Of a stretch of DNA of 57,699 nucleotides, positions 1 to 57,699 are shown piece by piece. Numbering within the stretch: position 1 is the stretch's first letter; the number at the start of each line of letters is the position of its first letter. Origin of the DNA: Eubacterium sp. (lineage in GTDB: Bacteria > Bacillota > Clostridia > Oscillospirales > Acutalibacteraceae); NCBI GenBank assembly GCA_017463985.1, contig JAFUEH010000013.1, positions 1 to 57,699 of the forward strand, given 5' to 3'. The translations under genes and the position numbers were made by a program. A model generated the notes under the pieces. The model worked only from the letters and a program-made list of their open reading frames with translations, was not told the origin of the DNA and made no database searches.

Positions 1-54
1 CGCTTTGACCGTTTTAGAATCAGAATTCTGCTTATGTTTGCCCCTTAAACGGCG

Positions 55-90
55 AACACAGCAATGGCTGAATTCAGCCATTGCTGTGTT
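55..90. terminator. 36-bp perfect palindrome, probable terminator hairpin
   Basis: An uninterrupted 18+18 base inverted repeat centred on GAATTC. The plus strand continues into a T-rich stretch, so it most likely ends transcription of a gene to the left of the window. No gene is visible in positions 1-190. Confidence 0.5.
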
Positions 91-140
91 ATCCTTCTTC
101 GTCTTTATTTTTTGCTTACCCCAACATTTGACATAGAGTC

Positions 141-173
141 AAAAAATCCCCTGTCCCATAATCAGGACAGGGA
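141..173 (-). terminator. Rho-independent terminator of the MFS gene
   Basis: An 8-bp stem CCCTGTCC/GGACAGGG (149-156 with 165-172) is followed on the minus strand by a run of T (A-run at 141-146 on the plus strand). It lies 18 bases beyond the stop codon of the transporter gene. Confidence 0.8.
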
Positions 174-190
174 ATTCATTAAGTTCTTTA

Positions 191-1855
191 TTAATCGTCA
201 GCAGCTTCTACAGCCTCTTGGATCCACTCTTCATCCTCCGGGCTGGATTCACCGTGCTTCACCTGTGTGATAACAGCTAAACCAATGGCGAACATAATCG
301 CACAAAACAGGAACATAAAGTTATAGTCATCATGGAACAAACCGATGATCAAACCGCAAAGGATTGGACCGGTAATCGCCGCTGAGAAGGTTGCAGTGTA
401 ATAATATCCAGTAAAGGTACCAACGTAGTCGCGACCGCCGATGGCAAGAACTAAGGGCAAGGTGTTGATATTGATACAGCCGACAGCCGCACCGCCAACA
501 ACCAGCGCAATCCACAGCACAATCCAGGTAAATGTTCTATTTGTCACAAACTGGGACACCGCAAGATAGATCGCAAACATAATCACGATCACCGTCAGAC
601 CGATAATAATCGTTTTCTTTCTGCCAAGCTTTCTGCCCATCGCGCCGGCAGGAATGCCAAACGCCGCCAGAGAAACGGCAAACACCGCCATCATCAACGT
701 AGAGTAAATCGGCTTTACATTCAGTGTATCGAGCGCAAAATTAGTAAAATTCGGAACGATCGCTTCGGTGGCGTTATTAATCAGAAATAGCGCTCCAAGC
801 ATCACCAGCAAGCTTTTTCTCTCTTCCTTGCTGATCGGCAGATCCTTGATCTTGATCTTCTTTGGCTTTTCACCGGTTTCAGCTTCAATCACAAGATCTT
901 TAGAAAGGTCGTTTTGCTTATTCTTCTTATAGAAAATGGTAAGTATTATCAGGCAGAGGATAGAGATCACAGCCGCCACTACAAAAACCGGAGTATAGTT
1001 CACATACTGGAAGCTTCCGTCGTCTGCAACGGCTGCTACCTTCTGTGCAACCAGCTGTGTGTCCGTGCCGGTGCTGGAGAAAGTTTCACCATTAAAATAC
1101 AGCGAATCTCTACCGGAAGCAATAAAGTTCTGGACATGCTCCTGATATTCAGTTGCATCAGGATTAAAACCGTTAAAATAGTTAACAACTACACTGCCAT
1201 CAGGATTGGTAGCTAAAATCTGACCAAGTGAATTCGTCTTTGCCTGCAGCGCTTCCTTCATAGCGGTGAATCCGAGCAAACCGACCAGCGTCGTCGCAAT
1301 TGTACCGACAACAAAGCCGATCATCTGGCCGATACCGCCCATGATATTGATCACTGCGTTTGCATCACTCTGTAGGTGAGACGGCGTGAAATCCGGCATC
1401 AAAGAAACGACCGGTGAACGCCATACGGACATCGTAAAGTTAAAGAAAATAATTACGGTCATCATTAATATGATGGACAGCGCGCCTGCCTTCACCGTTG
1501 CAGCAACAGGAATTAGGCTAAAGAAGATCGCACAGATCGGCAGACAAACAATGATATATGGCATTCGTTTGCCCCACTTGGTGTGCGTTCTATCACTGCG
1601 CTTGCCAAAATATGGCTGGAAAATAACACCGAAAATGTTATCAATCGTCATGATGGCATTGACTAACAATGCTACCGACAAGAAGCCAGGAAGCGTTGAG
1701 CCTCCGTTCGTCAGCTCAGTGAGCTTAGCTCTGAATATAACCGGTACGTAGGAATTGTATACTGACCAAAGCAGCATACAGCCCATAAAGCCGAAGCCAA
1801 TCAAAAAGGTCTGTTTATAATTCAGACCGCTTTTCTTTTTTGTTTTGTCGCCCAT
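191..1855 (-). CDS. MFS / GPH-SLC45-like sugar transporter
   Basis: A 554-residue integral membrane protein with about twelve hydrophobic segments. The loop around residues 80-95 (GKRSDRTHTKWGKRMPY) is the cytoplasmic signature of the glycoside-pentoside-hexuronide/SLC45-like branch of the major facilitator superfamily, so a sugar or glycoside symporter is likely; the substrate cannot be told. Unusually, residues about 205-285 form a hydrophilic, acidic insertion between the transmembrane halves (NPDGSVVVNYFNGFNPDATE and following), which makes the protein about 100 residues longer than typical members. The C-terminus is acidic. ATG is preceded by AGGAG at 9 bases. It is a single-gene unit with its own promoter and terminator. 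Confidence 0.8.
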   Translation of the reverse strand: MGDKTKKKSGLNYKQTFLIGFGFMGCMLLWSVYNSYVPVIFRAKLTELTNGGSTLPGFLSVALLVNAIMTIDNIFGVIFQPYFGKRSDRTHTKWGKRMPYIIVCLPICAIFFSLIPVAATVKAGALSIILMMTVIIFFNFTMSVWRSPVVSLMPDFTPSHLQSDANAVINIMGGIGQMIGFVVGTIATTLVGLLGFTAMKEALQAKTNSLGQILATNPDGSVVVNYFNGFNPDATEYQEHVQNFIASGRDSLYFNGETFSSTGTDTQLVAQKVAAVADDGSFQYVNYTPVFVVAAVISILCLIILTIFYKKNKQNDLSKDLVIEAETGEKPKKIKIKDLPISKEERKSLLVMLGALFLINNATEAIVPNFTNFALDTLNVKPIYSTLMMAVFAVSLAAFGIPAGAMGRKLGRKKTIIIGLTVIVIMFAIYLAVSQFVTNRTFTWIVLWIALVVGGAAVGCININTLPLVLAIGGRDYVGTFTGYYYTATFSAAITGPILCGLIIGLFHDDYNFMFLFCAIMFAIGLAVITQVKHGESSPEDEEWIQEAVEAADD

Positions 1856-1886
1856 TTGAACAACTCCTTCTCTCCATATTACATTA

Positions 1887-1916
1887 ATTATACATCATTA
1901 CGTGTCTAAAATTCAA
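1887..1916 (-). promoter_or_regulatory. Promoter of the MFS transporter
   Basis: On the minus strand, TTGAAT (1916-1911), an 18-base spacer and TATAAT (1892-1887) lie about 32 bases before the start codon. Confidence 0.6.
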
Positions 1917-1940
1917 TAGCTATATTATAAAATAAGAATA

Positions 1941-1978
1941 AATTCCGGCCTGTTACGTTACATAACAGACCGGAATTC
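1941..1978. terminator. Terminator behind the LRR protein gene
   Basis: A long stem (AATTCCGG-CTGTTA with TAACAG-CCGGAATT, each arm with one unpaired base) lies just after the stop of the LRR gene. The minus strand continues into T-rich sequence. Confidence 0.7.
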
Positions 1979-1996
1979 TTTCCAGACGGTCAACAC

Positions 1997-4900
1997 TCAG
2001 CGCAGGCTGCTGCCGTCGATATTCAACTGTTCGGCATAAGCCGTTCGCAGCTCGCCGTAGCTGTCATAATAGGTCACATAGCCCCTTGCCGCCCAGCTAT
2101 AGCCGCTGAAACGACGGACGTTCACCAGATAATAGCCGCTTTCGGCAGCCGCTTCAAATTTTGAGGTGAGCATCTTATTGTTGAGGGTAACAAATATCTC
2201 CTCCGGATGGAAACGCGACGGTTTTCCGTAGCAGAAGGCGATCCCGACGGAGACAATGCTGCTGTCCTCCGCCAGCCCTGCACCAAGCACAAAGGTGTAC
2301 ACATCGTTAGCGCCGTCGTACGCGCCGGTTAGCTGCAGGCTCGGCGTACCGTTCTCGTTCGCTGTCGGCAGCTGTGCTTCATCCGGTCTGGCAAGGTCGG
2401 TATAGGCGGCTGTGATCACAACATCCTCACCGTCCTGCAGGCTGCTCAGCACCTCCTGTGCATCATACGCCCAGTGACCGTCCACGCTGCCGTAGCGATA
2501 CGGCACCTCCGGCAGCAGCGCCGCCAGCCCGTCAGCCGTAACCGCAGCCCATTCTTCGCGCGTTTTTATCATATATTCCTTGATATAGCCGCTATCGTTT
2601 TGGCAATACAACACCGCCGCGTCCTCCGGTACAAACAGCGCGCGCAGCGACGTGTTGGACGTCAGTGTGAAGGCATAATACGCAGCGTCGGTAGAAAAGA
2701 TCCGGTGGCTGTTCGTCTCATACCAGCCCTTAAAGGTATAGCCGCTGTCCGGTACTGCCGTCAGTTCGATCAACGTACCGAACGGTTCGTTTTCAAACGC
2801 TTCATCGGCAAGTCCTTCCAGGTATTCCTCATCCACGGTGATATCATAGCGTCCGTTTTCCGCAAAGAGCTGCAGGTTCAGATACGGTACGAGCGCACCG
2901 ATTCCGCTCAGCAGCGCCTCTGTGGCGGCATCGATCATATATTGCGGATCCTTGCCGGCAGCCAATTTTGACGCCTGCTGCGCCATGTCTGTCAGCTCCG
3001 CAAAAGAGCCCTCCTCATAATCCGCAGGATTCAGCAGTCCAAGCCGACTGATAACTTCCTGTAAAGCACTGTCGTCTGAAGCGAACGGCGTGTAGTGATC
3101 GATATAGGTAACGCCGCATTCAGTACAGGTATAAGCATCATATCCCCTTTCGTTCGGCGTTGCCGGAACAACGGTAACCGCCTCCGTCGGGAAATAATGC
3201 TTCGTCGCGTTCATCAGTGGCGTGTTCATCATTTCCACCGTGATGCTCTCAAAGGCTTCCTTTGTGCCGAAGAAATTGACGGTCTCCAGCGCATTACAGC
3301 CGTAGAAGGTCCTTCGGCCGATGGCGGTCATGCTGTCATAAAAGGAGACGGTTTTCAGGCTGCTGCACTGATAGAACAACAAATCATCAAGGGTCGTTAA
3401 ACTTTCGGGCAGCGTTACCTCCGTCAGGTCGGCACAGCCGTAAAACGCCGCTTCACCAATAGCCGTCAAGCCGTTTGGCAGGACCAGACGCTCCAATCCG
3501 ACGCAGCCTTTAAAGGCATTCATAGCAATCGCCTTCACCGTTTCGGGAATAACGGTCCGTCCACAACCGACAAGCAGCGTATCAGTAGCCGTTTCAATGA
3601 TCGCCTGACAATCCTCGCGGCTGTCATAAACCGTATTATTGGCGCCGACCGTGATGGCGGTCAACGCGGTACAATCAGAAAATGCTGCGCTGCCGATGCT
3701 CGTGACGGTGTCAGGAATCGCCACGCCGAGCAAGCCGGCACATCCGTAAAAGGCTCTCTCGCCAATACTGACAAGCCCGTTCTGAAAGTCAACAGCCGTT
3801 AAGCCTGCACGGTAAAATGCGTAATCTCCGATCGAGCCGACGCTGTGCGGGATCGCTACCTCCGCCAGGGCGGTGCAGCCGTAAAAAGCGTCCTCACCGA
3901 TCGCGGTAACGCTATCAGGAATGACAATATTTTGCAGTGCCGTACATTCATAAAAGGTTCTGTAATTCACGCTCGTAACACCGTCAGGCAGCACCAGCTC
4001 TGTTAATCCGGTGCAGCCGCTGAAGGCATAGTCACCGATCTCGCTGACGTTTTCGGGCACAGTCAGCGCTGTCAGTCCGGTGCAGTTACGGAAGGCATAA
4101 CTGCCGATGGCGGTAACGCTGTCCGGTATCACCGTGTTTTGGCAGCCGGCGACCAGCGTATCAGTAGCCGTTTCAACGATTGCCTGACAGTCCTCGCGGC
4201 TGTCATAAACGGTATTATCACGGTTCACGCTGATGGCAGTCAGCGAACGGCAGCCTTCAAAAGCGCCGGTGCCGATGCTCGTCACGTTTTCGGGAATCGT
4301 GACAGCAGACAGGCTGTTACAGCTGCTGAAGGCAAATTCACCGATGCTGACGATACTGCTCGGGAGCGTCACGCCTGTGACAGCCGAGCGATAAAAAGCA
4401 CGCGCACCGATCGCCGTCACGCTGTGTCCGTCATAAACGGACGGAATCACGATTTCCGTCTCATCGCCCTGATAGCCGATCACGGTAGCCGTGTCGCCGT
4501 CCACGGTAAACGAAAAGCCGTTGTTGCAGATCTTCGTTGCGGCAAGGAAGGGATCGTTGTGCAGGCCGACAGTAATTTGACCTAGCTCACTTTCCGTGCC
4601 GGTATAGAACACGGTGTTCAGTCCGGTGCATCCGTTAAAAGCACTGTCGTTGATGCCGATAACGCTCAGCGGCAGCGCCAGTCTTACCAAGCCGGTGCAG
4701 CCGGCAAAGGCCTGCTCCCCGACCGTTGTGATGCTGTCACCGATCACCGTCGTTTTACAACCGGCGATCAGCGTATCGGTCGCTGTTTCCACAATCGCGT
4801 TGCAGTTATCGCGGCTGTCGTAAACCGTGTTATACGGGCTGACGGTCATCGCCGTCATGGCGCTGCAGCCGCTGAAAGCACCGGCGCCGATCTGCGTAAT

Positions 4901-6199
4901 AGTAGACGGGATTACAACGCTTTTCAGTCCCGTCAAATCAGCGAACGCACCGGCGGCAATGCCCTGCACCGGCGCACCGCCCAGCGTCGGCGGCAGGTAT
5001 AAGTTCGTTTCTGCGCCGCTGTAGCCGGTCACCGTGGCAACGCCCTCGCTGACCGTATAAGTATAATCCTCCGCAGGATAAAAATAGCGGTTCGCCGTTT
5101 GCAGCGCCTCGTTGCCGGTCTCCACCGTCACATCGAGCCATTCGCTGACAGTGCCGAGGTAATTCACGCGTGAGAGGCTGCTGCAGCCGTAAAACGCGTT
5201 CGCGCTGACGGTCGTTACGCTGTTCGGCAAGGTCAACGCCGTGAGGGCGGTACAATCGCGGAACGCATAGTTGCTGACGGCGGTCAATCCGTCCGGCAGC
5301 ACCAGCTCCGTCAGCCCCGTACAGCCGCGGAAGGCGCTGTAGCCGATAGCGGTCACACCGGACGGCAGCGATAACTGCTTCAGTCCGGCGCAGCCGTAAA
5401 AGGCATAGTTTTCAATGCTTGTCAGCGCATCGGGCAGGATAATATCCGTTAAGCTTTCGCAGCCGTAAAAGCAGCGAAACGGAATATTTGTCAGCGCCGC
5501 CGGGAGCTGTACGCTCTTGAGCGACGAGCAGCCGCAAAACGCATACTGACCGAGGCTGTCCACACTGTCGGGAACAGCAATCGCCGTCAGCCCCGTGCAG
5601 CCACGGAAGGCGTACATTTCTATAATCTTAATGCCGTCAGGGATCACCGTGGTTTGGCACCCTGCCAGCAGTTTTTTCTTCGTCGTTTCTATGATCGCGT
5701 TACAGTTGCCGTTACTGTTATACTTTGTATTTTCCTCGCTGACCGTGATCGTTGTCAGCGAAGGACAGCTGTCCAGCAGGCCGATGCCGATGCTCGTCAC
5801 CGCTGCCGGAATAGTTAGCTGCTGCAGGCTGCTGCAGCCGGCAAACACAAAGCCGCCGAGGCTCCGCAGGCTGTCGGGCAGCGTGATCGCACGCAGCGCC
5901 GTGCAGCCCTCAAAGGCGTAATCACCGATCGCCGTTACACCGGATGGGAGCGTTACGCCGGTCAGCGTTTCGTCGTTGCTAAACGCTTCGTTGCCGATGC
6001 CAGTCACGGGATAGCCGTCAAGCGTGTCGGGGATCACCGGCGCCGTGTCGGTACCGGTATACGCTTCCACGGTCGCCTGTCCTGCCGCCACCGTATATTC
6101 AAATTCGCTGTCTGCGGCGCTGAAGGCCGGCAGCGGTGCCGCCGTGACCGTGCACAGCAGCAAGCATAGCGCTAAAAAGCTACTCAGCAGTTTTTTCAT
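1997..6199 (-). CDS. Secreted BspA-type leucine-rich repeat protein
   Basis: 1400 residues. A signal peptide (residues 1-28, ending PAFSA) is followed by about 1000 residues of LRR_5/BspA repeats of the form 'xxIPDSVTAIGxxAFxGCxxL', in four superblocks each ending in an 'AI(V/I)ET(A)TDTLxAGCxxTVI' linker. A short CTECG-type motif (YTCTECGVTYIDHY, near residue 1045), an InlB-like beta repeat (…GWYETNSHRIFSTDAAYYAF) and a C-terminal domain with ARGYVTYYDSYG follow. No LPXTG or dockerin is visible, so the anchoring mode is unknown. BspA-like proteins act in adhesion and host binding in other species; that role here is inferred. The start has AAGGTGAG upstream. It lies 57 bases behind an acidic peptide gene with a hairpin in between, so it is probably expressed partly by read-through. 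Confidence 0.85.
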   Translation of the reverse strand: MKKLLSSFLALCLLLCTVTAAPLPAFSAADSEFEYTVAAGQATVEAYTGTDTAPVIPDTLDGYPVTGIGNEAFSNDETLTGVTLPSGVTAIGDYAFEGCTALRAITLPDSLRSLGGFVFAGCSSLQQLTIPAAVTSIGIGLLDSCPSLTTITVSEENTKYNSNGNCNAIIETTKKKLLAGCQTTVIPDGIKIIEMYAFRGCTGLTAIAVPDSVDSLGQYAFCGCSSLKSVQLPAALTNIPFRCFYGCESLTDIILPDALTSIENYAFYGCAGLKQLSLPSGVTAIGYSAFRGCTGLTELVLPDGLTAVSNYAFRDCTALTALTLPNSVTTVSANAFYGCSSLSRVNYLGTVSEWLDVTVETGNEALQTANRYFYPAEDYTYTVSEGVATVTGYSGAETNLYLPPTLGGAPVQGIAAGAFADLTGLKSVVIPSTITQIGAGAFSGCSAMTAMTVSPYNTVYDSRDNCNAIVETATDTLIAGCKTTVIGDSITTVGEQAFAGCTGLVRLALPLSVIGINDSAFNGCTGLNTVFYTGTESELGQITVGLHNDPFLAATKICNNGFSFTVDGDTATVIGYQGDETEIVIPSVYDGHSVTAIGARAFYRSAVTGVTLPSSIVSIGEFAFSSCNSLSAVTIPENVTSIGTGAFEGCRSLTAISVNRDNTVYDSREDCQAIVETATDTLVAGCQNTVIPDSVTAIGSYAFRNCTGLTALTVPENVSEIGDYAFSGCTGLTELVLPDGVTSVNYRTFYECTALQNIVIPDSVTAIGEDAFYGCTALAEVAIPHSVGSIGDYAFYRAGLTAVDFQNGLVSIGERAFYGCAGLLGVAIPDTVTSIGSAAFSDCTALTAITVGANNTVYDSREDCQAIIETATDTLLVGCGRTVIPETVKAIAMNAFKGCVGLERLVLPNGLTAIGEAAFYGCADLTEVTLPESLTTLDDLLFYQCSSLKTVSFYDSMTAIGRRTFYGCNALETVNFFGTKEAFESITVEMMNTPLMNATKHYFPTEAVTVVPATPNERGYDAYTCTECGVTYIDHYTPFASDDSALQEVISRLGLLNPADYEEGSFAELTDMAQQASKLAAGKDPQYMIDAATEALLSGIGALVPYLNLQLFAENGRYDITVDEEYLEGLADEAFENEPFGTLIELTAVPDSGYTFKGWYETNSHRIFSTDAAYYAFTLTSNTSLRALFVPEDAAVLYCQNDSGYIKEYMIKTREEWAAVTADGLAALLPEVPYRYGSVDGHWAYDAQEVLSSLQDGEDVVITAAYTDLARPDEAQLPTANENGTPSLQLTGAYDGANDVYTFVLGAGLAEDSSIVSVGIAFCYGKPSRFHPEEIFVTLNNKMLTSKFEAAAESGYYLVNVRRFSGYSWAARGYVTYYDSYGELRTAYAEQLNIDGSSLR
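3581..4833. repeat. Dispersed near-identical DNA repeats inside the LRR gene
   Basis: Three about 60-base blocks, at 3581-3640, 4160-4219 and 4774-4833, are closely similar (they encode YDSRxxCxAIxETATDTL). They are about 580 and 615 bases apart, and a fourth weaker copy lies near 5670-5735. They are the linker ends of the repeat superblocks and could support recombination that changes repeat number. Confidence 0.7.
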
Positions 6200-6222
6200 A
6201 TCATCTCACCTTGAAAAGCCAA

Positions 6223-6248
6223 AGGGCACAGGCTTTCGCCCATGCCCT
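6223..6248 (-). terminator. Hairpin between acidic peptide gene and LRR gene
   Basis: On the minus strand a stem AGGGCA…TGCCCT, extended by GGGC/GCCT around a GAAA loop, is followed by TTTGGCTTTT. It sits between the stop codon of the peptide gene (6257) and the LRR start (6199). The T-run is interrupted, so it may be a leaky terminator or attenuator rather than a full stop. Confidence 0.6.
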
Positions 6249-6256
6249 GAAATTCT

Positions 6257-6418
6257 TTAAAACTGGCCGTCGTTCGTGCCGAACGGATTGTCGTCGTCCT
6301 CTTCGTCGTAGTCGTCCTGCGAGCCGGAGGTGGAAATCACGTCCTTCACCGTGAACATCTCAATTGCTGCATAAGGCGCGCTGTATTTCTTTTTATATTC
6401 TAATTCTTCTAAAACCAT
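6257..6418 (-). CDS. Acidic 53-residue peptide, paralogue 1
   Basis: A short gene with start ATG at 6418, preceded by GGAGGA at a good distance, and stop TAA at 6257. The product begins MVLEELEYKKKYSAPYAAIE, continues MFTVKDVISTSGSQDDYDEE and ends DDDNPFGTNDGQF. It has a basic KKK near the N-terminus, then a very acidic block (D/E at 10 of 12 positions) and a short polar tail. It has no signal peptide and no hydrophobic segment long enough for a membrane. A paralogue at 43310-43477 has KKKYxxPxAxxExFTxxDxIxTSGSQDDYDEEDDDxPxG in common (pattern only). Both follow a giant exported protein gene in the same orientation, here by 21 bases. I know no named family; small KY-x-x-P…F…D-V-I-type ORFs are seen in gut Firmicutes but are uncharacterised to my knowledge. 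Confidence 0.75.
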   Translation of the reverse strand: MVLEELEYKKKYSAPYAAIEMFTVKDVISTSGSQDDYDEEDDDNPFGTNDGQF

Positions 6419-6439
6419 TGGTCTAATCCTCCGAATCTT

Positions 6440-9400
6440 TTACGAATTTTGAATAAAGTAATCAGCTCTGCCATAAGAGATTGCCTCTACCGGTGCATCA
6501 ACTGTTTCAATTGTTTCGTCGCCTGTTTCATCCACGTCAACAACAGTTTGTGAGAAGTCGTAGGTGTACTTGACATAACCTCTTGCAATCATGTACGCAT
6601 ACCCGGTCGGCTTCGTGTTGCTGAAGGAGAACTGGTGCGACTGCTGATCATACGTCTTAGACGATGCCTTCTTCGTCACGGAATATTCCTTTCCGCCGGA
6701 CGTAAAGGTTTTACCGATCACGATGTCGCCCTCGCCGGCAGCAATATCGCTTACCAAGCTCTCGCTGTTGAGTGCCAGATAGGTTCTGCCGTGCTCGGTG
6801 ATCGTCACGTTGGCGTCGTCCGGAATATTCTGTGTGAACATGACGCGGAAGACATACTTGCCGGTGACGTTTTCTGTATCGAACTGGTCTACCACGAACG
6901 GCAGGTGCCTGTTCAGATAATATCTGTCAGTCGGGTTCGTGATCTTTGTACCGGCGCCGTTATTTCTGCCGTCGTCAACGGTGTAAACATTCGCCGTCGA
7001 GTCGCCCTTCTGAACCACCGTCTTGTAGATCGGGTAAACGTTCATGGTGCTGTTCGCCAGGAAGTAGAACTCGTTGCTGTAGGAGATCGGCACGTACTTC
7101 GGTACCGTACCGCCGGCCATTTCAGATACGTTGATGGCGATACCGTAGAATTCGCCCTTGCTGTCGTCCGGCGTGTAGGTGATTCTTACCTTGTCGTCAT
7201 ACTTAACGCCGCTCACACCGTTCGCGTAGGTCTTTTCGTCTACCGTCACTTCACCAAGCTCCTGATCGGTGCCGTTAATGTTGATCGTTGCCGGCGTGTT
7301 GCCGCTGTAACGAACTACATAACCGTCCGTTGCTACCATCTCTACGTGCGGTACCAGCTTCAGGTACGGCAGGCCTCTTTCGGCTCGCAGGGATTCCACG
7401 GTATACTCGTTGCCGTCATCGTCCGTCGCGCCGCTGTAAACCTTATCGTTCTCCTGTACGCCGATCGTCCACTCTGTGTTCTTGTACGCATAAGTCCGTG
7501 CGATGTCGTAGGTCTTGTCACCGATCGTGATGCTGATATTGCCTTTACTGTCAGCGTCATTAAAGACAACCTTGGCGTCCTTATCCACATTCAGTGAGTA
7601 CAGAACATTGTCCGTCGGGCCGAGAATCATCACGTTGACATTCTCATCCGTCGCAGGAGTGTTGACGTAAGCCGTTACGACCGTCGCGCCCTGTACATAG
7701 TTGCTCAGGCTGTTTTGGGCATGATAAATCGTCTGCGCCGCACCGTCACCGACTCTGACTGTCCACTTATAGCAGGTAGCGTTGTCCGGGAAAGAGGCAA
7801 ATTCTGTTGCATCGAAGGAAATTGTGGTACCGAAATCATACGTCCTTGTCTGCGTAGACCATACATCCACCGGCTCCTCGCCGTCCACAACAATACGGAA
7901 CTGAACATCATAAGACTTCAGCTGCGACTCGCCTTCGCCCTCACCGGCAGCCTCGCCGATGGCGGTCAGCAGATCAATAACACCCTGATCAACATAATTC
8001 TGCGGTGTCTGACCCTTTTCAGTCGACTTCGTCTTGATCGGTACAAAATCGTCCTCATAAGCGGTCTTCATCGCGGAAGAGGCAGCAGCCTGATAGGCTT
8101 CAAGGTCAAGCGTCTTATACGCAATTTCCAGCTCGTTATACGCGGACATATCTGCTGTGCCGTGGATGTGGGCGCTGTTCAGGACACATTCCCATTCAGA
8201 CAGTTGGTCTTCGTCCTCGTCCGCATACAGGTAGGTATGTGCGGAACCGGCTGTTTTATACTTCGCTGTTGCCTCGTTCAGCTCCTCGGCATATTCGTGA
8301 ATGGTTTTTGAGGAATATTCCGACGGATAGTAGCTGTCGGTGGTGGCAATCGCCGGTGCAGAAATCGCATTCTGTGCAGCGGTCAGCGCAGCCGTGTATT
8401 CGTCCCAAGCGCTGTCAACCGTGCATTCATCCTTTTTCAGCGGATTCAGCAGCGCTTCACGCAGGTCGCCGTACCAGTTGGTATCATCAGGATTGGAAGC
8501 CTCCGTAGAGGAGGAAGTCTTTTCCAGCTCGTCAGCGGACGGAACACGGATCTTGTTGTCGCCTGCCGTCGTATCGTCAGCAACAGTTTTGCCTGCTTCG
8601 TTTACGACTGCATCAGCTACACCGCTGAAGGAGTTAATAGCGGTTTTCATATCCTCTACGCACTGGTCAACGCCCGGGTTCGCGGAATTGCCGTGGGTGC
8701 CGCCGGTGGTCTTGGAATAATCGTAGCTATTCGGATCAAAGGAACCGATACCGTCAATCTTCTTCAGGAAGTCAATCAAATCCGCGGAATCCTCGTCATA
8801 CAGGAAGAGGTGCTGCAATACGTCCTTAACGTCGGTATTTTCAAGCAACGAAGCACGCGCATCCAAGATCGGCTTAACGTTGATAACGTTGATGGAAGCA
8901 GGAGCTTTGAAAATCGTATGAAGACCACTTGAGGAGCTTCCTGCATGACCGATAAAGTTCCAGTTTAAATGATCATAATTATCAAGATATGCGGACGGAT
9001 CATTCGTAAACTTTTTTCCTACATAATCAACGGAAGATACACCGGAGGAAACATAAGCACTTGCACCATATTTACGAATCCAAAGACGATAAGAATCTGT
9101 ATTATAACCCATCTCTTTACCGCCCAGAATCACATCGCTTTCATCGTAGGAAGCGCCTTTTTTCCAGTTAATTTCATAGCCGGCAGCAATATTTGAACCA
9201 TCGTTATGAACACGACCTATCCAATATTTTCCACTTACAGTTCCGCTGTGCTTACCATTAACATTTCTTTGAGTAGCCATCTCGAAAGATGCACTGTTAT
9301 CAACGAAGAATCCGGAAGACTCACGTTTAGCAGCTGAGGAAATGTCTTTTTTCTCCATACTAACGGCATCAGCATCTGTAGGATAAAAATTATCTACATA

Positions 9401-11161
9401 AGCGTTCGTGCCGCCCATTCCCAAAACTGTTGTTGTTTGATTAGAAAACGTTGCGGCAACAGGGAATCGTGGTGTTGTTATTCCGTCATACAATAAAACA
9501 ATATTGTTTGAGTGATACATTCTAATACCCGCAATATATGTACTTGACGGGGAATAACTATAAATCGGATTAGTCGCCTGTTCATAATAGAGCAGATTTT
9601 GTGCTGCTATACTATAGGCTATTGTAGAGGATGATTCCCCTGGGCTACCCTGTGACGTATTATAGAACGTGTATGCTGCATTACCGGAGGAACTGTCACC
9701 GCTGAAATATTTTACTCCATCGTCCGGATGATAATCGCCCTTAATAACCGCATCCTTCATCGGTGTGCAGTTCGCCACTGCCTTTTCCAATTTATTGGCA
9801 GTGTCTTTTAGTACAGCGATGAATTCATCGCTTCTGTTCTGGCCGTAAATGTACGCATCGAAGCATTCCTTGCCTTTCAGGTAAAGCGCATAGGTATCGG
9901 CAAGGTGCAGACGGAACGGGTCAGCCGCCATGTTGGCTTCAAACAGGTTGAGCATAGATACGATGGTATTAATGGAACCCTCGGCGCCGTTAACGCCGTC
10001 CAGGTCATTAATCGCATCGTCAAGATCTGTCCATGCTTTTTCAAAGCCTGCTTCCAGGTCGGTATCATAATGATAATTTGCATTGGAGAGGTTCAGACCG
10101 GTTGCGTTGTCAAACGCCGCAAAAATCTCGGTCGAGCCGCCGGCCTTTGCACCGTCGCTCGATACGTCAAGATAGGTATCCTTATACTTGGTGATAGAAG
10201 CCTGCATTGCATCCAGCAGCATCTTATAGTTCAAGACATATACCGGTTCAGTCGTATTCAGGCTGTTGTCGCCCTCGCCGACATGCTCATTACCAGTAAC
10301 AAGGTTGCCCCAATAGGGATATGTGTTCCACTCAAATCGGGAATATTTCTTATAAAGCTGAGTGTCGCTCAGCGTAAATACCAAGGAGTTATTGAAGTTC
10401 CAATAGTAGGAATTACCGCCGTGCTTATTTTCCGCATCATAGTAATCCGAAGCATTAACATCAACCGGAACGTAAGCATCGTAAGTATCCTCGGTTTTGC
10501 CTGCCCAGCTGATGGCATAGTCAGTGGAATCAGAGGAGCTGCTACCGGCGATAGTATGACCGTACCAATAATCCTTTAAGCGGCCGCCGGATTCTCTGAC
10601 ATAACGGAAACGGAAGGAATATCTACCCATATTTTCCTTATCCGCAAATACAACCGGCAGCTCGGCATTATTCGTACCGTCATACAGCAGCACGCCGCCG
10701 CGCTGATAAATAAACCAGTCAGCGCTGTACTTTAAGATACCGTTAGACCATGATACAAAGCCGTGAGGAATATCGGAATATTTAACTGTTCCCGGGTCAG
10801 CGCTGTACAGTACGTTGCCGTAATAACCGGTGGTTTCCGTACCGTTAATGCTGACAGACTGGAAGCTATTGTACATATCCGCATTCTGTGAGAATACCGT
10901 CATATTATCCACAGCCGCCTGCAGTGCGTCCGCCTGATCCTGACCGGCACCGTCCTTGCACGCCTCTACGTAAGCCAAATATGCCGGCAGCAAATTATTA
11001 TAGACTGTTCCGTTACGCATTGTGTTAATTTTGTTAACATAATTATTTTTGGCTTGCGTCAGCGTGGCTGCATAAGCCGTCATGGCGCCGAACGGCAAAA
11101 CGGTGATCACCATTAACACCGAAAGCATCACTGCCAACAGTCTTTTGCTGAACTTCTTCAT
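6440..11161 (-). CDS. Giant secreted surface protein with LYDG modules
   Basis: 1573 residues from ATG 11161, chosen because AGGAGGAAAT precedes it and a clear signal peptide follows (MKKFSKRLLAVMLSVLMVIT…MTAYAA); an in-frame upstream ATG at 11248 would spoil the signal. After it come helical FIVAR-like stretches and two copies of an unnamed module with the motif LYDGTNNAELPV (residue ~160) and LYDGITTPRFPV (~556), then more helical segments rich in 'ALxxAxxxI', then beta-rich domains (around 1110-1480) and a C-terminal domain with VTITEHGRTYLAL and ARGYVKYTYDF. No catalytic motif, sortase signal or dockerin is visible. It is paralogous to the C-terminal two thirds of the 43511-50188 product. 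It is exported; adhesion or glycan binding is only a guess. Confidence 0.8.
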   Translation of the reverse strand: MKKFSKRLLAVMLSVLMVITVLPFGAMTAYAATLTQAKNNYVNKINTMRNGTVYNNLLPAYLAYVEACKDGAGQDQADALQAAVDNMTVFSQNADMYNSFQSVSINGTETTGYYGNVLYSADPGTVKYSDIPHGFVSWSNGILKYSADWFIYQRGGVLLYDGTNNAELPVVFADKENMGRYSFRFRYVRESGGRLKDYWYGHTIAGSSSSDSTDYAISWAGKTEDTYDAYVPVDVNASDYYDAENKHGGNSYYWNFNNSLVFTLSDTQLYKKYSRFEWNTYPYWGNLVTGNEHVGEGDNSLNTTEPVYVLNYKMLLDAMQASITKYKDTYLDVSSDGAKAGGSTEIFAAFDNATGLNLSNANYHYDTDLEAGFEKAWTDLDDAINDLDGVNGAEGSINTIVSMLNLFEANMAADPFRLHLADTYALYLKGKECFDAYIYGQNRSDEFIAVLKDTANKLEKAVANCTPMKDAVIKGDYHPDDGVKYFSGDSSSGNAAYTFYNTSQGSPGESSSTIAYSIAAQNLLYYEQATNPIYSYSPSSTYIAGIRMYHSNNIVLLYDGITTPRFPVAATFSNQTTTVLGMGGTNAYVDNFYPTDADAVSMEKKDISSAAKRESSGFFVDNSASFEMATQRNVNGKHSGTVSGKYWIGRVHNDGSNIAAGYEINWKKGASYDESDVILGGKEMGYNTDSYRLWIRKYGASAYVSSGVSSVDYVGKKFTNDPSAYLDNYDHLNWNFIGHAGSSSSGLHTIFKAPASINVINVKPILDARASLLENTDVKDVLQHLFLYDEDSADLIDFLKKIDGIGSFDPNSYDYSKTTGGTHGNSANPGVDQCVEDMKTAINSFSGVADAVVNEAGKTVADDTTAGDNKIRVPSADELEKTSSSTEASNPDDTNWYGDLREALLNPLKKDECTVDSAWDEYTAALTAAQNAISAPAIATTDSYYPSEYSSKTIHEYAEELNEATAKYKTAGSAHTYLYADEDEDQLSEWECVLNSAHIHGTADMSAYNELEIAYKTLDLEAYQAAASSAMKTAYEDDFVPIKTKSTEKGQTPQNYVDQGVIDLLTAIGEAAGEGEGESQLKSYDVQFRIVVDGEEPVDVWSTQTRTYDFGTTISFDATEFASFPDNATCYKWTVRVGDGAAQTIYHAQNSLSNYVQGATVVTAYVNTPATDENVNVMILGPTDNVLYSLNVDKDAKVVFNDADSKGNISITIGDKTYDIARTYAYKNTEWTIGVQENDKVYSGATDDDGNEYTVESLRAERGLPYLKLVPHVEMVATDGYVVRYSGNTPATININGTDQELGEVTVDEKTYANGVSGVKYDDKVRITYTPDDSKGEFYGIAINVSEMAGGTVPKYVPISYSNEFYFLANSTMNVYPIYKTVVQKGDSTANVYTVDDGRNNGAGTKITNPTDRYYLNRHLPFVVDQFDTENVTGKYVFRVMFTQNIPDDANVTITEHGRTYLALNSESLVSDIAAGEGDIVIGKTFTSGGKEYSVTKKASSKTYDQQSHQFSFSNTKPTGYAYMIARGYVKYTYDFSQTVVDVDETGDETIETVDAPVEAISYGRADYFIQNS

Positions 11162-11314
11162 ACTATTTCCTCCTACTGAAGCGGTGCACGGTGCCGCGGT
11201 CACGTTCCTGACTACCGGTAACCGCCGCCAAGCCGAACACGCTTTCAAAAATTCTCTCTTATGAACTACTAATTGTCACACTATCACAAATTAATAATTC
11301 ATAATTTGTTTACA

Positions 11315-11343
11315 ATTATAGCATGACTTTTCCGTAATTGCAA
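11315..11343 (-). promoter_or_regulatory. Promoter of the giant protein operon, with long leader
   Basis: On the minus strand, TTGCAA (11343-11338), a 17-base spacer and TATAAT (11320-11315). The leader to the start codon is about 145 bases and contains an AT-rich hairpin (ACAAATTA…TAATTTGT, about 11287-11310). The word TATCACAAA recurs at 11282 and twice near 11443-11470; its meaning is unknown. Otherwise I see no gene in 11162-11477. Confidence 0.55.
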
Positions 11344-11477
11344 GGGGTCTATTTTAAAAAGAAATTAATTAACCGGATAAATTTTGATAGACTTATCTTT
11401 ATTTATTTGTTCAATTTGCCGAAAGCGCTGATTTTTTTAAATTATCACAAAAAATATAAAATATCACAAATACAGAG

Positions 11478-11506
11478 AAAAAGCTCCCCTTTACAGGAGA
11501 GCTTTT
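11478..11506 (-). terminator. Terminator of the choline-binding-type repeat protein
   Basis: A stem AAAGCTC(T)CC…GG(G)GAGCTTT is followed by a T-run on the minus strand, 14 bases past the stop codon. Confidence 0.8.
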
Positions 11507-11519
11507 GATGATGAAGTGA

Positions 11520-12713
11520 TTACGGGTTGGTGCAAACGCCGGAGGCGTTGAACTTATAGGTCTTGCTGCCGATCTTTTGCGACGTATTGGCGAGCATAGC
11601 GCCGCTGTTATTGAAGTAATACCAGCTGCCGCTGAGCTTCAGCCAGCCGGTAACCATCGCACCGGATGCGTTGAAGTAATACCACTTGCCGCCGAGCTTC
11701 TTCCAGCCGGTCTGCATGGCGCCGGAGCCGTTGAAATAATACCACTTACCGCCGATCTTCTGCCAGCCGGTCACCATGGTGGCATATTCCTTTTCAAAAT
11801 AATACCACTTGCCGCTGATCTTTTGCCAGCCGGTCAGCGCCTTATTATTGGAAGCGGAGATGTAATACCAAAAGCTATAGCTGCCGATCGTGCCGTCTTC
11901 GTTCGTCCAGCTTTCCTTTTCGTTATACCAGCCGGAGGTAACCATCGCGCCGCTCTTATTGAAGCAGTAGGTCGCGTTGCCGATCTGATAGCCGCCGTTC
12001 GCATACATGGTAGCATATTCCTTATCGAAATAATACCACTTGCCGCTGATCTTCTGCCAGCCGGTCAGGCACTTGCCGGAGGAGGTAGTATAGTACCAAT
12101 AGTCATAGCTATTGTGCGTGCCGTCCTCGTCGTCCCACGCATACGTCTCCTTGAACCAGCCGCCGGCAACCATCGCGCCGCTCTTATCGAAGCAATAGAC
12201 ATCGTCGCCGATCGGGAGCGCGATATCAGAAACCATCGCGCCGTCATACACGTCGAAATAATACCACTTATTATTGATCTTTTTCCAGCCCTTCACGGCT
12301 TTGCCGGAGCTGGGGTCTAAATAATACCAGTCGTTGTAGGAAAACGGAACCCATTCATCCTCTTCCTCGTCGTAATACTCGCTCGTGCCCTTATCGTTAT
12401 ACCAGCCGGTACGCATCACGCCGTTCGCGTCGAAATAATAATGATTGTCTTTTTCGTCCCAATAATCGCTATCGCGCAGGTTCTCGCCGTCCCCGTAGAA
12501 GAAATACCACTTGCCGTTGATCTTCTGCCAGCCGGTGACGCACTCGCCGTTTTTGTAATAGACCCAGTACGTATAGGTATAGGTTACGCCCTCGTCCTCA
12601 TAGCTGCCGGTTTCCTTTTGCCAACCGTTGGCCGCGAACGCTTCCATGCCAAAACCTGCAAAGCAGCTGATCGCCATCATCAGGGCCAAGAAAACGCTTA
12701 ATGTTTTTTTCAT
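11520..12713 (-). CDS. Secreted cell-wall/choline-binding repeat protein
   Basis: 397 residues: a signal peptide (MKKTLSVFLALMMAISCFAG…FAA) followed entirely by choline-binding/glucan-binding type repeats (Pfam Choline_bind_1 and _3 types), seen as GWQKINGKWYYFDxxGAMxTGW in about a dozen units. The first nine are longer and more diverged; the last four are near regular 20-residue repeats. There is no catalytic domain. In other Firmicutes such repeats bind choline-bearing teichoic acid or glucans; which ligand is bound here cannot be told. It has its own strong promoter and terminator and sits upstream of the giant protein gene in the same orientation. Confidence 0.85.
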   Translation of the reverse strand: MKKTLSVFLALMMAISCFAGFGMEAFAANGWQKETGSYEDEGVTYTYTYWVYYKNGECVTGWQKINGKWYFFYGDGENLRDSDYWDEKDNHYYFDANGVMRTGWYNDKGTSEYYDEEEDEWVPFSYNDWYYLDPSSGKAVKGWKKINNKWYYFDVYDGAMVSDIALPIGDDVYCFDKSGAMVAGGWFKETYAWDDEDGTHNSYDYWYYTTSSGKCLTGWQKISGKWYYFDKEYATMYANGGYQIGNATYCFNKSGAMVTSGWYNEKESWTNEDGTIGSYSFWYYISASNNKALTGWQKISGKWYYFEKEYATMVTGWQKIGGKWYYFNGSGAMQTGWKKLGGKWYYFNASGAMVTGWLKLSGSWYYFNNSGAMLANTSQKIGSKTYKFNASGVCTNP

Positions 12714-12745
12714 AAGATTACCTCCATAATATATTTTATACCTAT

Positions 12746-12774
12746 ATTATAGAATGCTTCTCGACGTTTGTCAA
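12746..12774 (-). promoter_or_regulatory. Promoter of the repeat protein gene
   Basis: On the minus strand a near-consensus TTGACA (12774-12769), 17-base spacer and TATAAT (12751-12746), 33 bases before the ATG; the ribosome site is GGAGG. Confidence 0.85.
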
Positions 12775-12798
12775 ATAAACAGTCTGTTAATAAATCAA

Positions 12799-12828
12799 AA
12801 AATCCGCCGCCTTACGGCAACGGATTTT
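12799..12828 (-). terminator. Terminator of pckG
   Basis: A stem AAAATCCG…CGGATTTT with an inner GCC/GGC pair is followed by TTTTTT-type sequence on the minus strand, just after the pckG stop codon. Confidence 0.85.
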
Positions 12829-12835
12829 GATGAAA

Positions 12836-14614
12836 TTAGTCGTTGAGTGCCGCCTTAACGTTAGCCAGCTCAGCCGCCAGCTCCTCCGGCAGCTTGTCGC
12901 CAAACTTAGCATACAGCTCGTCAACGCCGGCAAGCTCCTCTTCCCAAGCAGCCTTATCCACGTCAAGGATCTTGTCAAGATCAGCCTCGGTCATATCAAG
13001 GCCTTCCAGGTTGATGTCCTTCGCATACGGCAGGTAACCGATCGCGGTTTCCTGTGCATCAACCTTGCCCTCGCAGCGGTCGATGATCCAGTCAAGCACA
13101 CGCAGGTTGTCGCCAAAGCTCGGCCACAGGAAGTGACCCTCGTCGTCCTTACGGAACCAGTTAACGTTGAAGATCTTCGGCGCCTTATCGGCATCAAGGC
13201 CGGCACCGATCTCGATCCAGTGCTTCCAATAATCGCCCATGTTGTAACCGCAGAACGGCAGCATAGCCATCGGGTCACGTCTCACAACGCCGACAGCGCC
13301 GGTAGCGGCCGCCGTCGTTTCAGAGCCCATGATCGAGCCTACGAACACACCGTGGTTCCAGCTCTTTGACTGATAAACCAGCGGCGTAAGCTTTGCACGT
13401 CTGCCGCCGAAAACGAAAGCAGAGATCGGCACGCCGTTCGGATTTTCAAACTCAGAGGACAGGCACGGACAGTTCACAGCCGGAGCAGTGAATCTGGAGT
13501 TCGGGTTAGCCAGCGGCTCGTCAGAGGTACCGTTAATTTCCTCGCCCTTCCAGTTAATGCAATTCGTTGGCGGGTTCTTATCAAGACCCTCCCACCATAC
13601 GGTGTTGTTTTCAAGATTGTGGCAAACGTTGGTGAAGATCGTGCCCTTCTTGGTAGCAGCCAGCGCATTCGGGTTAGACTTTTCGTTCGTACCCGGTGCT
13701 ACGCCGAAGAAGCCGTTTTCAGGATTGATAGCATACAGACGGCCGTCCGGACCCTTTCTGATCCAGGAAATATCGTCGCCTACGCACTCGATCTTGTAGC
13801 CCTTGCGGAGATAGCCCTCCGGCGGAATGAGCATAGCGAGGTTCGTTTTGCCGCAAGCAGACGGGAACGCAGCGCAGATATACTTTGTCTCTTCGCCCGG
13901 CTTGGTTAAACCGAGGATGAGCATGTGCTCTGCCTGCCAGCCCTCGTTCTTACCGAGGTAAGAAGCGATACGCAGCGCAAAGCACTTTTTGCCCAGCAGC
14001 ACGTTGCCGCCGTAAGCAGAGTTAACGGAAACGATGGAATTCTCCTCCGGGAACTGAACGATCCATCTCTTTTCAGGATCGACATTGCACTTGCAGTGCA
14101 TACCGCGTACCCAGTCGTCAGAATCGCCAAGACAGTCAAGCACAGCCTGACCGACTCTCGTCATGATATTCATATTCAGTACAACATAGATAGAATCGGT
14201 GATCTCGATACCGATCTTGGAGAACGGAGAACCGACAGGACCCATGGAGTACGGGATAATGTACATGGTTCTGCCCTCGTAAGAGCCGGCAGCGATCTCA
14301 TCGAGCATCTTATGACACTCCGCAGGATCCATCCAGTGGTTGGTCGGGCCTGCATCCTCTTCCTTAGAGGTACAAATCAGCGTTCTTGCCTCAACACGGG
14401 CTACGTCGTTCACAGCTGTTCTGTGAAGATAGCAATCGGGAAGCAGCTCATCGTTAAGCTTAACCATTTCGCCGGTTTCAACAGCCTCTGCCTTTAAAGC
14501 GTCGATCTGTTCCTTAGAGCCGTCAATCCATACTACCTCTGCCGGCTTTAAAAACGCGATTTTTTCATCAAGCCAGGCAAGGAGCGTCGGGTTCTTTGTG
14601 AATTTTGTTTCCAT
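12836..14614 (-). CDS. pckG: Phosphoenolpyruvate carboxykinase (GTP)
   Basis: 592 residues, the usual length for the GTP-dependent family. It interconverts oxaloacetate + GTP and PEP + CO2 + GDP in the cytoplasm. Visible signatures are the kinase-1a P-loop (FPSACGKTNLAMLIPP, about 265-280), the nucleotide/metal segment GDDISWIRKGPDGRLYAINP, and the family-typical VFGGRRAKLTPLVYQSKSWN and NVNWFRKDDEGHFLWPSFGD near 390 and 505. The start has AAGGAG upstream. It is a monocistronic unit with its own promoter and terminator. In an anaerobe the enzyme may run toward oxaloacetate, linking to the Na+-decarboxylase subunits encoded nearby; that link is inference. Confidence 0.97.
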   Translation of the reverse strand: METKFTKNPTLLAWLDEKIAFLKPAEVVWIDGSKEQIDALKAEAVETGEMVKLNDELLPDCYLHRTAVNDVARVEARTLICTSKEEDAGPTNHWMDPAECHKMLDEIAAGSYEGRTMYIIPYSMGPVGSPFSKIGIEITDSIYVVLNMNIMTRVGQAVLDCLGDSDDWVRGMHCKCNVDPEKRWIVQFPEENSIVSVNSAYGGNVLLGKKCFALRIASYLGKNEGWQAEHMLILGLTKPGEETKYICAAFPSACGKTNLAMLIPPEGYLRKGYKIECVGDDISWIRKGPDGRLYAINPENGFFGVAPGTNEKSNPNALAATKKGTIFTNVCHNLENNTVWWEGLDKNPPTNCINWKGEEINGTSDEPLANPNSRFTAPAVNCPCLSSEFENPNGVPISAFVFGGRRAKLTPLVYQSKSWNHGVFVGSIMGSETTAAATGAVGVVRRDPMAMLPFCGYNMGDYWKHWIEIGAGLDADKAPKIFNVNWFRKDDEGHFLWPSFGDNLRVLDWIIDRCEGKVDAQETAIGYLPYAKDINLEGLDMTEADLDKILDVDKAAWEEELAGVDELYAKFGDKLPEELAAELANVKAALND

Positions 14615-14646
14615 AACAATCTCCTTTATATTATTGATTTCAGATC

Positions 14647-14678
14647 AAAAAACTAACAAAAGTTTCTTGTTTGTCAGT
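14647..14678 (-). promoter_or_regulatory. Terminator-like hairpin in the pckG leader
   Basis: On the minus strand ACTGACAAA pairs with TTTGTTAGT (14678-14670 with 14660-14652) and is followed directly by six T. It lies at the predicted transcription start, 35-60 bases before the ATG, so it could attenuate or simply be an upstream insulator. Confidence 0.35.
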
Positions 14679-14681
14679 TTG

Positions 14682-14710
14682 ATTATAGCGAAATCCCCCA
14701 TTGATTTCAA
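14682..14710 (-). promoter_or_regulatory. Promoter of pckG
   Basis: On the minus strand TTGAAA (14710-14705), a 17-base spacer and TATAAT (14687-14682). Confidence 0.75.
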
Positions 14711-14784
14711 TACTTATCCCCCGAATTCATTAAAAAGTTACAGATTTGCTATGCTTTATTGACAATTTTTTGACAAAAAAGAAA

Positions 14785-14806
14785 GAGCCTCCGCGAGCGA
14801 AGACTC
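14785..14806 (-). terminator. Terminator of pcrA
   Basis: A 9-bp stem GAGTCTTCG/CGGAGGCTC with a CTCG loop, then TTTCTTTTTT on the minus strand, eight bases after the stop codon. Confidence 0.8.
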
Positions 14807-14813
14807 ATCTATA

Positions 14814-17129
14814 TTATACTTTTTCCAGCTTGGCATAGTTCGCCATCATTTTTTTTGTGCCGGCCTTGTCGAACGCGACCTCCATCAGCACATCGTTACC
14901 CATCGGCTGGCAGGAAAGGATCACACCGGTACCGAAGGACTTATGCTTCACGGTGTCACCTACGCTGTACTGCACGTCGCTCTTAGCAGCGCCGCCGGTC
15001 TGGCCGAAGCGGCGCGCGGCCGTGCTGCTTTGCTTGGCAGCGCCGATCGGTGTGGACTTACTGTAACGGTTCGCCGTTTTCGGCTTGCCGAAGTGAGACT
15101 CGTAATCAGCCGAGCCAAAGCTGCCGGCGGTACCGAACGAGGCATAGCCGCCGCGCCTGCCGAAGGCGTCCTGCTGCCGGCGGAGGCTTCTGTCCTCTGT
15201 GATGTCGCTCGGGATTTCACGCAGAAAGCGCGAGGGTGGGTTCCGGTTCGTGGTGCCGTAAAGCATACGCTGGCGCGCGCAAAGCAGATACAGGCGTTCT
15301 CTGGCACGCGTGATGCCGACGTAAGCGAGGCGGCGCTCCTCCTCCAGATCCGCGTCAGAATAGAGGCTTTGGCTTCCGGGGAAAATGCCCTCCTCCAGAC
15401 CGGGGATAAACACAACCGGAAATTCCAGTCCCTTAGCGGAATGCAGCGTCATCAGCACAACGCAGTCGTCGTTTTCATTATACGAATCGATATCGGAAAC
15501 GAGCGCGACATCCTCCAAAAAATCCGACAGCGAAAACGCTTCGTCCTCCTCCTGATACTTGATCAACATGGAGGAAAGCTCCTGCACGTTATTTTTTCTG
15601 TCCTCCGCCTTCTGCGGATCCTCTTCGTCGAGATAATCAAAGTATTTCGTCTCTGTCAGGATCTCCTGCAGCAGATCGCTCATCGTCATACCCTCGTCAA
15701 GGCAGGCCTGAAAGTGACGGATCATCCGGCAAAACGGCTGCAGCTTGCCGGCAGAACGGGCGGTCTTCGTAAACTCGTCGGCGTGCTCGCACACCTCAAA
15801 GGCGCTCATGCTGTTGATCGCGGCAATCTCCATGATATAGCCGAACATGGTCTCACCGATGCCGCGCTTTGGCGTATTAATGATTCGCTGCAGGCGCACG
15901 TGGTCGGCCGGATTGTTGATCACGGCAAAATAGGAAATAATATCCTTGATCTCCTTACGGTCAAAGAACCGGTTGCCGCCGATAATTCTATAGGAAATAC
16001 CGGACTTCGCCAGCATAATTTCGATATTGCGCGACTGCGCGTTCATGCGGTACAGCACCGCATGATCCTTGTAGGAGCGGCCTGCGGCAACATTGCTGTT
16101 GATTTCGTCCACAATGAACTGTGCCTCGTCCATTTCATTGGCGGCAGTGTATAGCATCACCTTATCGCCGTCAGTGCCTTTATATGAGCGCAGATGCTTA
16201 TCGGCAAGACGGGTCTTATTATTGGCGATCACCGCATTCGCAGCGTTCAGGATATTCTGCATAGAGCGGTAGTTTTCCGCCAGCTCCAGCTGAATGACCT
16301 GCAGTCCCTCCTTTTCATACCGTTCCTTGAAACGCATGATATTTTCTATCGTGGCGCCGCGGAAGCGGTAAATGCTCTGGTCGTCGTCACCGACAACGCA
16401 GATATTATGGTATTCGCCTGCCAGCAGATAAGTCAGTACATACTGCGCATAGCTGGTGTCCTGATACTCATCAACGATCACATATTTAAACTGGTGCTGA
16501 TACAGCTGCAGGACGTCGTCATTTTCCTTCAGCAGCCGCACCGTATTAAAGATCATGTCGTCAAAGTCCATGGCGTCGGCACGCATCAGCTCCTTTTGGT
16601 ATTCCCGATAGCATTCTGCAATTTTGGAACGGCGGAAGTCGTTGACAGTAGTGGCCTTATATTCCTGCGGATCGATTAGGCTGTCCTTCGCATGACTGAT
16701 TTCTGTCAGGATGGAACGGTGATTGAGGAATTTATCCTCAATACCGAGCGATTTTTGCACACGCTTCATCACACGCTTTTGGTCATCGGTATCATAGATC
16801 GTAAAATGCTGCGTATAGCCCAGTCTGTCCGCAAAACGGCGCAGCATTCTGCCGCACATAGAGTGGAAGGTGTGCGCCCAAATATCGTTCGCCTCTGTGC
16901 CGACGGTGTTGACCAGTCGCTCGCGCAACTCACCGGCAGCTTTATTCGTAAAGGTGATGGCCAGCACCTGCCACGGGAAGGCATAGCCGTCGTTCAGAAT
17001 ATGTTCAATGCGCTTGACAATCGTCGCCGTTTTGCCGGTGCCGGCACCGGCGACCACCAGCACCGGTCCGTCGATCGTATCGATGACACGCTGCTGTTCT
17101 CTGTTAGGTTTCACTGCGTCTTTATTCAT
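14814..17129 (-). CDS. pcrA: ATP-dependent DNA helicase PcrA/UvrD
   Basis: About 771 residues, superfamily 1A 3'-5' helicase for repair and replication restart. Motifs in order: Q-motif NREQQRV, Walker A AGAGTGKT (about 31-38), motif Ia TFTNKAA, motif II DEYQDT, motif III GDDDQSIYRFRGA, motif IV ENYRS, motif V TLHSAKGLEFPVVF, motif VI YVGITRARERLYLL, and a C-terminal Tudor-like segment VGDTVKHKSFGTGVI that in PcrA contacts RNA polymerase. Two starts are possible: ATG 17135 directly abuts the AAGGA, while ATG 17129 has AAGGA at six bases, so I prefer 17129. Confidence 0.95.
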   Translation of the reverse strand: MNKDAVKPNREQQRVIDTIDGPVLVVAGAGTGKTATIVKRIEHILNDGYAFPWQVLAITFTNKAAGELRERLVNTVGTEANDIWAHTFHSMCGRMLRRFADRLGYTQHFTIYDTDDQKRVMKRVQKSLGIEDKFLNHRSILTEISHAKDSLIDPQEYKATTVNDFRRSKIAECYREYQKELMRADAMDFDDMIFNTVRLLKENDDVLQLYQHQFKYVIVDEYQDTSYAQYVLTYLLAGEYHNICVVGDDDQSIYRFRGATIENIMRFKERYEKEGLQVIQLELAENYRSMQNILNAANAVIANNKTRLADKHLRSYKGTDGDKVMLYTAANEMDEAQFIVDEINSNVAAGRSYKDHAVLYRMNAQSRNIEIMLAKSGISYRIIGGNRFFDRKEIKDIISYFAVINNPADHVRLQRIINTPKRGIGETMFGYIMEIAAINSMSAFEVCEHADEFTKTARSAGKLQPFCRMIRHFQACLDEGMTMSDLLQEILTETKYFDYLDEEDPQKAEDRKNNVQELSSMLIKYQEEDEAFSLSDFLEDVALVSDIDSYNENDDCVVLMTLHSAKGLEFPVVFIPGLEEGIFPGSQSLYSDADLEEERRLAYVGITRARERLYLLCARQRMLYGTTNRNPPSRFLREIPSDITEDRSLRRQQDAFGRRGGYASFGTAGSFGSADYESHFGKPKTANRYSKSTPIGAAKQSSTAARRFGQTGGAAKSDVQYSVGDTVKHKSFGTGVILSCQPMGNDVLMEVAFDKAGTKKMMANYAKLEKV

Positions 17130-17148
17130 GATCATTCCTTTTCCGGTT

Positions 17149-17174
17149 CAAAAACGGGCGATGCATCATCGCCC
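17149..17174 (-). terminator. Terminator of the decarboxylase operon
   Basis: A perfect stem GGGCGATG/CATCGCCC (17156-17174, 3-base loop) followed on the minus strand by C then TTTT(T). It separates oadG-oadB from pcrA. Confidence 0.85.
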
Positions 17175-17210
17175 AAACCGCTATCTATATTTTATTTATC
17201 TCAATTTTAC

Positions 17211-18479
17211 TTATCCGAGCAGGGTCAGCAGAATACCTGCTGCCACTGCAGAACCAATCACGCCGGATACATTCGGTCCCATGGCGTGCATTAACAGGAA
17301 GTTAGCAGGATTTTCCTCCTGTCCTACCTTTTGGCTGACGCGCGCCGCCATCGGGACAGCCGAAACGCCTGCTGAACCAATCAGCGGATTGATCTTGCCC
17401 TTGCTGAGCACATACATCAGCTTGCCGAACAGCACACCGCCGACCGTACCAAACGCAAACGCCACTAACCCCAGCGCGATAATCAGCAAGGTCTTACCGT
17501 TCAAAAAGCTCTGCGCCGAGGTGGTAGCACCGACCGAGATACCGAGCAGGATCGTAATTATATTCATTAGCTCATTCTGCGCCGCTTTGGCAATACGCTC
17601 GGTATGGCCGCTTTCCTTGAGCAGATTGCCCAGCATCAGCATACCGACCAAAGAGGCGGCATCCGGCAGGAAAAGCGATACAATCACCGTCACCATGATC
17701 GGAAACAGGATTTTTTCTGTTTTAGAAACCGGACGGAGGTTCTCCATCACCACCGCACGTTCTTTCTTGGTCGTCAGCGCGCGCATGATCGGCGGCTGAA
17801 TCACCGGCACCAAGGCCATATAGGAATACGCCGCCACCGCGATCGTACCGAGCATGGCAGGCGCCAGCTTAGAGGTAACGAAAATGGCCGTCGGACCGTC
17901 CGCACCGCCGATAATGGCAATAGAACCGGCCTCCTGTGGCGTAAACGCCAGATTCAGCGACGGGAACACATCGTTGAGCGTACCGCCCAGTACAATGGCG
18001 ATTACATAAGCGGCAAATATGCCGAGCTGCGCCGCCGCGCCGAGAATAAACGACGAGGGTCTGGCGATCAGCGAGGAAAAATCTGTCATCGCGCCGATAC
18101 CGAGGAAGATCAGCGGCGGATAAATACCGGCCTTGACGCCGAAATAAAGAAAATCCATCAGTCCCGGCGTACAACCGGTGATCCACACCTCATTGACTTC
18201 GTCCCACACGCGCCCGCGCGCCACCAGCTCAACAAACCCTTGCAGGTCATGATACTGTACTGCCAGGTTAGCTCCCGGCAGGTTCGCCAGCAGCATACCG
18301 AAGGCGATCGGTATCATCAGCAGCGGCTCAAAGCCTTTTTTTATACCCAAATAGAGGAAGAAGAAGGACATCAGTATCATCACCGCGTTTTTCCAGCCGC
18401 CGTCCGTAAAAAAGTACGCCCAGCCGCTATTCGCAAGAATGTCCCGAATAACCTCCCATACTCCTTCAAAAATCGTCAT
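17211..18479 (-). CDS. Na+-translocating decarboxylase, beta subunit
   Basis: 422 residues, very hydrophobic. It is the membrane carboxybiotin decarboxylase of the OadB/MmdB/GcdB family that couples decarboxylation to Na+ export. The hallmark GGADGPTAIFVTSKLAP (about residues 200-215, with the Na+/proton-linked Asp) and the C-terminal HAMGPNVSGVIGSAVAAG are present. GGAGG precedes the ATG. The gamma subunit gene is 11 bases upstream. No carboxyltransferase (alpha) or biotin-carrier gene is in the window, so the substrate acid (oxaloacetate, methylmalonyl-CoA or glutaconyl-CoA) cannot be assigned. Confidence 0.92.
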   Translation of the reverse strand: MTIFEGVWEVIRDILANSGWAYFFTDGGWKNAVMILMSFFFLYLGIKKGFEPLLMIPIAFGMLLANLPGANLAVQYHDLQGFVELVARGRVWDEVNEVWITGCTPGLMDFLYFGVKAGIYPPLIFLGIGAMTDFSSLIARPSSFILGAAAQLGIFAAYVIAIVLGGTLNDVFPSLNLAFTPQEAGSIAIIGGADGPTAIFVTSKLAPAMLGTIAVAAYSYMALVPVIQPPIMRALTTKKERAVVMENLRPVSKTEKILFPIMVTVIVSLFLPDAASLVGMLMLGNLLKESGHTERIAKAAQNELMNIITILLGISVGATTSAQSFLNGKTLLIIALGLVAFAFGTVGGVLFGKLMYVLSKGKINPLIGSAGVSAVPMAARVSQKVGQEENPANFLLMHAMGPNVSGVIGSAVAAGILLTLLG

Positions 18480-18490
18480 GCTCTGACCTC

Positions 18491-18931
18491 CTAAAACGGT
18501 CTGGTGTTTTCGTTAACAGCGGCCTGTGCCCAAACCGGACGTCCGCTTGGTCGGCTGCGCCTTTTCGTAACAGAGGTAACAGTGACGCCGTCTCCCTCCA
18601 GCATATATACGGCAGCGGTGATCGCCGCTACGATCTCCGGCGTCACGTCGCCGTCAGCACCGGCCTCTACAGGCGGTAACGGCTCAATAACCGGCATTTG
18701 TGAAATATCAGGAAAGCGGTCTGCCGAGGCGCCGTCCGCTTTGTTGGCCTTGCTTTTTTTCTTTTCCGCCCGCTTTTGCGACAGGCTCATCGTTGCGCCG
18801 AACAGCTTAAAAATCAAGATCAGCAGCGCCAGCATCGCCAGCACGGTGCCGATACCGGCTACCACTAAGGTCAGCGTAAACGCCAACGAGCTGTCAGGCT
18901 GTAGTGTAGTTGTCAGTAAATAGTGATTCAC
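18491..18931 (-). CDS. Decarboxylase gamma/delta subunit (OadG family)
   Basis: 146 residues: one N-terminal transmembrane helix (about 17-45, FTLTLVVAGIGTVLAMLALLI), a basic linker rich in Lys/Arg, a Pro/Glu-rich hinge and a C-terminal helix VTPEIVAAITAAVYMLEGDG typical of the OadG family. These small subunits hold the complex together and bind Zn2+ or the C-terminal region of the alpha subunit. The start is GTG with GGGGGA six bases upstream. It is the first gene of the two-gene operon with oadB. Confidence 0.82.
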   Translation of the reverse strand: MNHYLLTTTLQPDSSLAFTLTLVVAGIGTVLAMLALLILIFKLFGATMSLSQKRAEKKKSKANKADGASADRFPDISQMPVIEPLPPVEAGADGDVTPEIVAAITAAVYMLEGDGVTVTSVTKRRSRPSGRPVWAQAAVNENTRPF

Positions 18932-18961
18932 GCCTATTCCCCCATTTTTATTACCGGCTAC

Positions 18962-18990
18962 ATTATAAAACAGTTGGCAAAAATTTTCAA
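18962..18990 (-). promoter_or_regulatory. Promoter of the decarboxylase subunits
   Basis: On the minus strand TTGAAA (18990-18985), 17-base spacer, TATAAT (18967-18962), about 30 bases before the GTG start. Confidence 0.75.
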
Positions 18991-19040
18991 CATCTGCCTC
19001 GCATTAATTTTCAGTTTGTATATTTGCATAAAAAAAACTA

Positions 19041-19068
19041 TTGATTTATTTTGGATTTAGGGTATAAT
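19041..19068 (+). promoter_or_regulatory. Promoter of the 44-residue membrane protein
   Basis: TTGATT (19041-19046), 16-base spacer, TATAAT (19063-19068), 30 bases before the start codon. Confidence 0.7.
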
Positions 19069-19098
19069 ATGATTAGTATTGATAGGGAGGCGGATAGT

Positions 19099-19233
19099 AT
19101 GAGTAAGGAAGCAATGATTATTGCCATCTTAGTGGCACTGATCATTCTTTGGGTGACGGAAACGCTCGGTATGCGCCGCACCTCAAGGCTGCTGGCCGGC
19201 GTCATTGACCTAGGTTTTGCTTTGATTCGATAG
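19099..19233 (+). CDS. Small single-pass membrane protein (44 aa)
   Basis: The product starts MSKEAMIIAILVALIILWVT and ends TSRLLAGVIDLGFALIR. It has one clear transmembrane helix (about 5-21) followed by a basic, amphipathic C-terminal half (RRTSRLL…). ATG 19099 is chosen because GGGAGG lies 8 bases upstream; in-frame codons further upstream have no ribosome site. It has its own promoter and terminator and is alone on the plus strand between two minus-strand operons, so it is probably real. No family is recognised; small regulatory membrane protein or type I toxin-like peptide are both possible, with no antisense RNA apparent. Confidence 0.65.
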   Translation: MSKEAMIIAILVALIILWVTETLGMRRTSRLLAGVIDLGFALIR

Positions 19234-19252
19234 CTATATTATATGTAATAAC

Positions 19253-19281
19253 AAAAGCGACGGTATTGCCGTCGCTTTTTT
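19253..19281. terminator. Bidirectional terminator
   Basis: AAAAGCGACGG-TATTG-CCGTCGCTTTTTT. It serves the small membrane protein gene (plus) and tsaD (minus, stop at 19287). Confidence 0.9.
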
Positions 19282-19286
19282 AGTTC

Positions 19287-20300
19287 TTAATATGTTGGGT
19301 GGTCTATCGGCATGGTTGCGTAAGCGTTCAGGCGTTCGTCGGCAACAGTGCCGTTTTTGTATTCATAATAGCCCTGTGCGGCGATCATCACCGCATTGTC
19401 GCCGCAATACTGCAGCTGCGGTATATGGAGCTGCCAACCGTGCTGATGGCACATTTTTTGCGCTTCACGGCGCAGCTTTGTATTGGCCGAAACGCCGCCG
19501 GCGATCACAATTTTTTGATAACCGAAATTCTTTGCCGCCAGCGCCAGATTGGCAAGCAGGCAATCCACCACGGCTTTTTGGAACGAGGCAGCGAGATCAG
19601 CGGTATTGACCGGTTCTCCCTTCTGCTCGGCATTGTGCAGCAGGTTGATGACCTTTGTTTTCAAGCCGCTGAAGGAATAATCGTATACCGAGGTGCTCAC
19701 ACGCGGATGCGGAAAGGCATACGCGTTTTCATCACCCTCCGGCGACAGACGGTCAATGCTGACGCCGCCGGGATAAGCCAGTCCCATCGCGCGTCCGGCT
19801 TTATCCAGCGCCTCGCCGGCGGCATCATCGCGCGTTCGGCCGATGATCTCAATATCCGTATAGGACTTCACCGCTACGATGTGCGAATGACCGCCGCTGA
19901 CGACTAAGCATAAAAACGGCGGCTCCACGTCGCTTTCAATATAATTAGAGGCGATGTGACCTCTTAAATGGTGCACCGGCACCAGCGGCTTTCCGGCAGC
20001 CAGCGCCAATCCCTTGGCAAAGTTCACGCCCACCAGCAACGAGCCGATCAAGCCCGGCGCATACGTTACAGTGATCGCGTCAAGGTCCTCCACCGTGCAG
20101 TTTGCCTGCACTAACGCTTCTGTCACCACGCTGCTGATGCTTTCGGCGTGGCGACGCGAGGCGATCTCCGGCACTACGCCGCCGTAGCGCTTATGCTCCT
20201 CCAGCGAGGTGGCAATGACATTAGATAAAACGTGCCGTCCGTCCTCAACTACCGCTGCTGCGGTTTCATCACACGAGCTTTCAATTCCTAAAATTTTCAT
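19287..20300 (-). CDS. tsaD: tRNA N6-threonylcarbamoyladenosine transferase TsaD
   Basis: 337 residues. It transfers the threonylcarbamoyl group from TC-AMP to A37 of ANN-decoding tRNAs, with TsaB and TsaE. N-terminal MKILGIESSCDETAAAVV and the iron-binding HHLRGHIASN (about 110-119) are diagnostic, with GGHSH, the ASKH-fold DDAAGEALDKAGRAMGL and VSANTKLR also present. The start is close to the 3' end of rimI's transcript (57-base gap), in the order polA-rimI-tsaD on the minus strand. tsaB and tsaE are not in the window. Confidence 0.97.
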   Translation of the reverse strand: MKILGIESSCDETAAAVVEDGRHVLSNVIATSLEEHKRYGGVVPEIASRRHAESISSVVTEALVQANCTVEDLDAITVTYAPGLIGSLLVGVNFAKGLALAAGKPLVPVHHLRGHIASNYIESDVEPPFLCLVVSGGHSHIVAVKSYTDIEIIGRTRDDAAGEALDKAGRAMGLAYPGGVSIDRLSPEGDENAYAFPHPRVSTSVYDYSFSGLKTKVINLLHNAEQKGEPVNTADLAASFQKAVVDCLLANLALAAKNFGYQKIVIAGGVSANTKLRREAQKMCHQHGWQLHIPQLQYCGDNAVMIAAQGYYEYKNGTVADERLNAYATMPIDHPTY

Positions 20301-20357
20301 CTGGTTTCCTCTGAATCTGAATTTCCTGCTATATTCCTTGTCTGTTTAGTATCCCAA

Positions 20358-20792
20358 TTACACAAAGGTTTTTGTCATTAAAACAGCGTCCTCCTCCGGC
20401 TCACGGTAAAAGCGCGGACGTTTGCCGACCGGCTCAAAGCCCAGCGAAGCATACAGCTGGATGGCAGGCGTATTGCTTTCACGCACCTCCAGCGTTAAAA
20501 ACGCCAACTCATTTTCCATTGCCCGTTTGATCAGCGCACGGGCAATGCCCTGCCGACGGTAGGGCGGCAGTACGGCTACATTCGTAACATAGCCCTCGCC
20601 GCTGAAAATCTGTACGCCGATATAGCCGACGGCAACGCCGTCAGCCAGCGCCACGTAAAAATGAGAGCATTCGTTTTGCAGGCTCTCTATGAGGCTCTGA
20701 CGGCTCCAGGGCATTGTAAAACAGGCATTTTCAATTTTCACCAGCTCGTCCGCCAACGCCGGCGTAGCCTGAATAATCTCAATGTGCGTCAT
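20358..20792 (-). CDS. rimI: Ribosomal-protein-alanine N-acetyltransferase RimI
   Basis: 144-residue GNAT acetyltransferase. The acetyl-CoA loop RRQGIARALI (about 82-91), the beta-bulge AVLPPYRR and the C-terminal NTPAIQLYASLGFEPVGKRPRFY are typical of RimI (S18-alanine acetylation). Its position next to tsaD is the common conserved neighbourhood, although in many Firmicutes tsaB precedes it; here polA does, overlapping rimI by 14 bases, which implies translational coupling. General GNAT activity on another substrate is the alternative. Confidence 0.85.
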   Translation of the reverse strand: MTHIEIIQATPALADELVKIENACFTMPWSRQSLIESLQNECSHFYVALADGVAVGYIGVQIFSGEGYVTNVAVLPPYRRQGIARALIKRAMENELAFLTLEVRESNTPAIQLYASLGFEPVGKRPRFYREPEEDAVLMTKTFV

Positions 20793-23370
20793 ACCACGTT
20801 TTCCCGATCGCGCCGTCTGCGCGCAGCTTCACCTTCATCCGGCAAGCGTTCTCCATTTCCTCTGTAACAATCTGCAGCACCTGCTCCGCCTCTTGCTCCG
20901 GCGCTTCAACAATCAGCTCATCGTGCACCTGTAAGATCAAGCGCGCCTGCAGCTGTTCCTCGCTGAGACGGCGGTCCACCTTGACCATCGCGATCTTAAT
21001 AATATCTGCGGCCGTTCCCTGAATCGGCATATTCCGCGCTACACGCTCGCCAAAGGCGCGCAGCTGGTGATTGGAGGCGGCCAGCTCCGGCAGGTAACGG
21101 CGGCGGCGGAACAGCGTTTCGCTGTAACCGCGCTCCTTCGCCAGGTCAATAATATGCTGCATATAGCGATCAACGCCGCTGTAAGTGCGCAAATAGCTGT
21201 CGATATATTCCTTTGCTTCCTTATTGCTGACGCCGATATCCTTGGCAAGGCTGAAAGCACCGATACCGTAAACGATACCAAAATTCACTGCCTTGGCACG
21301 CGAGCGCAGCTCCTTGGTGATGAATTCCACCGGCAGACCAAAGACCTGTGAGGCGGTGATCGTATGAATATCATCGCCGTTATTGAAGTCGTTGATCATA
21401 TTTTCATCGTTCGCCAAATCGGCCAGCACACGCAGCTCAATCTGGCTGTAATCCGCGTCCACCAACAGGCATCCGTCCTTCGCCGTAAAGAATTTACGCA
21501 TTTCACGGCCGAGCGGCGTGCGGATCGGTATATTCTGCAGGTTCGGTTCTAACGAGCTGATACGGCCGGTTCTGGTTTCCACCTGATTAAACGAGGTGTG
21601 AATCCGTCCGTCGTCACCGATCACCTTCAGCAGACCGTCGCAATAGGTAGACTTCAGCTTGGAAAGGCTGCGGTATTCCAAAATATAGTCAATGACGATG
21701 TGCTGATTTTTCAGTCCCTCCAGCACCTCCGCGTTGGTAGAATAGCCCGTCTTGGTTTTCTTCTTGCAGGGGAGCTGCAGATCCTCGAACAAAGCCACGC
21801 CGAGCTGCTTGGGAGAATTGATATTGAATTCATAGCCGACCTCCGCGTAAATCAGCTGCGTCAGCTCGTCGATACGTACCGCCAGCTGCTTGCCGAACTG
21901 CTCTATTCCCTGCCGATCAGCCGAAAAGCCTGCTATTTCCATCTTTGCCAGCACGCGCGCCAGCGGCAGCTCGATATCCTGCAGGAGCGACAGCTGGTCG
22001 GCTTCCTCCAGCAGGGCGTCCGTTTTTTCAAACAGCGGTGCCAGCACAGCGGCAAACACCACATTTTCGTCCTCGCCGCCGAGCGCGTTGCGGAAGGTCG
22101 GCTTCGCCACACGGTATTCGACGCAAAGGTGTTCCATATCATATTTGCTGTCCGACGGCTTGAGCAGGTACGCACTGAGCATCAGGTCGCCGCCAACATG
22201 ACAGCATTCCGTATTCATTTTTGCCGCCAGGCGGTGCATATATTTTGAATGGTAGGTATATTTTGGCACGTCCGAGGCAAAAAAGGCACGCACGCCCTCC
22301 TCGAACACGGGCGATTCCTGCGACAGCACCCATACGGTGTCGCCGTCAGCAAAATAAAAATCGGTAATTTCATTGTCTGTAATAGCCGGATAGCAATACA
22401 CCCGATCCTGCAGCACCGACTGCAGTTGTTCAACACTCTCACAGGGCAGCAGCTCAATATGGCGCTCCTTCGTTGTCGCAGCCTCGCTGATTGCCTCATT
22501 TGCGTCGAGATGGAACCGCGGGATCAGGGAATTCAGCTCCAACCGTAACAGCTCAGACACCGCAGCACGGCGGTCGGTCATACGAACGGTATAGGCGTTG
22601 ATGTCGGTGTTCACCGGCGCATCTGTTTTAATTTCACCGAGCGCCAGCGAAAGGTAGGCGTTTTCCCTGTCCCGCGCCAGCTTTGCCTTGACGCCCGGCT
22701 TGATGTCCAGATCCTCCAGCGATTCATAAATACGGTCGACCGTACCGAAGCGCGCGATCAGGTCGAGCGCCGTTTTGGGGCCGACGCCTTGCACGCCAGG
22801 GATATTGTCAGAGCTGTCGCCCTGCAGCGCCTTGACTTGTATCAGCTGACGAGGTGTTACACCGTACTCCTCTTTGATAGCCGCTTCATCATAGATATCC
22901 GTCACCGCCTGACCTATTTTTGTGCGCGCCAACAGTACGCGTACACCGTCATGCGCCAGCTGTAGCGAATCCCGATCGCCGGTGGCAATATCGCAAAGAT
23001 CGCCCTTTTGACGGCAGGCAGCGGCCAACGTACCGAGAATATCGTCCGCCTCCCAGCCGGCGCACTCCACCGTCTGATAGCCCAGCAGCCGCAGCAGCTT
23101 TTTCAGCACCGGCATCTGCTCGCGCAGCTCCTCCGGCATGGCATGGCGACCGGCCTTGTACGCATCGTACATTTGATGGCGAAAGGTCGGTGCATGGACA
23201 TCAAAAGCAATCGCCACAGCGTCAGGCTGGCTCATCTGCTCTAATTTCAGCAAAATATTCAAAAAGCCGTATATCGCGTTGGTATAATCCCCTGCTGCTG
23301 TTGTCAGCAGCTTGATGCCGTAAAACGCACGGTTCACAATGCTGTTGCCGTCCAGGACCAATAATTTCAT
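20779..23370 (-). CDS. polA: DNA polymerase I
   Basis: 863 residues from ATG 23370, preferred over an in-frame upstream ATG (23400) because GAGGTG lies in front of it and MKLLVLDGNSIVNRAFYG is the family N-terminus. Domains: 5'-3' exonuclease (1 to about 290, with GWEADDILGTLA, GDRDSLQL and the helix-hairpin-helix GVQGVGPKTALDLI), a degenerate 3'-5' exonuclease domain (about 300-470) lacking the DxE motif, so no proofreading is expected, as in Bacillus enzymes, and the polymerase domain with motif A DADYSQIELRVLA, O-helix RAKAVNFGIVYGIG and motif C LQVHDELIVEAP. First gene of the polA-rimI-tsaD operon. Confidence 0.97.
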   Translation of the reverse strand: MKLLVLDGNSIVNRAFYGIKLLTTAAGDYTNAIYGFLNILLKLEQMSQPDAVAIAFDVHAPTFRHQMYDAYKAGRHAMPEELREQMPVLKKLLRLLGYQTVECAGWEADDILGTLAAACRQKGDLCDIATGDRDSLQLAHDGVRVLLARTKIGQAVTDIYDEAAIKEEYGVTPRQLIQVKALQGDSSDNIPGVQGVGPKTALDLIARFGTVDRIYESLEDLDIKPGVKAKLARDRENAYLSLALGEIKTDAPVNTDINAYTVRMTDRRAAVSELLRLELNSLIPRFHLDANEAISEAATTKERHIELLPCESVEQLQSVLQDRVYCYPAITDNEITDFYFADGDTVWVLSQESPVFEEGVRAFFASDVPKYTYHSKYMHRLAAKMNTECCHVGGDLMLSAYLLKPSDSKYDMEHLCVEYRVAKPTFRNALGGEDENVVFAAVLAPLFEKTDALLEEADQLSLLQDIELPLARVLAKMEIAGFSADRQGIEQFGKQLAVRIDELTQLIYAEVGYEFNINSPKQLGVALFEDLQLPCKKKTKTGYSTNAEVLEGLKNQHIVIDYILEYRSLSKLKSTYCDGLLKVIGDDGRIHTSFNQVETRTGRISSLEPNLQNIPIRTPLGREMRKFFTAKDGCLLVDADYSQIELRVLADLANDENMINDFNNGDDIHTITASQVFGLPVEFITKELRSRAKAVNFGIVYGIGAFSLAKDIGVSNKEAKEYIDSYLRTYSGVDRYMQHIIDLAKERGYSETLFRRRRYLPELAASNHQLRAFGERVARNMPIQGTAADIIKIAMVKVDRRLSEEQLQARLILQVHDELIVEAPEQEAEQVLQIVTEEMENACRMKVKLRADGAIGKTWYDAH

Positions 23371-23400
23371 AATGACACCTCGGTAATAATTGTTCTTCAT

Positions 23401-23429
23401 AGTATAACATAATTCAAAAGCTTTTACAA
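23401..23429 (-). promoter_or_regulatory. Promoter of polA-rimI-tsaD
   Basis: On the minus strand TTGTAA (23429-23424), 17-base spacer, TATACT (23406-23401). Confidence 0.6.
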
Positions 23430-23437
23430 TGAATGAC

Positions 23438-23465
23438 TTGAAATTTGCCGGCGATGATATATAAT
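23438..23465 (+). promoter_or_regulatory. Promoter of alr
   Basis: TTGAAA (23438-23443), 16-base spacer, TATAAT (23460-23465); divergent from the polA promoter with its -35 box only nine bases away. Confidence 0.7.
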
Positions 23466-23500
23466 ATGAGATATGGACGAAACACTTTCGGAGGAAAGCT

Positions 23501-24649
23501 ATGTATTTCAGAACTTATGCAACCATTGACCTGGATGCACTTGAATATAACGTTAGCCAAGTCAGGAGCAAGCTGCCGCAAGGCGTGCGCCTGCTCGGCG
23601 TCATTAAAGCGAATGCCTACGGCCACGGCGCGGTAGAGGTCGGTAAATTTCTGGAGGGAAAATGCGACTTCTTCGGCGTTGCGTGCGTAGACGAGGCAAT
23701 GGAGTTGATCCGTGCCGGCATCAAAACGCCGATCCTGGTGCTGGGCTATGTATCGCCTTACGAATATGATACCGTTATTAAGCATAATATCCGTATCCCG
23801 ATTTTTCGCTACGAGGACGCACTGAAGCTGTCGGAGGAAGCGCAGTGGCAGCACAAAACCGTGCCGTTTCATTTTTGTATCGACACCGGTATGAGCCGGA
23901 TCGGCTTTCAGGTGAACGAGGAGACGGCCGATATTTGCTATGCTATCGCGCACCTCCCGGGTATCTTTGCCGAAGGGCTGTTCTCTCATTTTGCAACGGC
24001 GGACGAAGCGGACCTGGCCAAGGCCCGCCGCCAGCAGGAGCTGTTTCAGGATTTTGTCGCCATGCTGGAGGCGCGCGGCATATTTATCCCGATCAAGCAT
24101 ATCAACAACAGCGCCGGCATCATTAACTTTAATGAACCGTTTGATATGTGCCGCATGGGCATCATCACCTACGGCCTGTATCCGTCGGAGGAGGTCGACA
24201 AAGCCTTATTGCCGCTCTGTCCTGTTTTACAGTGGAAGGCCACCGTGTCGCACATCAAGACCTTGCCGCCCGGGCGTGAGATCTCTTACGGCGGCACCTT
24301 CGTGACGGAAAGACCGACCGTTGTCGCTACGGTGCCGGTCGGTTACGCAGACGGCTATCCGCGCTGTCTTTCCAACAAAGGGCGCGTGATCGTGGGCGGC
24401 TGTTATGCGCCGATTCTCGGGCGCGTCTGTATGGATCAGCTGATGATCGACGTTACCGATATTCCGAACGTCACCGTCGGTTCCGAGGCCGTTTTGGTCG
24501 GTGCGCAGGGCAATAGCTTTTTGACAATGGAGGAGGTCAGCAACGCGGCCTATTCGTTTAACTATGAACTGCCCTGTCGGATTTCGCCGCGCGTACCGCG
24601 CGTTTACTACCGCGGCGGTAAGGCGGTAAAGACCGTAAAAGGCATATAA
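23501..24649 (+). CDS. alr: Alanine racemase
   Basis: 382 residues; PLP enzyme that makes D-alanine for peptidoglycan. The PLP lysine is K36 in VIKANAYGHG, the TIM barrel shows HFCIDTGMSRIGF and LFSHFATADEAD, and the catalytic tyrosine lies in REISYGGTF (about 255-263), followed by VPVGYADGYPR and GRVCMDQLMIDVT from the C-terminal beta domain. GGAGGAAAGCT precedes the ATG. Transcribed alone from a divergent promoter; no clear terminator hairpin follows before the next promoter at 24693. Confidence 0.97.
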   Translation: MYFRTYATIDLDALEYNVSQVRSKLPQGVRLLGVIKANAYGHGAVEVGKFLEGKCDFFGVACVDEAMELIRAGIKTPILVLGYVSPYEYDTVIKHNIRIPIFRYEDALKLSEEAQWQHKTVPFHFCIDTGMSRIGFQVNEETADICYAIAHLPGIFAEGLFSHFATADEADLAKARRQQELFQDFVAMLEARGIFIPIKHINNSAGIINFNEPFDMCRMGIITYGLYPSEEVDKALLPLCPVLQWKATVSHIKTLPPGREISYGGTFVTERPTVVATVPVGYADGYPRCLSNKGRVIVGGCYAPILGRVCMDQLMIDVTDIPNVTVGSEAVLVGAQGNSFLTMEEVSNAAYSFNYELPCRISPRVPRVYYRGGKAVKTVKGI

Positions 24650-24692
24650 GCTGACAAAAGCATTTTACTGTCAAAATAGCATACGGTTTCTA

Positions 24693-24725
24693 TTGACAAA
24701 AGCAATTTTATTGTGTACAATTCAA
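24693..24725 (+). promoter_or_regulatory. Promoter and possible operator of ohrR-like gene
   Basis: Consensus TTGACA (24693-24698), 17-base spacer, TACAAT (24716-24721). The -10 region lies inside ATTGTGTACAAT, an inverted repeat ATTGT-N2-ACAAT, which suggests autoregulation by the MarR-family product. Confidence 0.7.
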
Positions 24726-24753
24726 TTGTTCGATTAAACACGAGGAGAAACCG

Positions 24754-25185
24754 ATGGAAGAAATGTATAACGCGCTCAAGCTGGAAAATCAGCTTTGCTT
24801 TCCGCTTTACGCCTGCTCAAAAGAGGTCGTCAGAAAGTATAAGCCGTTCCTGGATGAGCTGGACTTAACCTATACGCAGTACATCACCATGATGGTATTG
24901 TGGGAAAGAAAGCAGATCAATGTCAAGGAGCTGGGCGAATGCCTTTACCTTGATTCCGGCACGCTGACGCCCCTGCTGAAAAAGCTGGAGGCAAAGGGCT
25001 ATGTCGTGCGCGAGCGCTCACAGACGGATGAGCGCCATCTGGTTGTCTCTATCACGGAGAAGGGCGAACAGCTGCAAAAGGACGCCGTTACTGTTCCCGG
25101 CAAAATGCGCCAGTGCGTCAATCTGCAGGACGAGGACGCCGTTACGCTTTATAAATTGCTTTATAAGCTGCTGAACAATATGTAG
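24754..25185 (+). CDS. OhrR-type MarR peroxide-sensing regulator
   Basis: 143 residues with a winged helix (NVKELGECLYLDSGTLTPLLKKLEAKGYVVRER, about 52-84, and wing with DERHLVVSITEKG). It matches the one-Cys OhrR pattern closely: C15 in LENQLCFPLYA, Y29 and Y40, the residues that in Bacillus OhrR surround the oxidised cysteine. Two further Cys (C21 and one near 116) could form disulfides. OhrR proteins repress an organic-hydroperoxide reductase, but no ohrA gene is nearby; instead a tRNA-Gly starts six bases after the stop codon. GGAG precedes the ATG. Confidence 0.82.
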   Translation: MEEMYNALKLENQLCFPLYACSKEVVRKYKPFLDELDLTYTQYITMMVLWERKQINVKELGECLYLDSGTLTPLLKKLEAKGYVVRERSQTDERHLVVSITEKGEQLQKDAVTVPGKMRQCVNLQDEDAVTLYKLLYKLLNNM

Positions 25186-25191
25186 CTTAAC

Positions 25192-25265
25192 GCAGGTGTA
25201 GTTCAATGGCAGAACACCAGCTTCCCAAGCTGGATACGCGGGTTCGATTCCCGTCACCTGCTCCA
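25192..25265 (+). tRNA. tRNA-Gly (anticodon CCC)
   Basis: 74 bases with encoded CCA. The acceptor stem GCAGGTG/CACCTGC, D-arm, anticodon stem CCAGC/GCTGG with loop TTCCCAA (anticodon CCC at 25224-25226) and T-arm with GGTTCGATTCC all fold normally. It starts six bases after the ohrR-like stop codon with no room for its own standard promoter, so it is probably processed from the ohrR transcript. Confidence 0.95.
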
Positions 25266-25273
25266 ATACCGAA

Positions 25274-25296
25274 GAGCCTCGGCGCTGCCGAGGCTC
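25274..25296. terminator. Terminator behind tRNA-Gly
   Basis: A perfect 10-bp stem GAGCCTCGGC/GCCGAGGCTC with a 3-base loop. The T-run follows only some 20 bases later, so strength is uncertain; it lies between the tRNA and the convergent vWA gene. Confidence 0.65.
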
Positions 25297-25330
25297 TCAT
25301 GCTGTCTAAAAAGATATTTTTTTTACTTGC

Positions 25331-25996
25331 TTACTTTCTGCGATAATCCTCCTCGATGTCCTCGCACCAGTTGGCGGCAATCGGCGCGGCACTGCGCATA
25401 GCACAGCAGGCATTGGCAACGGCGTTGTATACGACGTTGGTTCCCTGACGGTCCGCGCGGTAGTTCACTGCTCTGTCAGCAGCGATACCGAAATGACCGG
25501 CTGTTTCCACCGCGTCAATATTCGCGCCGATAAACAGGAATTCCCAGCCAAGCTTCTTCTTTTCGGCGATCAGCTGCTTTACCTGCGCTGACGAATATTC
25601 CTTACTGGCGTTTTCCAAGCCGTCGGTGATCACGGTAAACATCACGTTCTCCGGCACATCCTCCTTACGCAGATAGCGATGCACGCTTTCAATATGGTGC
25701 ACCGTTACGCCGATCGCGTCGATCAGGGCGGTACAGCCGCGCACCTGATAATCCGCTTCGGTCAGCGGCTGTATGTCGTTTAGCGGCACGCGGTCGTAAA
25801 GCGTCAAGAGCTCGTGATCAAACAGCACTGTCGTTACGTAGCATTCGCCGTCCAGCTTTTTTTGCTTTTCGATCAGTGAATTGAAGCCGCCGATCGTGTC
25901 GCTTTCCAGTCCTCCCATCGAGCCGGAGCGGTCCAGAATAAATACCAGCTCCGTAATGCCGTTACGGTTGTTGTTTGCTTTTTCAATCTTTTTCAT
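25331..25996 (-). CDS. von Willebrand factor A domain protein
   Basis: 221 residues from ATG 25996 (GGAGG eight bases upstream; an earlier in-frame ATG at 26011 overlaps that site). It is a single vWA domain with a MIDAS metal site: FILDRSGSMGG (DxSxS, about 18-28), the conserved Thr in RGCTALIDAIG and Asp in FTVITDGLENAS. No signal peptide or membrane helix, so cytoplasmic. Such stand-alone vWA proteins often act with AAA+ ATPases or in tellurite/stress clusters; no such partner is adjacent. Likely monocistronic. Confidence 0.85.
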   Translation of the reverse strand: MKKIEKANNNRNGITELVFILDRSGSMGGLESDTIGGFNSLIEKQKKLDGECYVTTVLFDHELLTLYDRVPLNDIQPLTEADYQVRGCTALIDAIGVTVHHIESVHRYLRKEDVPENVMFTVITDGLENASKEYSSAQVKQLIAEKKKLGWEFLFIGANIDAVETAGHFGIAADRAVNYRADRQGTNVVYNAVANACCAMRSAAPIAANWCEDIEEDYRRK

Positions 25997-26090
25997 GTTA
26001 AATACCTCCATAATGCTTTGTGGTTGTTTTCATCTTACAACTGCATTATAGAGGTATTGCTCACGGATTTGGTCGCCTGTCAGGCGACAT

Positions 26091-27044
26091 TTATTTTTTC
26101 TTTTTTCTGCCGGCCGTCAGCTCCTGCAAATCCGCCGCAGCCAGTACACCGCAAACGATCACGATCAGCGCACAGATAACGGTCACCGGCGTCAGGAGGG
26201 ACAGGTCGCGCGTAAGGATCACCGAAAATACAATTGCCCACGCGACATAAGTAATATCGAGCGCCATTGCCTTGGACGCGCCGATCTTGGCGATCGCTTT
26301 ATAATAGCACAAATATGAAACCGTCGCACACAGCGCCGCCAGCGCCAGCGTCGGCAGCAGCCAACCGGTATCCGTTGTAAACAGCGACACCGTGAAGCCC
26401 CAGCCCTTCAATAGCGGCAGCAGCACAACACCGTAAACCAGCGCCGAGGTGGTCTGACGGATCTGCAGCGCATACTCGCGCTTGACCGCCTCATCCTGAA
26501 AGCTCTTAGCCAAAATAACCGCTTCAATTCCCCAGCCGAAGGAGCACATCATGGCGCCGATAATGCCCAGCCAAAAATTGCTGACAGACAGGTCGGGCGA
26601 ATAGCTCAGGCCAAACACACCAAGCAGCGTGATCACCAACAGCACCCAGCGATACCACTGCATTTTTTCTTTCAGGAAGATAAACGCAAGGATCGCACCG
26701 ATCGCCGGAAACACTGCGCTGGCAATCGCGCCGACGGAGGCGCCCATGTATTTGATGGCCAGCACATAGCCCGTCATACCGACCGGTCCGCCGATCACAG
26801 CCGCCAAGGCGACCAGCCGTCCGTTTTTATTTTTTAGGAGTGCAAACACCTTTTTCAGATTGCCGTGCACGCCGTTATATGCACCGGCCCACAGCGCCGA
26901 GCACAGGTCGTGCAGAAAGGTGCTGACGAACGGCGCCAGAAACAGCGCTCGCTCAGTAGACACCAGCGGCGACATCCCCAATGCTATTCCGAGAATAACG
27001 GTTTCGAGCGCCCAGGTCACGCCTGCCATAATACCGTAAATCAT
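26091..27044 (-). CDS. EamA/DMT-family transporter
   Basis: 317 residues with ten hydrophobic helices in two homologous EamA halves (about 1-140 and 155-300). The first half ends in AVFPAIGAILAFIFLKEKMQWYRWVLLVITLLGVFGL and the second in the matching ITYVAWAIVFSVILTRDLSL, both typical of drug/metabolite exporters. The C-terminus is basic (AGRKKKK), consistent with a cytoplasmic end. The substrate is unknown; family members export amino acids, nucleosides or drugs. Confidence 0.85.
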   Translation of the reverse strand: MIYGIMAGVTWALETVILGIALGMSPLVSTERALFLAPFVSTFLHDLCSALWAGAYNGVHGNLKKVFALLKNKNGRLVALAAVIGGPVGMTGYVLAIKYMGASVGAIASAVFPAIGAILAFIFLKEKMQWYRWVLLVITLLGVFGLSYSPDLSVSNFWLGIIGAMMCSFGWGIEAVILAKSFQDEAVKREYALQIRQTTSALVYGVVLLPLLKGWGFTVSLFTTDTGWLLPTLALAALCATVSYLCYYKAIAKIGASKAMALDITYVAWAIVFSVILTRDLSLLTPVTVICALIVIVCGVLAAADLQELTAGRKKKK

Positions 27045-27144
27045 AAATCGCTCCCGCTTAAAATATTTTTATTTATTGTAACACATCTTTTCTTCATTTT
27101 CCATATATGCTATACTGAAAATATCAACAATTTTGGAGGCAAGC

Positions 27145-27759
27145 ATGAGCGAAAAGGATAAAATGCATACCGGCGAGCTGTATCTCCCCGGCGATGAAGC
27201 CATTATGGCGGAGCAGGAGCTTTGTTTGGAAAAGCTATATGATTATAATCACACGCGTCCCGGTGAGCACGAAAAGCGCGCGCAGCTGCTCACGGAGCTG
27301 TTTGCGGAAATCGGCACAGGATGCTATATTGAGCCGCCGTTCCACGCCAACTGGGGCGGAAGGCACTGCCATTTCGGCAACGATATTTACGCTAATTTTA
27401 ACCTGACCTTGGTGGATGACACGCATATCTATGTGGGCGACAGCACGCTGTTCGGTCCCAATGTAACGGTGGCAACGGCCGGTCATCCGCTGCTGCCGGA
27501 GCTGCGTATCAAGCAGTATCAGTATAACTTTCCCGTTCATATCGGCAAGGGCTGCTGGCTCGGTGCCGGCGTCGTGGTCGTACCCGGCGTAACCATCGGT
27601 GATAACACCGTGATCGGTGCCGGCAGCGTCGTAACGAAGGATATTCCCTCCGGTGTGATCGCCTACGGCAACCCGTGCCGCGTGATCCGTGAAATCAACG
27701 AGCACGATCGGGAATACTACTTTAAGGACAGAAAAATCAATTACGACGACATTATCTGA
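27145..27759 (+). CDS. Sugar O-acetyltransferase (Maa/LacA/NodL type)
   Basis: 204 residues. It has the N-terminal Maa domain (MHTGELYLPGDEAIMAEQ, LCLEKLYDYN) and a left-handed beta-helix of hexapeptide repeats (…FGPNVTVATAGHPLLPE, with the catalytic His in TAGHP, through GVTIGDNTVIGAGSVVTKDI). Acetyl-CoA-dependent acetylation of maltose/galactoside-type sugars is the family reaction. ATG 27145 is chosen because TGGAGG lies just upstream; a TTG reading 12 bases earlier overlaps that site. Monocistronic. Confidence 0.9.
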   Translation: MSEKDKMHTGELYLPGDEAIMAEQELCLEKLYDYNHTRPGEHEKRAQLLTELFAEIGTGCYIEPPFHANWGGRHCHFGNDIYANFNLTLVDDTHIYVGDSTLFGPNVTVATAGHPLLPELRIKQYQYNFPVHIGKGCWLGAGVVVVPGVTIGDNTVIGAGSVVTKDIPSGVIAYGNPCRVIREINEHDREYYFKDRKINYDDII

Positions 27760-27791
27760 GGCCGCGCTTTCCTCAAGCTACCCAAACAGAC

Positions 27792-27823
27792 GAACGCCAA
27801 CCGTTTTCGGACGGTTGGCGTTC
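27792..27823. terminator. Bidirectional terminator hairpin
   Basis: A 13-bp stem GAACGCCAACCGT/ACGGTTGGCGTTC with a six-base loop, between the convergent acetyltransferase and GLUG lipoprotein genes. Confidence 0.75.
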
Positions 27824-27862
27824 TATTACTGCTTCTCTTCAAAATCCGTATCGGATATTCAA

Positions 27863-29911
27863 TTAGTCTTGCGCTTGTGCGGCAGCCTCTGCCTCATCAA
27901 CAGCCTGTGCCTCATCCGCAGCGGTTTCAGCTTTTTCATAATTTTCAGACATCTGCTTGTAGATTTCTTTCATGAAGCTGTCTGTTTCAGCGTCTGCCGT
28001 CAGTCCGCAGATATCCTCAAAGTGGATATCCTTTTCATTGCCCTCGACCAGCGTAAACTGACCGTTGTTCTGACAGCCTTCAAACACCGTGCTCTCCGTT
28101 GCAGCACCGGCAATACCGCCGACATAGCAGTAGCAAATATCCTCCTCCGGCTTAATGTCAGCCGCTTTTGTATCGGTTACGGTAACATTGATCGCGCCGT
28201 TGTTAACGCAGTTAACAAATTTCTGTTCGCTCTTCGTATGGTCATTCAAAGCGCCGACTAAGCCGCCTGCAAAGCTGACCGTTGCCGATTCAAAGCTTGC
28301 CTCAACCGTACCGTTATTAACGCAGCTGTCAAAGACTAGGGAAGGCGAGCCGCCCTCGATGCTGCTCATAATGCTGCCGATCACGCCGCCGATGCCAAAG
28401 CCGCCCGACGTCACTACGTTACCGTCGTTGACGCAACCGGTGACGGTCGTCTGTGAAGAAACATTATTACCCATCGTGCCGATCGAACCGATAATACCGG
28501 CTGCCGTAGAAGCCTCGGAGCCGTTGATTTCAACGGTGTTCTTACAGTTTTCAAGGGCAATTGTTGCACTGCTGCCGCTGCCGTTCAGAATGAAAGCCAC
28601 AATGCCGCCGATCGTATTGCCGCTGAGGGTACCTTCATTCGTATTGTCTTTAACGGTAACCGTAGCCGCATCGTTTGCGTCAATATGTGATACAATACCG
28701 CCGGCGCCGGCACCGGATTTCACGCTGCCCTTGTTAACGCAACCGCTGAGCGTAAACGCGCCCTGATGATCTGCCGTCGAATCGATCGTATTTTTAGAAA
28801 CGCGAAGATTACCGACAATGCCAGCCGTGATCTGAGCGCCGTCGATGGCACCGTTATTGGTACAGTCGAGCACCTCGCCGGCAGCGTTGGAGGAGGTAGC
28901 ACGCGCAACGATGCCCGCTGCGCCGGCCGCCTTTGCCGTGATCTCGCCGTTATTGGTACAGCCCTTGATCTGTGACAGACCGGTGCTGCCGCTGTCCTGA
29001 CCGTTAAACGTGTCAGCGCTGTCCTGCATCAGACCGCAGATACCGCCGGCTACGCCGTAAGCGTTGACGACCGTCATATTGTTCTCACAGTTTTCAATGA
29101 CGCCATCGTTGAAGGAGCTGATAATACCGCCGATTTCATGCGCGTTATCACCTTCCAAAGTACCGTTCGTGACGCAATCCGTAATCGTAACCGTACCGGT
29201 CGCAGTGCCGACCAAGCCGCCGGCTGCACCGGCATTGCTATAGATATAGGTGTTTTCCGTCTGACAGCCCTGCAGCGTTGCCTGATAGGTGTTGCCCGCC
29301 AAAGCGCCGATGCCGTTGAGCTGATTATAAGAGTAAAAATAGGAATCCGCCAGTGTTACATTTTTGATAACCGCATTATTTAAGTATGCAAAAACGCCTG
29401 CGTTAGCCTCCGGTCCGTCAGTACCGTCATACGCAGTGATGACATAGATGCCGCTGATCGTATGATTTTGTCCGTCAAGGATACCGTTAAAGGCATGGCC
29501 CTTGCTCTCATCATTATTGATCTTACCGATCGGGTTCCAGCCGTAGGTCGGCGCTTTTGTATCAGCCGTCGCCATCTCTTCCGCTGTGTTGATAACAATA
29601 TCGTCCGTCAGGACATAGTATTTGCCGTCATAGCTTTTGAACGTGTCATCAACCGTGCCGCTCTCGTTAAAGAGCTGCTCCAGTAGCGCCAGCTCTGCTG
29701 CGTTGGAAATCTGATAAGGGGCTGCTTCGCTACCGTCGCCGCCGGCAAAGCTCTCTGCCGGTGTCACCGTCTGCGGTGCAATACGCTCCGCCGGAATCTC
29801 TGACGTTTTTTCATAAGAGGCAGTCGTTTCCGCACTGTCATTTTTGGCACAGCCGGCAAAGGCTGCTACTACCAGCAATACTGCTAATAAAATACAAATT
29901 AACTTTTTCAT
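27863..29911 (-). CDS. Lipoprotein with GLUG repeats
   Basis: 682 residues. A lipoprotein signal peptide (MKKLICILLAVLLVVAAFAGC, Cys 21 in LAGC-type box AFAGC) is followed by a linker and a beta-helical array of GLUG-type repeats, visible as 'GCTNNGEI…GGIVGxxx…VTGCVNDGNV' about a dozen times between residues 130 and 620, ending in an acidic Ala/Glu-rich tail. GLUG arrays occur in IgA peptidases and surface adhesins; no peptidase motif is present here. It is likely anchored on the outer face of the membrane. Followed at 27823 by a hairpin; preceded by a separate membrane protein gene. Confidence 0.85.
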   Translation of the reverse strand: MKKLICILLAVLLVVAAFAGCAKNDSAETTASYEKTSEIPAERIAPQTVTPAESFAGGDGSEAAPYQISNAAELALLEQLFNESGTVDDTFKSYDGKYYVLTDDIVINTAEEMATADTKAPTYGWNPIGKINNDESKGHAFNGILDGQNHTISGIYVITAYDGTDGPEANAGVFAYLNNAVIKNVTLADSYFYSYNQLNGIGALAGNTYQATLQGCQTENTYIYSNAGAAGGLVGTATGTVTITDCVTNGTLEGDNAHEIGGIISSFNDGVIENCENNMTVVNAYGVAGGICGLMQDSADTFNGQDSGSTGLSQIKGCTNNGEITAKAAGAAGIVARATSSNAAGEVLDCTNNGAIDGAQITAGIVGNLRVSKNTIDSTADHQGAFTLSGCVNKGSVKSGAGAGGIVSHIDANDAATVTVKDNTNEGTLSGNTIGGIVAFILNGSGSSATIALENCKNTVEINGSEASTAAGIIGSIGTMGNNVSSQTTVTGCVNDGNVVTSGGFGIGGVIGSIMSSIEGGSPSLVFDSCVNNGTVEASFESATVSFAGGLVGALNDHTKSEQKFVNCVNNGAINVTVTDTKAADIKPEEDICYCYVGGIAGAATESTVFEGCQNNGQFTLVEGNEKDIHFEDICGLTADAETDSFMKEIYKQMSENYEKAETAADEAQAVDEAEAAAQAQD

Positions 29912-29989
29912 TTTTTCTCCGTTTCTAACCGTATCGGTTTCATTATTGTTTTTGATAGATGCTTAAACCATTCTCAGCACCGGGCTACA

Positions 29990-31174
29990 CTAATTCTCCG
30001 CCATTTTGATGATAGGACGGATACCGTACTTCGCGCACGAACGGCGGTCCTCCATTGTATCGATATCGCCGTAAGTAGCGTTTACGCGATCAATCCAGCC
30101 ATTTTCATAGCTACGCAGCACATAAAAGTTGTAACAACCGTCACTCAAGAAATCCGCATAATCCGTCTTTTCACAGGCTTTCTCGTCATCATCCTCATAA
30201 TGGAAGTCGCGCACAAAATCATCAAATTCATTTGTAAAGCCCAAATGGCCGTCCGTTATTTCTTCAAGTGAGAATAAAGAAAGGCTGTCACCGTCGTCAA
30301 AGGGGGTAAGCGCTTCTACGTCGCCGCCAAACATATCCCATTCCATCTCGCTCGCAATGTAGCTGTGAATAGCAGAGCTTTCCCAATCACTCTCCGCCCA
30401 CTCAACCGGCAGAAAATCAAGAATATATTTTGACGAAAGAATATATTCGCCGTCTCGAATACCGCGGACTGTCCACTCCACCGGCTCCCATTTAAAATAA
30501 TACACGTGGTTTACTTCATACCGATGCTCACTATCAAAATAATAGTATCCGTTTGTTTGGTTTTCATATTCCGCATCAAGATTGACAATGGCTTTACGGT
30601 ACCGCTCGCCGTTATATTCAAAGTCGCCGAAAGAGACCGTATAGGTTCCGGTAAAGCCGTGATCATCCGCTGCTTCAACGTACGTATAATCCATGTCAAC
30701 GCTTTGATCGTCCAGATATGCAATCGTTGTCACATCCATGATGAGCGATTGAGGATAGTTACCCCAATACAGCTCCATACCCTGATAAAACCCGCTGGTA
30801 TCATAGCCGCCTCCATACGCGTCGCTGTCACCGTATTCATCTGTTCCCTGATCGTCATAGCCGCCATCAGCGTCAAAGTCCTCGTAAACATCATCGTCTG
30901 TCGGCGAATAGGTGCCGTAGAAGCTATTTTGATATACGATAAAACCTACCACGCCACCGATCACCAAGAAAGCAGCTACGGCCGCAATGATGATCGGCAC
31001 GATCTTCTTTTTCTTTTTGACCGGCAGAGGCGCACCGGCCGGCATTTGCCCACCGTAGGTTGGCTGCTGCCCGTACGGTGGCTGTCCGTAGGGCGGCTGT
31101 CCGCCGCTGTTATTGTACGGCGGCATACCGTAATTCCCCGGCGAGCCGTTATAGTTATTGTTTTGATTGTTCAT
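29990..31174 (-). CDS. Membrane-anchored protein with DUF6273-like domain
   Basis: 394 residues from ATG 31174 (AAGGAG six bases upstream). The cytoplasmic N-terminus is Asn/Gly/Pro/Tyr-rich (GQPPYGQPPYGQQPTYGG), followed by KKKKK and one transmembrane helix (about 60-82), an acidic Asp/Tyr/Gly-rich spacer, and an extracytoplasmic domain with YYFKWEPVEWTVRGIRDGEY and SSKYILDFLPVEW typical of DUF6273 proteins. The function of that domain is unknown. The promoter contains a TA dinucleotide tract (see separate entry). Confidence 0.75.
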   Translation of the reverse strand: MNNQNNNYNGSPGNYGMPPYNNSGGQPPYGQPPYGQQPTYGGQMPAGAPLPVKKKKKIVPIIIAAVAAFLVIGGVVGFIVYQNSFYGTYSPTDDDVYEDFDADGGYDDQGTDEYGDSDAYGGGYDTSGFYQGMELYWGNYPQSLIMDVTTIAYLDDQSVDMDYTYVEAADDHGFTGTYTVSFGDFEYNGERYRKAIVNLDAEYENQTNGYYYFDSEHRYEVNHVYYFKWEPVEWTVRGIRDGEYILSSKYILDFLPVEWAESDWESSAIHSYIASEMEWDMFGGDVEALTPFDDGDSLSLFSLEEITDGHLGFTNEFDDFVRDFHYEDDDEKACEKTDYADFLSDGCYNFYVLRSYENGWIDRVNATYGDIDTMEDRRSCAKYGIRPIIKMAEN

Positions 31175-31273
31175 CGCATTCTCCTTTCTTTTGACAAAAC
31201 ACACAGACAAATAAGCACAAAAATACTTTGTACTTATTCAATCTCTTCCTTCGTGTATTTTTATACATCATAC

Positions 31274-31298
31274 ATTATATATATATATATATTGTCAA
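31274..31298 (-). promoter_or_regulatory. Promoter with a TA repeat in the spacer
   Basis: On the minus strand a consensus TTGACA (31298-31293) is followed by an alternating AT tract (17 bases of TA on the plus strand, 31276-31292) that runs into TATAAT (31279-31274). The spacer is only 13 bases, below the 16-18 optimum; two more TA units would make it 17. Confidence 0.5.
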
Positions 31299-31403
31299 GA
31301 AAAAATCAATATTTAGTATAAAAATTAATATTCATTGGTCCCCATACTATTATGAATTTGCGATCAAAAATCTACTTGCCGCCAGATGACTGTTGCAAAA
31401 AAA

Positions 31404-31425
31404 TGACCCGACGCAGTGTCGAGTC
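31404..31425 (-). terminator. Terminator of the ABC exporter operon
   Basis: A 9-bp stem TGACTCGAC/GTCGGGTCA followed by a run of seven T on the minus strand. Confidence 0.8.
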
Positions 31426-31451
31426 AATTTTTGTATTAACTATTACGGATG

Positions 31452-33926
31452 CTATTCCGCGCCTTTTAACGATTCCACCATATCGAGGCGGCGAATTTTT
31501 TTAGTGAACAACAGGCTGACAGCCATAGAAACCGCCATCACAACGACGCCGGCAAGCAGATAGCTCAACGGATTGACCGTGGCGTAGTAATCAAAATTTT
31601 CGCCGTTGCTGTTCATCATCGCCTCCAGCATCGGCTTGGCAAAAGGCGCGCCAAGCACGACGCCGATGACGGAAAGTCCCAAATTTTGCCGTGTGATGAG
31701 GGAACGAATCTGATCCGAGGAAAAGCCCAGCACCTTCAGCGTGGCAAATTCGCGGATTCTTTCGTGGAACGAGAGGTTGCCGGTATTGTATAGCACGGCA
31801 ACGATCATGGCAAAGGCAAAGATCACCATCATCACCACCAGCACCCAGATAATCTGCATTCCCTCCTCGTAGATCGCGCGGAGCTCACTGATATTGTAGA
31901 CCGTACTGACCGCAGGACTGTTCAGCGTTTCTACTGCACTGTCGTCTGTTGCCAGCAGGGACGGCACAAATTGGCAGCCCTCTTTTTCAAAATCCGCGCG
32001 CAGCATCGTCAGTCCGGCCGTTTCCGGTGAACGGTTGATCACGCCGACAGTGCTTTGATGCCAGGTGTTTTCTTCATAAATATGCCAGTATACCGTGTCG
32101 CCTACTGTGACGCCCAGCTTTTCTGCGAGCCGTCGGGTGACCGCCACCGTGCCTTCCGGCAGTGCGGTGACATTCGCCTTTTCATCGGTAAGTCTGAACA
32201 GTCCTTTGTTTTCCGTGACGGTCAGTGTTTGCGTGGATTTTTCGCCGCTGACAGCGTGCTCCACAGCCGCCACTTCGATGCCGGTGTGCATGACCAGCTC
32301 GCCCGACAGCGTATTAGCTAGGTCGTCAAGCTCACGCAGCGGTGCGTCCTCTGTCAAGGTGGCCTCATACTGAAAATGCTGAATTTTTTCAAAGGTCCAG
32401 TCATACACGTCGTTCAGCATTGCCACAGCAGACATCGTGCCTGCGAGCAGCACCATCCCCATCATGGTACCGAACACAGCCATCACCGCGCGCATTTTAT
32501 AACGGGAAATATCCCGCAGGTTATACTGCGCCGCAAAGCCCAGTCTTTTCCAAAACGGCAGCTTTTCAAACAGCGTACGCTTGCCGCTTTTGGGGCTTGC
32601 CGGCCGCAGCGCCTCGCTCGGCGCGGTTTTCAGCACCTTGCGGCAGGCAAAATAGGCCGACAGCACGCACAGCCCGATCACGCCGACCGCTACCGCCAGG
32701 TAGGACCAGTCTGCGCCGGCCTCCCAGCCCGGCACGACATACCACTGCGAAAACATGGAGACAATATAGCGCCCGAGCCCGTAATAGCCGGCAAGCATGC
32801 CGACGGCTGTACCGAGCAACGACACCGTAAAGCTGAAGCCCATATAATGGCGTACGATCTTGCCGTGACTCATTCCCAGCGCGTTCAGCGTACCGATCTG
32901 CGTCCTTTGGCGTTCTACCATACGGCTCATCCCTGTGGCGATCACCAATATGGCGAGCGACAAAAAGACCGCCATAAACACATAAGAAAAGGAGGCGTGC
33001 TGCGCCAGCTCCGCCGTCAGGCGCTCTAAGCCCACAATAGAAGAAGCGTCCACCATCGCCGCGTAACCGTTTTGAAAGCAAGCGCCGATTTCTTCCTCCT
33101 TGGAAAGCAGCTCACGTCCGTTATTGCCTCGGATGATCAGCTGCGTATAGGGCATGAAATCATAGAGTTCTTCCTCGTCGGCCTCCTTAGCGGCGTCCAG
33201 CATCATATCCTGTGTAATGATATCTGCCGTCAGGCCGAAGGCGGCCAGCTTTTGGCTGATCTCTGCAAAACCCGGGCTGCTTTTCAGATCCTCTACGGTA
33301 AATTTTTCATTTTCAATCTGGCGGATCAGGTATTCCCGGACGGGAAAGCCGTCGTAATCCATATAAGCATAGCAAATATTTTTAAAATTGGTGTCTGCGT
33401 CCGTCGAGGCGCACAGATACTCATATTCCGGCGACAGCACCAAGCCCTTGACGGTTTTCGTAAAGGTCACGCCGCCGTATTCTACGGTAAAGCTGTCACC
33501 GAGCGACAGCTCCCACGCATCGGCAAAATTTTTGTTGATCCATATTCCGTCCGGATCTGTCGGGTCAAAGTCCTCGCCTGCTACCGTCTGCGGCTTATTG
33601 ACGGTATTCTCCCGCTGCAGATAGAGCTGCAGCTCCGCGCCGTTTTGTTCAACAGCGCTGCCGGTAACCGCCGTGCGCAGCTGCGCCGCTTCCACATAGT
33701 GCAAGGCGCGCACCTTGTCTAAATCCTCATGCGCAAAGCCTTCGCTGTAGACCCATACGGACGCAAGCACCGACTCGTTATGAAAGGTCGTCCTCGCCCT
33801 GTTACCGCCGATCGGGTCAGCCATAAAGCCGGCATACAGCGACACCGAGAGCGCCACTAAAATAAACAGCGAAAAAAACTGACCGAAATTCTGTTTTAAT
33901 TCGCGCAATGTTTTTTTGAAAAGCAT
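31452..33926 (-). CDS. ABC transporter permease, FtsX/MacB type
   Basis: About 824 residues. An N-terminal membrane helix (about 15-38), a large extracytoplasmic domain (to about 310), three helices of a first FtsX domain (MAVFLSLAILVIATGMSRM… MGFSFTVSLLGTAVGMLAGY), a second helix-ECD block and a C-terminal FtsX domain (VVMMVIFAFAMIVAVLYNTG, MAVSMAVSLLFTKK). This is the long, fused-type permease of Gram-positive lipoprotein/peptide exporters. Start choice is uncertain: ATG 33926 overlaps the ATPase stop as TGATG, while GTG 33929 and 33932 lie nearer the GGAGG. Function is export or mechanotransmission, substrate unknown. Confidence 0.85.
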   Translation of the reverse strand: MLFKKTLRELKQNFGQFFSLFILVALSVSLYAGFMADPIGGNRARTTFHNESVLASVWVYSEGFAHEDLDKVRALHYVEAAQLRTAVTGSAVEQNGAELQLYLQRENTVNKPQTVAGEDFDPTDPDGIWINKNFADAWELSLGDSFTVEYGGVTFTKTVKGLVLSPEYEYLCASTDADTNFKNICYAYMDYDGFPVREYLIRQIENEKFTVEDLKSSPGFAEISQKLAAFGLTADIITQDMMLDAAKEADEEELYDFMPYTQLIIRGNNGRELLSKEEEIGACFQNGYAAMVDASSIVGLERLTAELAQHASFSYVFMAVFLSLAILVIATGMSRMVERQRTQIGTLNALGMSHGKIVRHYMGFSFTVSLLGTAVGMLAGYYGLGRYIVSMFSQWYVVPGWEAGADWSYLAVAVGVIGLCVLSAYFACRKVLKTAPSEALRPASPKSGKRTLFEKLPFWKRLGFAAQYNLRDISRYKMRAVMAVFGTMMGMVLLAGTMSAVAMLNDVYDWTFEKIQHFQYEATLTEDAPLRELDDLANTLSGELVMHTGIEVAAVEHAVSGEKSTQTLTVTENKGLFRLTDEKANVTALPEGTVAVTRRLAEKLGVTVGDTVYWHIYEENTWHQSTVGVINRSPETAGLTMLRADFEKEGCQFVPSLLATDDSAVETLNSPAVSTVYNISELRAIYEEGMQIIWVLVVMMVIFAFAMIVAVLYNTGNLSFHERIREFATLKVLGFSSDQIRSLITRQNLGLSVIGVVLGAPFAKPMLEAMMNSNGENFDYYATVNPLSYLLAGVVVMAVSMAVSLLFTKKIRRLDMVESLKGAE

Positions 33927-34633
33927 CACCACTGAACCTCCCTTACCGCCACCGGATGTTCATTCAGCGTGATCTCTTGGATCTTACCGTTTTTCATACG
34001 GATCACCTTATCGGCGCAGCGCGCAATATCGGCATTATGCGTCACGATAATGACCGTATTGCCGTTTTCTCTGTTCAGCTTGGAAAGCAGCTCCAGCACA
34101 GCAATACCGGTTTCGGAATCAAGCGCGCCGGTCGGCTCGTCACCGAGCAAAATCGTCGGATTTTTTGCCAGCGCTCTAGCGATTGCCACACGCTGCTGCT
34201 CGCCGCCCGACATCTGCGACGGGAATTTGTCGGCGCACTGCTCCAAGCCAACCCTTCTGAGCATTTCCATCGGATCTAACGATTCCTTCAAAATACTTTT
34301 AGAGAGCGCCACATTTTCATAAGCGGTCAAGCTCGGCAGGAGATTGTAAAACTGAAAGATGAAACCAATATTCGCTGCGCGAAAATTCGCCAGCTCTCTG
34401 TCATTCAGGTAAAACAGCTTGATTCCCTTGACCGTCACCTCGCCGCTCGTCTGCTTATCCAGACCGCCGAGAATATTGAGCACCGTCGATTTACCGGCAC
34501 CGGACTGGCCGAGAATGACCACAAATTCGCCCTCGTTCACGGTAAAGCTGACATCGTCCACCGCGTTCTGTGCGCCTTCGCCTGCGCCAAAGGTTTTGAC
34601 AACATTTTTAAATACTACCATTTCCTTGCTCAT
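33926..34633 (-). CDS. ABC transporter ATP-binding protein, LolD/MacB type
   Basis: 235 residues. Walker A GQSGAGKST (about 38-46), Q-loop FIFQFYNLLPSLTAYENV, signature MSGGEQQRVAIARAL (about 139-153), Walker B LLGDEPTGALD and H-loop VTHN are intact. It energises the FtsX-type permease whose gene overlaps its stop codon. AGGAG lies seven bases before the ATG. The promoter has a palindrome directly downstream of the -10 box, suggesting repressor control. Confidence 0.93.
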   Translation of the reverse strand: MSKEMVVFKNVVKTFGAGEGAQNAVDDVSFTVNEGEFVVILGQSGAGKSTVLNILGGLDKQTSGEVTVKGIKLFYLNDRELANFRAANIGFIFQFYNLLPSLTAYENVALSKSILKESLDPMEMLRRVGLEQCADKFPSQMSGGEQQRVAIARALAKNPTILLGDEPTGALDSETGIAVLELLSKLNRENGNTVIIVTHNADIARCADKVIRMKNGKIQEITLNEHPVAVREVQW

Positions 34634-34661
34634 AGCCGGTCTCCTTTTCGGTATCAGTTAT

Positions 34662-34715
34662 GGTTAGCCGTCGCTAACCGTCAACTATTATAATACGAAT
34701 GTGGAAGAATGTCAA
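34662..34715 (-). promoter_or_regulatory. Promoter and operator of the ABC exporter
   Basis: On the minus strand TTGACA (34715-34710), 17-base spacer and TATAAT (34692-34687), followed at 34679-34662 by the 18-base palindrome GGTTAGC-N4-GCTAACC. Placement just behind the -10 box fits a TetR-type operator; no regulator gene is adjacent. Confidence 0.7.
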
Positions 34716-34784
34716 TGACGCACAGCCGATCTTTTGCTGCGATGCTGCTTCAGCCAACCGCCGGTTGTGAACTGCCAAAAAATA

Positions 34785-34818
34785 ACATCCCGACTGTCGC
34801 TCTGCAACATCGGGATGT
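34785..34818 (-). terminator. Terminator behind the GH43-like gene
   Basis: A 9-bp stem ACATCCCGA/TCGGGATGT followed on the minus strand by TATTTTTT. It lies 145 bases past the stop at 34962; nothing else is seen in 34716-34961. Confidence 0.65.
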
Positions 34819-34961
34819 CTCTCGTTACCGCTATTCAGTTATATGTGTTCACTACTGCTTTGACGGGTAAGCAGTGGAAATCCAACGGTTATGACTTTAT
34901 TTGATTATGCATTTGTCTCTATTTTACCGCCATACCATATTTTTTCATATACCATTTATTC

Positions 34962-35795
34962 TTAACTCCACGAACGAATATCATCCGAGGTGGCGACTGC
35001 GAGAGTAGCACCATATAGGTATCTGTCCTCATTATCACCGTGATAAAACATCGCATATTTTCTGCCCAAATTCAATTCAGAAATGTCTATCACAAAGCCT
35101 GCGGTAATTCTGTCCTTCGCCCAAGGCTTTTTACTTTGATTCAGATAAAAAGTATCAATGCTTTTGTAATTTTTGAAGTCCGTTGTGGACATCAGGTTAA
35201 TGCCGTTTTCGGGGGAATTGAATATAAGATATTCATTAGCCTCTTTGAAAACACAAACGTTTTCTCCGCAGGCAGCATTGCCGATAAAACGCCAATGCTT
35301 TAAATCCGTTGACTCTGAAAAAGAAACGCCGTTTTGCTTAAAAAAGCAAACAAAGCGATCGCCATCCTTCAATACATAAGGATCAATCATTCTGCCCATT
35401 TTTTCTGCACGGATATCACCCTTGACATATATCATTTCGGGATGACTCCAGTTGATGAAATCTGTTGTTTTCATAAAGTACAAACGGGAATTTTCATTAC
35501 CGTATTTTTCGCCGTTCGGACGCGGATAGGACTGAACGCAAAGATAATATTCGCCGTTATGTTCAACAACATTTCCCGGTGAAGAATAGTTAAGCGCTGT
35601 GTCTCTTTCTGTTAATATTGTCGGCTCTGACCAGTGCAATAAATCCTTGCTCCTGCTCATAGCGACATAAAAATACTGCTTCTTGCCGTCATTTTCAACA
35701 AGTGAGAAAAAAAGATAAAGCTCACCGTTAAAAATAGCTGCAGCAGGGTCACGGTAAGAATATTTATCGTTTTGATAAAAAATCACCTTATCCAT
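34962..35795 (-). CDS. GH43-like beta-propeller glycosidase
   Basis: About 277 residues from ATG 35795 (AAAAGGG upstream; a GTG 21 bases earlier is possible). A five-bladed propeller pattern recurs as 'YSYRDPAAAIFNGELYLFFS', 'MSRSKDLLHWSEP', 'NVVEHNGEYYLCVQSY', 'IDPYVLKDGDRFVCFF'. The Asp in YRDPA is at the place of the GH43 catalytic base. No signal peptide, so it would act on imported oligosaccharides in the cytoplasm. Substrate is unknown (arabinan/xylan-type for most relatives). It directly follows a broken GH43 gene in the same orientation, with which it may once have formed an operon. Confidence 0.7.
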   Translation of the reverse strand: MDKVIFYQNDKYSYRDPAAAIFNGELYLFFSLVENDGKKQYFYVAMSRSKDLLHWSEPTILTERDTALNYSSPGNVVEHNGEYYLCVQSYPRPNGEKYGNENSRLYFMKTTDFINWSHPEMIYVKGDIRAEKMGRMIDPYVLKDGDRFVCFFKQNGVSFSESTDLKHWRFIGNAACGENVCVFKEANEYLIFNSPENGINLMSTTDFKNYKSIDTFYLNQSKKPWAKDRITAGFVIDISELNLGRKYAMFYHGDNEDRYLYGATLAVATSDDIRSWS

Positions 35796-35823
35796 TAAAC
35801 CATCTGCCCTTTTCACTGAATTA

Positions 35824-36425
35824 TTATTTATCTTTCTTCGTCATTTGTATGGTCTGAACGGTGCCGTCTGTATGAAAATGCATTTGATCGATCGCTAATA
35901 TGCGGGCGTGCTTGCTTTTCTTGCCGAGCGGTCGGCGGTGATACACGCAGTAATACTGCCCATCCGTATCCTTGATGTAGCCATTATGCCCGGAGCCGCC
36001 CGCAATTTTTTTATCCGCTGAAAGAATTTTATCGGCTGTGCGCCGTTGATGAATTTATCTATCAAGTGCGTGCCGATATGATTTTTGAACGGACCCTCAG
36101 GCGTTGGTGCAACGGCGATCTCCAGTCCACCGTCCTCGGCATCGCTTTGAATGTCGTTGCACGCAAATATCAGATAGTAAAGTCCATCCTTTTCCACCAC
36201 AGACGGCGCCCAAACCGCACGCGTAACATAAGGAAAGGTACTCATGTCAATGATATTTTTATGCTCTGTCCAATGCTCCCCGTCCGACGACACATACAGA
36301 TCAATGTTCTTTTGCTGACTGTACGCACGGGACTTGGTGGCATAGATATAATACTTGCCGCCGTAAATTCTTGCTTCAGGGTCGGCATGATAGGTTTTTG
36401 CAATATGGCAGTTCGCTTTCAGCAT
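35824..36425 (-). pseudogene. GH43 glycosidase, internal deletion and frameshift
   Basis: The first 125 or so codons give a normal GH43 N-terminus (YHADPEARIYGGKYYIYATK with the catalytic base Asp, AVWAPSVVEKDGLYYLIF, KFINGAQPI). After GAQPI, near 36030, the frame shifts; the other frame then gives the family C-terminus KILSADKKIAGGSGHNGYIKD…YYCVYHRRPLGKKSKHARI, ending at 35824. By comparison with full-length relatives about 75 codons, including the blade carrying the general acid (VEGPF type), are missing. So it is a deletion pseudogene. In frame, the remnant would be read as 176 residues with a nonsense tail. Confidence 0.75.
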
Positions 36426-36434
36426 TGTCTCACC

Positions 36435-36851
36435 TTAAATTCCAAGTAACTTTTTCAACAAACGGATAAGCTCCGTCCTTTCTTTTTCTGTCAGCTGTTG
36501 CGTGACAGCGCTTTCCATTTGATTGCCAAGCGCCTCCAGCATTGCCTGCTCGGCATAAGCTTTTTCCGTTAAGGAAACAATTTTACTTCTGGCGTCCTCA
36601 GGATTAACAGTGCGAACAGTGTATCCTTTTTTCTCTAACACCTTTAAAATATCGATCGCTGCCGGATGCGTCATGGAATAATATTTTTCCAAATCCGCAA
36701 TGCGAACAGAATTCTTTTCGGCGCGGTAAAGATATTTTAAAAACTTATATTGAGACACCGTTAAATCATATTCCTGCAAAATAGGGTTTTGAATTTTCTC
36801 CGCCTGCAAGGCTGCTTTTTTCACAAGAATCGCTACTTTATCAATATTCAT
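36435..36851 (-). CDS. MarR family transcriptional regulator
   Basis: 138 residues from ATG 36851 (GGAGG five bases upstream; the frame stays open for 61 more codons but without a ribosome site). Winged helix at about 45-100 (VRIADLEKYYSMTHPAAIDILKVLEKKGYTVR, wing NPEDARSKIVSLTEK) flanked by dimerisation helices. No cysteine-based sensor is evident. It is divergent from luxS and lies just upstream of the broken GH43 gene, nine bases away, which suggests it once controlled that sugar-use operon. Confidence 0.87.
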   Translation of the reverse strand: MNIDKVAILVKKAALQAEKIQNPILQEYDLTVSQYKFLKYLYRAEKNSVRIADLEKYYSMTHPAAIDILKVLEKKGYTVRTVNPEDARSKIVSLTEKAYAEQAMLEALGNQMESAVTQQLTEKERTELIRLLKKLLGI

Positions 36852-36884
36852 GATTGCCTCCGCTTTATTGGTAAGTTCCTGCTC

Positions 36885-36913
36885 ATTATATCGTAGGTTC
36901 TTACGAAGGTCAA
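36885..36913 (-). promoter_or_regulatory. marR promoter with operator in the spacer
   Basis: On the minus strand TTGACC (36913-36908), 17-base spacer, TATAAT (36890-36885). The spacer holds an inverted repeat TCGTA-N6-TACGA (36891-36906), a good candidate for autorepression by the MarR product. Confidence 0.75.
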
Positions 36914-36940
36914 GTATTTTACTTTTTGTGAGAAATATGA

Positions 36941-36946
36941 TATAAT
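36941..36946 (+). promoter_or_regulatory. -10 box of luxS
   Basis: TATAAT 30 bases before the luxS start; the -35 region is poor (around 36918), so an activator or an extended element may be needed. Confidence 0.4.
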
Positions 36947-36975
36947 GATATATACTAAGGCAAAGGAGAAAGAAA

Positions 36976-37500
36976 ATGGAATTAATACAGAGCTTTTCGG
37001 TAGACCATACACGCATCATACCCGGTATTTTCACCAGCAGGGTCGATTACTTAGGCGACTACACGGTAACGACCTACGATATCAGGCTGAAAAAGCCGAA
37101 CAGAGAGCCGGTCATCGACGTGGCGGCCATGCATTCGCTGGAGCATCTGATCGCTACTTTCCTACGCAACGATCCAGTCTGGAAGGACGAAGTGGTTTAC
37201 TGGGGACCGATGGGCTGTCTTACCGGCTTTTATCTCATCCTCAAAGGCAACCGCGCTCCCAAGGAGCTTTATCCGTTATTGCTGAGCGCGTTCAAGGCAG
37301 TGGACAGCGCACAGGAGGTACCCGGTGCTACGGCTGTTAATTGCGGACACTACCTGATGCACAACCTCGCCATGGCGAAGCATTATGCCAACGAATTTAC
37401 AGCTTATTTGGAAGCGAACGCCGAGAACGACACTATTTTTGAATATCCAAAGGCCGAACGGCTGGTGACAGAGGACGGACAGCATTTTTACGATTCATAA
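36976..37500 (+). CDS. luxS: S-ribosylhomocysteine lyase
   Basis: 174 residues. It cleaves S-ribosylhomocysteine to homocysteine and DPD, the precursor of AI-2, in the activated methyl cycle. The metal ligands H53 and H57 (MHSLEHLIATFLRN) and C123 (NCGHYLMHNLA) are present, with catalytic E56 and C81 (GPMGCLTGFYL). AAAGGAGAA precedes the ATG. Monocistronic; no mtn (pfs) gene in the window. Confidence 0.96.
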   Translation: MELIQSFSVDHTRIIPGIFTSRVDYLGDYTVTTYDIRLKKPNREPVIDVAAMHSLEHLIATFLRNDPVWKDEVVYWGPMGCLTGFYLILKGNRAPKELYPLLLSAFKAVDSAQEVPGATAVNCGHYLMHNLAMAKHYANEFTAYLEANAENDTIFEYPKAERLVTEDGQHFYDS

Positions 37501-37530
37501 CCGGCCGCTGCCTTCCGGCAGTCCGACAAT

Positions 37531-37570
37531 ATAGCAATAGCCGCAGGAAAATTCCTGCGGCTATTGCTAT
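37531..37570. terminator. Long bidirectional terminator hairpin
   Basis: Two 19-base arms (ATAGCAATAGCCGCAGGAA and its complement) around AA, between luxS and the convergent rhodanese-ttcA gene, whose stop codon lies inside one arm. Confidence 0.75.
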
Positions 37571-38676
37571 TCTGAATAAAAATGTGTTTCACCGGCCGTT
37601 TTATAACCGATCAACTTGTCAAGGTTAACATGATGAATGCTTTTGAAAAGACGCTCCTTGACCTGCGGATTTTCTTGTTCCATCCGCTCGATCAGCCGCT
37701 TTGTCTCCTGCCGCTTGGAAGCGTTGTCCGGATTGCAGGAGGTACAAGTATCCGTAAACTTGCACGCACACTGCAAAAAATGCAGGTCATTGTCATCCCG
37801 CCAGCGCTTGACATCCTTTTCGTGAATGAGATATAGCGGCCGGATCAGCTGCATACCCTCAAAATTCGTGCTGTGAAGCTTGGGCAGCATCGCCTGCACC
37901 TGTCCGCTATAGAGCATCCCCATCAGCGTTGTTTCGATCACATCGTCAAAATGATGACCAAGCGCAATTTTATTACACCCGAGCGCCTTCGCTTGGCTGT
38001 ACAGATAACCGCGCCTCATGCGTGCGCAAATATAGCACGGCGATTTTTCAACATGCAATACGCTTTCAAAAATATTTGTTTCAAAAACGGTGATCGGTAT
38101 ATTCAGCAGCTTGGCGTTACGTTCAATGATTTCTCTGTTTTCAGGACTGTATCCGGGATCCATGACAAGATAGACCGCGTCAAACGGTATTTTTCCTTGC
38201 CGCTTCAGCTCCTGAAACAGCTTTGCCATCAGCATACTGTCCTTCCCGCCGGAAATACAGACGGCGACCTTATCGCCTGCGCGCACTAATTCATAATCCT
38301 GTATGGCGGCAGTAAAGCGTTGCCATAGCTCCTGCTCATACTTTTCATGAATACTGTGCTCAATTTCCTTTGCCCGGTCAGTATTCACCGAAAGCGCCTG
38401 CAGCATATAGCCGTAGTAACCCTTTTTCAGATTGACGGCCTGATAGCCCGCATCTCTTAACTGCTCCGCAACCGCAGCGCTGATCACACCGCTTTTGCAC
38501 ATCACGACGGTCAACTGATTTTGATCCAGCTCATCGAGGCGGCTCATGAGCTGCTTTTGCGGTATATTGACAGCTCCCTCGATACTGCCGTATTCAAAGC
38601 TGATGGCGTCGCGAATGTCCACCAGCAGGTACTGCCCGAGGCTATTTAATTCTTTTACTGATACTTCTTCTCTCAT
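37567..38676 (-). CDS. Rhodanese - TtcA-like tRNA thiolase fusion
   Basis: 369 residues. Residues 1-95 are a rhodanese domain with active-site C60 in VVMCKSGVISAA, which would carry a persulfide. Residues 125-369 are a PP-loop ATPase of the TtcA family: SGGKDSM (142-148), CYICARMRRG (Fe-S cysteines) and LGHHFDDVIETTLMGM, plus C-terminal CACKFTDTCTSC. TtcA makes 2-thiocytidine at position 32 of tRNA; the fused rhodanese could hand over the sulfur directly. Start ATG 38676 has AGGAGG at a good distance. Preceded by a structured 130-base leader. Relatives without proven substrate exist, so the exact tRNA target is uncertain. Confidence 0.85.
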   Translation of the reverse strand: MREEVSVKELNSLGQYLLVDIRDAISFEYGSIEGAVNIPQKQLMSRLDELDQNQLTVVMCKSGVISAAVAEQLRDAGYQAVNLKKGYYGYMLQALSVNTDRAKEIEHSIHEKYEQELWQRFTAAIQDYELVRAGDKVAVCISGGKDSMLMAKLFQELKRQGKIPFDAVYLVMDPGYSPENREIIERNAKLLNIPITVFETNIFESVLHVEKSPCYICARMRRGYLYSQAKALGCNKIALGHHFDDVIETTLMGMLYSGQVQAMLPKLHSTNFEGMQLIRPLYLIHEKDVKRWRDDNDLHFLQCACKFTDTCTSCNPDNASKRQETKRLIERMEQENPQVKERLFKSIHHVNLDKLIGYKTAGETHFYSE

Positions 38677-38810
38677 GATCCTCCTGCTTTCGCGGCGATT
38701 GCCGCAAGACGGCTGAAAGGCGCTCTCTTTTTCGGAAGCACGCGCCGCGCCTCGTCACCGCCGTCGATATAGTGAGGGCAGCAAAGAATAACACTGACTG
38801 TCGCCTCACT
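38677..38810 (-). ncRNA. Structured 5' leader of rhodanese-ttcA
   Basis: From the predicted start (about 38809) the minus-strand RNA begins with AGTGAGG, which pairs with CCTCACT (38810-38804 with 38777-38771). A second stem GACGGC/GCCGTC (38765-38760 with 38713-38708) encloses a GGCGC/GCGCC hairpin, and a third GCGGC-AATC-GCCGC hairpin (38705-38692) sits six bases before the AGGAGG. The arrangement looks like a cis-regulatory RNA, but I cannot match it to a riboswitch class I know. The leader is unusually GC-rich next to AT-rich flanks. Confidence 0.45.
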
Positions 38811-38815
38811 GCTTT

Positions 38816-38843
38816 ATTATAACATACAATTCCTATATGTAAA
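38816..38843 (-). promoter_or_regulatory. Promoter of the structured leader and rhodanese-ttcA
   Basis: On the minus strand TTTACA (38843-38838), 16-base spacer, TATAAT (38821-38816). Confidence 0.65.
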
Positions 38844-38952
38844 GTATAAATTAAAATTTTTTTCATCGCTTCAAAGCGGTAAAAGGTGAGCCGGATTGCG
38901 TCGGCAGCCGTAAGGTATCTGGAACGATACTTGGTACGACAAAAAATGGTAC

Positions 38953-38981
38953 TTGTCAGACAATCAGATAATTGATACAAT
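38953..38981 (+). promoter_or_regulatory. Promoter and operator of the hxlR-qor-opuC operon
   Basis: TTGTCA (38953-38958), 17-base spacer, TACAAT (38976-38981). The -35 box is part of TTGTC-A-GACAA, an 11-base palindrome, and two GGTAC words lie just upstream (38933 and 38948). These are candidate HxlR sites. Confidence 0.65.
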
Positions 38982-39030
38982 AGGTTTAAGAAATTGAACT
39001 GCCACAACTAATTAAACTATGAGGTGAGCC

Positions 39031-39366
39031 ATGGAAGCAAAATTGTTTGGGATTTGTCCGTACACCACCACGCAGGTGCTCATTCAGGGAAAATGGTCGG
39101 TATTGATGCTATATCATATTTCAAAAGGACCGATACGGTTCAATGAATTACAGCGTCATCTTCCGCACATGACCAACGCGACGTTATCCTCACAGCTAAA
39201 AAAATTTGAAAAAAGCGGTCTGGTCGAACGCAAAATGTATAACGAAATGCCGCTGCGCGTGGAATATTCCTTAACAGGGATGGGACAAAAATTCCTGCCC
39301 GTACTGGAGAGCATTGAAAAATTCGGCTACGAGTATATTGATTACATGAAGGAGAATCAGGTATGA
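39031..39366 (+). CDS. HxlR family redox-type regulator
   Basis: 111 residues, winged helix of the HxlR/YodB family (GKWSVLMLYHISKGPIRFNELQRHLPHMTNATLSSQLKKFE, about 23-65). A single N-terminal cysteine, C9 in FGICPYTT, is at the place of the reactive Cys of YodB-type regulators that sense quinones and electrophiles. Its stop overlaps the start of a quinone oxidoreductase gene by four bases (ATGA), so it very likely controls the operon it opens. Confidence 0.88.
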   Translation: MEAKLFGICPYTTTQVLIQGKWSVLMLYHISKGPIRFNELQRHLPHMTNATLSSQLKKFEKSGLVERKMYNEMPLRVEYSLTGMGQKFLPVLESIEKFGYEYIDYMKENQV

Positions 39367-40313
39367 AAGCGGTTGTGATCTACGAGCCGGGCGGACCTGA
39401 AAAGCTCGTATATGCCGAGGTGCCCAAGCCGGCAGTAAAAGACGGCTGGTCGCTGATAAAAATCCAAGGCTTCGGCGTCAATCATTCTGAGGTGTTCACA
39501 CGGCAGGGGCTTTCACCGAGCGTCAAATTTCCTCGTATTCTCGGTATAGAATGTGTCGGCACAGTGGAAGAAAGCGAAGTATTTCCGAAGGGTCAACAGG
39601 TCATCTCCATCATGGGTGAAATGGGCAGAGCCTTTGACGGCAGCTATGCAGAATACACCCTGCTCCCGAACGGTCAGCTATATCCGGTGGATACTGACCT
39701 GCCGCTGGCCACGCTTTGCGCCTTACCGGAAACCTATTATACAGCTTACGGTTCCCTGCTGAATTTAAAAATCACCGACAGCGACAGCGTTTTGGTCCGA
39801 GGGGCTACCAGCGGCGTGGGCATTGCATTTTTGAAGCTCGTCAAAGCGAAATATCCGCAGATAAAAATCACGGGCACAAGCCGTCAGGCAAGCAAAGCGG
39901 CGCGGCTGTTGGCCGCCGGCTTTGACGCGGTGGTAACGGATCAAGACAATGTCCTTCAAAGCGACAAAAAATTCGATAAGGTGCTGGATTTGATCGGGCC
40001 TGCTGCCCTGCGCGATACTTTTGCGCATACCAACGGAGGCGGAATCATCTGCGTAACCGGCTTGCTCGGCGGTCAATGGGCACTAACGGAATTTGATCCG
40101 TTGGAGGAGCTGCCGGCGGACGCCTACCTCACCGCCTTTCATTCCGGCAATGTCAGTAAGGAAAAGCTGCAGGCAATGCTCCGCTACGTAGCGCAATACG
40201 GCGTGAACGCAACTCCTGAGAAGGTATTTCGCTTAGAGGAAGTACCGCAGGCGCATGAATATCTTGCCGCGGCGGACAGCTTCGGGAAGGTGGTGGTACT
40301 GAATGATCAATGA
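39363..40313 (+). CDS. Zinc-independent quinone oxidoreductase (MDR family)
   Basis: 316 residues. N-terminal GroES-like domain (MKAVVIYEPGGPEKLVYAEV, GFGVNHSEVFTRQGLSP, LGIECVGTV) and Rossmann domain with the NADPH loop LVRGATSGVGIAFLKLVKAK (about 144-163). The catalytic-zinc ligands of true alcohol dehydrogenases are absent, so NADPH:quinone/enone reductase activity is expected. The 5' end overlaps hxlR by four bases and the 3' end overlaps the first transporter gene by 11 bases. Confidence 0.88.
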   Translation: MKAVVIYEPGGPEKLVYAEVPKPAVKDGWSLIKIQGFGVNHSEVFTRQGLSPSVKFPRILGIECVGTVEESEVFPKGQQVISIMGEMGRAFDGSYAEYTLLPNGQLYPVDTDLPLATLCALPETYYTAYGSLLNLKITDSDSVLVRGATSGVGIAFLKLVKAKYPQIKITGTSRQASKAARLLAAGFDAVVTDQDNVLQSDKKFDKVLDLIGPAALRDTFAHTNGGGIICVTGLLGGQWALTEFDPLEELPADAYLTAFHSGNVSKEKLQAMLRYVAQYGVNATPEKVFRLEEVPQAHEYLAAADSFGKVVVLNDQ

Positions 40314-40941
40314 AATAGCGGATTATTTTGCACGCCACGGCAGTGATTATTTAGCCCTGCTCGGCGGCCATATCGCCATCAGCTTTCTGTCCGTCCTGCT
40401 GGCGCTTCTGATTGCCGTTCCTGTCGGCATTGCGGTATACAGAAGCAAGCTTGCCGGTACGGTTGCGGAGCGTACCTTCGGGATTTTGCGCATTATTCCC
40501 TCGCTTGCCGTGCTGATCATTCTGATTCCGGTGATGGGCACCGGCGTGTTGCCGAGTGTGACGGCGCTGACGTTGCTGGCGATTCCGCCGATCCTGATCA
40601 ATACGATTCAGGCATTTCAAAATTTGCCAAAGCCGATACTGGAAGCGGCAGACGGCATGGGCATGAGCACGGCGCAAAAATTTTGGAAGGTAAAGCTGCC
40701 GCTGGCCTTTCCGCTCATGTTTGCCGGTATCCGTACAGCGGCTATAGAGGTCATCGCCAGCGCAACGCTGGCCTCGTATATCGGCGCAGGAGGACTGGGT
40801 GATCTGATCTTCACAGGGCTGTCACTGTTACGCTACAGCCTGCTGATCATCGGCGGCGGCTCCGTCGCCATACTTTCACTGCTGACGGGCTTTTTGCTCG
40901 ACACTGTCTATAAAAAACTCACCAAATACCAAAGAACATAG
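40303..40941 (+). CDS. OpuC-type osmoprotectant ABC permease (first)
   Basis: 212 residues, about five to six membrane helices. BPD-type permease with the EAA loop EAADGMGMSTAQKFWKVKLPLAFPLMFAGIR (about 112-142) and IGAGGLGDLIF, the pattern of OpuCB/OpuCD subunits for glycine betaine, choline or carnitine. It overlaps the oxidoreductase gene by 11 bases, so translation is probably coupled. Confidence 0.9.
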   Translation: MINEIADYFARHGSDYLALLGGHIAISFLSVLLALLIAVPVGIAVYRSKLAGTVAERTFGILRIIPSLAVLIILIPVMGTGVLPSVTALTLLAIPPILINTIQAFQNLPKPILEAADGMGMSTAQKFWKVKLPLAFPLMFAGIRTAAIEVIASATLASYIGAGGLGDLIFTGLSLLRYSLLIIGGGSVAILSLLTGFLLDTVYKKLTKYQRT

Positions 40942-40953
40942 GAGGAAATGATT

Positions 40954-41835
40954 ATGAAGAAATTACTGGCTGTTATGTTATCCGTGACATTGATACTGGC
41001 TGTTTTTGCAGGCTGCTCCGCCAAGAGCAGCACAGCGGCGGTACGTGTTGCCTCTAAGGATTTTACGGAAAATGAGATCGTTGCCGAGGTCTATGCGTTG
41101 GCGCTGGAAGACGCCGGCATCGAAGTAGAGCGCGTCATGGATGTCGGCTCGTCCGTCATTCACACCTCGCTGACAAGTAACGAGATCGATCTTTATCCCG
41201 AATACACGGGAACAGGCTTAATCTCAATCCTGAACCTTGACCCGATCACCGATCCTGACGCGGTATATAACACCGTTAAGGAGGAATACGAAAAGCGGTT
41301 CAGCGTTACCTGGCTGGATTATTCCGCTGCTAACGACGGACAGGGACTGGTGATCCGCACCGAAACGGCAGAAAAATACGGTATTCAAACCATTTCAGAT
41401 ATGCAAAAATATGCTACGGAGCTTCGGTTCGCCTCTCAGGGAGAATTCGATGAGCGCGCGGACGGCATTCCGGCCTTGGAAGCCACCTACGGCGAGCTGA
41501 ATTGGAAGAGCAGCAAGGTATACGATAATTCATTAAAATATGAAGTGCTGGCTAACGATGAAGCAGATGCCAGCCCGGCTTACACCACGGAAGGCAGGCT
41601 GACAGAGGCGCAGTTCACCCTTTTAGAGGACGACAAGCAGGTATGGCCTCCCTACAATTTGGCGCCGGTCGTCCGTGACGAGGTGCTGGAAGCGCATCCC
41701 GAAATAGCCGATGTGCTCAACAAGGTCAGCGCCGCCTTTACCACCGAAAACATCACCGCCCTCAACGCCAAGGTGGACATTGACGGCGAGGAGTATACCG
41801 ATGTTGCAAGAGAATTCTACGAGAGTATAAAATAA
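40954..41835 (+). CDS. Osmoprotectant-binding lipoprotein (OpuCC type)
   Basis: 293 residues from ATG 40954 (GGAGG eight bases upstream; ATG 40948 is too close to it). The lipobox LAVFAGC gives a lipoprotein anchored outside the membrane. The OpuAC/OsmF fold is seen in VRVASKDFTENEIVAEVYALA, DLYPEYTGTGL and the C-terminal PPYNLAPVVRDEVLEAHPEIADVLNKVSAAF. It captures quaternary ammonium compounds for the two permeases; exact ligand unknown. Confidence 0.92.
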   Translation: MKKLLAVMLSVTLILAVFAGCSAKSSTAAVRVASKDFTENEIVAEVYALALEDAGIEVERVMDVGSSVIHTSLTSNEIDLYPEYTGTGLISILNLDPITDPDAVYNTVKEEYEKRFSVTWLDYSAANDGQGLVIRTETAEKYGIQTISDMQKYATELRFASQGEFDERADGIPALEATYGELNWKSSKVYDNSLKYEVLANDEADASPAYTTEGRLTEAQFTLLEDDKQVWPPYNLAPVVRDEVLEAHPEIADVLNKVSAAFTTENITALNAKVDIDGEEYTDVAREFYESIK

Positions 41836-42593
41836 TGATTGCAGTTGAATTAAAAAACGTCAGTAAGCGATTTAAAGGACAGTCCGTTCCGGCACTGGAT
41901 AACGTCAGCGTGCAGATCGAGGAGGGCGAATTTGTAACGATCCTCGGCTCCTCCGGCTGCGGAAAGACAACGCTGATCAAAATGCTCAACCGTCTGTATG
42001 AGCCGGACAGCGGCGAAATCTATTTATTCGGTCAAAATATTCAGGCGCAAAATCCTGTTGCTTTACGCCGTAAGATCGGCTATGTGATCCAGCAGGTCGG
42101 TCTGTTTCCGCAGATGACGGTCAAGGACAATATCGCCACGATTCCGAAAATTCTGAAATGGGATAAAAGGCGTATCCGCGAAGAAACGGACAGAATGCTG
42201 CGCCTTGTGCAGTTAGCGCCTGACGAATTCAGGGACCGCTATCCAGCGCAGCTTTCGGGCGGTCAGCAGCAGCGGATCGGGCTGGCAAGAGCGTTGATTT
42301 GCGATCCGCGGCTCATGCTGCTTGACGAGCCGTTCGGTGCGATCGACGCGATCAACCGTGAGCTGCTGCAAAATGAGCTCAAGTCCATCCATCAGCAATC
42401 AGGGAAAACCTATCTTTTCGTCACCCACGATATCCGCGAAGCGCTGAAGCTCGGCACCAAGGTGATGATCATGAACGAAGGCAAAATCCTGCAATACGAC
42501 GCACCTGAGGAAATCGTCAACCACCCTGCGGATGCGTTTGTGGAAAATCTGATCCGCACAGCCGACCTGAAAGGCGGTGGCGGTCATGATTGA
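41835..42593 (+). CDS. Osmoprotectant ABC ATPase (OpuCA type, no CBS)
   Basis: 252 residues. Walker A GSSGCGKTT (about 36-44), Q-loop IQQVGLFPQMTVKDN, signature LSGGQQQRIGLARAL, Walker B LMLLDEPFGAID and switch His in VTHD are intact. Typical OpuCA/ProV proteins carry a C-terminal pair of CBS domains that sense ionic strength or c-di-AMP; this one ends right after the ATPase domain (…ENLIRTADLKGGGGHD), so such sensing is absent. Start shares one base with the binding-protein stop. Confidence 0.92.
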   Translation: MIAVELKNVSKRFKGQSVPALDNVSVQIEEGEFVTILGSSGCGKTTLIKMLNRLYEPDSGEIYLFGQNIQAQNPVALRRKIGYVIQQVGLFPQMTVKDNIATIPKILKWDKRRIREETDRMLRLVQLAPDEFRDRYPAQLSGGQQQRIGLARALICDPRLMLLDEPFGAIDAINRELLQNELKSIHQQSGKTYLFVTHDIREALKLGTKVMIMNEGKILQYDAPEEIVNHPADAFVENLIRTADLKGGGGHD

Positions 42594-43230
42594 TTATTTT
42601 ATCAAGCATAAAGCGCTGCTGCTCGGTGCGTTTTGGGAGCATTTACAAATCGTGCTGATAACGCTGGTGATCTCCTTCCTGTTAGCCGCGGTGATCTCCT
42701 ATCTGCTGCTGCGTTCAGAGAAGGCAACTAACCTGACAGTCAACCTTTTCAGTCAGCTCTACTCCATTCCCTCGCTCGCCCTGTTTGCACTGCTGATTCC
42801 CCTCCTCGGTCTCGGCAACAAAACAGCCATCCCCGTATTAGTGCTGTATAATCAATATTTGCTGATCCGGAATATTATGAGCGGACTGCAGCAGGTGGAC
42901 AAAAGCCTGCTGGAAGCCGGCACCGGTATGGGCATGAGCAAATGGCAGCTCGTCACAAAGGTACAGGTACCGCTGGCCATGCCGTCGATTCTTGCCGGCA
43001 TTCGCCTGGCGATCATCTCCACAACAGGGATCGCCACGATTGCCGCTACGATTAACGCCGGCGGACTGGGTAAGATCCTGCTGTCGGGTCTCAGAACCAT
43101 GAACACCTACAAGATCGCCTGGGGAACGATCCTCAGCGTGATCATCGCCCTGGCAGCCGATATGCTCTTAAAGCTGCTGGAAAAGAAAACAAAGCCCGTC
43201 ATTTCTGACGAGCCGAATGTGAAAAGCTAG
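42586..43230 (+). CDS. OpuC-type osmoprotectant ABC permease (second)
   Basis: About 214 residues from ATG 42586; a GTG nine bases earlier is an alternative. Permease with EAGTGMGMSKWQLVTKVQVPLAMPSILAGIR and NAGGLGKILLSGL, paralogous to the first permease of the operon. Overlaps the ATPase gene by eight bases. Last gene of the operon, followed by a strong terminator. Confidence 0.9.
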   Translation: MIDYFIKHKALLLGAFWEHLQIVLITLVISFLLAAVISYLLLRSEKATNLTVNLFSQLYSIPSLALFALLIPLLGLGNKTAIPVLVLYNQYLLIRNIMSGLQQVDKSLLEAGTGMGMSKWQLVTKVQVPLAMPSILAGIRLAIISTTGIATIAATINAGGLGKILLSGLRTMNTYKIAWGTILSVIIALAADMLLKLLEKKTKPVISDEPNVKS

Positions 43231-43238
43231 AAGAACGA

Positions 43239-43266
43239 AAGGACGTCGACCGAAGCCGACGTCCTT
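43239..43266. terminator. Terminator of the opuC operon
   Basis: A 10-bp stem AAGGACGTCG/CGACGTCCTT followed by TTT on the plus strand, between the operon and the convergent acidic peptide gene. Confidence 0.85.
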
Positions 43267-43309
43267 TTTCTTTATTTTAATGTAATTAATAATATATTAC
43301 CCTGTCGGC

Positions 43310-43477
43310 TCAGAATGCCGAATCATTGACCCCGTTGGTGCCGTTGCTGCCCCACGGATCATCGTCGTCCTCTTCGTCGTAGTCATCCTGCGAACCGGAG
43401 GTGCGGATAATATCCGTCATAGTGAACAGCTCAACCTCTGCCCAAGGTGTATCGTATTTTTTCTTGCTCAGTCTCAT
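43310..43477 (-). CDS. Acidic 55-residue peptide, paralogue 2
   Basis: ATG 43477 with AGGAGG upstream, TGA at 43310. The product starts MRLSKKKYDTPWAEVELFTM, continues TDIIRTSGSQDDYDEEDDDD and ends PWGSNGTNGVNDSAF. It shares with the 6257-6418 product the KKKYxxPxA start, the FT-x-x-D-(V/I)-I segment and an unbroken TSGSQDDYDEEDDD core, while the ends differ. It is encoded 33 bases behind the 2225-residue exported protein, in the same operon orientation. No signal or membrane segment. Function unknown; conservation of exact core at two loci argues for a real, selected peptide. Confidence 0.75.
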   Translation of the reverse strand: MRLSKKKYDTPWAEVELFTMTDIIRTSGSQDDYDEEDDDDPWGSNGTNGVNDSAF

Positions 43478-43510
43478 ATTCTTAACCCTCCTGTTTTAAC
43501 TAAGTCCGGC

Positions 43511-46500
43511 TCACTGCGTGTTGGCGGCTGAGAACTCACAGATGTTCACAGGGCCGTAAGCAATGGCGTCGATCTTGGCACCTTCGTAGGTGTAAGAATA
43601 TTTTACGTAAGCACGTGTGTAGAGCACCTGGGCGGTGCCTGTGCCGTTCGTTCTGGAGTAAGAATACTGGTTGCTGTCCTTGTCGCGGTTGCCGTTGACG
43701 CGGTTGAATACGCTGTTGGCATTGCCAACGTTTTCAATCGTCAGCTTGCGCTCGCTGCTGAAGGAACCGTTCGCTGTGTAAAGCGTACCGCATTCTGTGA
43801 TGGTAACATCGCCAACGCTGCCGCCGCCTACCTGTGCGGTAAAGGCGGAACGCGTTGTCCAGCGGTTATCCTGATTGCCGCTCGTGCCGGTCGGCTCAGC
43901 GTAAGAGTAGATCAGCGGCAGCTTAGCGTCAAGGTAGAACAGCATCTCGTCGCCCGTTACCTTATACGGTGCATACTCGCCTTCCTCTGTGCTGCTGTTG
44001 AGCGCCGGCAGGTAATAGCCCGCGTCAATACCGGTCGTGCCGTCTGTTTTCACCAGCGTGTAGAAGTCCATGCCTCTGTTCACGTAGAAGCGATACGTAT
44101 TGTCGTACGTAACCGGAACGAAAATGTCGTTATCGGTGTTGGCAAAGACGATGCCCCAAACTGTACCGCCGTAGGTCCAGTTGCTGTTGGCCGCTTCGCC
44201 GCTCTCCGCTGCGTTGACTCTCAGATGGTAGTCATACGGCACGTCGCCGTCCGGAACATCCGTACCGTCCACTGTGAACGAGTAAACCGTGCTCGCGTCG
44301 CTGTATTTCCAGCTCTTTTCAGGCTTCAGAACAAGCTCTGTGCCGGTACCGATCAGGTCGCCAACGGTCGTGCCCTCGTCAAAGGAGGTAACCACCGCGG
44401 CGTTGTAATTCACGTGCCAGCCGGAGATGGAATAGGTCAGCGAATCCGGAACGATTCTTCTGTCCGTGCCGCCGAGGATGATCGTGTTCACGTTGTTTTC
44501 ATCGATCGCGATCGTCGTATCAGCCGTCACGTTGATCGTGTAGAATTCCTTGTCGGCGGTGTTCTTGATAATCAGCTTGAGGTCAGTGGGGATCGCCATA
44601 ATAACAGCGTTCACCTCTGTATCCTTTTGGCTGTTGAGTACGATCGATTCGTCGTGGTTGTTCACACGCTTGCCGCCGATCTCCCAATACTGCACCTGAT
44701 ACGTTGCCGCATCCCAGCCGTCGTAATTTGCTACGCTGATCGTCGGCGTGGTGCCGTAATCGTTCGTCGTGGTGTCACTGTAAACCGCTTCGTTGTTCAG
44801 CGTGCCGTCAGCGTTCATGACGTAGACATTAAAGGTAATGTTGTAGGTATTCGGAACAGACGGATCTTCCTCAATGCCTTCCGCTGCGTTGGCGGTGTTG
44901 ATCGCTTCCAGCAGCGTAGCGATACCGTGATCCACGATATCCTGCACCTTGGCTGTTTCAGACTTATTTTGCTGTCCCTCGGTAGAGAAGACATTCGTCT
45001 TGACCGCGTCGAATACGGTCTTACCGCGCTGGATCGTGCTGAAGTTGTTATACTTCGACGGGTCCAGCGTGTTATAAACGATCTGCAGCATATCATAAGC
45101 CGTACCGTCCGCCGGAACCACTGTCTCCGCAACGGTACCGTGGTGATAAACCTCATGACCGTTGTTGTTGTTACACTGGAACCACATATTGTGGGTACCG
45201 ACTTCCCTATAGCTGAACTTCATCGGGTGCGCCGTGTTAGCAGCGTCAGACAATGCCTTGTAAGCAGTATCCAAATCTTTTGCCAACGTATTGATAGCGT
45301 CTGCATCGTATGCGGTGCTATTGTAGCCCTGCTTATCCGTGTAGTTAGCGGTGTTCGCGTCAGCGATGTCCGCCATACCGGCCCGCGCGTTATCAATTGC
45401 AGTCTGGAAGCTGTTCCAGGCGCTGTTGATGATACAGCCCTGCTCGGTCGCCTGTGCTGCTTCCAGCAGCGCGATCTTCAGGTTTGTGTAAGCACCATTA
45501 TTTTCACTGATCGGATTCAGCGCACCGTTAGCGTCATAGATGTCACCCTTAGTGTTGGCGTTCTGCGCCGCCGGTACCTCGGTATCCAAGCTGGCAGCCG
45601 CGTCGCAAGCCGCTTTAATGGCATTTGCACATTCGGTCACTTTGCTCGGAACCTGAGAGTCGTTCATGTTATTGAAGTAGCTGGTCGGGTCAACGCCGGT
45701 AATGGTATCAATTTTTGCCAGCCAAGCTTTGAAGTTGTTTTCGTCGCTCTTCAGACCGCCCTCTACGTACTGCTTCACATCAATGCCGTTTTCAAAGGCC
45801 GGCAGGCTTTCCAGCACTTCCGTCAGTGCTTTATAGTTGATAACGTAAACCTTTCCTAAAGTACCTTCGTCATTCTTCCATGCGTTATTAGGATTATTAT
45901 TTCGAGAAGTACAAAGTGCAAACTGAATATTATTAATTTCTTGATAATAATAATCCAAATTGCTTTTATCCGTTGACGTTCCGCCGGTGCCGGTATAAAA
46001 CATCTTATTTACAAACTGCCTGGGTGTTCCTGTGTTGCTATGTGTTTGACGGGAATAACTACTGGTAGCATACAGATAGTTTTCTCTATAGCCCGAAGCA
46101 GTCCCATCATATCCGGAAGTATTGAAATGATATTGCTTACCAAAATCGTTATAACCACGCCAGTAACCACGAAGTTCAAACGGGCAATTATTGTTTGGCA
46201 TACGGCAATAATAAATACTTTGATTCTTACCATTGCTATTGGCTTTAAATGTAAATCCTACAGGAAGAGAAGGTGTTGTCTTTCCGTCATAAACTAAAAC
46301 TGCTATTGTAGGAGTTAAGTATTTATATGCTGCCGCATTATAATCGTTGTTCGCAACCTCCTTAGTAGTTATAGAACAATAAAGGATATTGTTGAAGCCT
46401 GCATTATCATCGCTGTCTACAGGATCAGCATTACTGTCAGGAATAGCAGTACTGTGGAAATATGCCGTTCCGTTAAACGTAACATCGTTCAGGCTTGTCA

Positions 46501-49500
46501 TATTGGCTGTGGCTTCTTCCAGCTGCTGCGCAGCGATTGCCAGCGTCGGGTTGGTAAAGGTTTCGCGTGCGCCAAATTCGTAAGCGTCCTTGTACTCTGC
46601 TGCCAGTACGTAAGCCTCGTAAGCCGCCTCCAGGTTGGTGTACGGCGTGGTCATCGCCTTCATCTTAGCTTCATACGCTTCGATCGCAGCGCACAGGCGC
46701 TCATAGTTCGCGGTCTCGGTCGTGATCTTAATATCGCTCAGGAGCACTACCGACGCATCAATATCGTTACCGCACAGCAGCGCCGCCGCGTCCATAGCAT
46801 CCTCATCAGCGCCGTTGTATTCATACGTGTGGTTAAAGTAGGTGCTGCCGGTGCGCGGGTCAAGGGAGGTAGCGGAATCATAAGCCGCAAAAATACCTTC
46901 CAGGCCGCCGCCCTGATACTTTTCTACTAAGTCAGCAAGGTAGCCCTTATTGGTGGCACTGTTCGCCGCTGCTTTCAGGGCATCCGTCAGTTTCTTGTAG
47001 TTAATAACATCGATATCAGGAATCGCGTCCGTGATCGTATCGTTAATCCAGTGGTCGTTAACATAGTTATATGCGCTGCGGATATTCCATGTTGTGGAGG
47101 AATAGCAGGTGTATGCCGACGTCGGTACCGCCGTATAGGTCAAGCTGTTTTTCACAATACGGTAGGTATCTGTCGTACCGGAATCAAAGGTGTTCATACC
47201 GTAGCCAGCACCAAAATCAGCGTCCCAGTTTTCGCCATCGCTGCGGAACTGATTATCACTGTCTGCCGGCCAAATAAAGGTAGTGGAATCTTTTTTACCG
47301 GTCCAGTAGGTATTGAGCGTAAATTCCGTCATATCCGTACCGACGTCAAGAATTTCAACGTCATAGCGGTTATCGTCATTACGGAAACCGAGCATGACCG
47401 GTACCTTCGGGTCGGTCTTGCCGTCATAGAGCAGCACCGTTGCCGGATAGTAAAGATAAGCCCAGGAGCCGTATCTTGCCCCGATACCGTGCTTTTCATA
47501 AATCTCTGCGCTGATTTCGCTGTCGAAGCCGTGCTTGCCGTCCGAGTTGCCGCCCTCGGCATAGATCACGTTGCTGTAATAGCCGGCTTCCGGATTATAG
47601 TTAGCGTCCTCTTCGCCGGGCGTTGCGTTCGCCGTCACCTCAACGAACGGCTTCATATTCGTCAGCGCCTTATTTAACGCTGCCAGCGCCTCGCCCTCGT
47701 CGGGGGTACCAGGCGCCTTCACCGCTCTCTTGTAGGCGGTGTACGCAGCGGACAGGTTCGTGTACATCACGGTGTAGCCGCTGGCAGCCATTTTAGCGAT
47801 ACGGCTTTCGTAGATCGCCATCGCTTCTGCCAGCGTAGCAGCGTTAACCGTTTCTTCGGTATCGTCAACCTTTTCGGCAGCGTCCTGCTGCTGTTGCTTT
47901 TGGTACAGCACCGCAGGATCGATCGCCTTGGTATATACACGGAAATCGTCAAAGTTCGTGTTCGACGCCGCATTCCACCAGCCAACGTTAGAGGTACCCA
48001 GTCTGACGTCGATCGTATTTTGCAGGAAGAACGCGTGCGGGTTGTACGCGTGATCGGTCATATTATTGTAGCCGGTCGTCTGGTCATTCACCGAAGTGCC
48101 GTTGACGAACGTACGAAAATGCACCGAGTTGCCGTCCGGAATAATATTGATCTGAATATAGTACCAAGTATTCGCTGCGAAAGTATAAATACTGGAGGAA
48201 TCGTAGTAATGCTGTGTAGAGCCGTCGCCCCAGCAGTAGTTAATGATACCGTCCTCGCGGAGGTTCAGATACTGCTTGGAATTGTCCGTGCCGCCCCAGC
48301 CGAGGGAGAAGAGCGAGCCCTCTTTGCTGCTGCCGATGTTGAACCAGCCTGCGACGGTATAGGATGCGCCTCTGCCGCCTGCCATCGAGGTCGTCACGCC
48401 TGCGCTACCGCCGGCGGTTGCGTTGATTCTGCCGTTGATGGTCTCGGTGCCCTCATTGTACTGATACAGCAGCTCGGACTGAATTGCGGTTTCGGACGCT
48501 ACCTGCGAAGCCGTTAAGGTCTTATTACGGAAACGAACGTTGGTATACGCGCCATGAACACCGGTCACGCCGCAGGTATCTGTCCAACCGAAAGCAACGT
48601 AATGCGTTGAGCCTTCATTATTAAATCCAAGTGTGCCGATCGCATCCTCGCATACCTTGACGCCATCCTTATACAGGATAATATTGGTGCCGTCGTAAGT
48701 GATTGTGAAGGTATATTCCACGCTGGTATTGATGGTTGTAGAACCGATTTCCTTATAAGCGCCGTCCTTATAGAGATAGAAGCTACCGTTATCCGTAAAG
48801 CGAATCCAGTCAATGCTGGAGGCGGGATTATCACCGGAGGTCAGCGCAAAAATCGGAGCGCCTCGCTGTTCCATAACCGAAACATCAAAAGAAGCAGTCC
48901 ATTTGGTATCTGTCATCATAGCTCTGACAGCACTATCGTTAATAAATACGGTACTGCCGTTAAGCGATATATAATGCTCATCGGTATAGGAATACGAATA
49001 CTGACCGCTGTTGGTCATGACATCGTAGGTATAACCCGAGGTATCTGTAATAGCAACATAATCCCAAGCGTTTTCCTGTACATAATTCTGTGAGTTGAAA
49101 TTGTAGCGGATATCCTCATTGGTCGCAATGCCGTAAGCATTCTTCAGCGCGTTGTATTCTGTCTCGTTAATGTTAAGAACAGAGCCGTGACGGGGACCAA
49201 GCACGCTGATACTGCTTGACATGGTAGCGTTATAATAACCGCTGATGTCATTATTGGAAGAAACCGCGGCATAAAAGGCATCGAGGTCATCGCCGATGTC
49301 ATAGCAAGCGAACACGCCGTTAGCACTGTAACGGTCCGCCATCAGCACATAGCCGGCCGGATTGTCGCCTTCCGCCTCTTTCCACCATACCTGGCAGCCC
49401 TCGAGCGCACCAATGTCAGAACCGGCGTCAAGCTTGACGATATTGTCGGTATCATACAAGCCATGCGCCGTATCGGAGGTCACAATACAGATACCGCCCT

Positions 49501-50188
49501 GCGTTTCGTCCTTATAGAACATGTAGTATGTACCGTTGTAATAGGTGATATCGCCGTCGATGGAGTCCATGCTTGATGTCGCGTTATTCTTCATCATCGG
49601 CTGCGGCGCAGAATAAGCGCTCTGATCCAGCAGGTCGGCGGTGTACATATAATGCATCTTTGTACCGCCGGCGGAATAGCCGTTTGCTGCAAGGCCAAAA
49701 TAAACCATATACTTGCCTTCGCTGGCGTCCCAAATCACCTGCGGCGCCCATGCGCGGTGCACGTCAACACCCGTGATGGCAGCAACGTCGATAATGGTTT
49801 CATTCGTCCATGTCACTAAGTCGTTAGAACGCCAGAGCACAAAGCTGTTGCTGTTGCCCCACCAACCGCCGGAAGCGTCCATATCGGTCGCGATCGCGTA
49901 ATACTTTCCGTCCTGACCGCGGAAAATGTATGGGTCACGCGCACAGCCTGTACCTAAATTCTGCTTGATAACAGGGTCGTTCTTATTGATGGCGTAATAC
50001 GTATCGCCATCCTCCGAGAGCGCAAATTTAATTCTTTGCTGCTCGGTGGTGTTGCCGGTGAAATACGCAAAGAGATAGCGGTCTCTCGCTTCATCGGCGC
50101 CCGCCGTCAACGCGCTGAACGGCATAACGGTGAATACCATTACTACCGCCAGGAACGCAGAAAGCAGTCTCTTGCTGAGCTTCTTCAT
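43511..50188 (-). CDS. Giant secreted GH43 + LamG + LYDG-module protein
   Basis: 2225 residues with a signal peptide (MKKLSKRLLSAFLAVVMVFT…LTAGA). Residues ~35-350 are a GH43 propeller with an intact catalytic triad: base D85 (CARDPYIF), D211 (SIDGDITYYNG) and acid E263 (ALEGCQVWW), so arabinofuranosidase/xylosidase-type activity is plausible. Two LamG/concanavalin-like domains follow (~360-555 and ~575-765, ending DDFRVYTKA), then helical FIVAR-like segments alternating with two LYDG modules (LLYDGKTDPKVPV ~920, LVYDGKTTPSLPV ~1300), then beta domains and a C-terminal domain with VTITECGTLYT and TRAYVKYSYTY. No sortase or dockerin motif. AGGAGGAAAT precedes the ATG. Paralogue of the 6440-11161 protein, which lacks the enzyme part. 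Confidence 0.88.
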   Translation of the reverse strand: MKKLSKRLLSAFLAVVMVFTVMPFSALTAGADEARDRYLFAYFTGNTTEQQRIKFALSEDGDTYYAINKNDPVIKQNLGTGCARDPYIFRGQDGKYYAIATDMDASGGWWGNSNSFVLWRSNDLVTWTNETIIDVAAITGVDVHRAWAPQVIWDASEGKYMVYFGLAANGYSAGGTKMHYMYTADLLDQSAYSAPQPMMKNNATSSMDSIDGDITYYNGTYYMFYKDETQGGICIVTSDTAHGLYDTDNIVKLDAGSDIGALEGCQVWWKEAEGDNPAGYVLMADRYSANGVFACYDIGDDLDAFYAAVSSNNDISGYYNATMSSSISVLGPRHGSVLNINETEYNALKNAYGIATNEDIRYNFNSQNYVQENAWDYVAITDTSGYTYDVMTNSGQYSYSYTDEHYISLNGSTVFINDSAVRAMMTDTKWTASFDVSVMEQRGAPIFALTSGDNPASSIDWIRFTDNGSFYLYKDGAYKEIGSTTINTSVEYTFTITYDGTNIILYKDGVKVCEDAIGTLGFNNEGSTHYVAFGWTDTCGVTGVHGAYTNVRFRNKTLTASQVASETAIQSELLYQYNEGTETINGRINATAGGSAGVTTSMAGGRGASYTVAGWFNIGSSKEGSLFSLGWGGTDNSKQYLNLREDGIINYCWGDGSTQHYYDSSSIYTFAANTWYYIQINIIPDGNSVHFRTFVNGTSVNDQTTGYNNMTDHAYNPHAFFLQNTIDVRLGTSNVGWWNAASNTNFDDFRVYTKAIDPAVLYQKQQQQDAAEKVDDTEETVNAATLAEAMAIYESRIAKMAASGYTVMYTNLSAAYTAYKRAVKAPGTPDEGEALAALNKALTNMKPFVEVTANATPGEEDANYNPEAGYYSNVIYAEGGNSDGKHGFDSEISAEIYEKHGIGARYGSWAYLYYPATVLLYDGKTDPKVPVMLGFRNDDNRYDVEILDVGTDMTEFTLNTYWTGKKDSTTFIWPADSDNQFRSDGENWDADFGAGYGMNTFDSGTTDTYRIVKNSLTYTAVPTSAYTCYSSTTWNIRSAYNYVNDHWINDTITDAIPDIDVINYKKLTDALKAAANSATNKGYLADLVEKYQGGGLEGIFAAYDSATSLDPRTGSTYFNHTYEYNGADEDAMDAAALLCGNDIDASVVLLSDIKITTETANYERLCAAIEAYEAKMKAMTTPYTNLEAAYEAYVLAAEYKDAYEFGARETFTNPTLAIAAQQLEEATANMTSLNDVTFNGTAYFHSTAIPDSNADPVDSDDNAGFNNILYCSITTKEVANNDYNAAAYKYLTPTIAVLVYDGKTTPSLPVGFTFKANSNGKNQSIYYCRMPNNNCPFELRGYWRGYNDFGKQYHFNTSGYDGTASGYRENYLYATSSYSRQTHSNTGTPRQFVNKMFYTGTGGTSTDKSNLDYYYQEINNIQFALCTSRNNNPNNAWKNDEGTLGKVYVINYKALTEVLESLPAFENGIDVKQYVEGGLKSDENNFKAWLAKIDTITGVDPTSYFNNMNDSQVPSKVTECANAIKAACDAAASLDTEVPAAQNANTKGDIYDANGALNPISENNGAYTNLKIALLEAAQATEQGCIINSAWNSFQTAIDNARAGMADIADANTANYTDKQGYNSTAYDADAINTLAKDLDTAYKALSDAANTAHPMKFSYREVGTHNMWFQCNNNNGHEVYHHGTVAETVVPADGTAYDMLQIVYNTLDPSKYNNFSTIQRGKTVFDAVKTNVFSTEGQQNKSETAKVQDIVDHGIATLLEAINTANAAEGIEEDPSVPNTYNITFNVYVMNADGTLNNEAVYSDTTTNDYGTTPTISVANYDGWDAATYQVQYWEIGGKRVNNHDESIVLNSQKDTEVNAVIMAIPTDLKLIIKNTADKEFYTINVTADTTIAIDENNVNTIILGGTDRRIVPDSLTYSISGWHVNYNAAVVTSFDEGTTVGDLIGTGTELVLKPEKSWKYSDASTVYSFTVDGTDVPDGDVPYDYHLRVNAAESGEAANSNWTYGGTVWGIVFANTDNDIFVPVTYDNTYRFYVNRGMDFYTLVKTDGTTGIDAGYYLPALNSSTEEGEYAPYKVTGDEMLFYLDAKLPLIYSYAEPTGTSGNQDNRWTTRSAFTAQVGGGSVGDVTITECGTLYTANGSFSSERKLTIENVGNANSVFNRVNGNRDKDSNQYSYSRTNGTGTAQVLYTRAYVKYSYTYEGAKIDAIAYGPVNICEFSAANTQ

Positions 50189-50512
50189 AAAATTTCCTCC
50201 TTAAGCACCTCGGTACTCATAATTTCATTCTTTTAATATCTTCTATTAAAATGAGAAATTTTAATACTTCAAGTTTAATTATATATAAATATTTCAAAAA
50301 ATCTAGTATTTTTTAATATATTTATTAAAAAATTGTAAATTTTCCAAAAGTTCTATTACAAAATCCCTATTATGTATAATTCGCGGCTGCTATCCGCCTT
50401 TCTTTTATATCGTTGTCTTTTAAAATCGCATTGGCTTTGGGTGATGAACGGCGGCATCCACATTGCGCTTTAGGAAGCATTTTCTTTGCAGGATACTACT
50501 GTTTACATATTG
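50189..50512. other. AT-rich intergenic region, no gene seen
   Basis: The first 190 bases are almost only A/T and should hold the giant protein's promoter (a TATAAT is present on the minus strand near 50278-50283, with no good -35). From about 50385 base composition changes toward average without a convincing reading frame; this may be remnant DNA at the start of the accessory island. Confidence 0.4.
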
Positions 50513-50541
50513 TTGAGTTTCTTTTATATTTGTAGTATAAT
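50513..50541 (+). promoter_or_regulatory. Promoter of the 202-residue protein
   Basis: TTGAGT (50513-50518), 17-base spacer, TATAAT (50536-50541). Confidence 0.65.
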
Positions 50542-50620
50542 GTAATAGAATTCGCACTTTAATGCATCAGTATTTTAAGATTGTTCTGCAGACTAAATTA
50601 AATCATACGAGGAGATTACC

Positions 50621-51229
50621 GTGAACAATACGCAAAGAAAATTGATAATCAGATACCTAAAGGCTTTTGCAAACCTATACGGAATTATTCCGATAAAAGA
50701 AGCACAAAATATGCTTGATGAATACGAAGATAAGCGTCTTTCGATAAAAATTTTTCTCGGTGGAAGGGATATAACCGATCCGGACAAATACGGCTTGATA
50801 ACTGAGGACGGACTCATTATTCACGATGATGTAATTTTCTTAGATGACGGCTTTTTTGAAGAACTGACAGAGGCGCAAAAAGGAAAAAGCTATGCTCGGT
50901 TGCCAAAGGATGAAATACTTAAATATGAGGCACCTGATTATTACGAGAATACGCCGCAGTTCAGAAATATGGTAACCTTTTTGCACTTCGCTTTGCAGAT
51001 TACGGCACAGGAAGCAACTGAAATTGCAGAAAATGTTGCCTATATGTGCAAAGCTGAAATGCAACCGGATCAGATTTTTGAAGAGCTCGAAAGAGAAGGC
51101 ATTACATTTGCAAACACAGATCAGTACAACCAATTCCTGCAGAAATATACCGATATGGCAAATAACACAAGACTGTGGGCTAATTGCGGCCATACACCTT
51201 CCGAATTAAGAAAGATAATGTTAACGTAA
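50621..51229 (+). CDS. Hypothetical protein, 202 aa
   Basis: Starts at GTG 50621 with GAGGAG upstream. No named family is recognised. The sequence is mixed helical and acidic, with KLIIRYLKAFANLYGIIP at the start, a hydrophobic/acidic stretch DDVIFLDDGFFEEL, and a C-terminal NNTRLWANCGHTPSELRKI pattern that recurs at the end of several uncharacterised Firmicutes proteins. No signal peptide. It lies directly upstream of the hipBST operon, with a separate promoter, in AT-richer DNA than the rest of the window. Confidence 0.7.
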   Translation: MNNTQRKLIIRYLKAFANLYGIIPIKEAQNMLDEYEDKRLSIKIFLGGRDITDPDKYGLITEDGLIIHDDVIFLDDGFFEELTEAQKGKSYARLPKDEILKYEAPDYYENTPQFRNMVTFLHFALQITAQEATEIAENVAYMCKAEMQPDQIFEELEREGITFANTDQYNQFLQKYTDMANNTRLWANCGHTPSELRKIMLT

Positions 51230-51246
51230 TGGATTAGCAGTGCTTG

Positions 51247-51349
51247 TACCCGATAGGGTATAAAACGTGAAACTCTTCCTATAAATACACCCTATCAGGT
51301 ATAATATTGCCCTATTTTGCTTGACAATATACCCGATGGGGTGTATTAT
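51247..51349 (+). promoter_or_regulatory. hipBST promoter with three operator copies
   Basis: TTGACA (51321-51326), 17-base spacer, TATTAT (51344-51349). Three related inverted repeats: O1 TACCCGATAGGGTA (51247-51260), O2 ATACACCCTATCAGGTAT (51285-51302), O3 ATACCCGATGGGGTGTAT (51329-51346, in the spacer, reverse orientation to O2). The shared core is CCC-T/C-ATC-G/A-GG. Likely HipB binding sites for autoregulation. Confidence 0.8.
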
Positions 51350-51381
51350 TTATGCATATCAAAAGATATTGAGGTTATCTT

Positions 51382-51585
51382 ATGAATAAAATTGCTGAAT
51401 TTATTAAGAAAAACCGAAAGGCTGCTGGTCTTACTCAAGAGGAGTTTGCTATGCGCAGCGGACTTGGTCTGCGTTTTGTGCGCGAGCTTGAGCAAGGCAA
51501 GGAAACGGTAAGAATGGACAAGGTCAATGCGGCGCTTTCTATGTTTGATATGGAAGCCGTGCCCGGCAGAAAGGACGATGAATAA
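51382..51585 (+). CDS. HipB-like antitoxin/repressor
   Basis: 67-residue XRE/Cro-type helix-turn-helix protein (FIKKNRKAAGLTQEEFAMRSGLGLRFVRELEQGK, about 8-41). It is the DNA-binding component of the toxin-antitoxin operon. The stop overlaps the next start by one base (TAATG). GAGG precedes the ATG. Shorter than E. coli HipB (88 residues), lacking the C-terminal extension. Confidence 0.88.
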   Translation: MNKIAEFIKKNRKAAGLTQEEFAMRSGLGLRFVRELEQGKETVRMDKVNAALSMFDMEAVPGRKDDE

Positions 51586-51914
51586 TGGCTACCTTCAGAA
51601 CGGCTTACGTTTATGTTCGCAACATCTTTGCAGGTGAGCTTAAGGAAACAGACGAGGGCTATTTGTTTGCGTATGACCAAGCGTATCTTACCTCTCCGTC
51701 AGCAAGTGCAGTATCATTAACGCTTCCTCTGAGTGAAAGCAATTACACCTCGAAAACGCTGTTTTCCTTTTTTGACGGACTGATTCCAGAGGGCTGGCTG
51801 CTCGATGTAGTAACGCATAATTGGAAAATTGATTACAATGACCGGTTCGGGCTTCTTCTTGTTGCCTGCAAGGACGGAATCGGAAATGTAAGCATAAGAG
51901 AGGTGAAAGAATGA
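51585..51914 (+). CDS. HipS-like protein (HipA N-subdomain)
   Basis: 109 residues matching the HipA N-terminal subdomain 1 (couple_hipA): AVSLTLPLSESNY, LFSFFDGLIPEGWLLD and DRFGLLLVACKDGIGNVSI. In classical hipBA this is fused to the kinase; in the E. coli O127 HipBST system a separate HipS neutralises the HipT kinase. The gene order and split here match HipBST. Overlaps the kinase gene by four bases. Confidence 0.85.
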   Translation: MATFRTAYVYVRNIFAGELKETDEGYLFAYDQAYLTSPSASAVSLTLPLSESNYTSKTLFSFFDGLIPEGWLLDVVTHNWKIDYNDRFGLLLVACKDGIGNVSIREVKE

Positions 51915-52864
51915 ACTGCTTGTGTTGTGGAAAACCGCTGAAAGAAAACAAATACGAAATCGGTTGGCACAAAGCCTGCATAAAACGATTTTTCGGCACC
52001 TCTGTTATTCCCGAAATAGAGGTTGATGACGAGACGCTCAAGCTTCTTGCCGACGAAACTACGAACAAAGGCTATACCGTTCCTGGCGTTCAAAAAAAGC
52101 TATCTCTTCATCTGATGTCCGGTGGCGGTCAAAAGCCAAGGCTGACGCTAGTCATTTATCCTACGGGATATATTCTGAAACCGCAGGTTGAGGATTACAC
52201 GGCACTGCCTGAAGCGGAGCAGCTTGTAATGAGTATGGCGGAGGCAACGGGTATTTCTACCGTTCCTCATGCGCTTGTGAAAGGCGAGAATTCTTATGCT
52301 TATATCACTAAAAGAGTAGACAGGCAGTTTCACAAAAATGATGTAAAAATGCTTGCTATGGAGGATTTTTGTCAGCTTGATTTACGACTGACGCAGGATA
52401 AGTACAAGGGTTCTTATGAGCGCTGCGCAAAGATTATCAGCCGTTATTCAAGCCGCAAGGGCTTAGATATGTCCGAACTGTTTTTAAGGCTTGTTTTCTG
52501 CTTTGTCACCGGTAACTCGGATATGCATCTGAAGAATTTTTCGTTAATTGAAACTGATGAGGGTAGCTACAAATTTATTCTGTCTCCGGCTTATGATTTA
52601 CTTCCTGTAAATGTGATTATGCCAGAGGACAAGGAACAGTTTGCGCTCACAATGAACGGCAAAAAGCAAAATCTGCACAAAAAAGATTTTCTCATTTTCG
52701 CCGAAGGCTGTGGCCTAACACGGATTCAAGCAGAAAATATGATTAAAAAAGTTGTTTCAATGAAGACTAAATATATTGAGATGACTAAAGAATCTCTCAT
52801 TCCTGATGAAATGAAAGCGAGCATGATTGCATTGATTAATAGAAGGTTAGCTGTATTTGAATAA
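51911..52864 (+). CDS. HipT-like serine/threonine kinase toxin
   Basis: 317 residues. An N-terminal Cys/His cluster (C3, C5, C6, H20, C23) may bind zinc. The Gly-rich loop reads T56-V57-P58-GVQKKLSL, where HipT of E. coli O127 has the autophosphorylated S57/S59 pair; here only the first position can be phosphorylated. The catalytic loop GNSDMHLKNFSL gives D204 and N209, and YDLLP gives metal-binding D229, all intact. E. coli HipT targets tryptophanyl-tRNA synthetase; the target here is unknown. Last gene of the operon. Confidence 0.88.
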   Translation: MNCLCCGKPLKENKYEIGWHKACIKRFFGTSVIPEIEVDDETLKLLADETTNKGYTVPGVQKKLSLHLMSGGGQKPRLTLVIYPTGYILKPQVEDYTALPEAEQLVMSMAEATGISTVPHALVKGENSYAYITKRVDRQFHKNDVKMLAMEDFCQLDLRLTQDKYKGSYERCAKIISRYSSRKGLDMSELFLRLVFCFVTGNSDMHLKNFSLIETDEGSYKFILSPAYDLLPVNVIMPEDKEQFALTMNGKKQNLHKKDFLIFAEGCGLTRIQAENMIKKVVSMKTKYIEMTKESLIPDEMKASMIALINRRLAVFE

Positions 52865-53033
52865 TAACGAAGCACTGCCTTTTTTGGTTTTTTTGTTTTG
52901 AACACATTATGCACATTGAATGACCTATCCTTCTTGCAAGAAAGAATTGTTTTCCCTTGCAGGATACCAAAAATTTCAACTTGTATTTTTGCATGAAGTA
53001 CACACAATAAACTTGCAGGGCAGCAGATGGTTT

Positions 53034-53073
53034 GCAAGGGCGAAACCGTTCGCGCACATCATTTCGCCCTTGC
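53034..53073 (+). promoter_or_regulatory. Hairpin before the spore protein remnant
   Basis: Perfect 12-bp stem GCAAGGGCGAAA/TTTCGCCCTTGC with a 16-base loop, ending 30 bases before the ATG. The words CTTGCAGG (twice, near 52956 and 53013) lie upstream. No T-run follows; it may be an mRNA leader structure of the spore gene. Confidence 0.45.
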
Positions 53074-53103
53074 GAATAATCAAGGAAAAAGAGGTGTATT
53101 CAA

Positions 53104-53211
53104 ATGGCAAGCTCTAAGAACGTAGTTCCTGAGGCTAAGGAGGCGCTCAACCGTTTTAAGATGGAGGCAGCTTCTGAGGTAGGTGTTAAAAACCAACAAA
53201 ATATTATCTGA
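53104..53211 (+). pseudogene. Truncated alpha/beta-type small acid-soluble spore protein
   Basis: The first 28 residues (MASSKNVVPEAKEALNRFKM, EAASEVGV) are the textbook N-terminus of an alpha/beta SASP, with GAGGTG upstream. Thereafter the normal continuation (…NLKxGYNGDLTSRxxGxxGGxMVKxM) is missing and the frame ends after seven unrelated codons at 53211. The break near 53187 coincides with the restriction gene segment, so the gene was cut by an insertion or deletion. It shows that the host lineage is, or was, spore-forming. Confidence 0.8.
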
Positions 53212-53243
53212 TAGCTGCTACATAACTTCAAAAAGCGCATAAT

Positions 53244-53284
53244 AAAGCGAGAAATCTAAAGCTTGACTTTGGATTTCTCGCTTT
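53244..53284. terminator. Hairpin behind hsdR
   Basis: A 13-bp stem AAAGCGAGAAATC/GATTTCTCGCTTT with a 15-base loop, 18 bases past the hsdR stop. The T-run on the minus strand is weak. Confidence 0.55.
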
Positions 53285-53301
53285 GCTAATAATTATAAAA
53301 T

Positions 53302-56300
53302 TTAAGCAATCGCGTTTGCATTAATTGAATCAATAATCTTTTTTATGCCTGCCCAAACAGTAATATCTGTAAAGACTTCAACAATGCTGCCTTGGTCGGT
53401 GAACGGAGCCTCCTGCAATACAGACATATCTTTTAAGACGCCATTGTGAACTATGTATTCAATAACCTGATTGACAAAATAAATCTGCCTGCTGTCAAGA
53501 TTTACGGAATTTAGATAATCTGCAAATGCCTCTTTTGCTGCATTCATATCTAAACCGACAATCTCGCGTACGAACTCGCCGAGAGGTTTTTCGCCATATT
53601 CCGCTTCGTATTCTTCGCGTGAGCCGACCTCTTTCCATAGTATCTCTTCAAGCGATCTGATGTCCTGCTCGGTAAGCGGCTGATTGGATTTCAACTTTGC
53701 AATAACAATATTATTCTGATTTTGACGAACATAATATTCCGCTTTCATCTTATAGTTCTGAAGGTCGTCATTCTCTAGTTCCGAATCGTTCCAGTTGACA
53801 TCAAGAATCTCATCGTTAAAATTTGTGAGATACAGTATCTTTTTACGGGGGATGTATTTCATCAGGTTTCGGAGTTCCGTTCTAATTTGTTCAAACTCGT
53901 TGATTCCGGCGGTATCAACATAGTCCGTGTGAAGAACCTTATCAATCATCTCAGAATGTGACTGTATCTCAGGGATATTAGCCACACTTGCAACGGCACT
54001 TACCTTTTTTATCAGGTCGCTTCTTGCTCGCTTGTATTTCTTACCGATAAGATACGCCAACTCAATGCCATATAACAGTGCATCAAATCTAACTGCACTT
54101 GATTCATCGCCATCCGGAAGAATAAGCGGAGCAAGTTCTTCTCCTATTATCAATGTATCTTCATATGTTAGTGCCGAATAATTATCAGGGTTAGAATACA
54201 AATCGACATATTTGAGATGCTGACGGACTGCGAAGTTTTCTCGGTTAAGCTCTTTGACTTTGTCCGCCATTTCTTCAACAAGAGATTGCCTAAAAGTAAT
54301 CAATTCTTCCGTCTGATAATCTGCATCCTGCAGCTTGTATGCAATCTGAGATTTCAGATGGAAAACCGCGCTCTGAAGCGCAAGCATATTTGCCGTAGGT
54401 TTGCCCTTTGAAAAACGGAAGAATTCAAAATTACCGCAGAAATCGAATATATAGAATCTATCCTTATCTTTTCCGTCAATCAAGCCTTCGCAAAGGCGGG
54501 TGCCTCTACCAATCATCTGCCAGAATTTCGCCTTGCTCATTACTTTCTTGAAGAAAACAAGATTTAGCACTTCCGGAACATCAATACCTGTATCAAGCAT
54601 ATCAACAGAAATAGCAATCTGCGGCAGCTTATTAGGATCTGAAAACTCGTCAATAGCCGATTGAGCATAATTTGTATAGTTATCAATTACTTTTGCATAA
54701 CCAGCGTAATTAGGATATTCCTTATTAAAAATCTCGAATATTTTTTCAGCATGAGTATGATTTTTGGCAAAGATAATTGATTTGCCAAGCGTTTCGCCGT
54801 AGTCGATTTTTAATCCGTCACGCATCAAAACATGCAAAACTTCCTTTATTGTATCCTCGTTGATTACCCATTCGTTAATTGCTGAGGACTGAATTGCCTC
54901 AGGAAGCTCGCCGTTTTCATCGGTAAAGGTTTCTTCATACGCTGCTTTGTCCTCCTCGGATAGGTCATCGTAAACAATACCCTGGTCGATAAATTTAAGT
55001 GTGGATTCAACGGAAACATAGTCAACAAGATAACCATCCTTCACCGCCTGAGCAAGCTCATATCCGTAAGTCGGTTCGCCGTTATTCAGTTCAAATATTT
55101 CGTATGTATTTTTTTCAATTTCATCCTTCGGCGTCGCAGTAAGACCGACAAGCGGCGCGTCAAAATAATTGAATATATCCCTGTATTTATTGTAAATGGA
55201 GCGGTGCGCTTCATCGCATATAATCAAATCGAAATGCCCGGCGGTAAACAGCTTGCCTTCGTCATCTTTGATGTTGTCAATGCAGTTCATCATCGTCTGA
55301 TATGTTGAAAAAACGCAATGTGCAAATGGGTCATTTTTTGTTTCGCACAGATTTGTTGCCGATAAATCAGGAAGAAGATTGACAAAGGAGCGCTTTGCCT
55401 GGGTTACAAGCGAATTTCTGTCTGCAAGGAACAAAATGTTTTTAATCCACCCGTGTTGCAAGAGCACATCAACAAGAGCGATAACGGTTCTCGTTTTGCC
55501 TGAGCCCGTTGCCATGACAAGCAGTGCCTTTCTGCGCTTTCTGTTATCAAAGCTATCGCATACAGCTTTAATCGCAGCCTCCTGATAATATCGCCCTGCG
55601 ATATTCGGATTAACATATATATTTTTCAGACTTGTCCTCATGGTCTGAAGATTGAACATCTTTTCAAGATCCCGCTTTGAATAAATCGATGAACACTTTC
55701 TCTCAGGATAGATGTCATCCGTAATTCTTGTATCAAAGCCGTTGGTTAAGAATATAACGGGCCTTCTTCCGTGTTTCTTTTCAAGAATATCGGCATAGAG
55801 CTTTGCCTGCTGTCTGCCGATGGCAATGTCCTTGCAGGTGCGCTTCGCTTCAATAATGGCAAGTGGTTTGCCCGTATCGTCATATAGAACATAGTCCGCA
55901 TAACCAACTTTTGACGCATTAGGCATGCCTTCAAGCTCAACCTCGTTCAGCCAGTTTTTGCCTTCAATCCAGCCCACGTCACGCAGCATGGCGTCAATAT
56001 ATATTTTTCTCGTTTTATATTCGGATAAATCAAGCGGCTTCGGAACATAAGTAACTTGCTGCTCGGCACGGCGTGCTGTCAGTTGTTCTTTCAGTTCTTC
56101 GTTTTCTTTGATAAGAACCGCTAAGTCGACGGACGGCGATTCCAGAACTTTAACAGGTTCGTTATGTGATTCAAGCAGAGCCTTATCAAACTGTCTTTCC
56201 TCATATGTATCGGAATAACAGTATGCAACGAAGTCAAGAAAAACAAACAGATTTTCAAGACAAAGAGCCGCTTCGTCATAGGAAACGGTCTTAGTTTCGT

Positions 56301-56589
56301 GCGCGGCTCGGTTACCGGCTTTGCGGATGAACTCCATACGTTTCAATATATCTTCGCCTACAATATCCCTAAACTCCTCACTGCCGATCAGAATAACAAG
56401 GGTATCCTGATAGGGCATAACAAGGTCGCCGTCAACGGAATACATCCATTTGACAGCTGCCTCCATCGCCCTGCGGCAGTTGATAACGCTTAAAGAGGTG
56501 TCAATATTCAACACCTTTTCAGCAGTAACCGCTACCTCGGCAAAGCCTTTAAACTTAGGCTCGTCCCTCAAATAATCAAAGTTGGTCAT
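53302..56589 (-). CDS. hsdR: Type I restriction enzyme R subunit
   Basis: 1095 residues. N-terminal DUF4145-like helical region (CRRAMEAAVKWMY, about 40-130), nuclease domain with the PD-(D/E)xK-type signature GYADYVLYDDTGKPLAIIEAKRT (about 227-249), then SF2 helicase/translocase: MATGSGKTRTVIAL (Walker A), ICDEAHRS (DEAH box), GLTATPKDEI, SVDMLDTGIDVPEVLNLVFFK and QMIGRGTRLC (motif VI), and an EcoEI-type C-terminal helical domain. It cleaves foreign DNA after translocation as part of an HsdRMS complex. hsdM and hsdS are not in the window, presumably to the right. It starts nine bases after the HAD gene's stop. Confidence 0.95.
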   Translation of the reverse strand: MTNFDYLRDEPKFKGFAEVAVTAEKVLNIDTSLSVINCRRAMEAAVKWMYSVDGDLVMPYQDTLVILIGSEEFRDIVGEDILKRMEFIRKAGNRAAHETKTVSYDEAALCLENLFVFLDFVAYCYSDTYEERQFDKALLESHNEPVKVLESPSVDLAVLIKENEELKEQLTARRAEQQVTYVPKPLDLSEYKTRKIYIDAMLRDVGWIEGKNWLNEVELEGMPNASKVGYADYVLYDDTGKPLAIIEAKRTCKDIAIGRQQAKLYADILEKKHGRRPVIFLTNGFDTRITDDIYPERKCSSIYSKRDLEKMFNLQTMRTSLKNIYVNPNIAGRYYQEAAIKAVCDSFDNRKRRKALLVMATGSGKTRTVIALVDVLLQHGWIKNILFLADRNSLVTQAKRSFVNLLPDLSATNLCETKNDPFAHCVFSTYQTMMNCIDNIKDDEGKLFTAGHFDLIICDEAHRSIYNKYRDIFNYFDAPLVGLTATPKDEIEKNTYEIFELNNGEPTYGYELAQAVKDGYLVDYVSVESTLKFIDQGIVYDDLSEEDKAAYEETFTDENGELPEAIQSSAINEWVINEDTIKEVLHVLMRDGLKIDYGETLGKSIIFAKNHTHAEKIFEIFNKEYPNYAGYAKVIDNYTNYAQSAIDEFSDPNKLPQIAISVDMLDTGIDVPEVLNLVFFKKVMSKAKFWQMIGRGTRLCEGLIDGKDKDRFYIFDFCGNFEFFRFSKGKPTANMLALQSAVFHLKSQIAYKLQDADYQTEELITFRQSLVEEMADKVKELNRENFAVRQHLKYVDLYSNPDNYSALTYEDTLIIGEELAPLILPDGDESSAVRFDALLYGIELAYLIGKKYKRARSDLIKKVSAVASVANIPEIQSHSEMIDKVLHTDYVDTAGINEFEQIRTELRNLMKYIPRKKILYLTNFNDEILDVNWNDSELENDDLQNYKMKAEYYVRQNQNNIVIAKLKSNQPLTEQDIRSLEEILWKEVGSREEYEAEYGEKPLGEFVREIVGLDMNAAKEAFADYLNSVNLDSRQIYFVNQVIEYIVHNGVLKDMSVLQEAPFTDQGSIVEVFTDITVWAGIKKIIDSINANAIA

Positions 56590-56598
56590 AGTATCACC

Positions 56599-57699
56599 TT
56601 ATTGGTTCATAAGATTTATTACTTTTTTATTTAATGTTTTATTATTTGATTGTTCTAATATTCCTTCATAGAACCTTTTAATATCTTTATCATTGATAAT
56701 GTATCGTACCGGGTGATTTTCAAGTGCAATAGTCAATAGTTTATCAATTTGTTTTCTGTTCCAAGTTTTGTTTTTTCGCAGTTCTTTAATGATTTTGTGT
56801 GTAGTTTCAAAATTTCTACTCTCATCCAATTGATTAATGAGTTCTTCTTTAATAGTATCGACTTCAGATAATGACTCATAATAATTAAAAGCCTCATGCT
56901 CGCAATCATAATATAGTCTCTCAATTTCTTCGTTTTCAGCAGTCTTATTGATAATCTTCTTTACAAGACTATCCAATTCACTGTTATCTGAATAGTCGGC
57001 TGCAGTAAAGTATTTTATTCTATTTTCTTTTATCATTTTATATACTTTTGTCTTATCTTTGTTTTTTGGGTTAAAAACACCAATAGAATGACCTCCAAAT
57101 GAATTTACCAGTTTCATACATGGGATATCCGTATCACTATCACCAATATATACCATATTTCTAAAAGGAATTCTTATTTCAGAAGGAGGATAATAATCAT
57201 TAACCGATCTGTCATCTAATTCTAAAGCGCCCTTTTCAATCCTAAACAAGAATTGTGTTTTGTTTGTATAGTTTACTGCCTGTGCAGGCCATTCAGCAAC
57301 GCCTCTTTCATTATAGTAAAAAGCACTGGCATATATCTTTTTAAAGTATTTTGCAATAGAAGTTCCTTCAATCATTTCCTTTAAACCAGAAGAAATAATA
57401 TAGTGTTCTATAATAACACCATGTTCTTCTCCGTATTTATTAATACGTTCAAACCAGTCTTCCACACCTTTAAACAGTGTAACTTTTGAGCCGTATTCTT
57501 TTAATGCGTCTTTGTTGAAAACAATATTACCCTCAGCTTCTTGTTTCATTTTAAACATATATGCGAGGTTTTCATCCATACCGTTTTCTTTTGCTAATTC
57601 ATTGGATTCTTTCCAAAAATCCTCTACACTATAGCCTACTGATTGTATGTATCCTTGCGCTTGCATATCGTCTGGAGAAAGAGTTTTGTCAAAATCATA
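56599..57699 (-). CDS. HAD-type phosphatase, 5' end outside the window
   Basis: The frame is open to the window edge; the visible part reads YDFDKTLSPDDMQAQGYIQS, so the HAD motif I (DxDxT) is at the very edge and only a few codons are missing. Motif II is in HYIISSGLKEMIEG, motif III lysine in NKTQFLFRIEKG and motif IV in MVYIGDSDTDIPCMK (DSDTD). A C-terminal about 110-residue helical extension, ending in KKVINLMNQ, is not part of the HAD core. It is strikingly AT-rich, like the neighbouring hsdR, and sits nine bases before it, so it is probably in the restriction operon. Substrate unknown. Confidence 0.85.
   Translation of the reverse strand, partial: YDFDKTLSPDDMQAQGYIQSVGYSVEDFWKESNELAKENGMDENLAYMFKMKQEAEGNIVFNKDALKEYGSKVTLFKGVEDWFERINKYGEEHGVIIEHYIISSGLKEMIEGTSIAKYFKKIYASAFYYNERGVAEWPAQAVNYTNKTQFLFRIEKGALELDDRSVNDYYPPSEIRIPFRNMVYIGDSDTDIPCMKLVNSFGGHSIGVFNPKNKDKTKVYKMIKENRIKYFTAADYSDNSELDSLVKKIINKTAENEEIERLYYDCEHEAFNYYESLSEVDTIKEELINQLDESRNFETTHKIIKELRKNKTWNRKQIDKLLTIALENHPVRYIINDKDIKRFYEGILEQSNNKTLNKKVINLMNQ

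Follow-up and report, generated by a model that had tools for sequence, protein, structure and literature searches.

Two related short genes lie in the window (the whole stretch of 57,699 nucleotides that was analysed), each following a gene for a giant exported protein on the minus strand. The genes and domains concerned are listed by coordinates.

1997-6199, minus strand: BspA-type leucine-rich-repeat protein of 1400 aa, signal peptide by eye, just 3' of peptide gene 2
6257-6418, minus strand: peptide gene 2, YxxP precursor-like, 53 aa, ribosome-binding site GGAGGA
6440-11161, minus strand: giant exported protein 2, 1573 aa from the ATG at 11161, signal peptide by eye, upstream partner gene of peptide gene 2
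6440-6952, minus strand: C-terminal domain of giant 2 (RGYVKY...AISYGRAD)
43310-43477, minus strand: peptide gene 1, YxxP precursor-like, 55 aa, ribosome-binding site AGGAGGG
43511-50188, minus strand: giant exported protein 1, 2225 aa, signal peptide by eye, upstream partner gene of peptide gene 1
43511-44023, minus strand: C-terminal domain of giant 1 (RAYVKY...AIAYG), of the type with which peptide tails co-vary

Peptides 1 and 2 share the lead KKKYxxPxA...FTxxD(I/V)I and an unbroken block, TSGSQDDYDEEDDD. Their alignment spans 41 residues with a score of 166, which none of 10,000 shuffles reached (best shuffle 61), and an earlier sequence-only reading that had called both short open reading frames (ORFs) and described them as paralogues is borne out. 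Its gaps of 33 bases (peptide 1) and 21 bases (peptide 2) behind the giants were likewise recovered, with a GGAGG-type ribosome site ahead of both peptides. Peptide 1 has the leader KKKYDTPWAEVELFTMTDIIRTS and the tail GSQDDYDEEDDDDPWGSNGTNGVNDSAF, and its Tyr, Pro, Asp (Y+14), and Ser (Y+19) are common to most relatives. Neither peptide has a signal peptide by eye, both have an acidic tail, and no Pfam or NCBIfam family model matched them. As claimed, conservation is higher in the peptide core than in the giants, but 39 of 42 core bases are identical between the two genes, so recent copying or conversion could explain part of this conservation.

The giants had been read as one paralogous family with signal peptides; by BLASTP they are paralogous in part (best segments E 1e-24 and 8e-24, identity 28% and 25%), and the signal peptides are recognizable by eye. 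The ORF of giant 2 extends to 1602 aa from a TTG start, and the ATG at 11161 is the most likely start. Pfam gave no match on giant 1, and its residues 37-198 match the alpha-arabinofuranosidase model NF052546 with E 1.2e-27, below the cut-off of that model. The BspA-type protein ends in a similar RGYVTY segment. No ORF of at least 40 aa lies on the same strand between it and the next gene, and it is perhaps in one operon with peptide 2. A C-terminal region of the form GF-Y ... ARAYV-DG--YS is common to many of the proteins upstream of such peptides. The predicted structure of this domain in giant 1 is poor (pLDDT 44.8); the single copy that modelled well, from one relative, is a predicted beta-sandwich with two helices behind (pLDDT 83.5), and comparison with PDB structures gave no informative match for the domain.

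The sequence-only reading placed the arrangement at two loci, which is too few. Searching the whole genome with the window peptide gave four copies, and a profile of relatives gave eleven, the weakest at E 0.95; this weakest match (contig C18) is confirmed by its setting, in which an exported protein, the peptide, an NTP_transf_5 gene, and a kinase gene lie together. YxxP is present in all eleven copies, which were themselves found by profile. In ten of them, the peptide gene follows at 2-65 bases an ORF that is 945-2225 aa long and begins, by eye, with a signal peptide; for one of these ten, which lacks an ATG, the distance was counted from the first codon of the peptide ORF. The exception, on contig C12, lies 412 bases after a tRNA-modification-like gene.

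Relatives are widespread in the genus and occur across the order. A first profile matched 70 of 80 genus genomes at E 0.1, with at most 15 matches per genome, and a second profile matched 52 of 247 sampled genomes of the order at E 0.01, in 36 of 134 genera, a count that includes a few doubtful rows in which the peptide match lies inside an ORF of more than 130 residues. A first scan of named genomes with the window peptide confirmed no relative; a scan with a conserved peptide subgroup gave 36 loci, from assemblies titled uncultured Clostridia, Eubacterium, Ruminococcaceae, and similar metagenome-assembled genomes (MAGs). L147, from a MAG titled Eubacterium sp., and G079, from the window's genus, encode identical peptides. 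At L146 (Ruminococcaceae bacterium UBA7101, Oscillospiraceae in NCBI taxonomy), the peptide matches the query from G023, also of the window's genus, at every one of 34 residues.

Position and sequence were compared in 82 distinct peptides, one false peptide (L123) of 83 having been dropped. A same-strand ORF of at least 150 residues lies within 400 bases upstream of 75 of the 82 (median gap 21 among the 75), and for 63 of the 82 the upstream ORF is within 70 bases. Of the complete upstream ORFs, 24/35 both reach 700 aa and have a signal peptide, vs 13/620 other ORFs in the loci examined, with signal peptides called by a crude rule that missed some plain by eye. An acidic residue at Y+14 (70/82), Ser at Y+19 (69/82), and a net acidic tail (81/82) recur in a set that was selected on YxxP-like patterns, an acidic-hydrophobic pair after YxxP, and Ser/Thr at Y+16 to Y+21. 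Selection thus accounts for the unvarying Tyr and Pro and for some of the Ser matches. The consensus of group A1 is MKKxYxxPxAEIExFxxxDVITTS, and that of A3 is similar. Across 110 pairs of at least 70% identity, which are related and not independent of one another, pooled pN/pS was 0.20 for the leader and 0.38 for the tail. A search for homologues with the same kind of neighbour and a Ka/Ks test had been proposed as checks; such homologues exist, and pN/pS is far below 1.

The peptides are tied to one part of the giants in particular. A short motif of the C-terminal domain occurs in the last 110 residues of 37/72 upstream ORFs vs 30/715 others. Several of these 30 ORFs are further peptide-bearing giants. 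In 63 giant-peptide pairs, for which an upstream ORF of at least 420 aa within 240 bases was required (L192, L202, and L203 were left out), the peptide tail tracks the last 130 aa of the giant with the preceding segment allowed for (r 0.36, p 5e-4, which is the floor of 2000 permutations), and the preceding segment adds nothing (r 0.00, p 0.51). The C-terminal domain thus acts with the peptide like a single 3' unit attached to front parts that vary. The functional partnership proposed by the sequence-only reading gains from this tracking and from the recurrence of the arrangement across relatives and own copies, but DNA neighbourhood alone could yield the tracking.

YxxP is the leader motif bound by RiPP recognition elements (RREs) in the precursors of lasso peptides and of linear polyphosphorylated peptides (LPP) (PMC13381572; discrete RREs also PMC12710340). 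LPP were described with LppA, K, B, S, D, and N from Paenibacillus alginolyticus (Popov et al., 2026; PMC13381572). The own genome encodes two discrete RREs (RRE1 and RRE2, on contigs C1 and C37) in 92-aa frames, with PF05402 matches over cut-off. RRE2 precedes an NTP_transf_5 gene and lepA, a trio that by eye recurs in most of 20 genus loci; by eye, no RRE-NTP pair was seen before lepA in nine lepA loci from peptide-less genomes. The trio often follows an RlmD-like methyltransferase gene, also by eye. RRE1 is followed by a putative histidine kinase and response regulator (by eye).

The remaining gene types were sought largely with profiles from loci of other genera in which peptide and enzymes are linked. 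Two HprK-like kinases (C40 and C18) match with E 2.6e-81 and 2.0e-71, and one SpI-like peptidase (C16) with E 7.4e-35. Curated models are weak on the kinase (ScmC 9.5e-6 on the own copy, HprK_rel_A 0.0047 on the L232 copy) and below cut-off on SpI (sigpep_I_arch 4.3e-4, SipW 0.0019); ScmC, ScmD, and HprK_rel_A (NCBIfam TIGR04248/TIGR04249/TIGR04352) all match weakly, below cut-off. An ABC exporter gene lies directly after SpI on C16, and MsbA-type models match it below cut-off, among many. There are four PF14907 (NTP_transf_5) matches, C37 included, and one is probably that of C18. The NTP transferase is a putative counterpart of LppN. Judged from these matches, a putative LPP-type gene set is complete in the own genome, mostly taken apart over contigs.

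In the window's genus the peptide genes mostly lie apart from the machinery, with which they are clustered in other genera of the order. Twelve loci from other genera were chosen because peptide and PqqD lay close; 11 of them have kinase and RRE, 10 also SpI, and 5 an NTP transferase, as judged by kinase, SpI, NTP, and in part RRE models built largely from the same 12 loci. Pfam confirms the RRE and NTP transferase in L232, where the order is a 1166-residue ORF, peptide, kinase, RRE, SpI, exporter, and NTP transferase, and it confirms ABC exporters in L232, L237, and L242. Two linked loci (L232 and L233) include a response regulator, and capsule-type genes lie near the peptide locus in L237 and L239. 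Kinase-RRE fusion proteins occur in G033 and G063, and Pfam finds the PqqD part in L266. Within the genus, residual linkage is seen as giant-peptide-RRE (G076), giant-peptide-kinase (G100), and giant-peptide-NTP-kinase (own C18).

In the genus, strong PqqD matches (E <1e-10) were found in 70/70 peptide-bearing vs 0/10 peptide-less genomes. Eight of these ten had no PqqD at E 0.001 and two had weak matches (1.7e-4 and 6.9e-4); the family cut-off is passed by 71 of 80 genus genomes, so one of the weakly matching peptide-less genomes is included. By profile search, the kinase is missing from all ten peptide-less genomes and SpI from nine, the tenth having a weak match, and PF14907 has a single match in all ten vs two to five in 68/70 others. 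The kinase was not found in 7/70 peptide-bearing genomes and SpI in 5/70, several of which are incomplete or fragmented assemblies, and in two of the 63 kinase-matching genomes the match is a fragment at a contig end only. In a LepA tree of 65 genomes (9 peptide-less), from which G030 and G075 (LepA not recovered) and G003 and G090 (no match) are left out, the peptide-less genomes form one group. The genus-level co-occurrence of peptide and PqqD is therefore one phylogenetic event, not ten, which weakens it as strong evidence. In the order, PqqD was found in 48/52 genomes with the peptide vs 68/195 without (p 1.4e-14), and by genus in 34/36 vs 43/98 (p 3e-8), statistics that ignore deeper relatedness and span many genera. 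Two of the 4/52 peptide genomes without PqqD owe their place to matches in ORFs of 336 and 797 residues, which look false.

The peptides are probably dispersed precursors of an RRE-dependent, LPP-like system, each expressed with its own surface protein. The sequence-only reading offered several functions (chaperone, anchor adaptor, secreted signal, or precursor peptide), and the last is favoured by the YxxP leader, the variable acidic tail, and the RRE, kinase, peptidase, exporter, and NTP transferase genes. From the observed ORFs, their position and conservation, the presence of the enzyme genes, and their linkage in other genera, we infer RRE binding, phosphorylation, cleavage, export, and partnership as follows. 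The small stand-alone RRE protein would bind the leader via YxxP and pass the peptide to the HprK-like kinase, whose likely target is Ser at Y+19 on the border of leader and tail. It would also pass the peptide to the NTP_transf_5 enzyme, which would add a second group. The SpI-like peptidase would cut off the leader, and the acidic tail would leave the cell through the ABC exporter whose gene adjoins that of the peptidase. With the gene cluster apart in this genus, about ten precursors, each behind its own giant, would be served by one to four copies of each enzyme. That each peptide would be expressed together with its giant and varies with the giant's C-terminal domain suggests that, once finished, the peptide acts alongside that giant outside the cell. 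A more specific version is rather unlikely: surface-protein tagging or anchoring built from RiPP parts, in which each giant would end in an Ig-like sandwich domain with a dedicated partner, a phosphorylated, sugar-bearing acidic peptide that is encoded by the next gene, made by a shared LPP-like pathway, and would fix the giant to cell-surface polysaccharide.

The strongest competitor is that the giant is a mere vehicle, with an LPP-like precursor placed at its 3' end for expression and a product that acts as a signal or weapon with no contact to the giant. This has a real chance of being right, short of an even one. LPP and paeninodin clusters in Bacilli are described as patchy, as in conflict systems (PMC13381572), and the putative histidine kinase and response regulator after RRE1, with response regulators also in L232 and L233, would suit a signal; the neighbourhood explanation of the co-variation applies here as well. 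Genes of a single class nevertheless recur upstream, in different genera and with front parts that differ, and the peptide tail co-varies with the giant's C-terminal domain; both observations favour joint work of peptide and giant.

Other readings dispense with the LPP-like pathway altogether. The tight 3' position, the acidic tail, and the lack of a signal peptide by eye would suit a peptide that stays unmodified in the cytoplasm and acts there as the giant's chaperone or export helper, with YxxP and the RREs coincidental. This seems improbable: in other genera RRE, kinase, and SpI genes adjoin the peptide gene, and an export helper should have no use for them. The YxxP leader and the co-occurrence with PqqD counted by genus point the same way. 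Still less probable are ordinary lasso peptide precursors. The discrete RRE does match lasso PqqD models (below cut-off) and the lasso PqqD chaperone in PDB entry 9x90 (E 0.0037), and the leader has YxxP, but no macrolactam cyclase (PF00733-like) or B2 protease was found among the chosen ORFs scanned with Pfam, and the SpI-type peptidase beside the peptides is of LPP type. That the short ORFs are untranslated, as their length and the lack of a family model might suggest, is hardly credible given the pN/pS values of leader and tail, the ribosome sites, and the fixed spacing of Tyr, Asp, and Ser.

If the system is LPP-like and dispersed, gut Clostridia pair such precursor genes one by one with genes for large exported proteins, one domain of which co-varies with the peptide. 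No paper on such peptides behind giant exported proteins was found in the literature searched, with most subscription journals and preprints outside its coverage, and among the recent (2024 on) papers listed the phrase linear polyphosphorylated peptides occurs in PMC13381572 alone. The authors of that paper describe the biological role of LPP as unknown and the final product as not identified (PMC13381572). The link to the giants hints at a cell-surface job for this peptide family of unknown role, and the role of LPP becomes testable by asking whether the modified peptide binds or anchors the giant's C-terminal domain. Most precursors in this genus sit far from the enzymes, which suggests that gene-cluster scanning would miss many of them.

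Several known systems share parts with the one proposed here. The paeninodin and pseudomycoidin lasso systems resemble it in having an RRE (PMC13381572), an HprK-like kinase, and the nucleotidyltransferase-like PsmN; PsmN, annotated as a nucleotidyltransferase, reportedly attaches one or two hexoses to the phosphoserine of pseudomycoidin (PMC9266682). They differ in their cyclase and B2 protease, which were not seen among the ORFs scanned here, and in the leader, which is nearly always WxxP in paeninodin-like precursors (PMC13381572) and YxxP here. The SynChlorMet and HPr-rel-A systems also combine PqqD-type and HprK-type proteins, but all matches to their models are below cut-off.

The likeness to LPP is broader, extending to a YxxP leader, a highly variable tail, a discrete RRE, an HprK-like kinase, an SpI-like peptidase, an ABC exporter, and an NTP transferase, to the gene order K-B-S-D-N in L232 and L235, and to capsule-type genes near the L237 and L239 loci. 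A conserved Ser lies near the border of leader and core in both; in LppA the phosphorylated Ser is at Y+18, counted here from the printed motif (PMC13381572). In the LPP test system, deletion of lppN gave no detectable change (PMC13381572). The full LPP leader consensus, YxxPxVLxHQxIxFETxxS (PMC13381572), is not found here, where AEIExFxxxDVITTS stands in place of VLxHQxIxFETxxS. The hosts here are Clostridia and those of LPP are Bacilli, and about ten dispersed precursors, most behind a giant, replace the cluster, with machinery mostly unlinked in the window's genus. The peptides are not filed as LPP proper, because neither the motif after YxxP nor the clustering is that of LPP. In systems of the prochlorosin type, many dispersed precursors are served by one distant enzyme. 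These differ from the present system in chemistry and have no known tie to giant surface proteins, and they resemble it in keeping many precursors away from the enzyme that serves them.

Peptide copies in the window's own genome include two giant-peptide pairs on one contig and the only copy that lacks a giant ahead of it:

L143 (contig C17), 4302-14961: adjoining giant-peptide pairs, two in number
L144, 6521-6676 (+): peptide without a giant ahead

The C17 peptides are near-identical, with identical tails, and the paired arrangement probably arose by recent duplication. The tail of the L144 peptide is almost equal to those of the C17 copies. The window also encodes a protein that, judged by eye, resembles a type I restriction R subunit:

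Window, 53302-56589 (-): 1095 residues

RiPP recognition element (RRE) genes were found in two settings, beside lepA and beside regulator-like genes:

L070, 6876-8277 (+): RRE-NTP_transf_5 pair ahead of lepA
L068, 305-2871 (-): RRE1, then histidine kinase-like and response regulator-like genes

The lepA arrangement is also present in most of loci L113-L132 from the window's genus; none was seen in the nine lepA loci fetched from genomes without a peptide profile match. By eye, L130 has another RRE close to a histidine kinase/response regulator-like pair. As with RRE1, this setting suggests that an RRE may have been put to regulatory use.

Other loci of the genus have clustered or fused genes:

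L265 (genome G031), 7447-12697 (-): clustered locus like those for linear polyphosphorylated peptides (LPP)
L266, 7805-9001 (-): fusion protein of an HprK-like kinase and a PqqD/RRE domain
L267, 4035-5177 (+): the same fusion

The L265 cluster is a second system alongside the dispersed one. It encodes a precursor-like ORF of 137 residues (NPEINVILFSNEDVIATSG...), an RRE, an exporter-like ORF, SpI, a kinase and an NTP transferase. The fusions come from two genomes, and their neighbourhoods, with a SpI-like peptidase, an NTP_transf_5-like protein and further ORFs, look like a separate RiPP cluster.

One NTP_transf_5 gene of the window's genome sits among polysaccharide genes, in a cluster that also encodes a sugar nucleotidyltransferase, a dehydratase and a GtrA-like protein:

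L142, 6489-7682 (+): NTP_transf_5

LPP-like loci of other genera have a surface-protein neighbourhood, since SLH-domain and dockerin proteins adjoin them:

L235, 7026-8060 (-): SLH-domain protein
L239, 8409-9623 (-): SLH-domain protein
L237, 10674-11816 (-): dockerin protein
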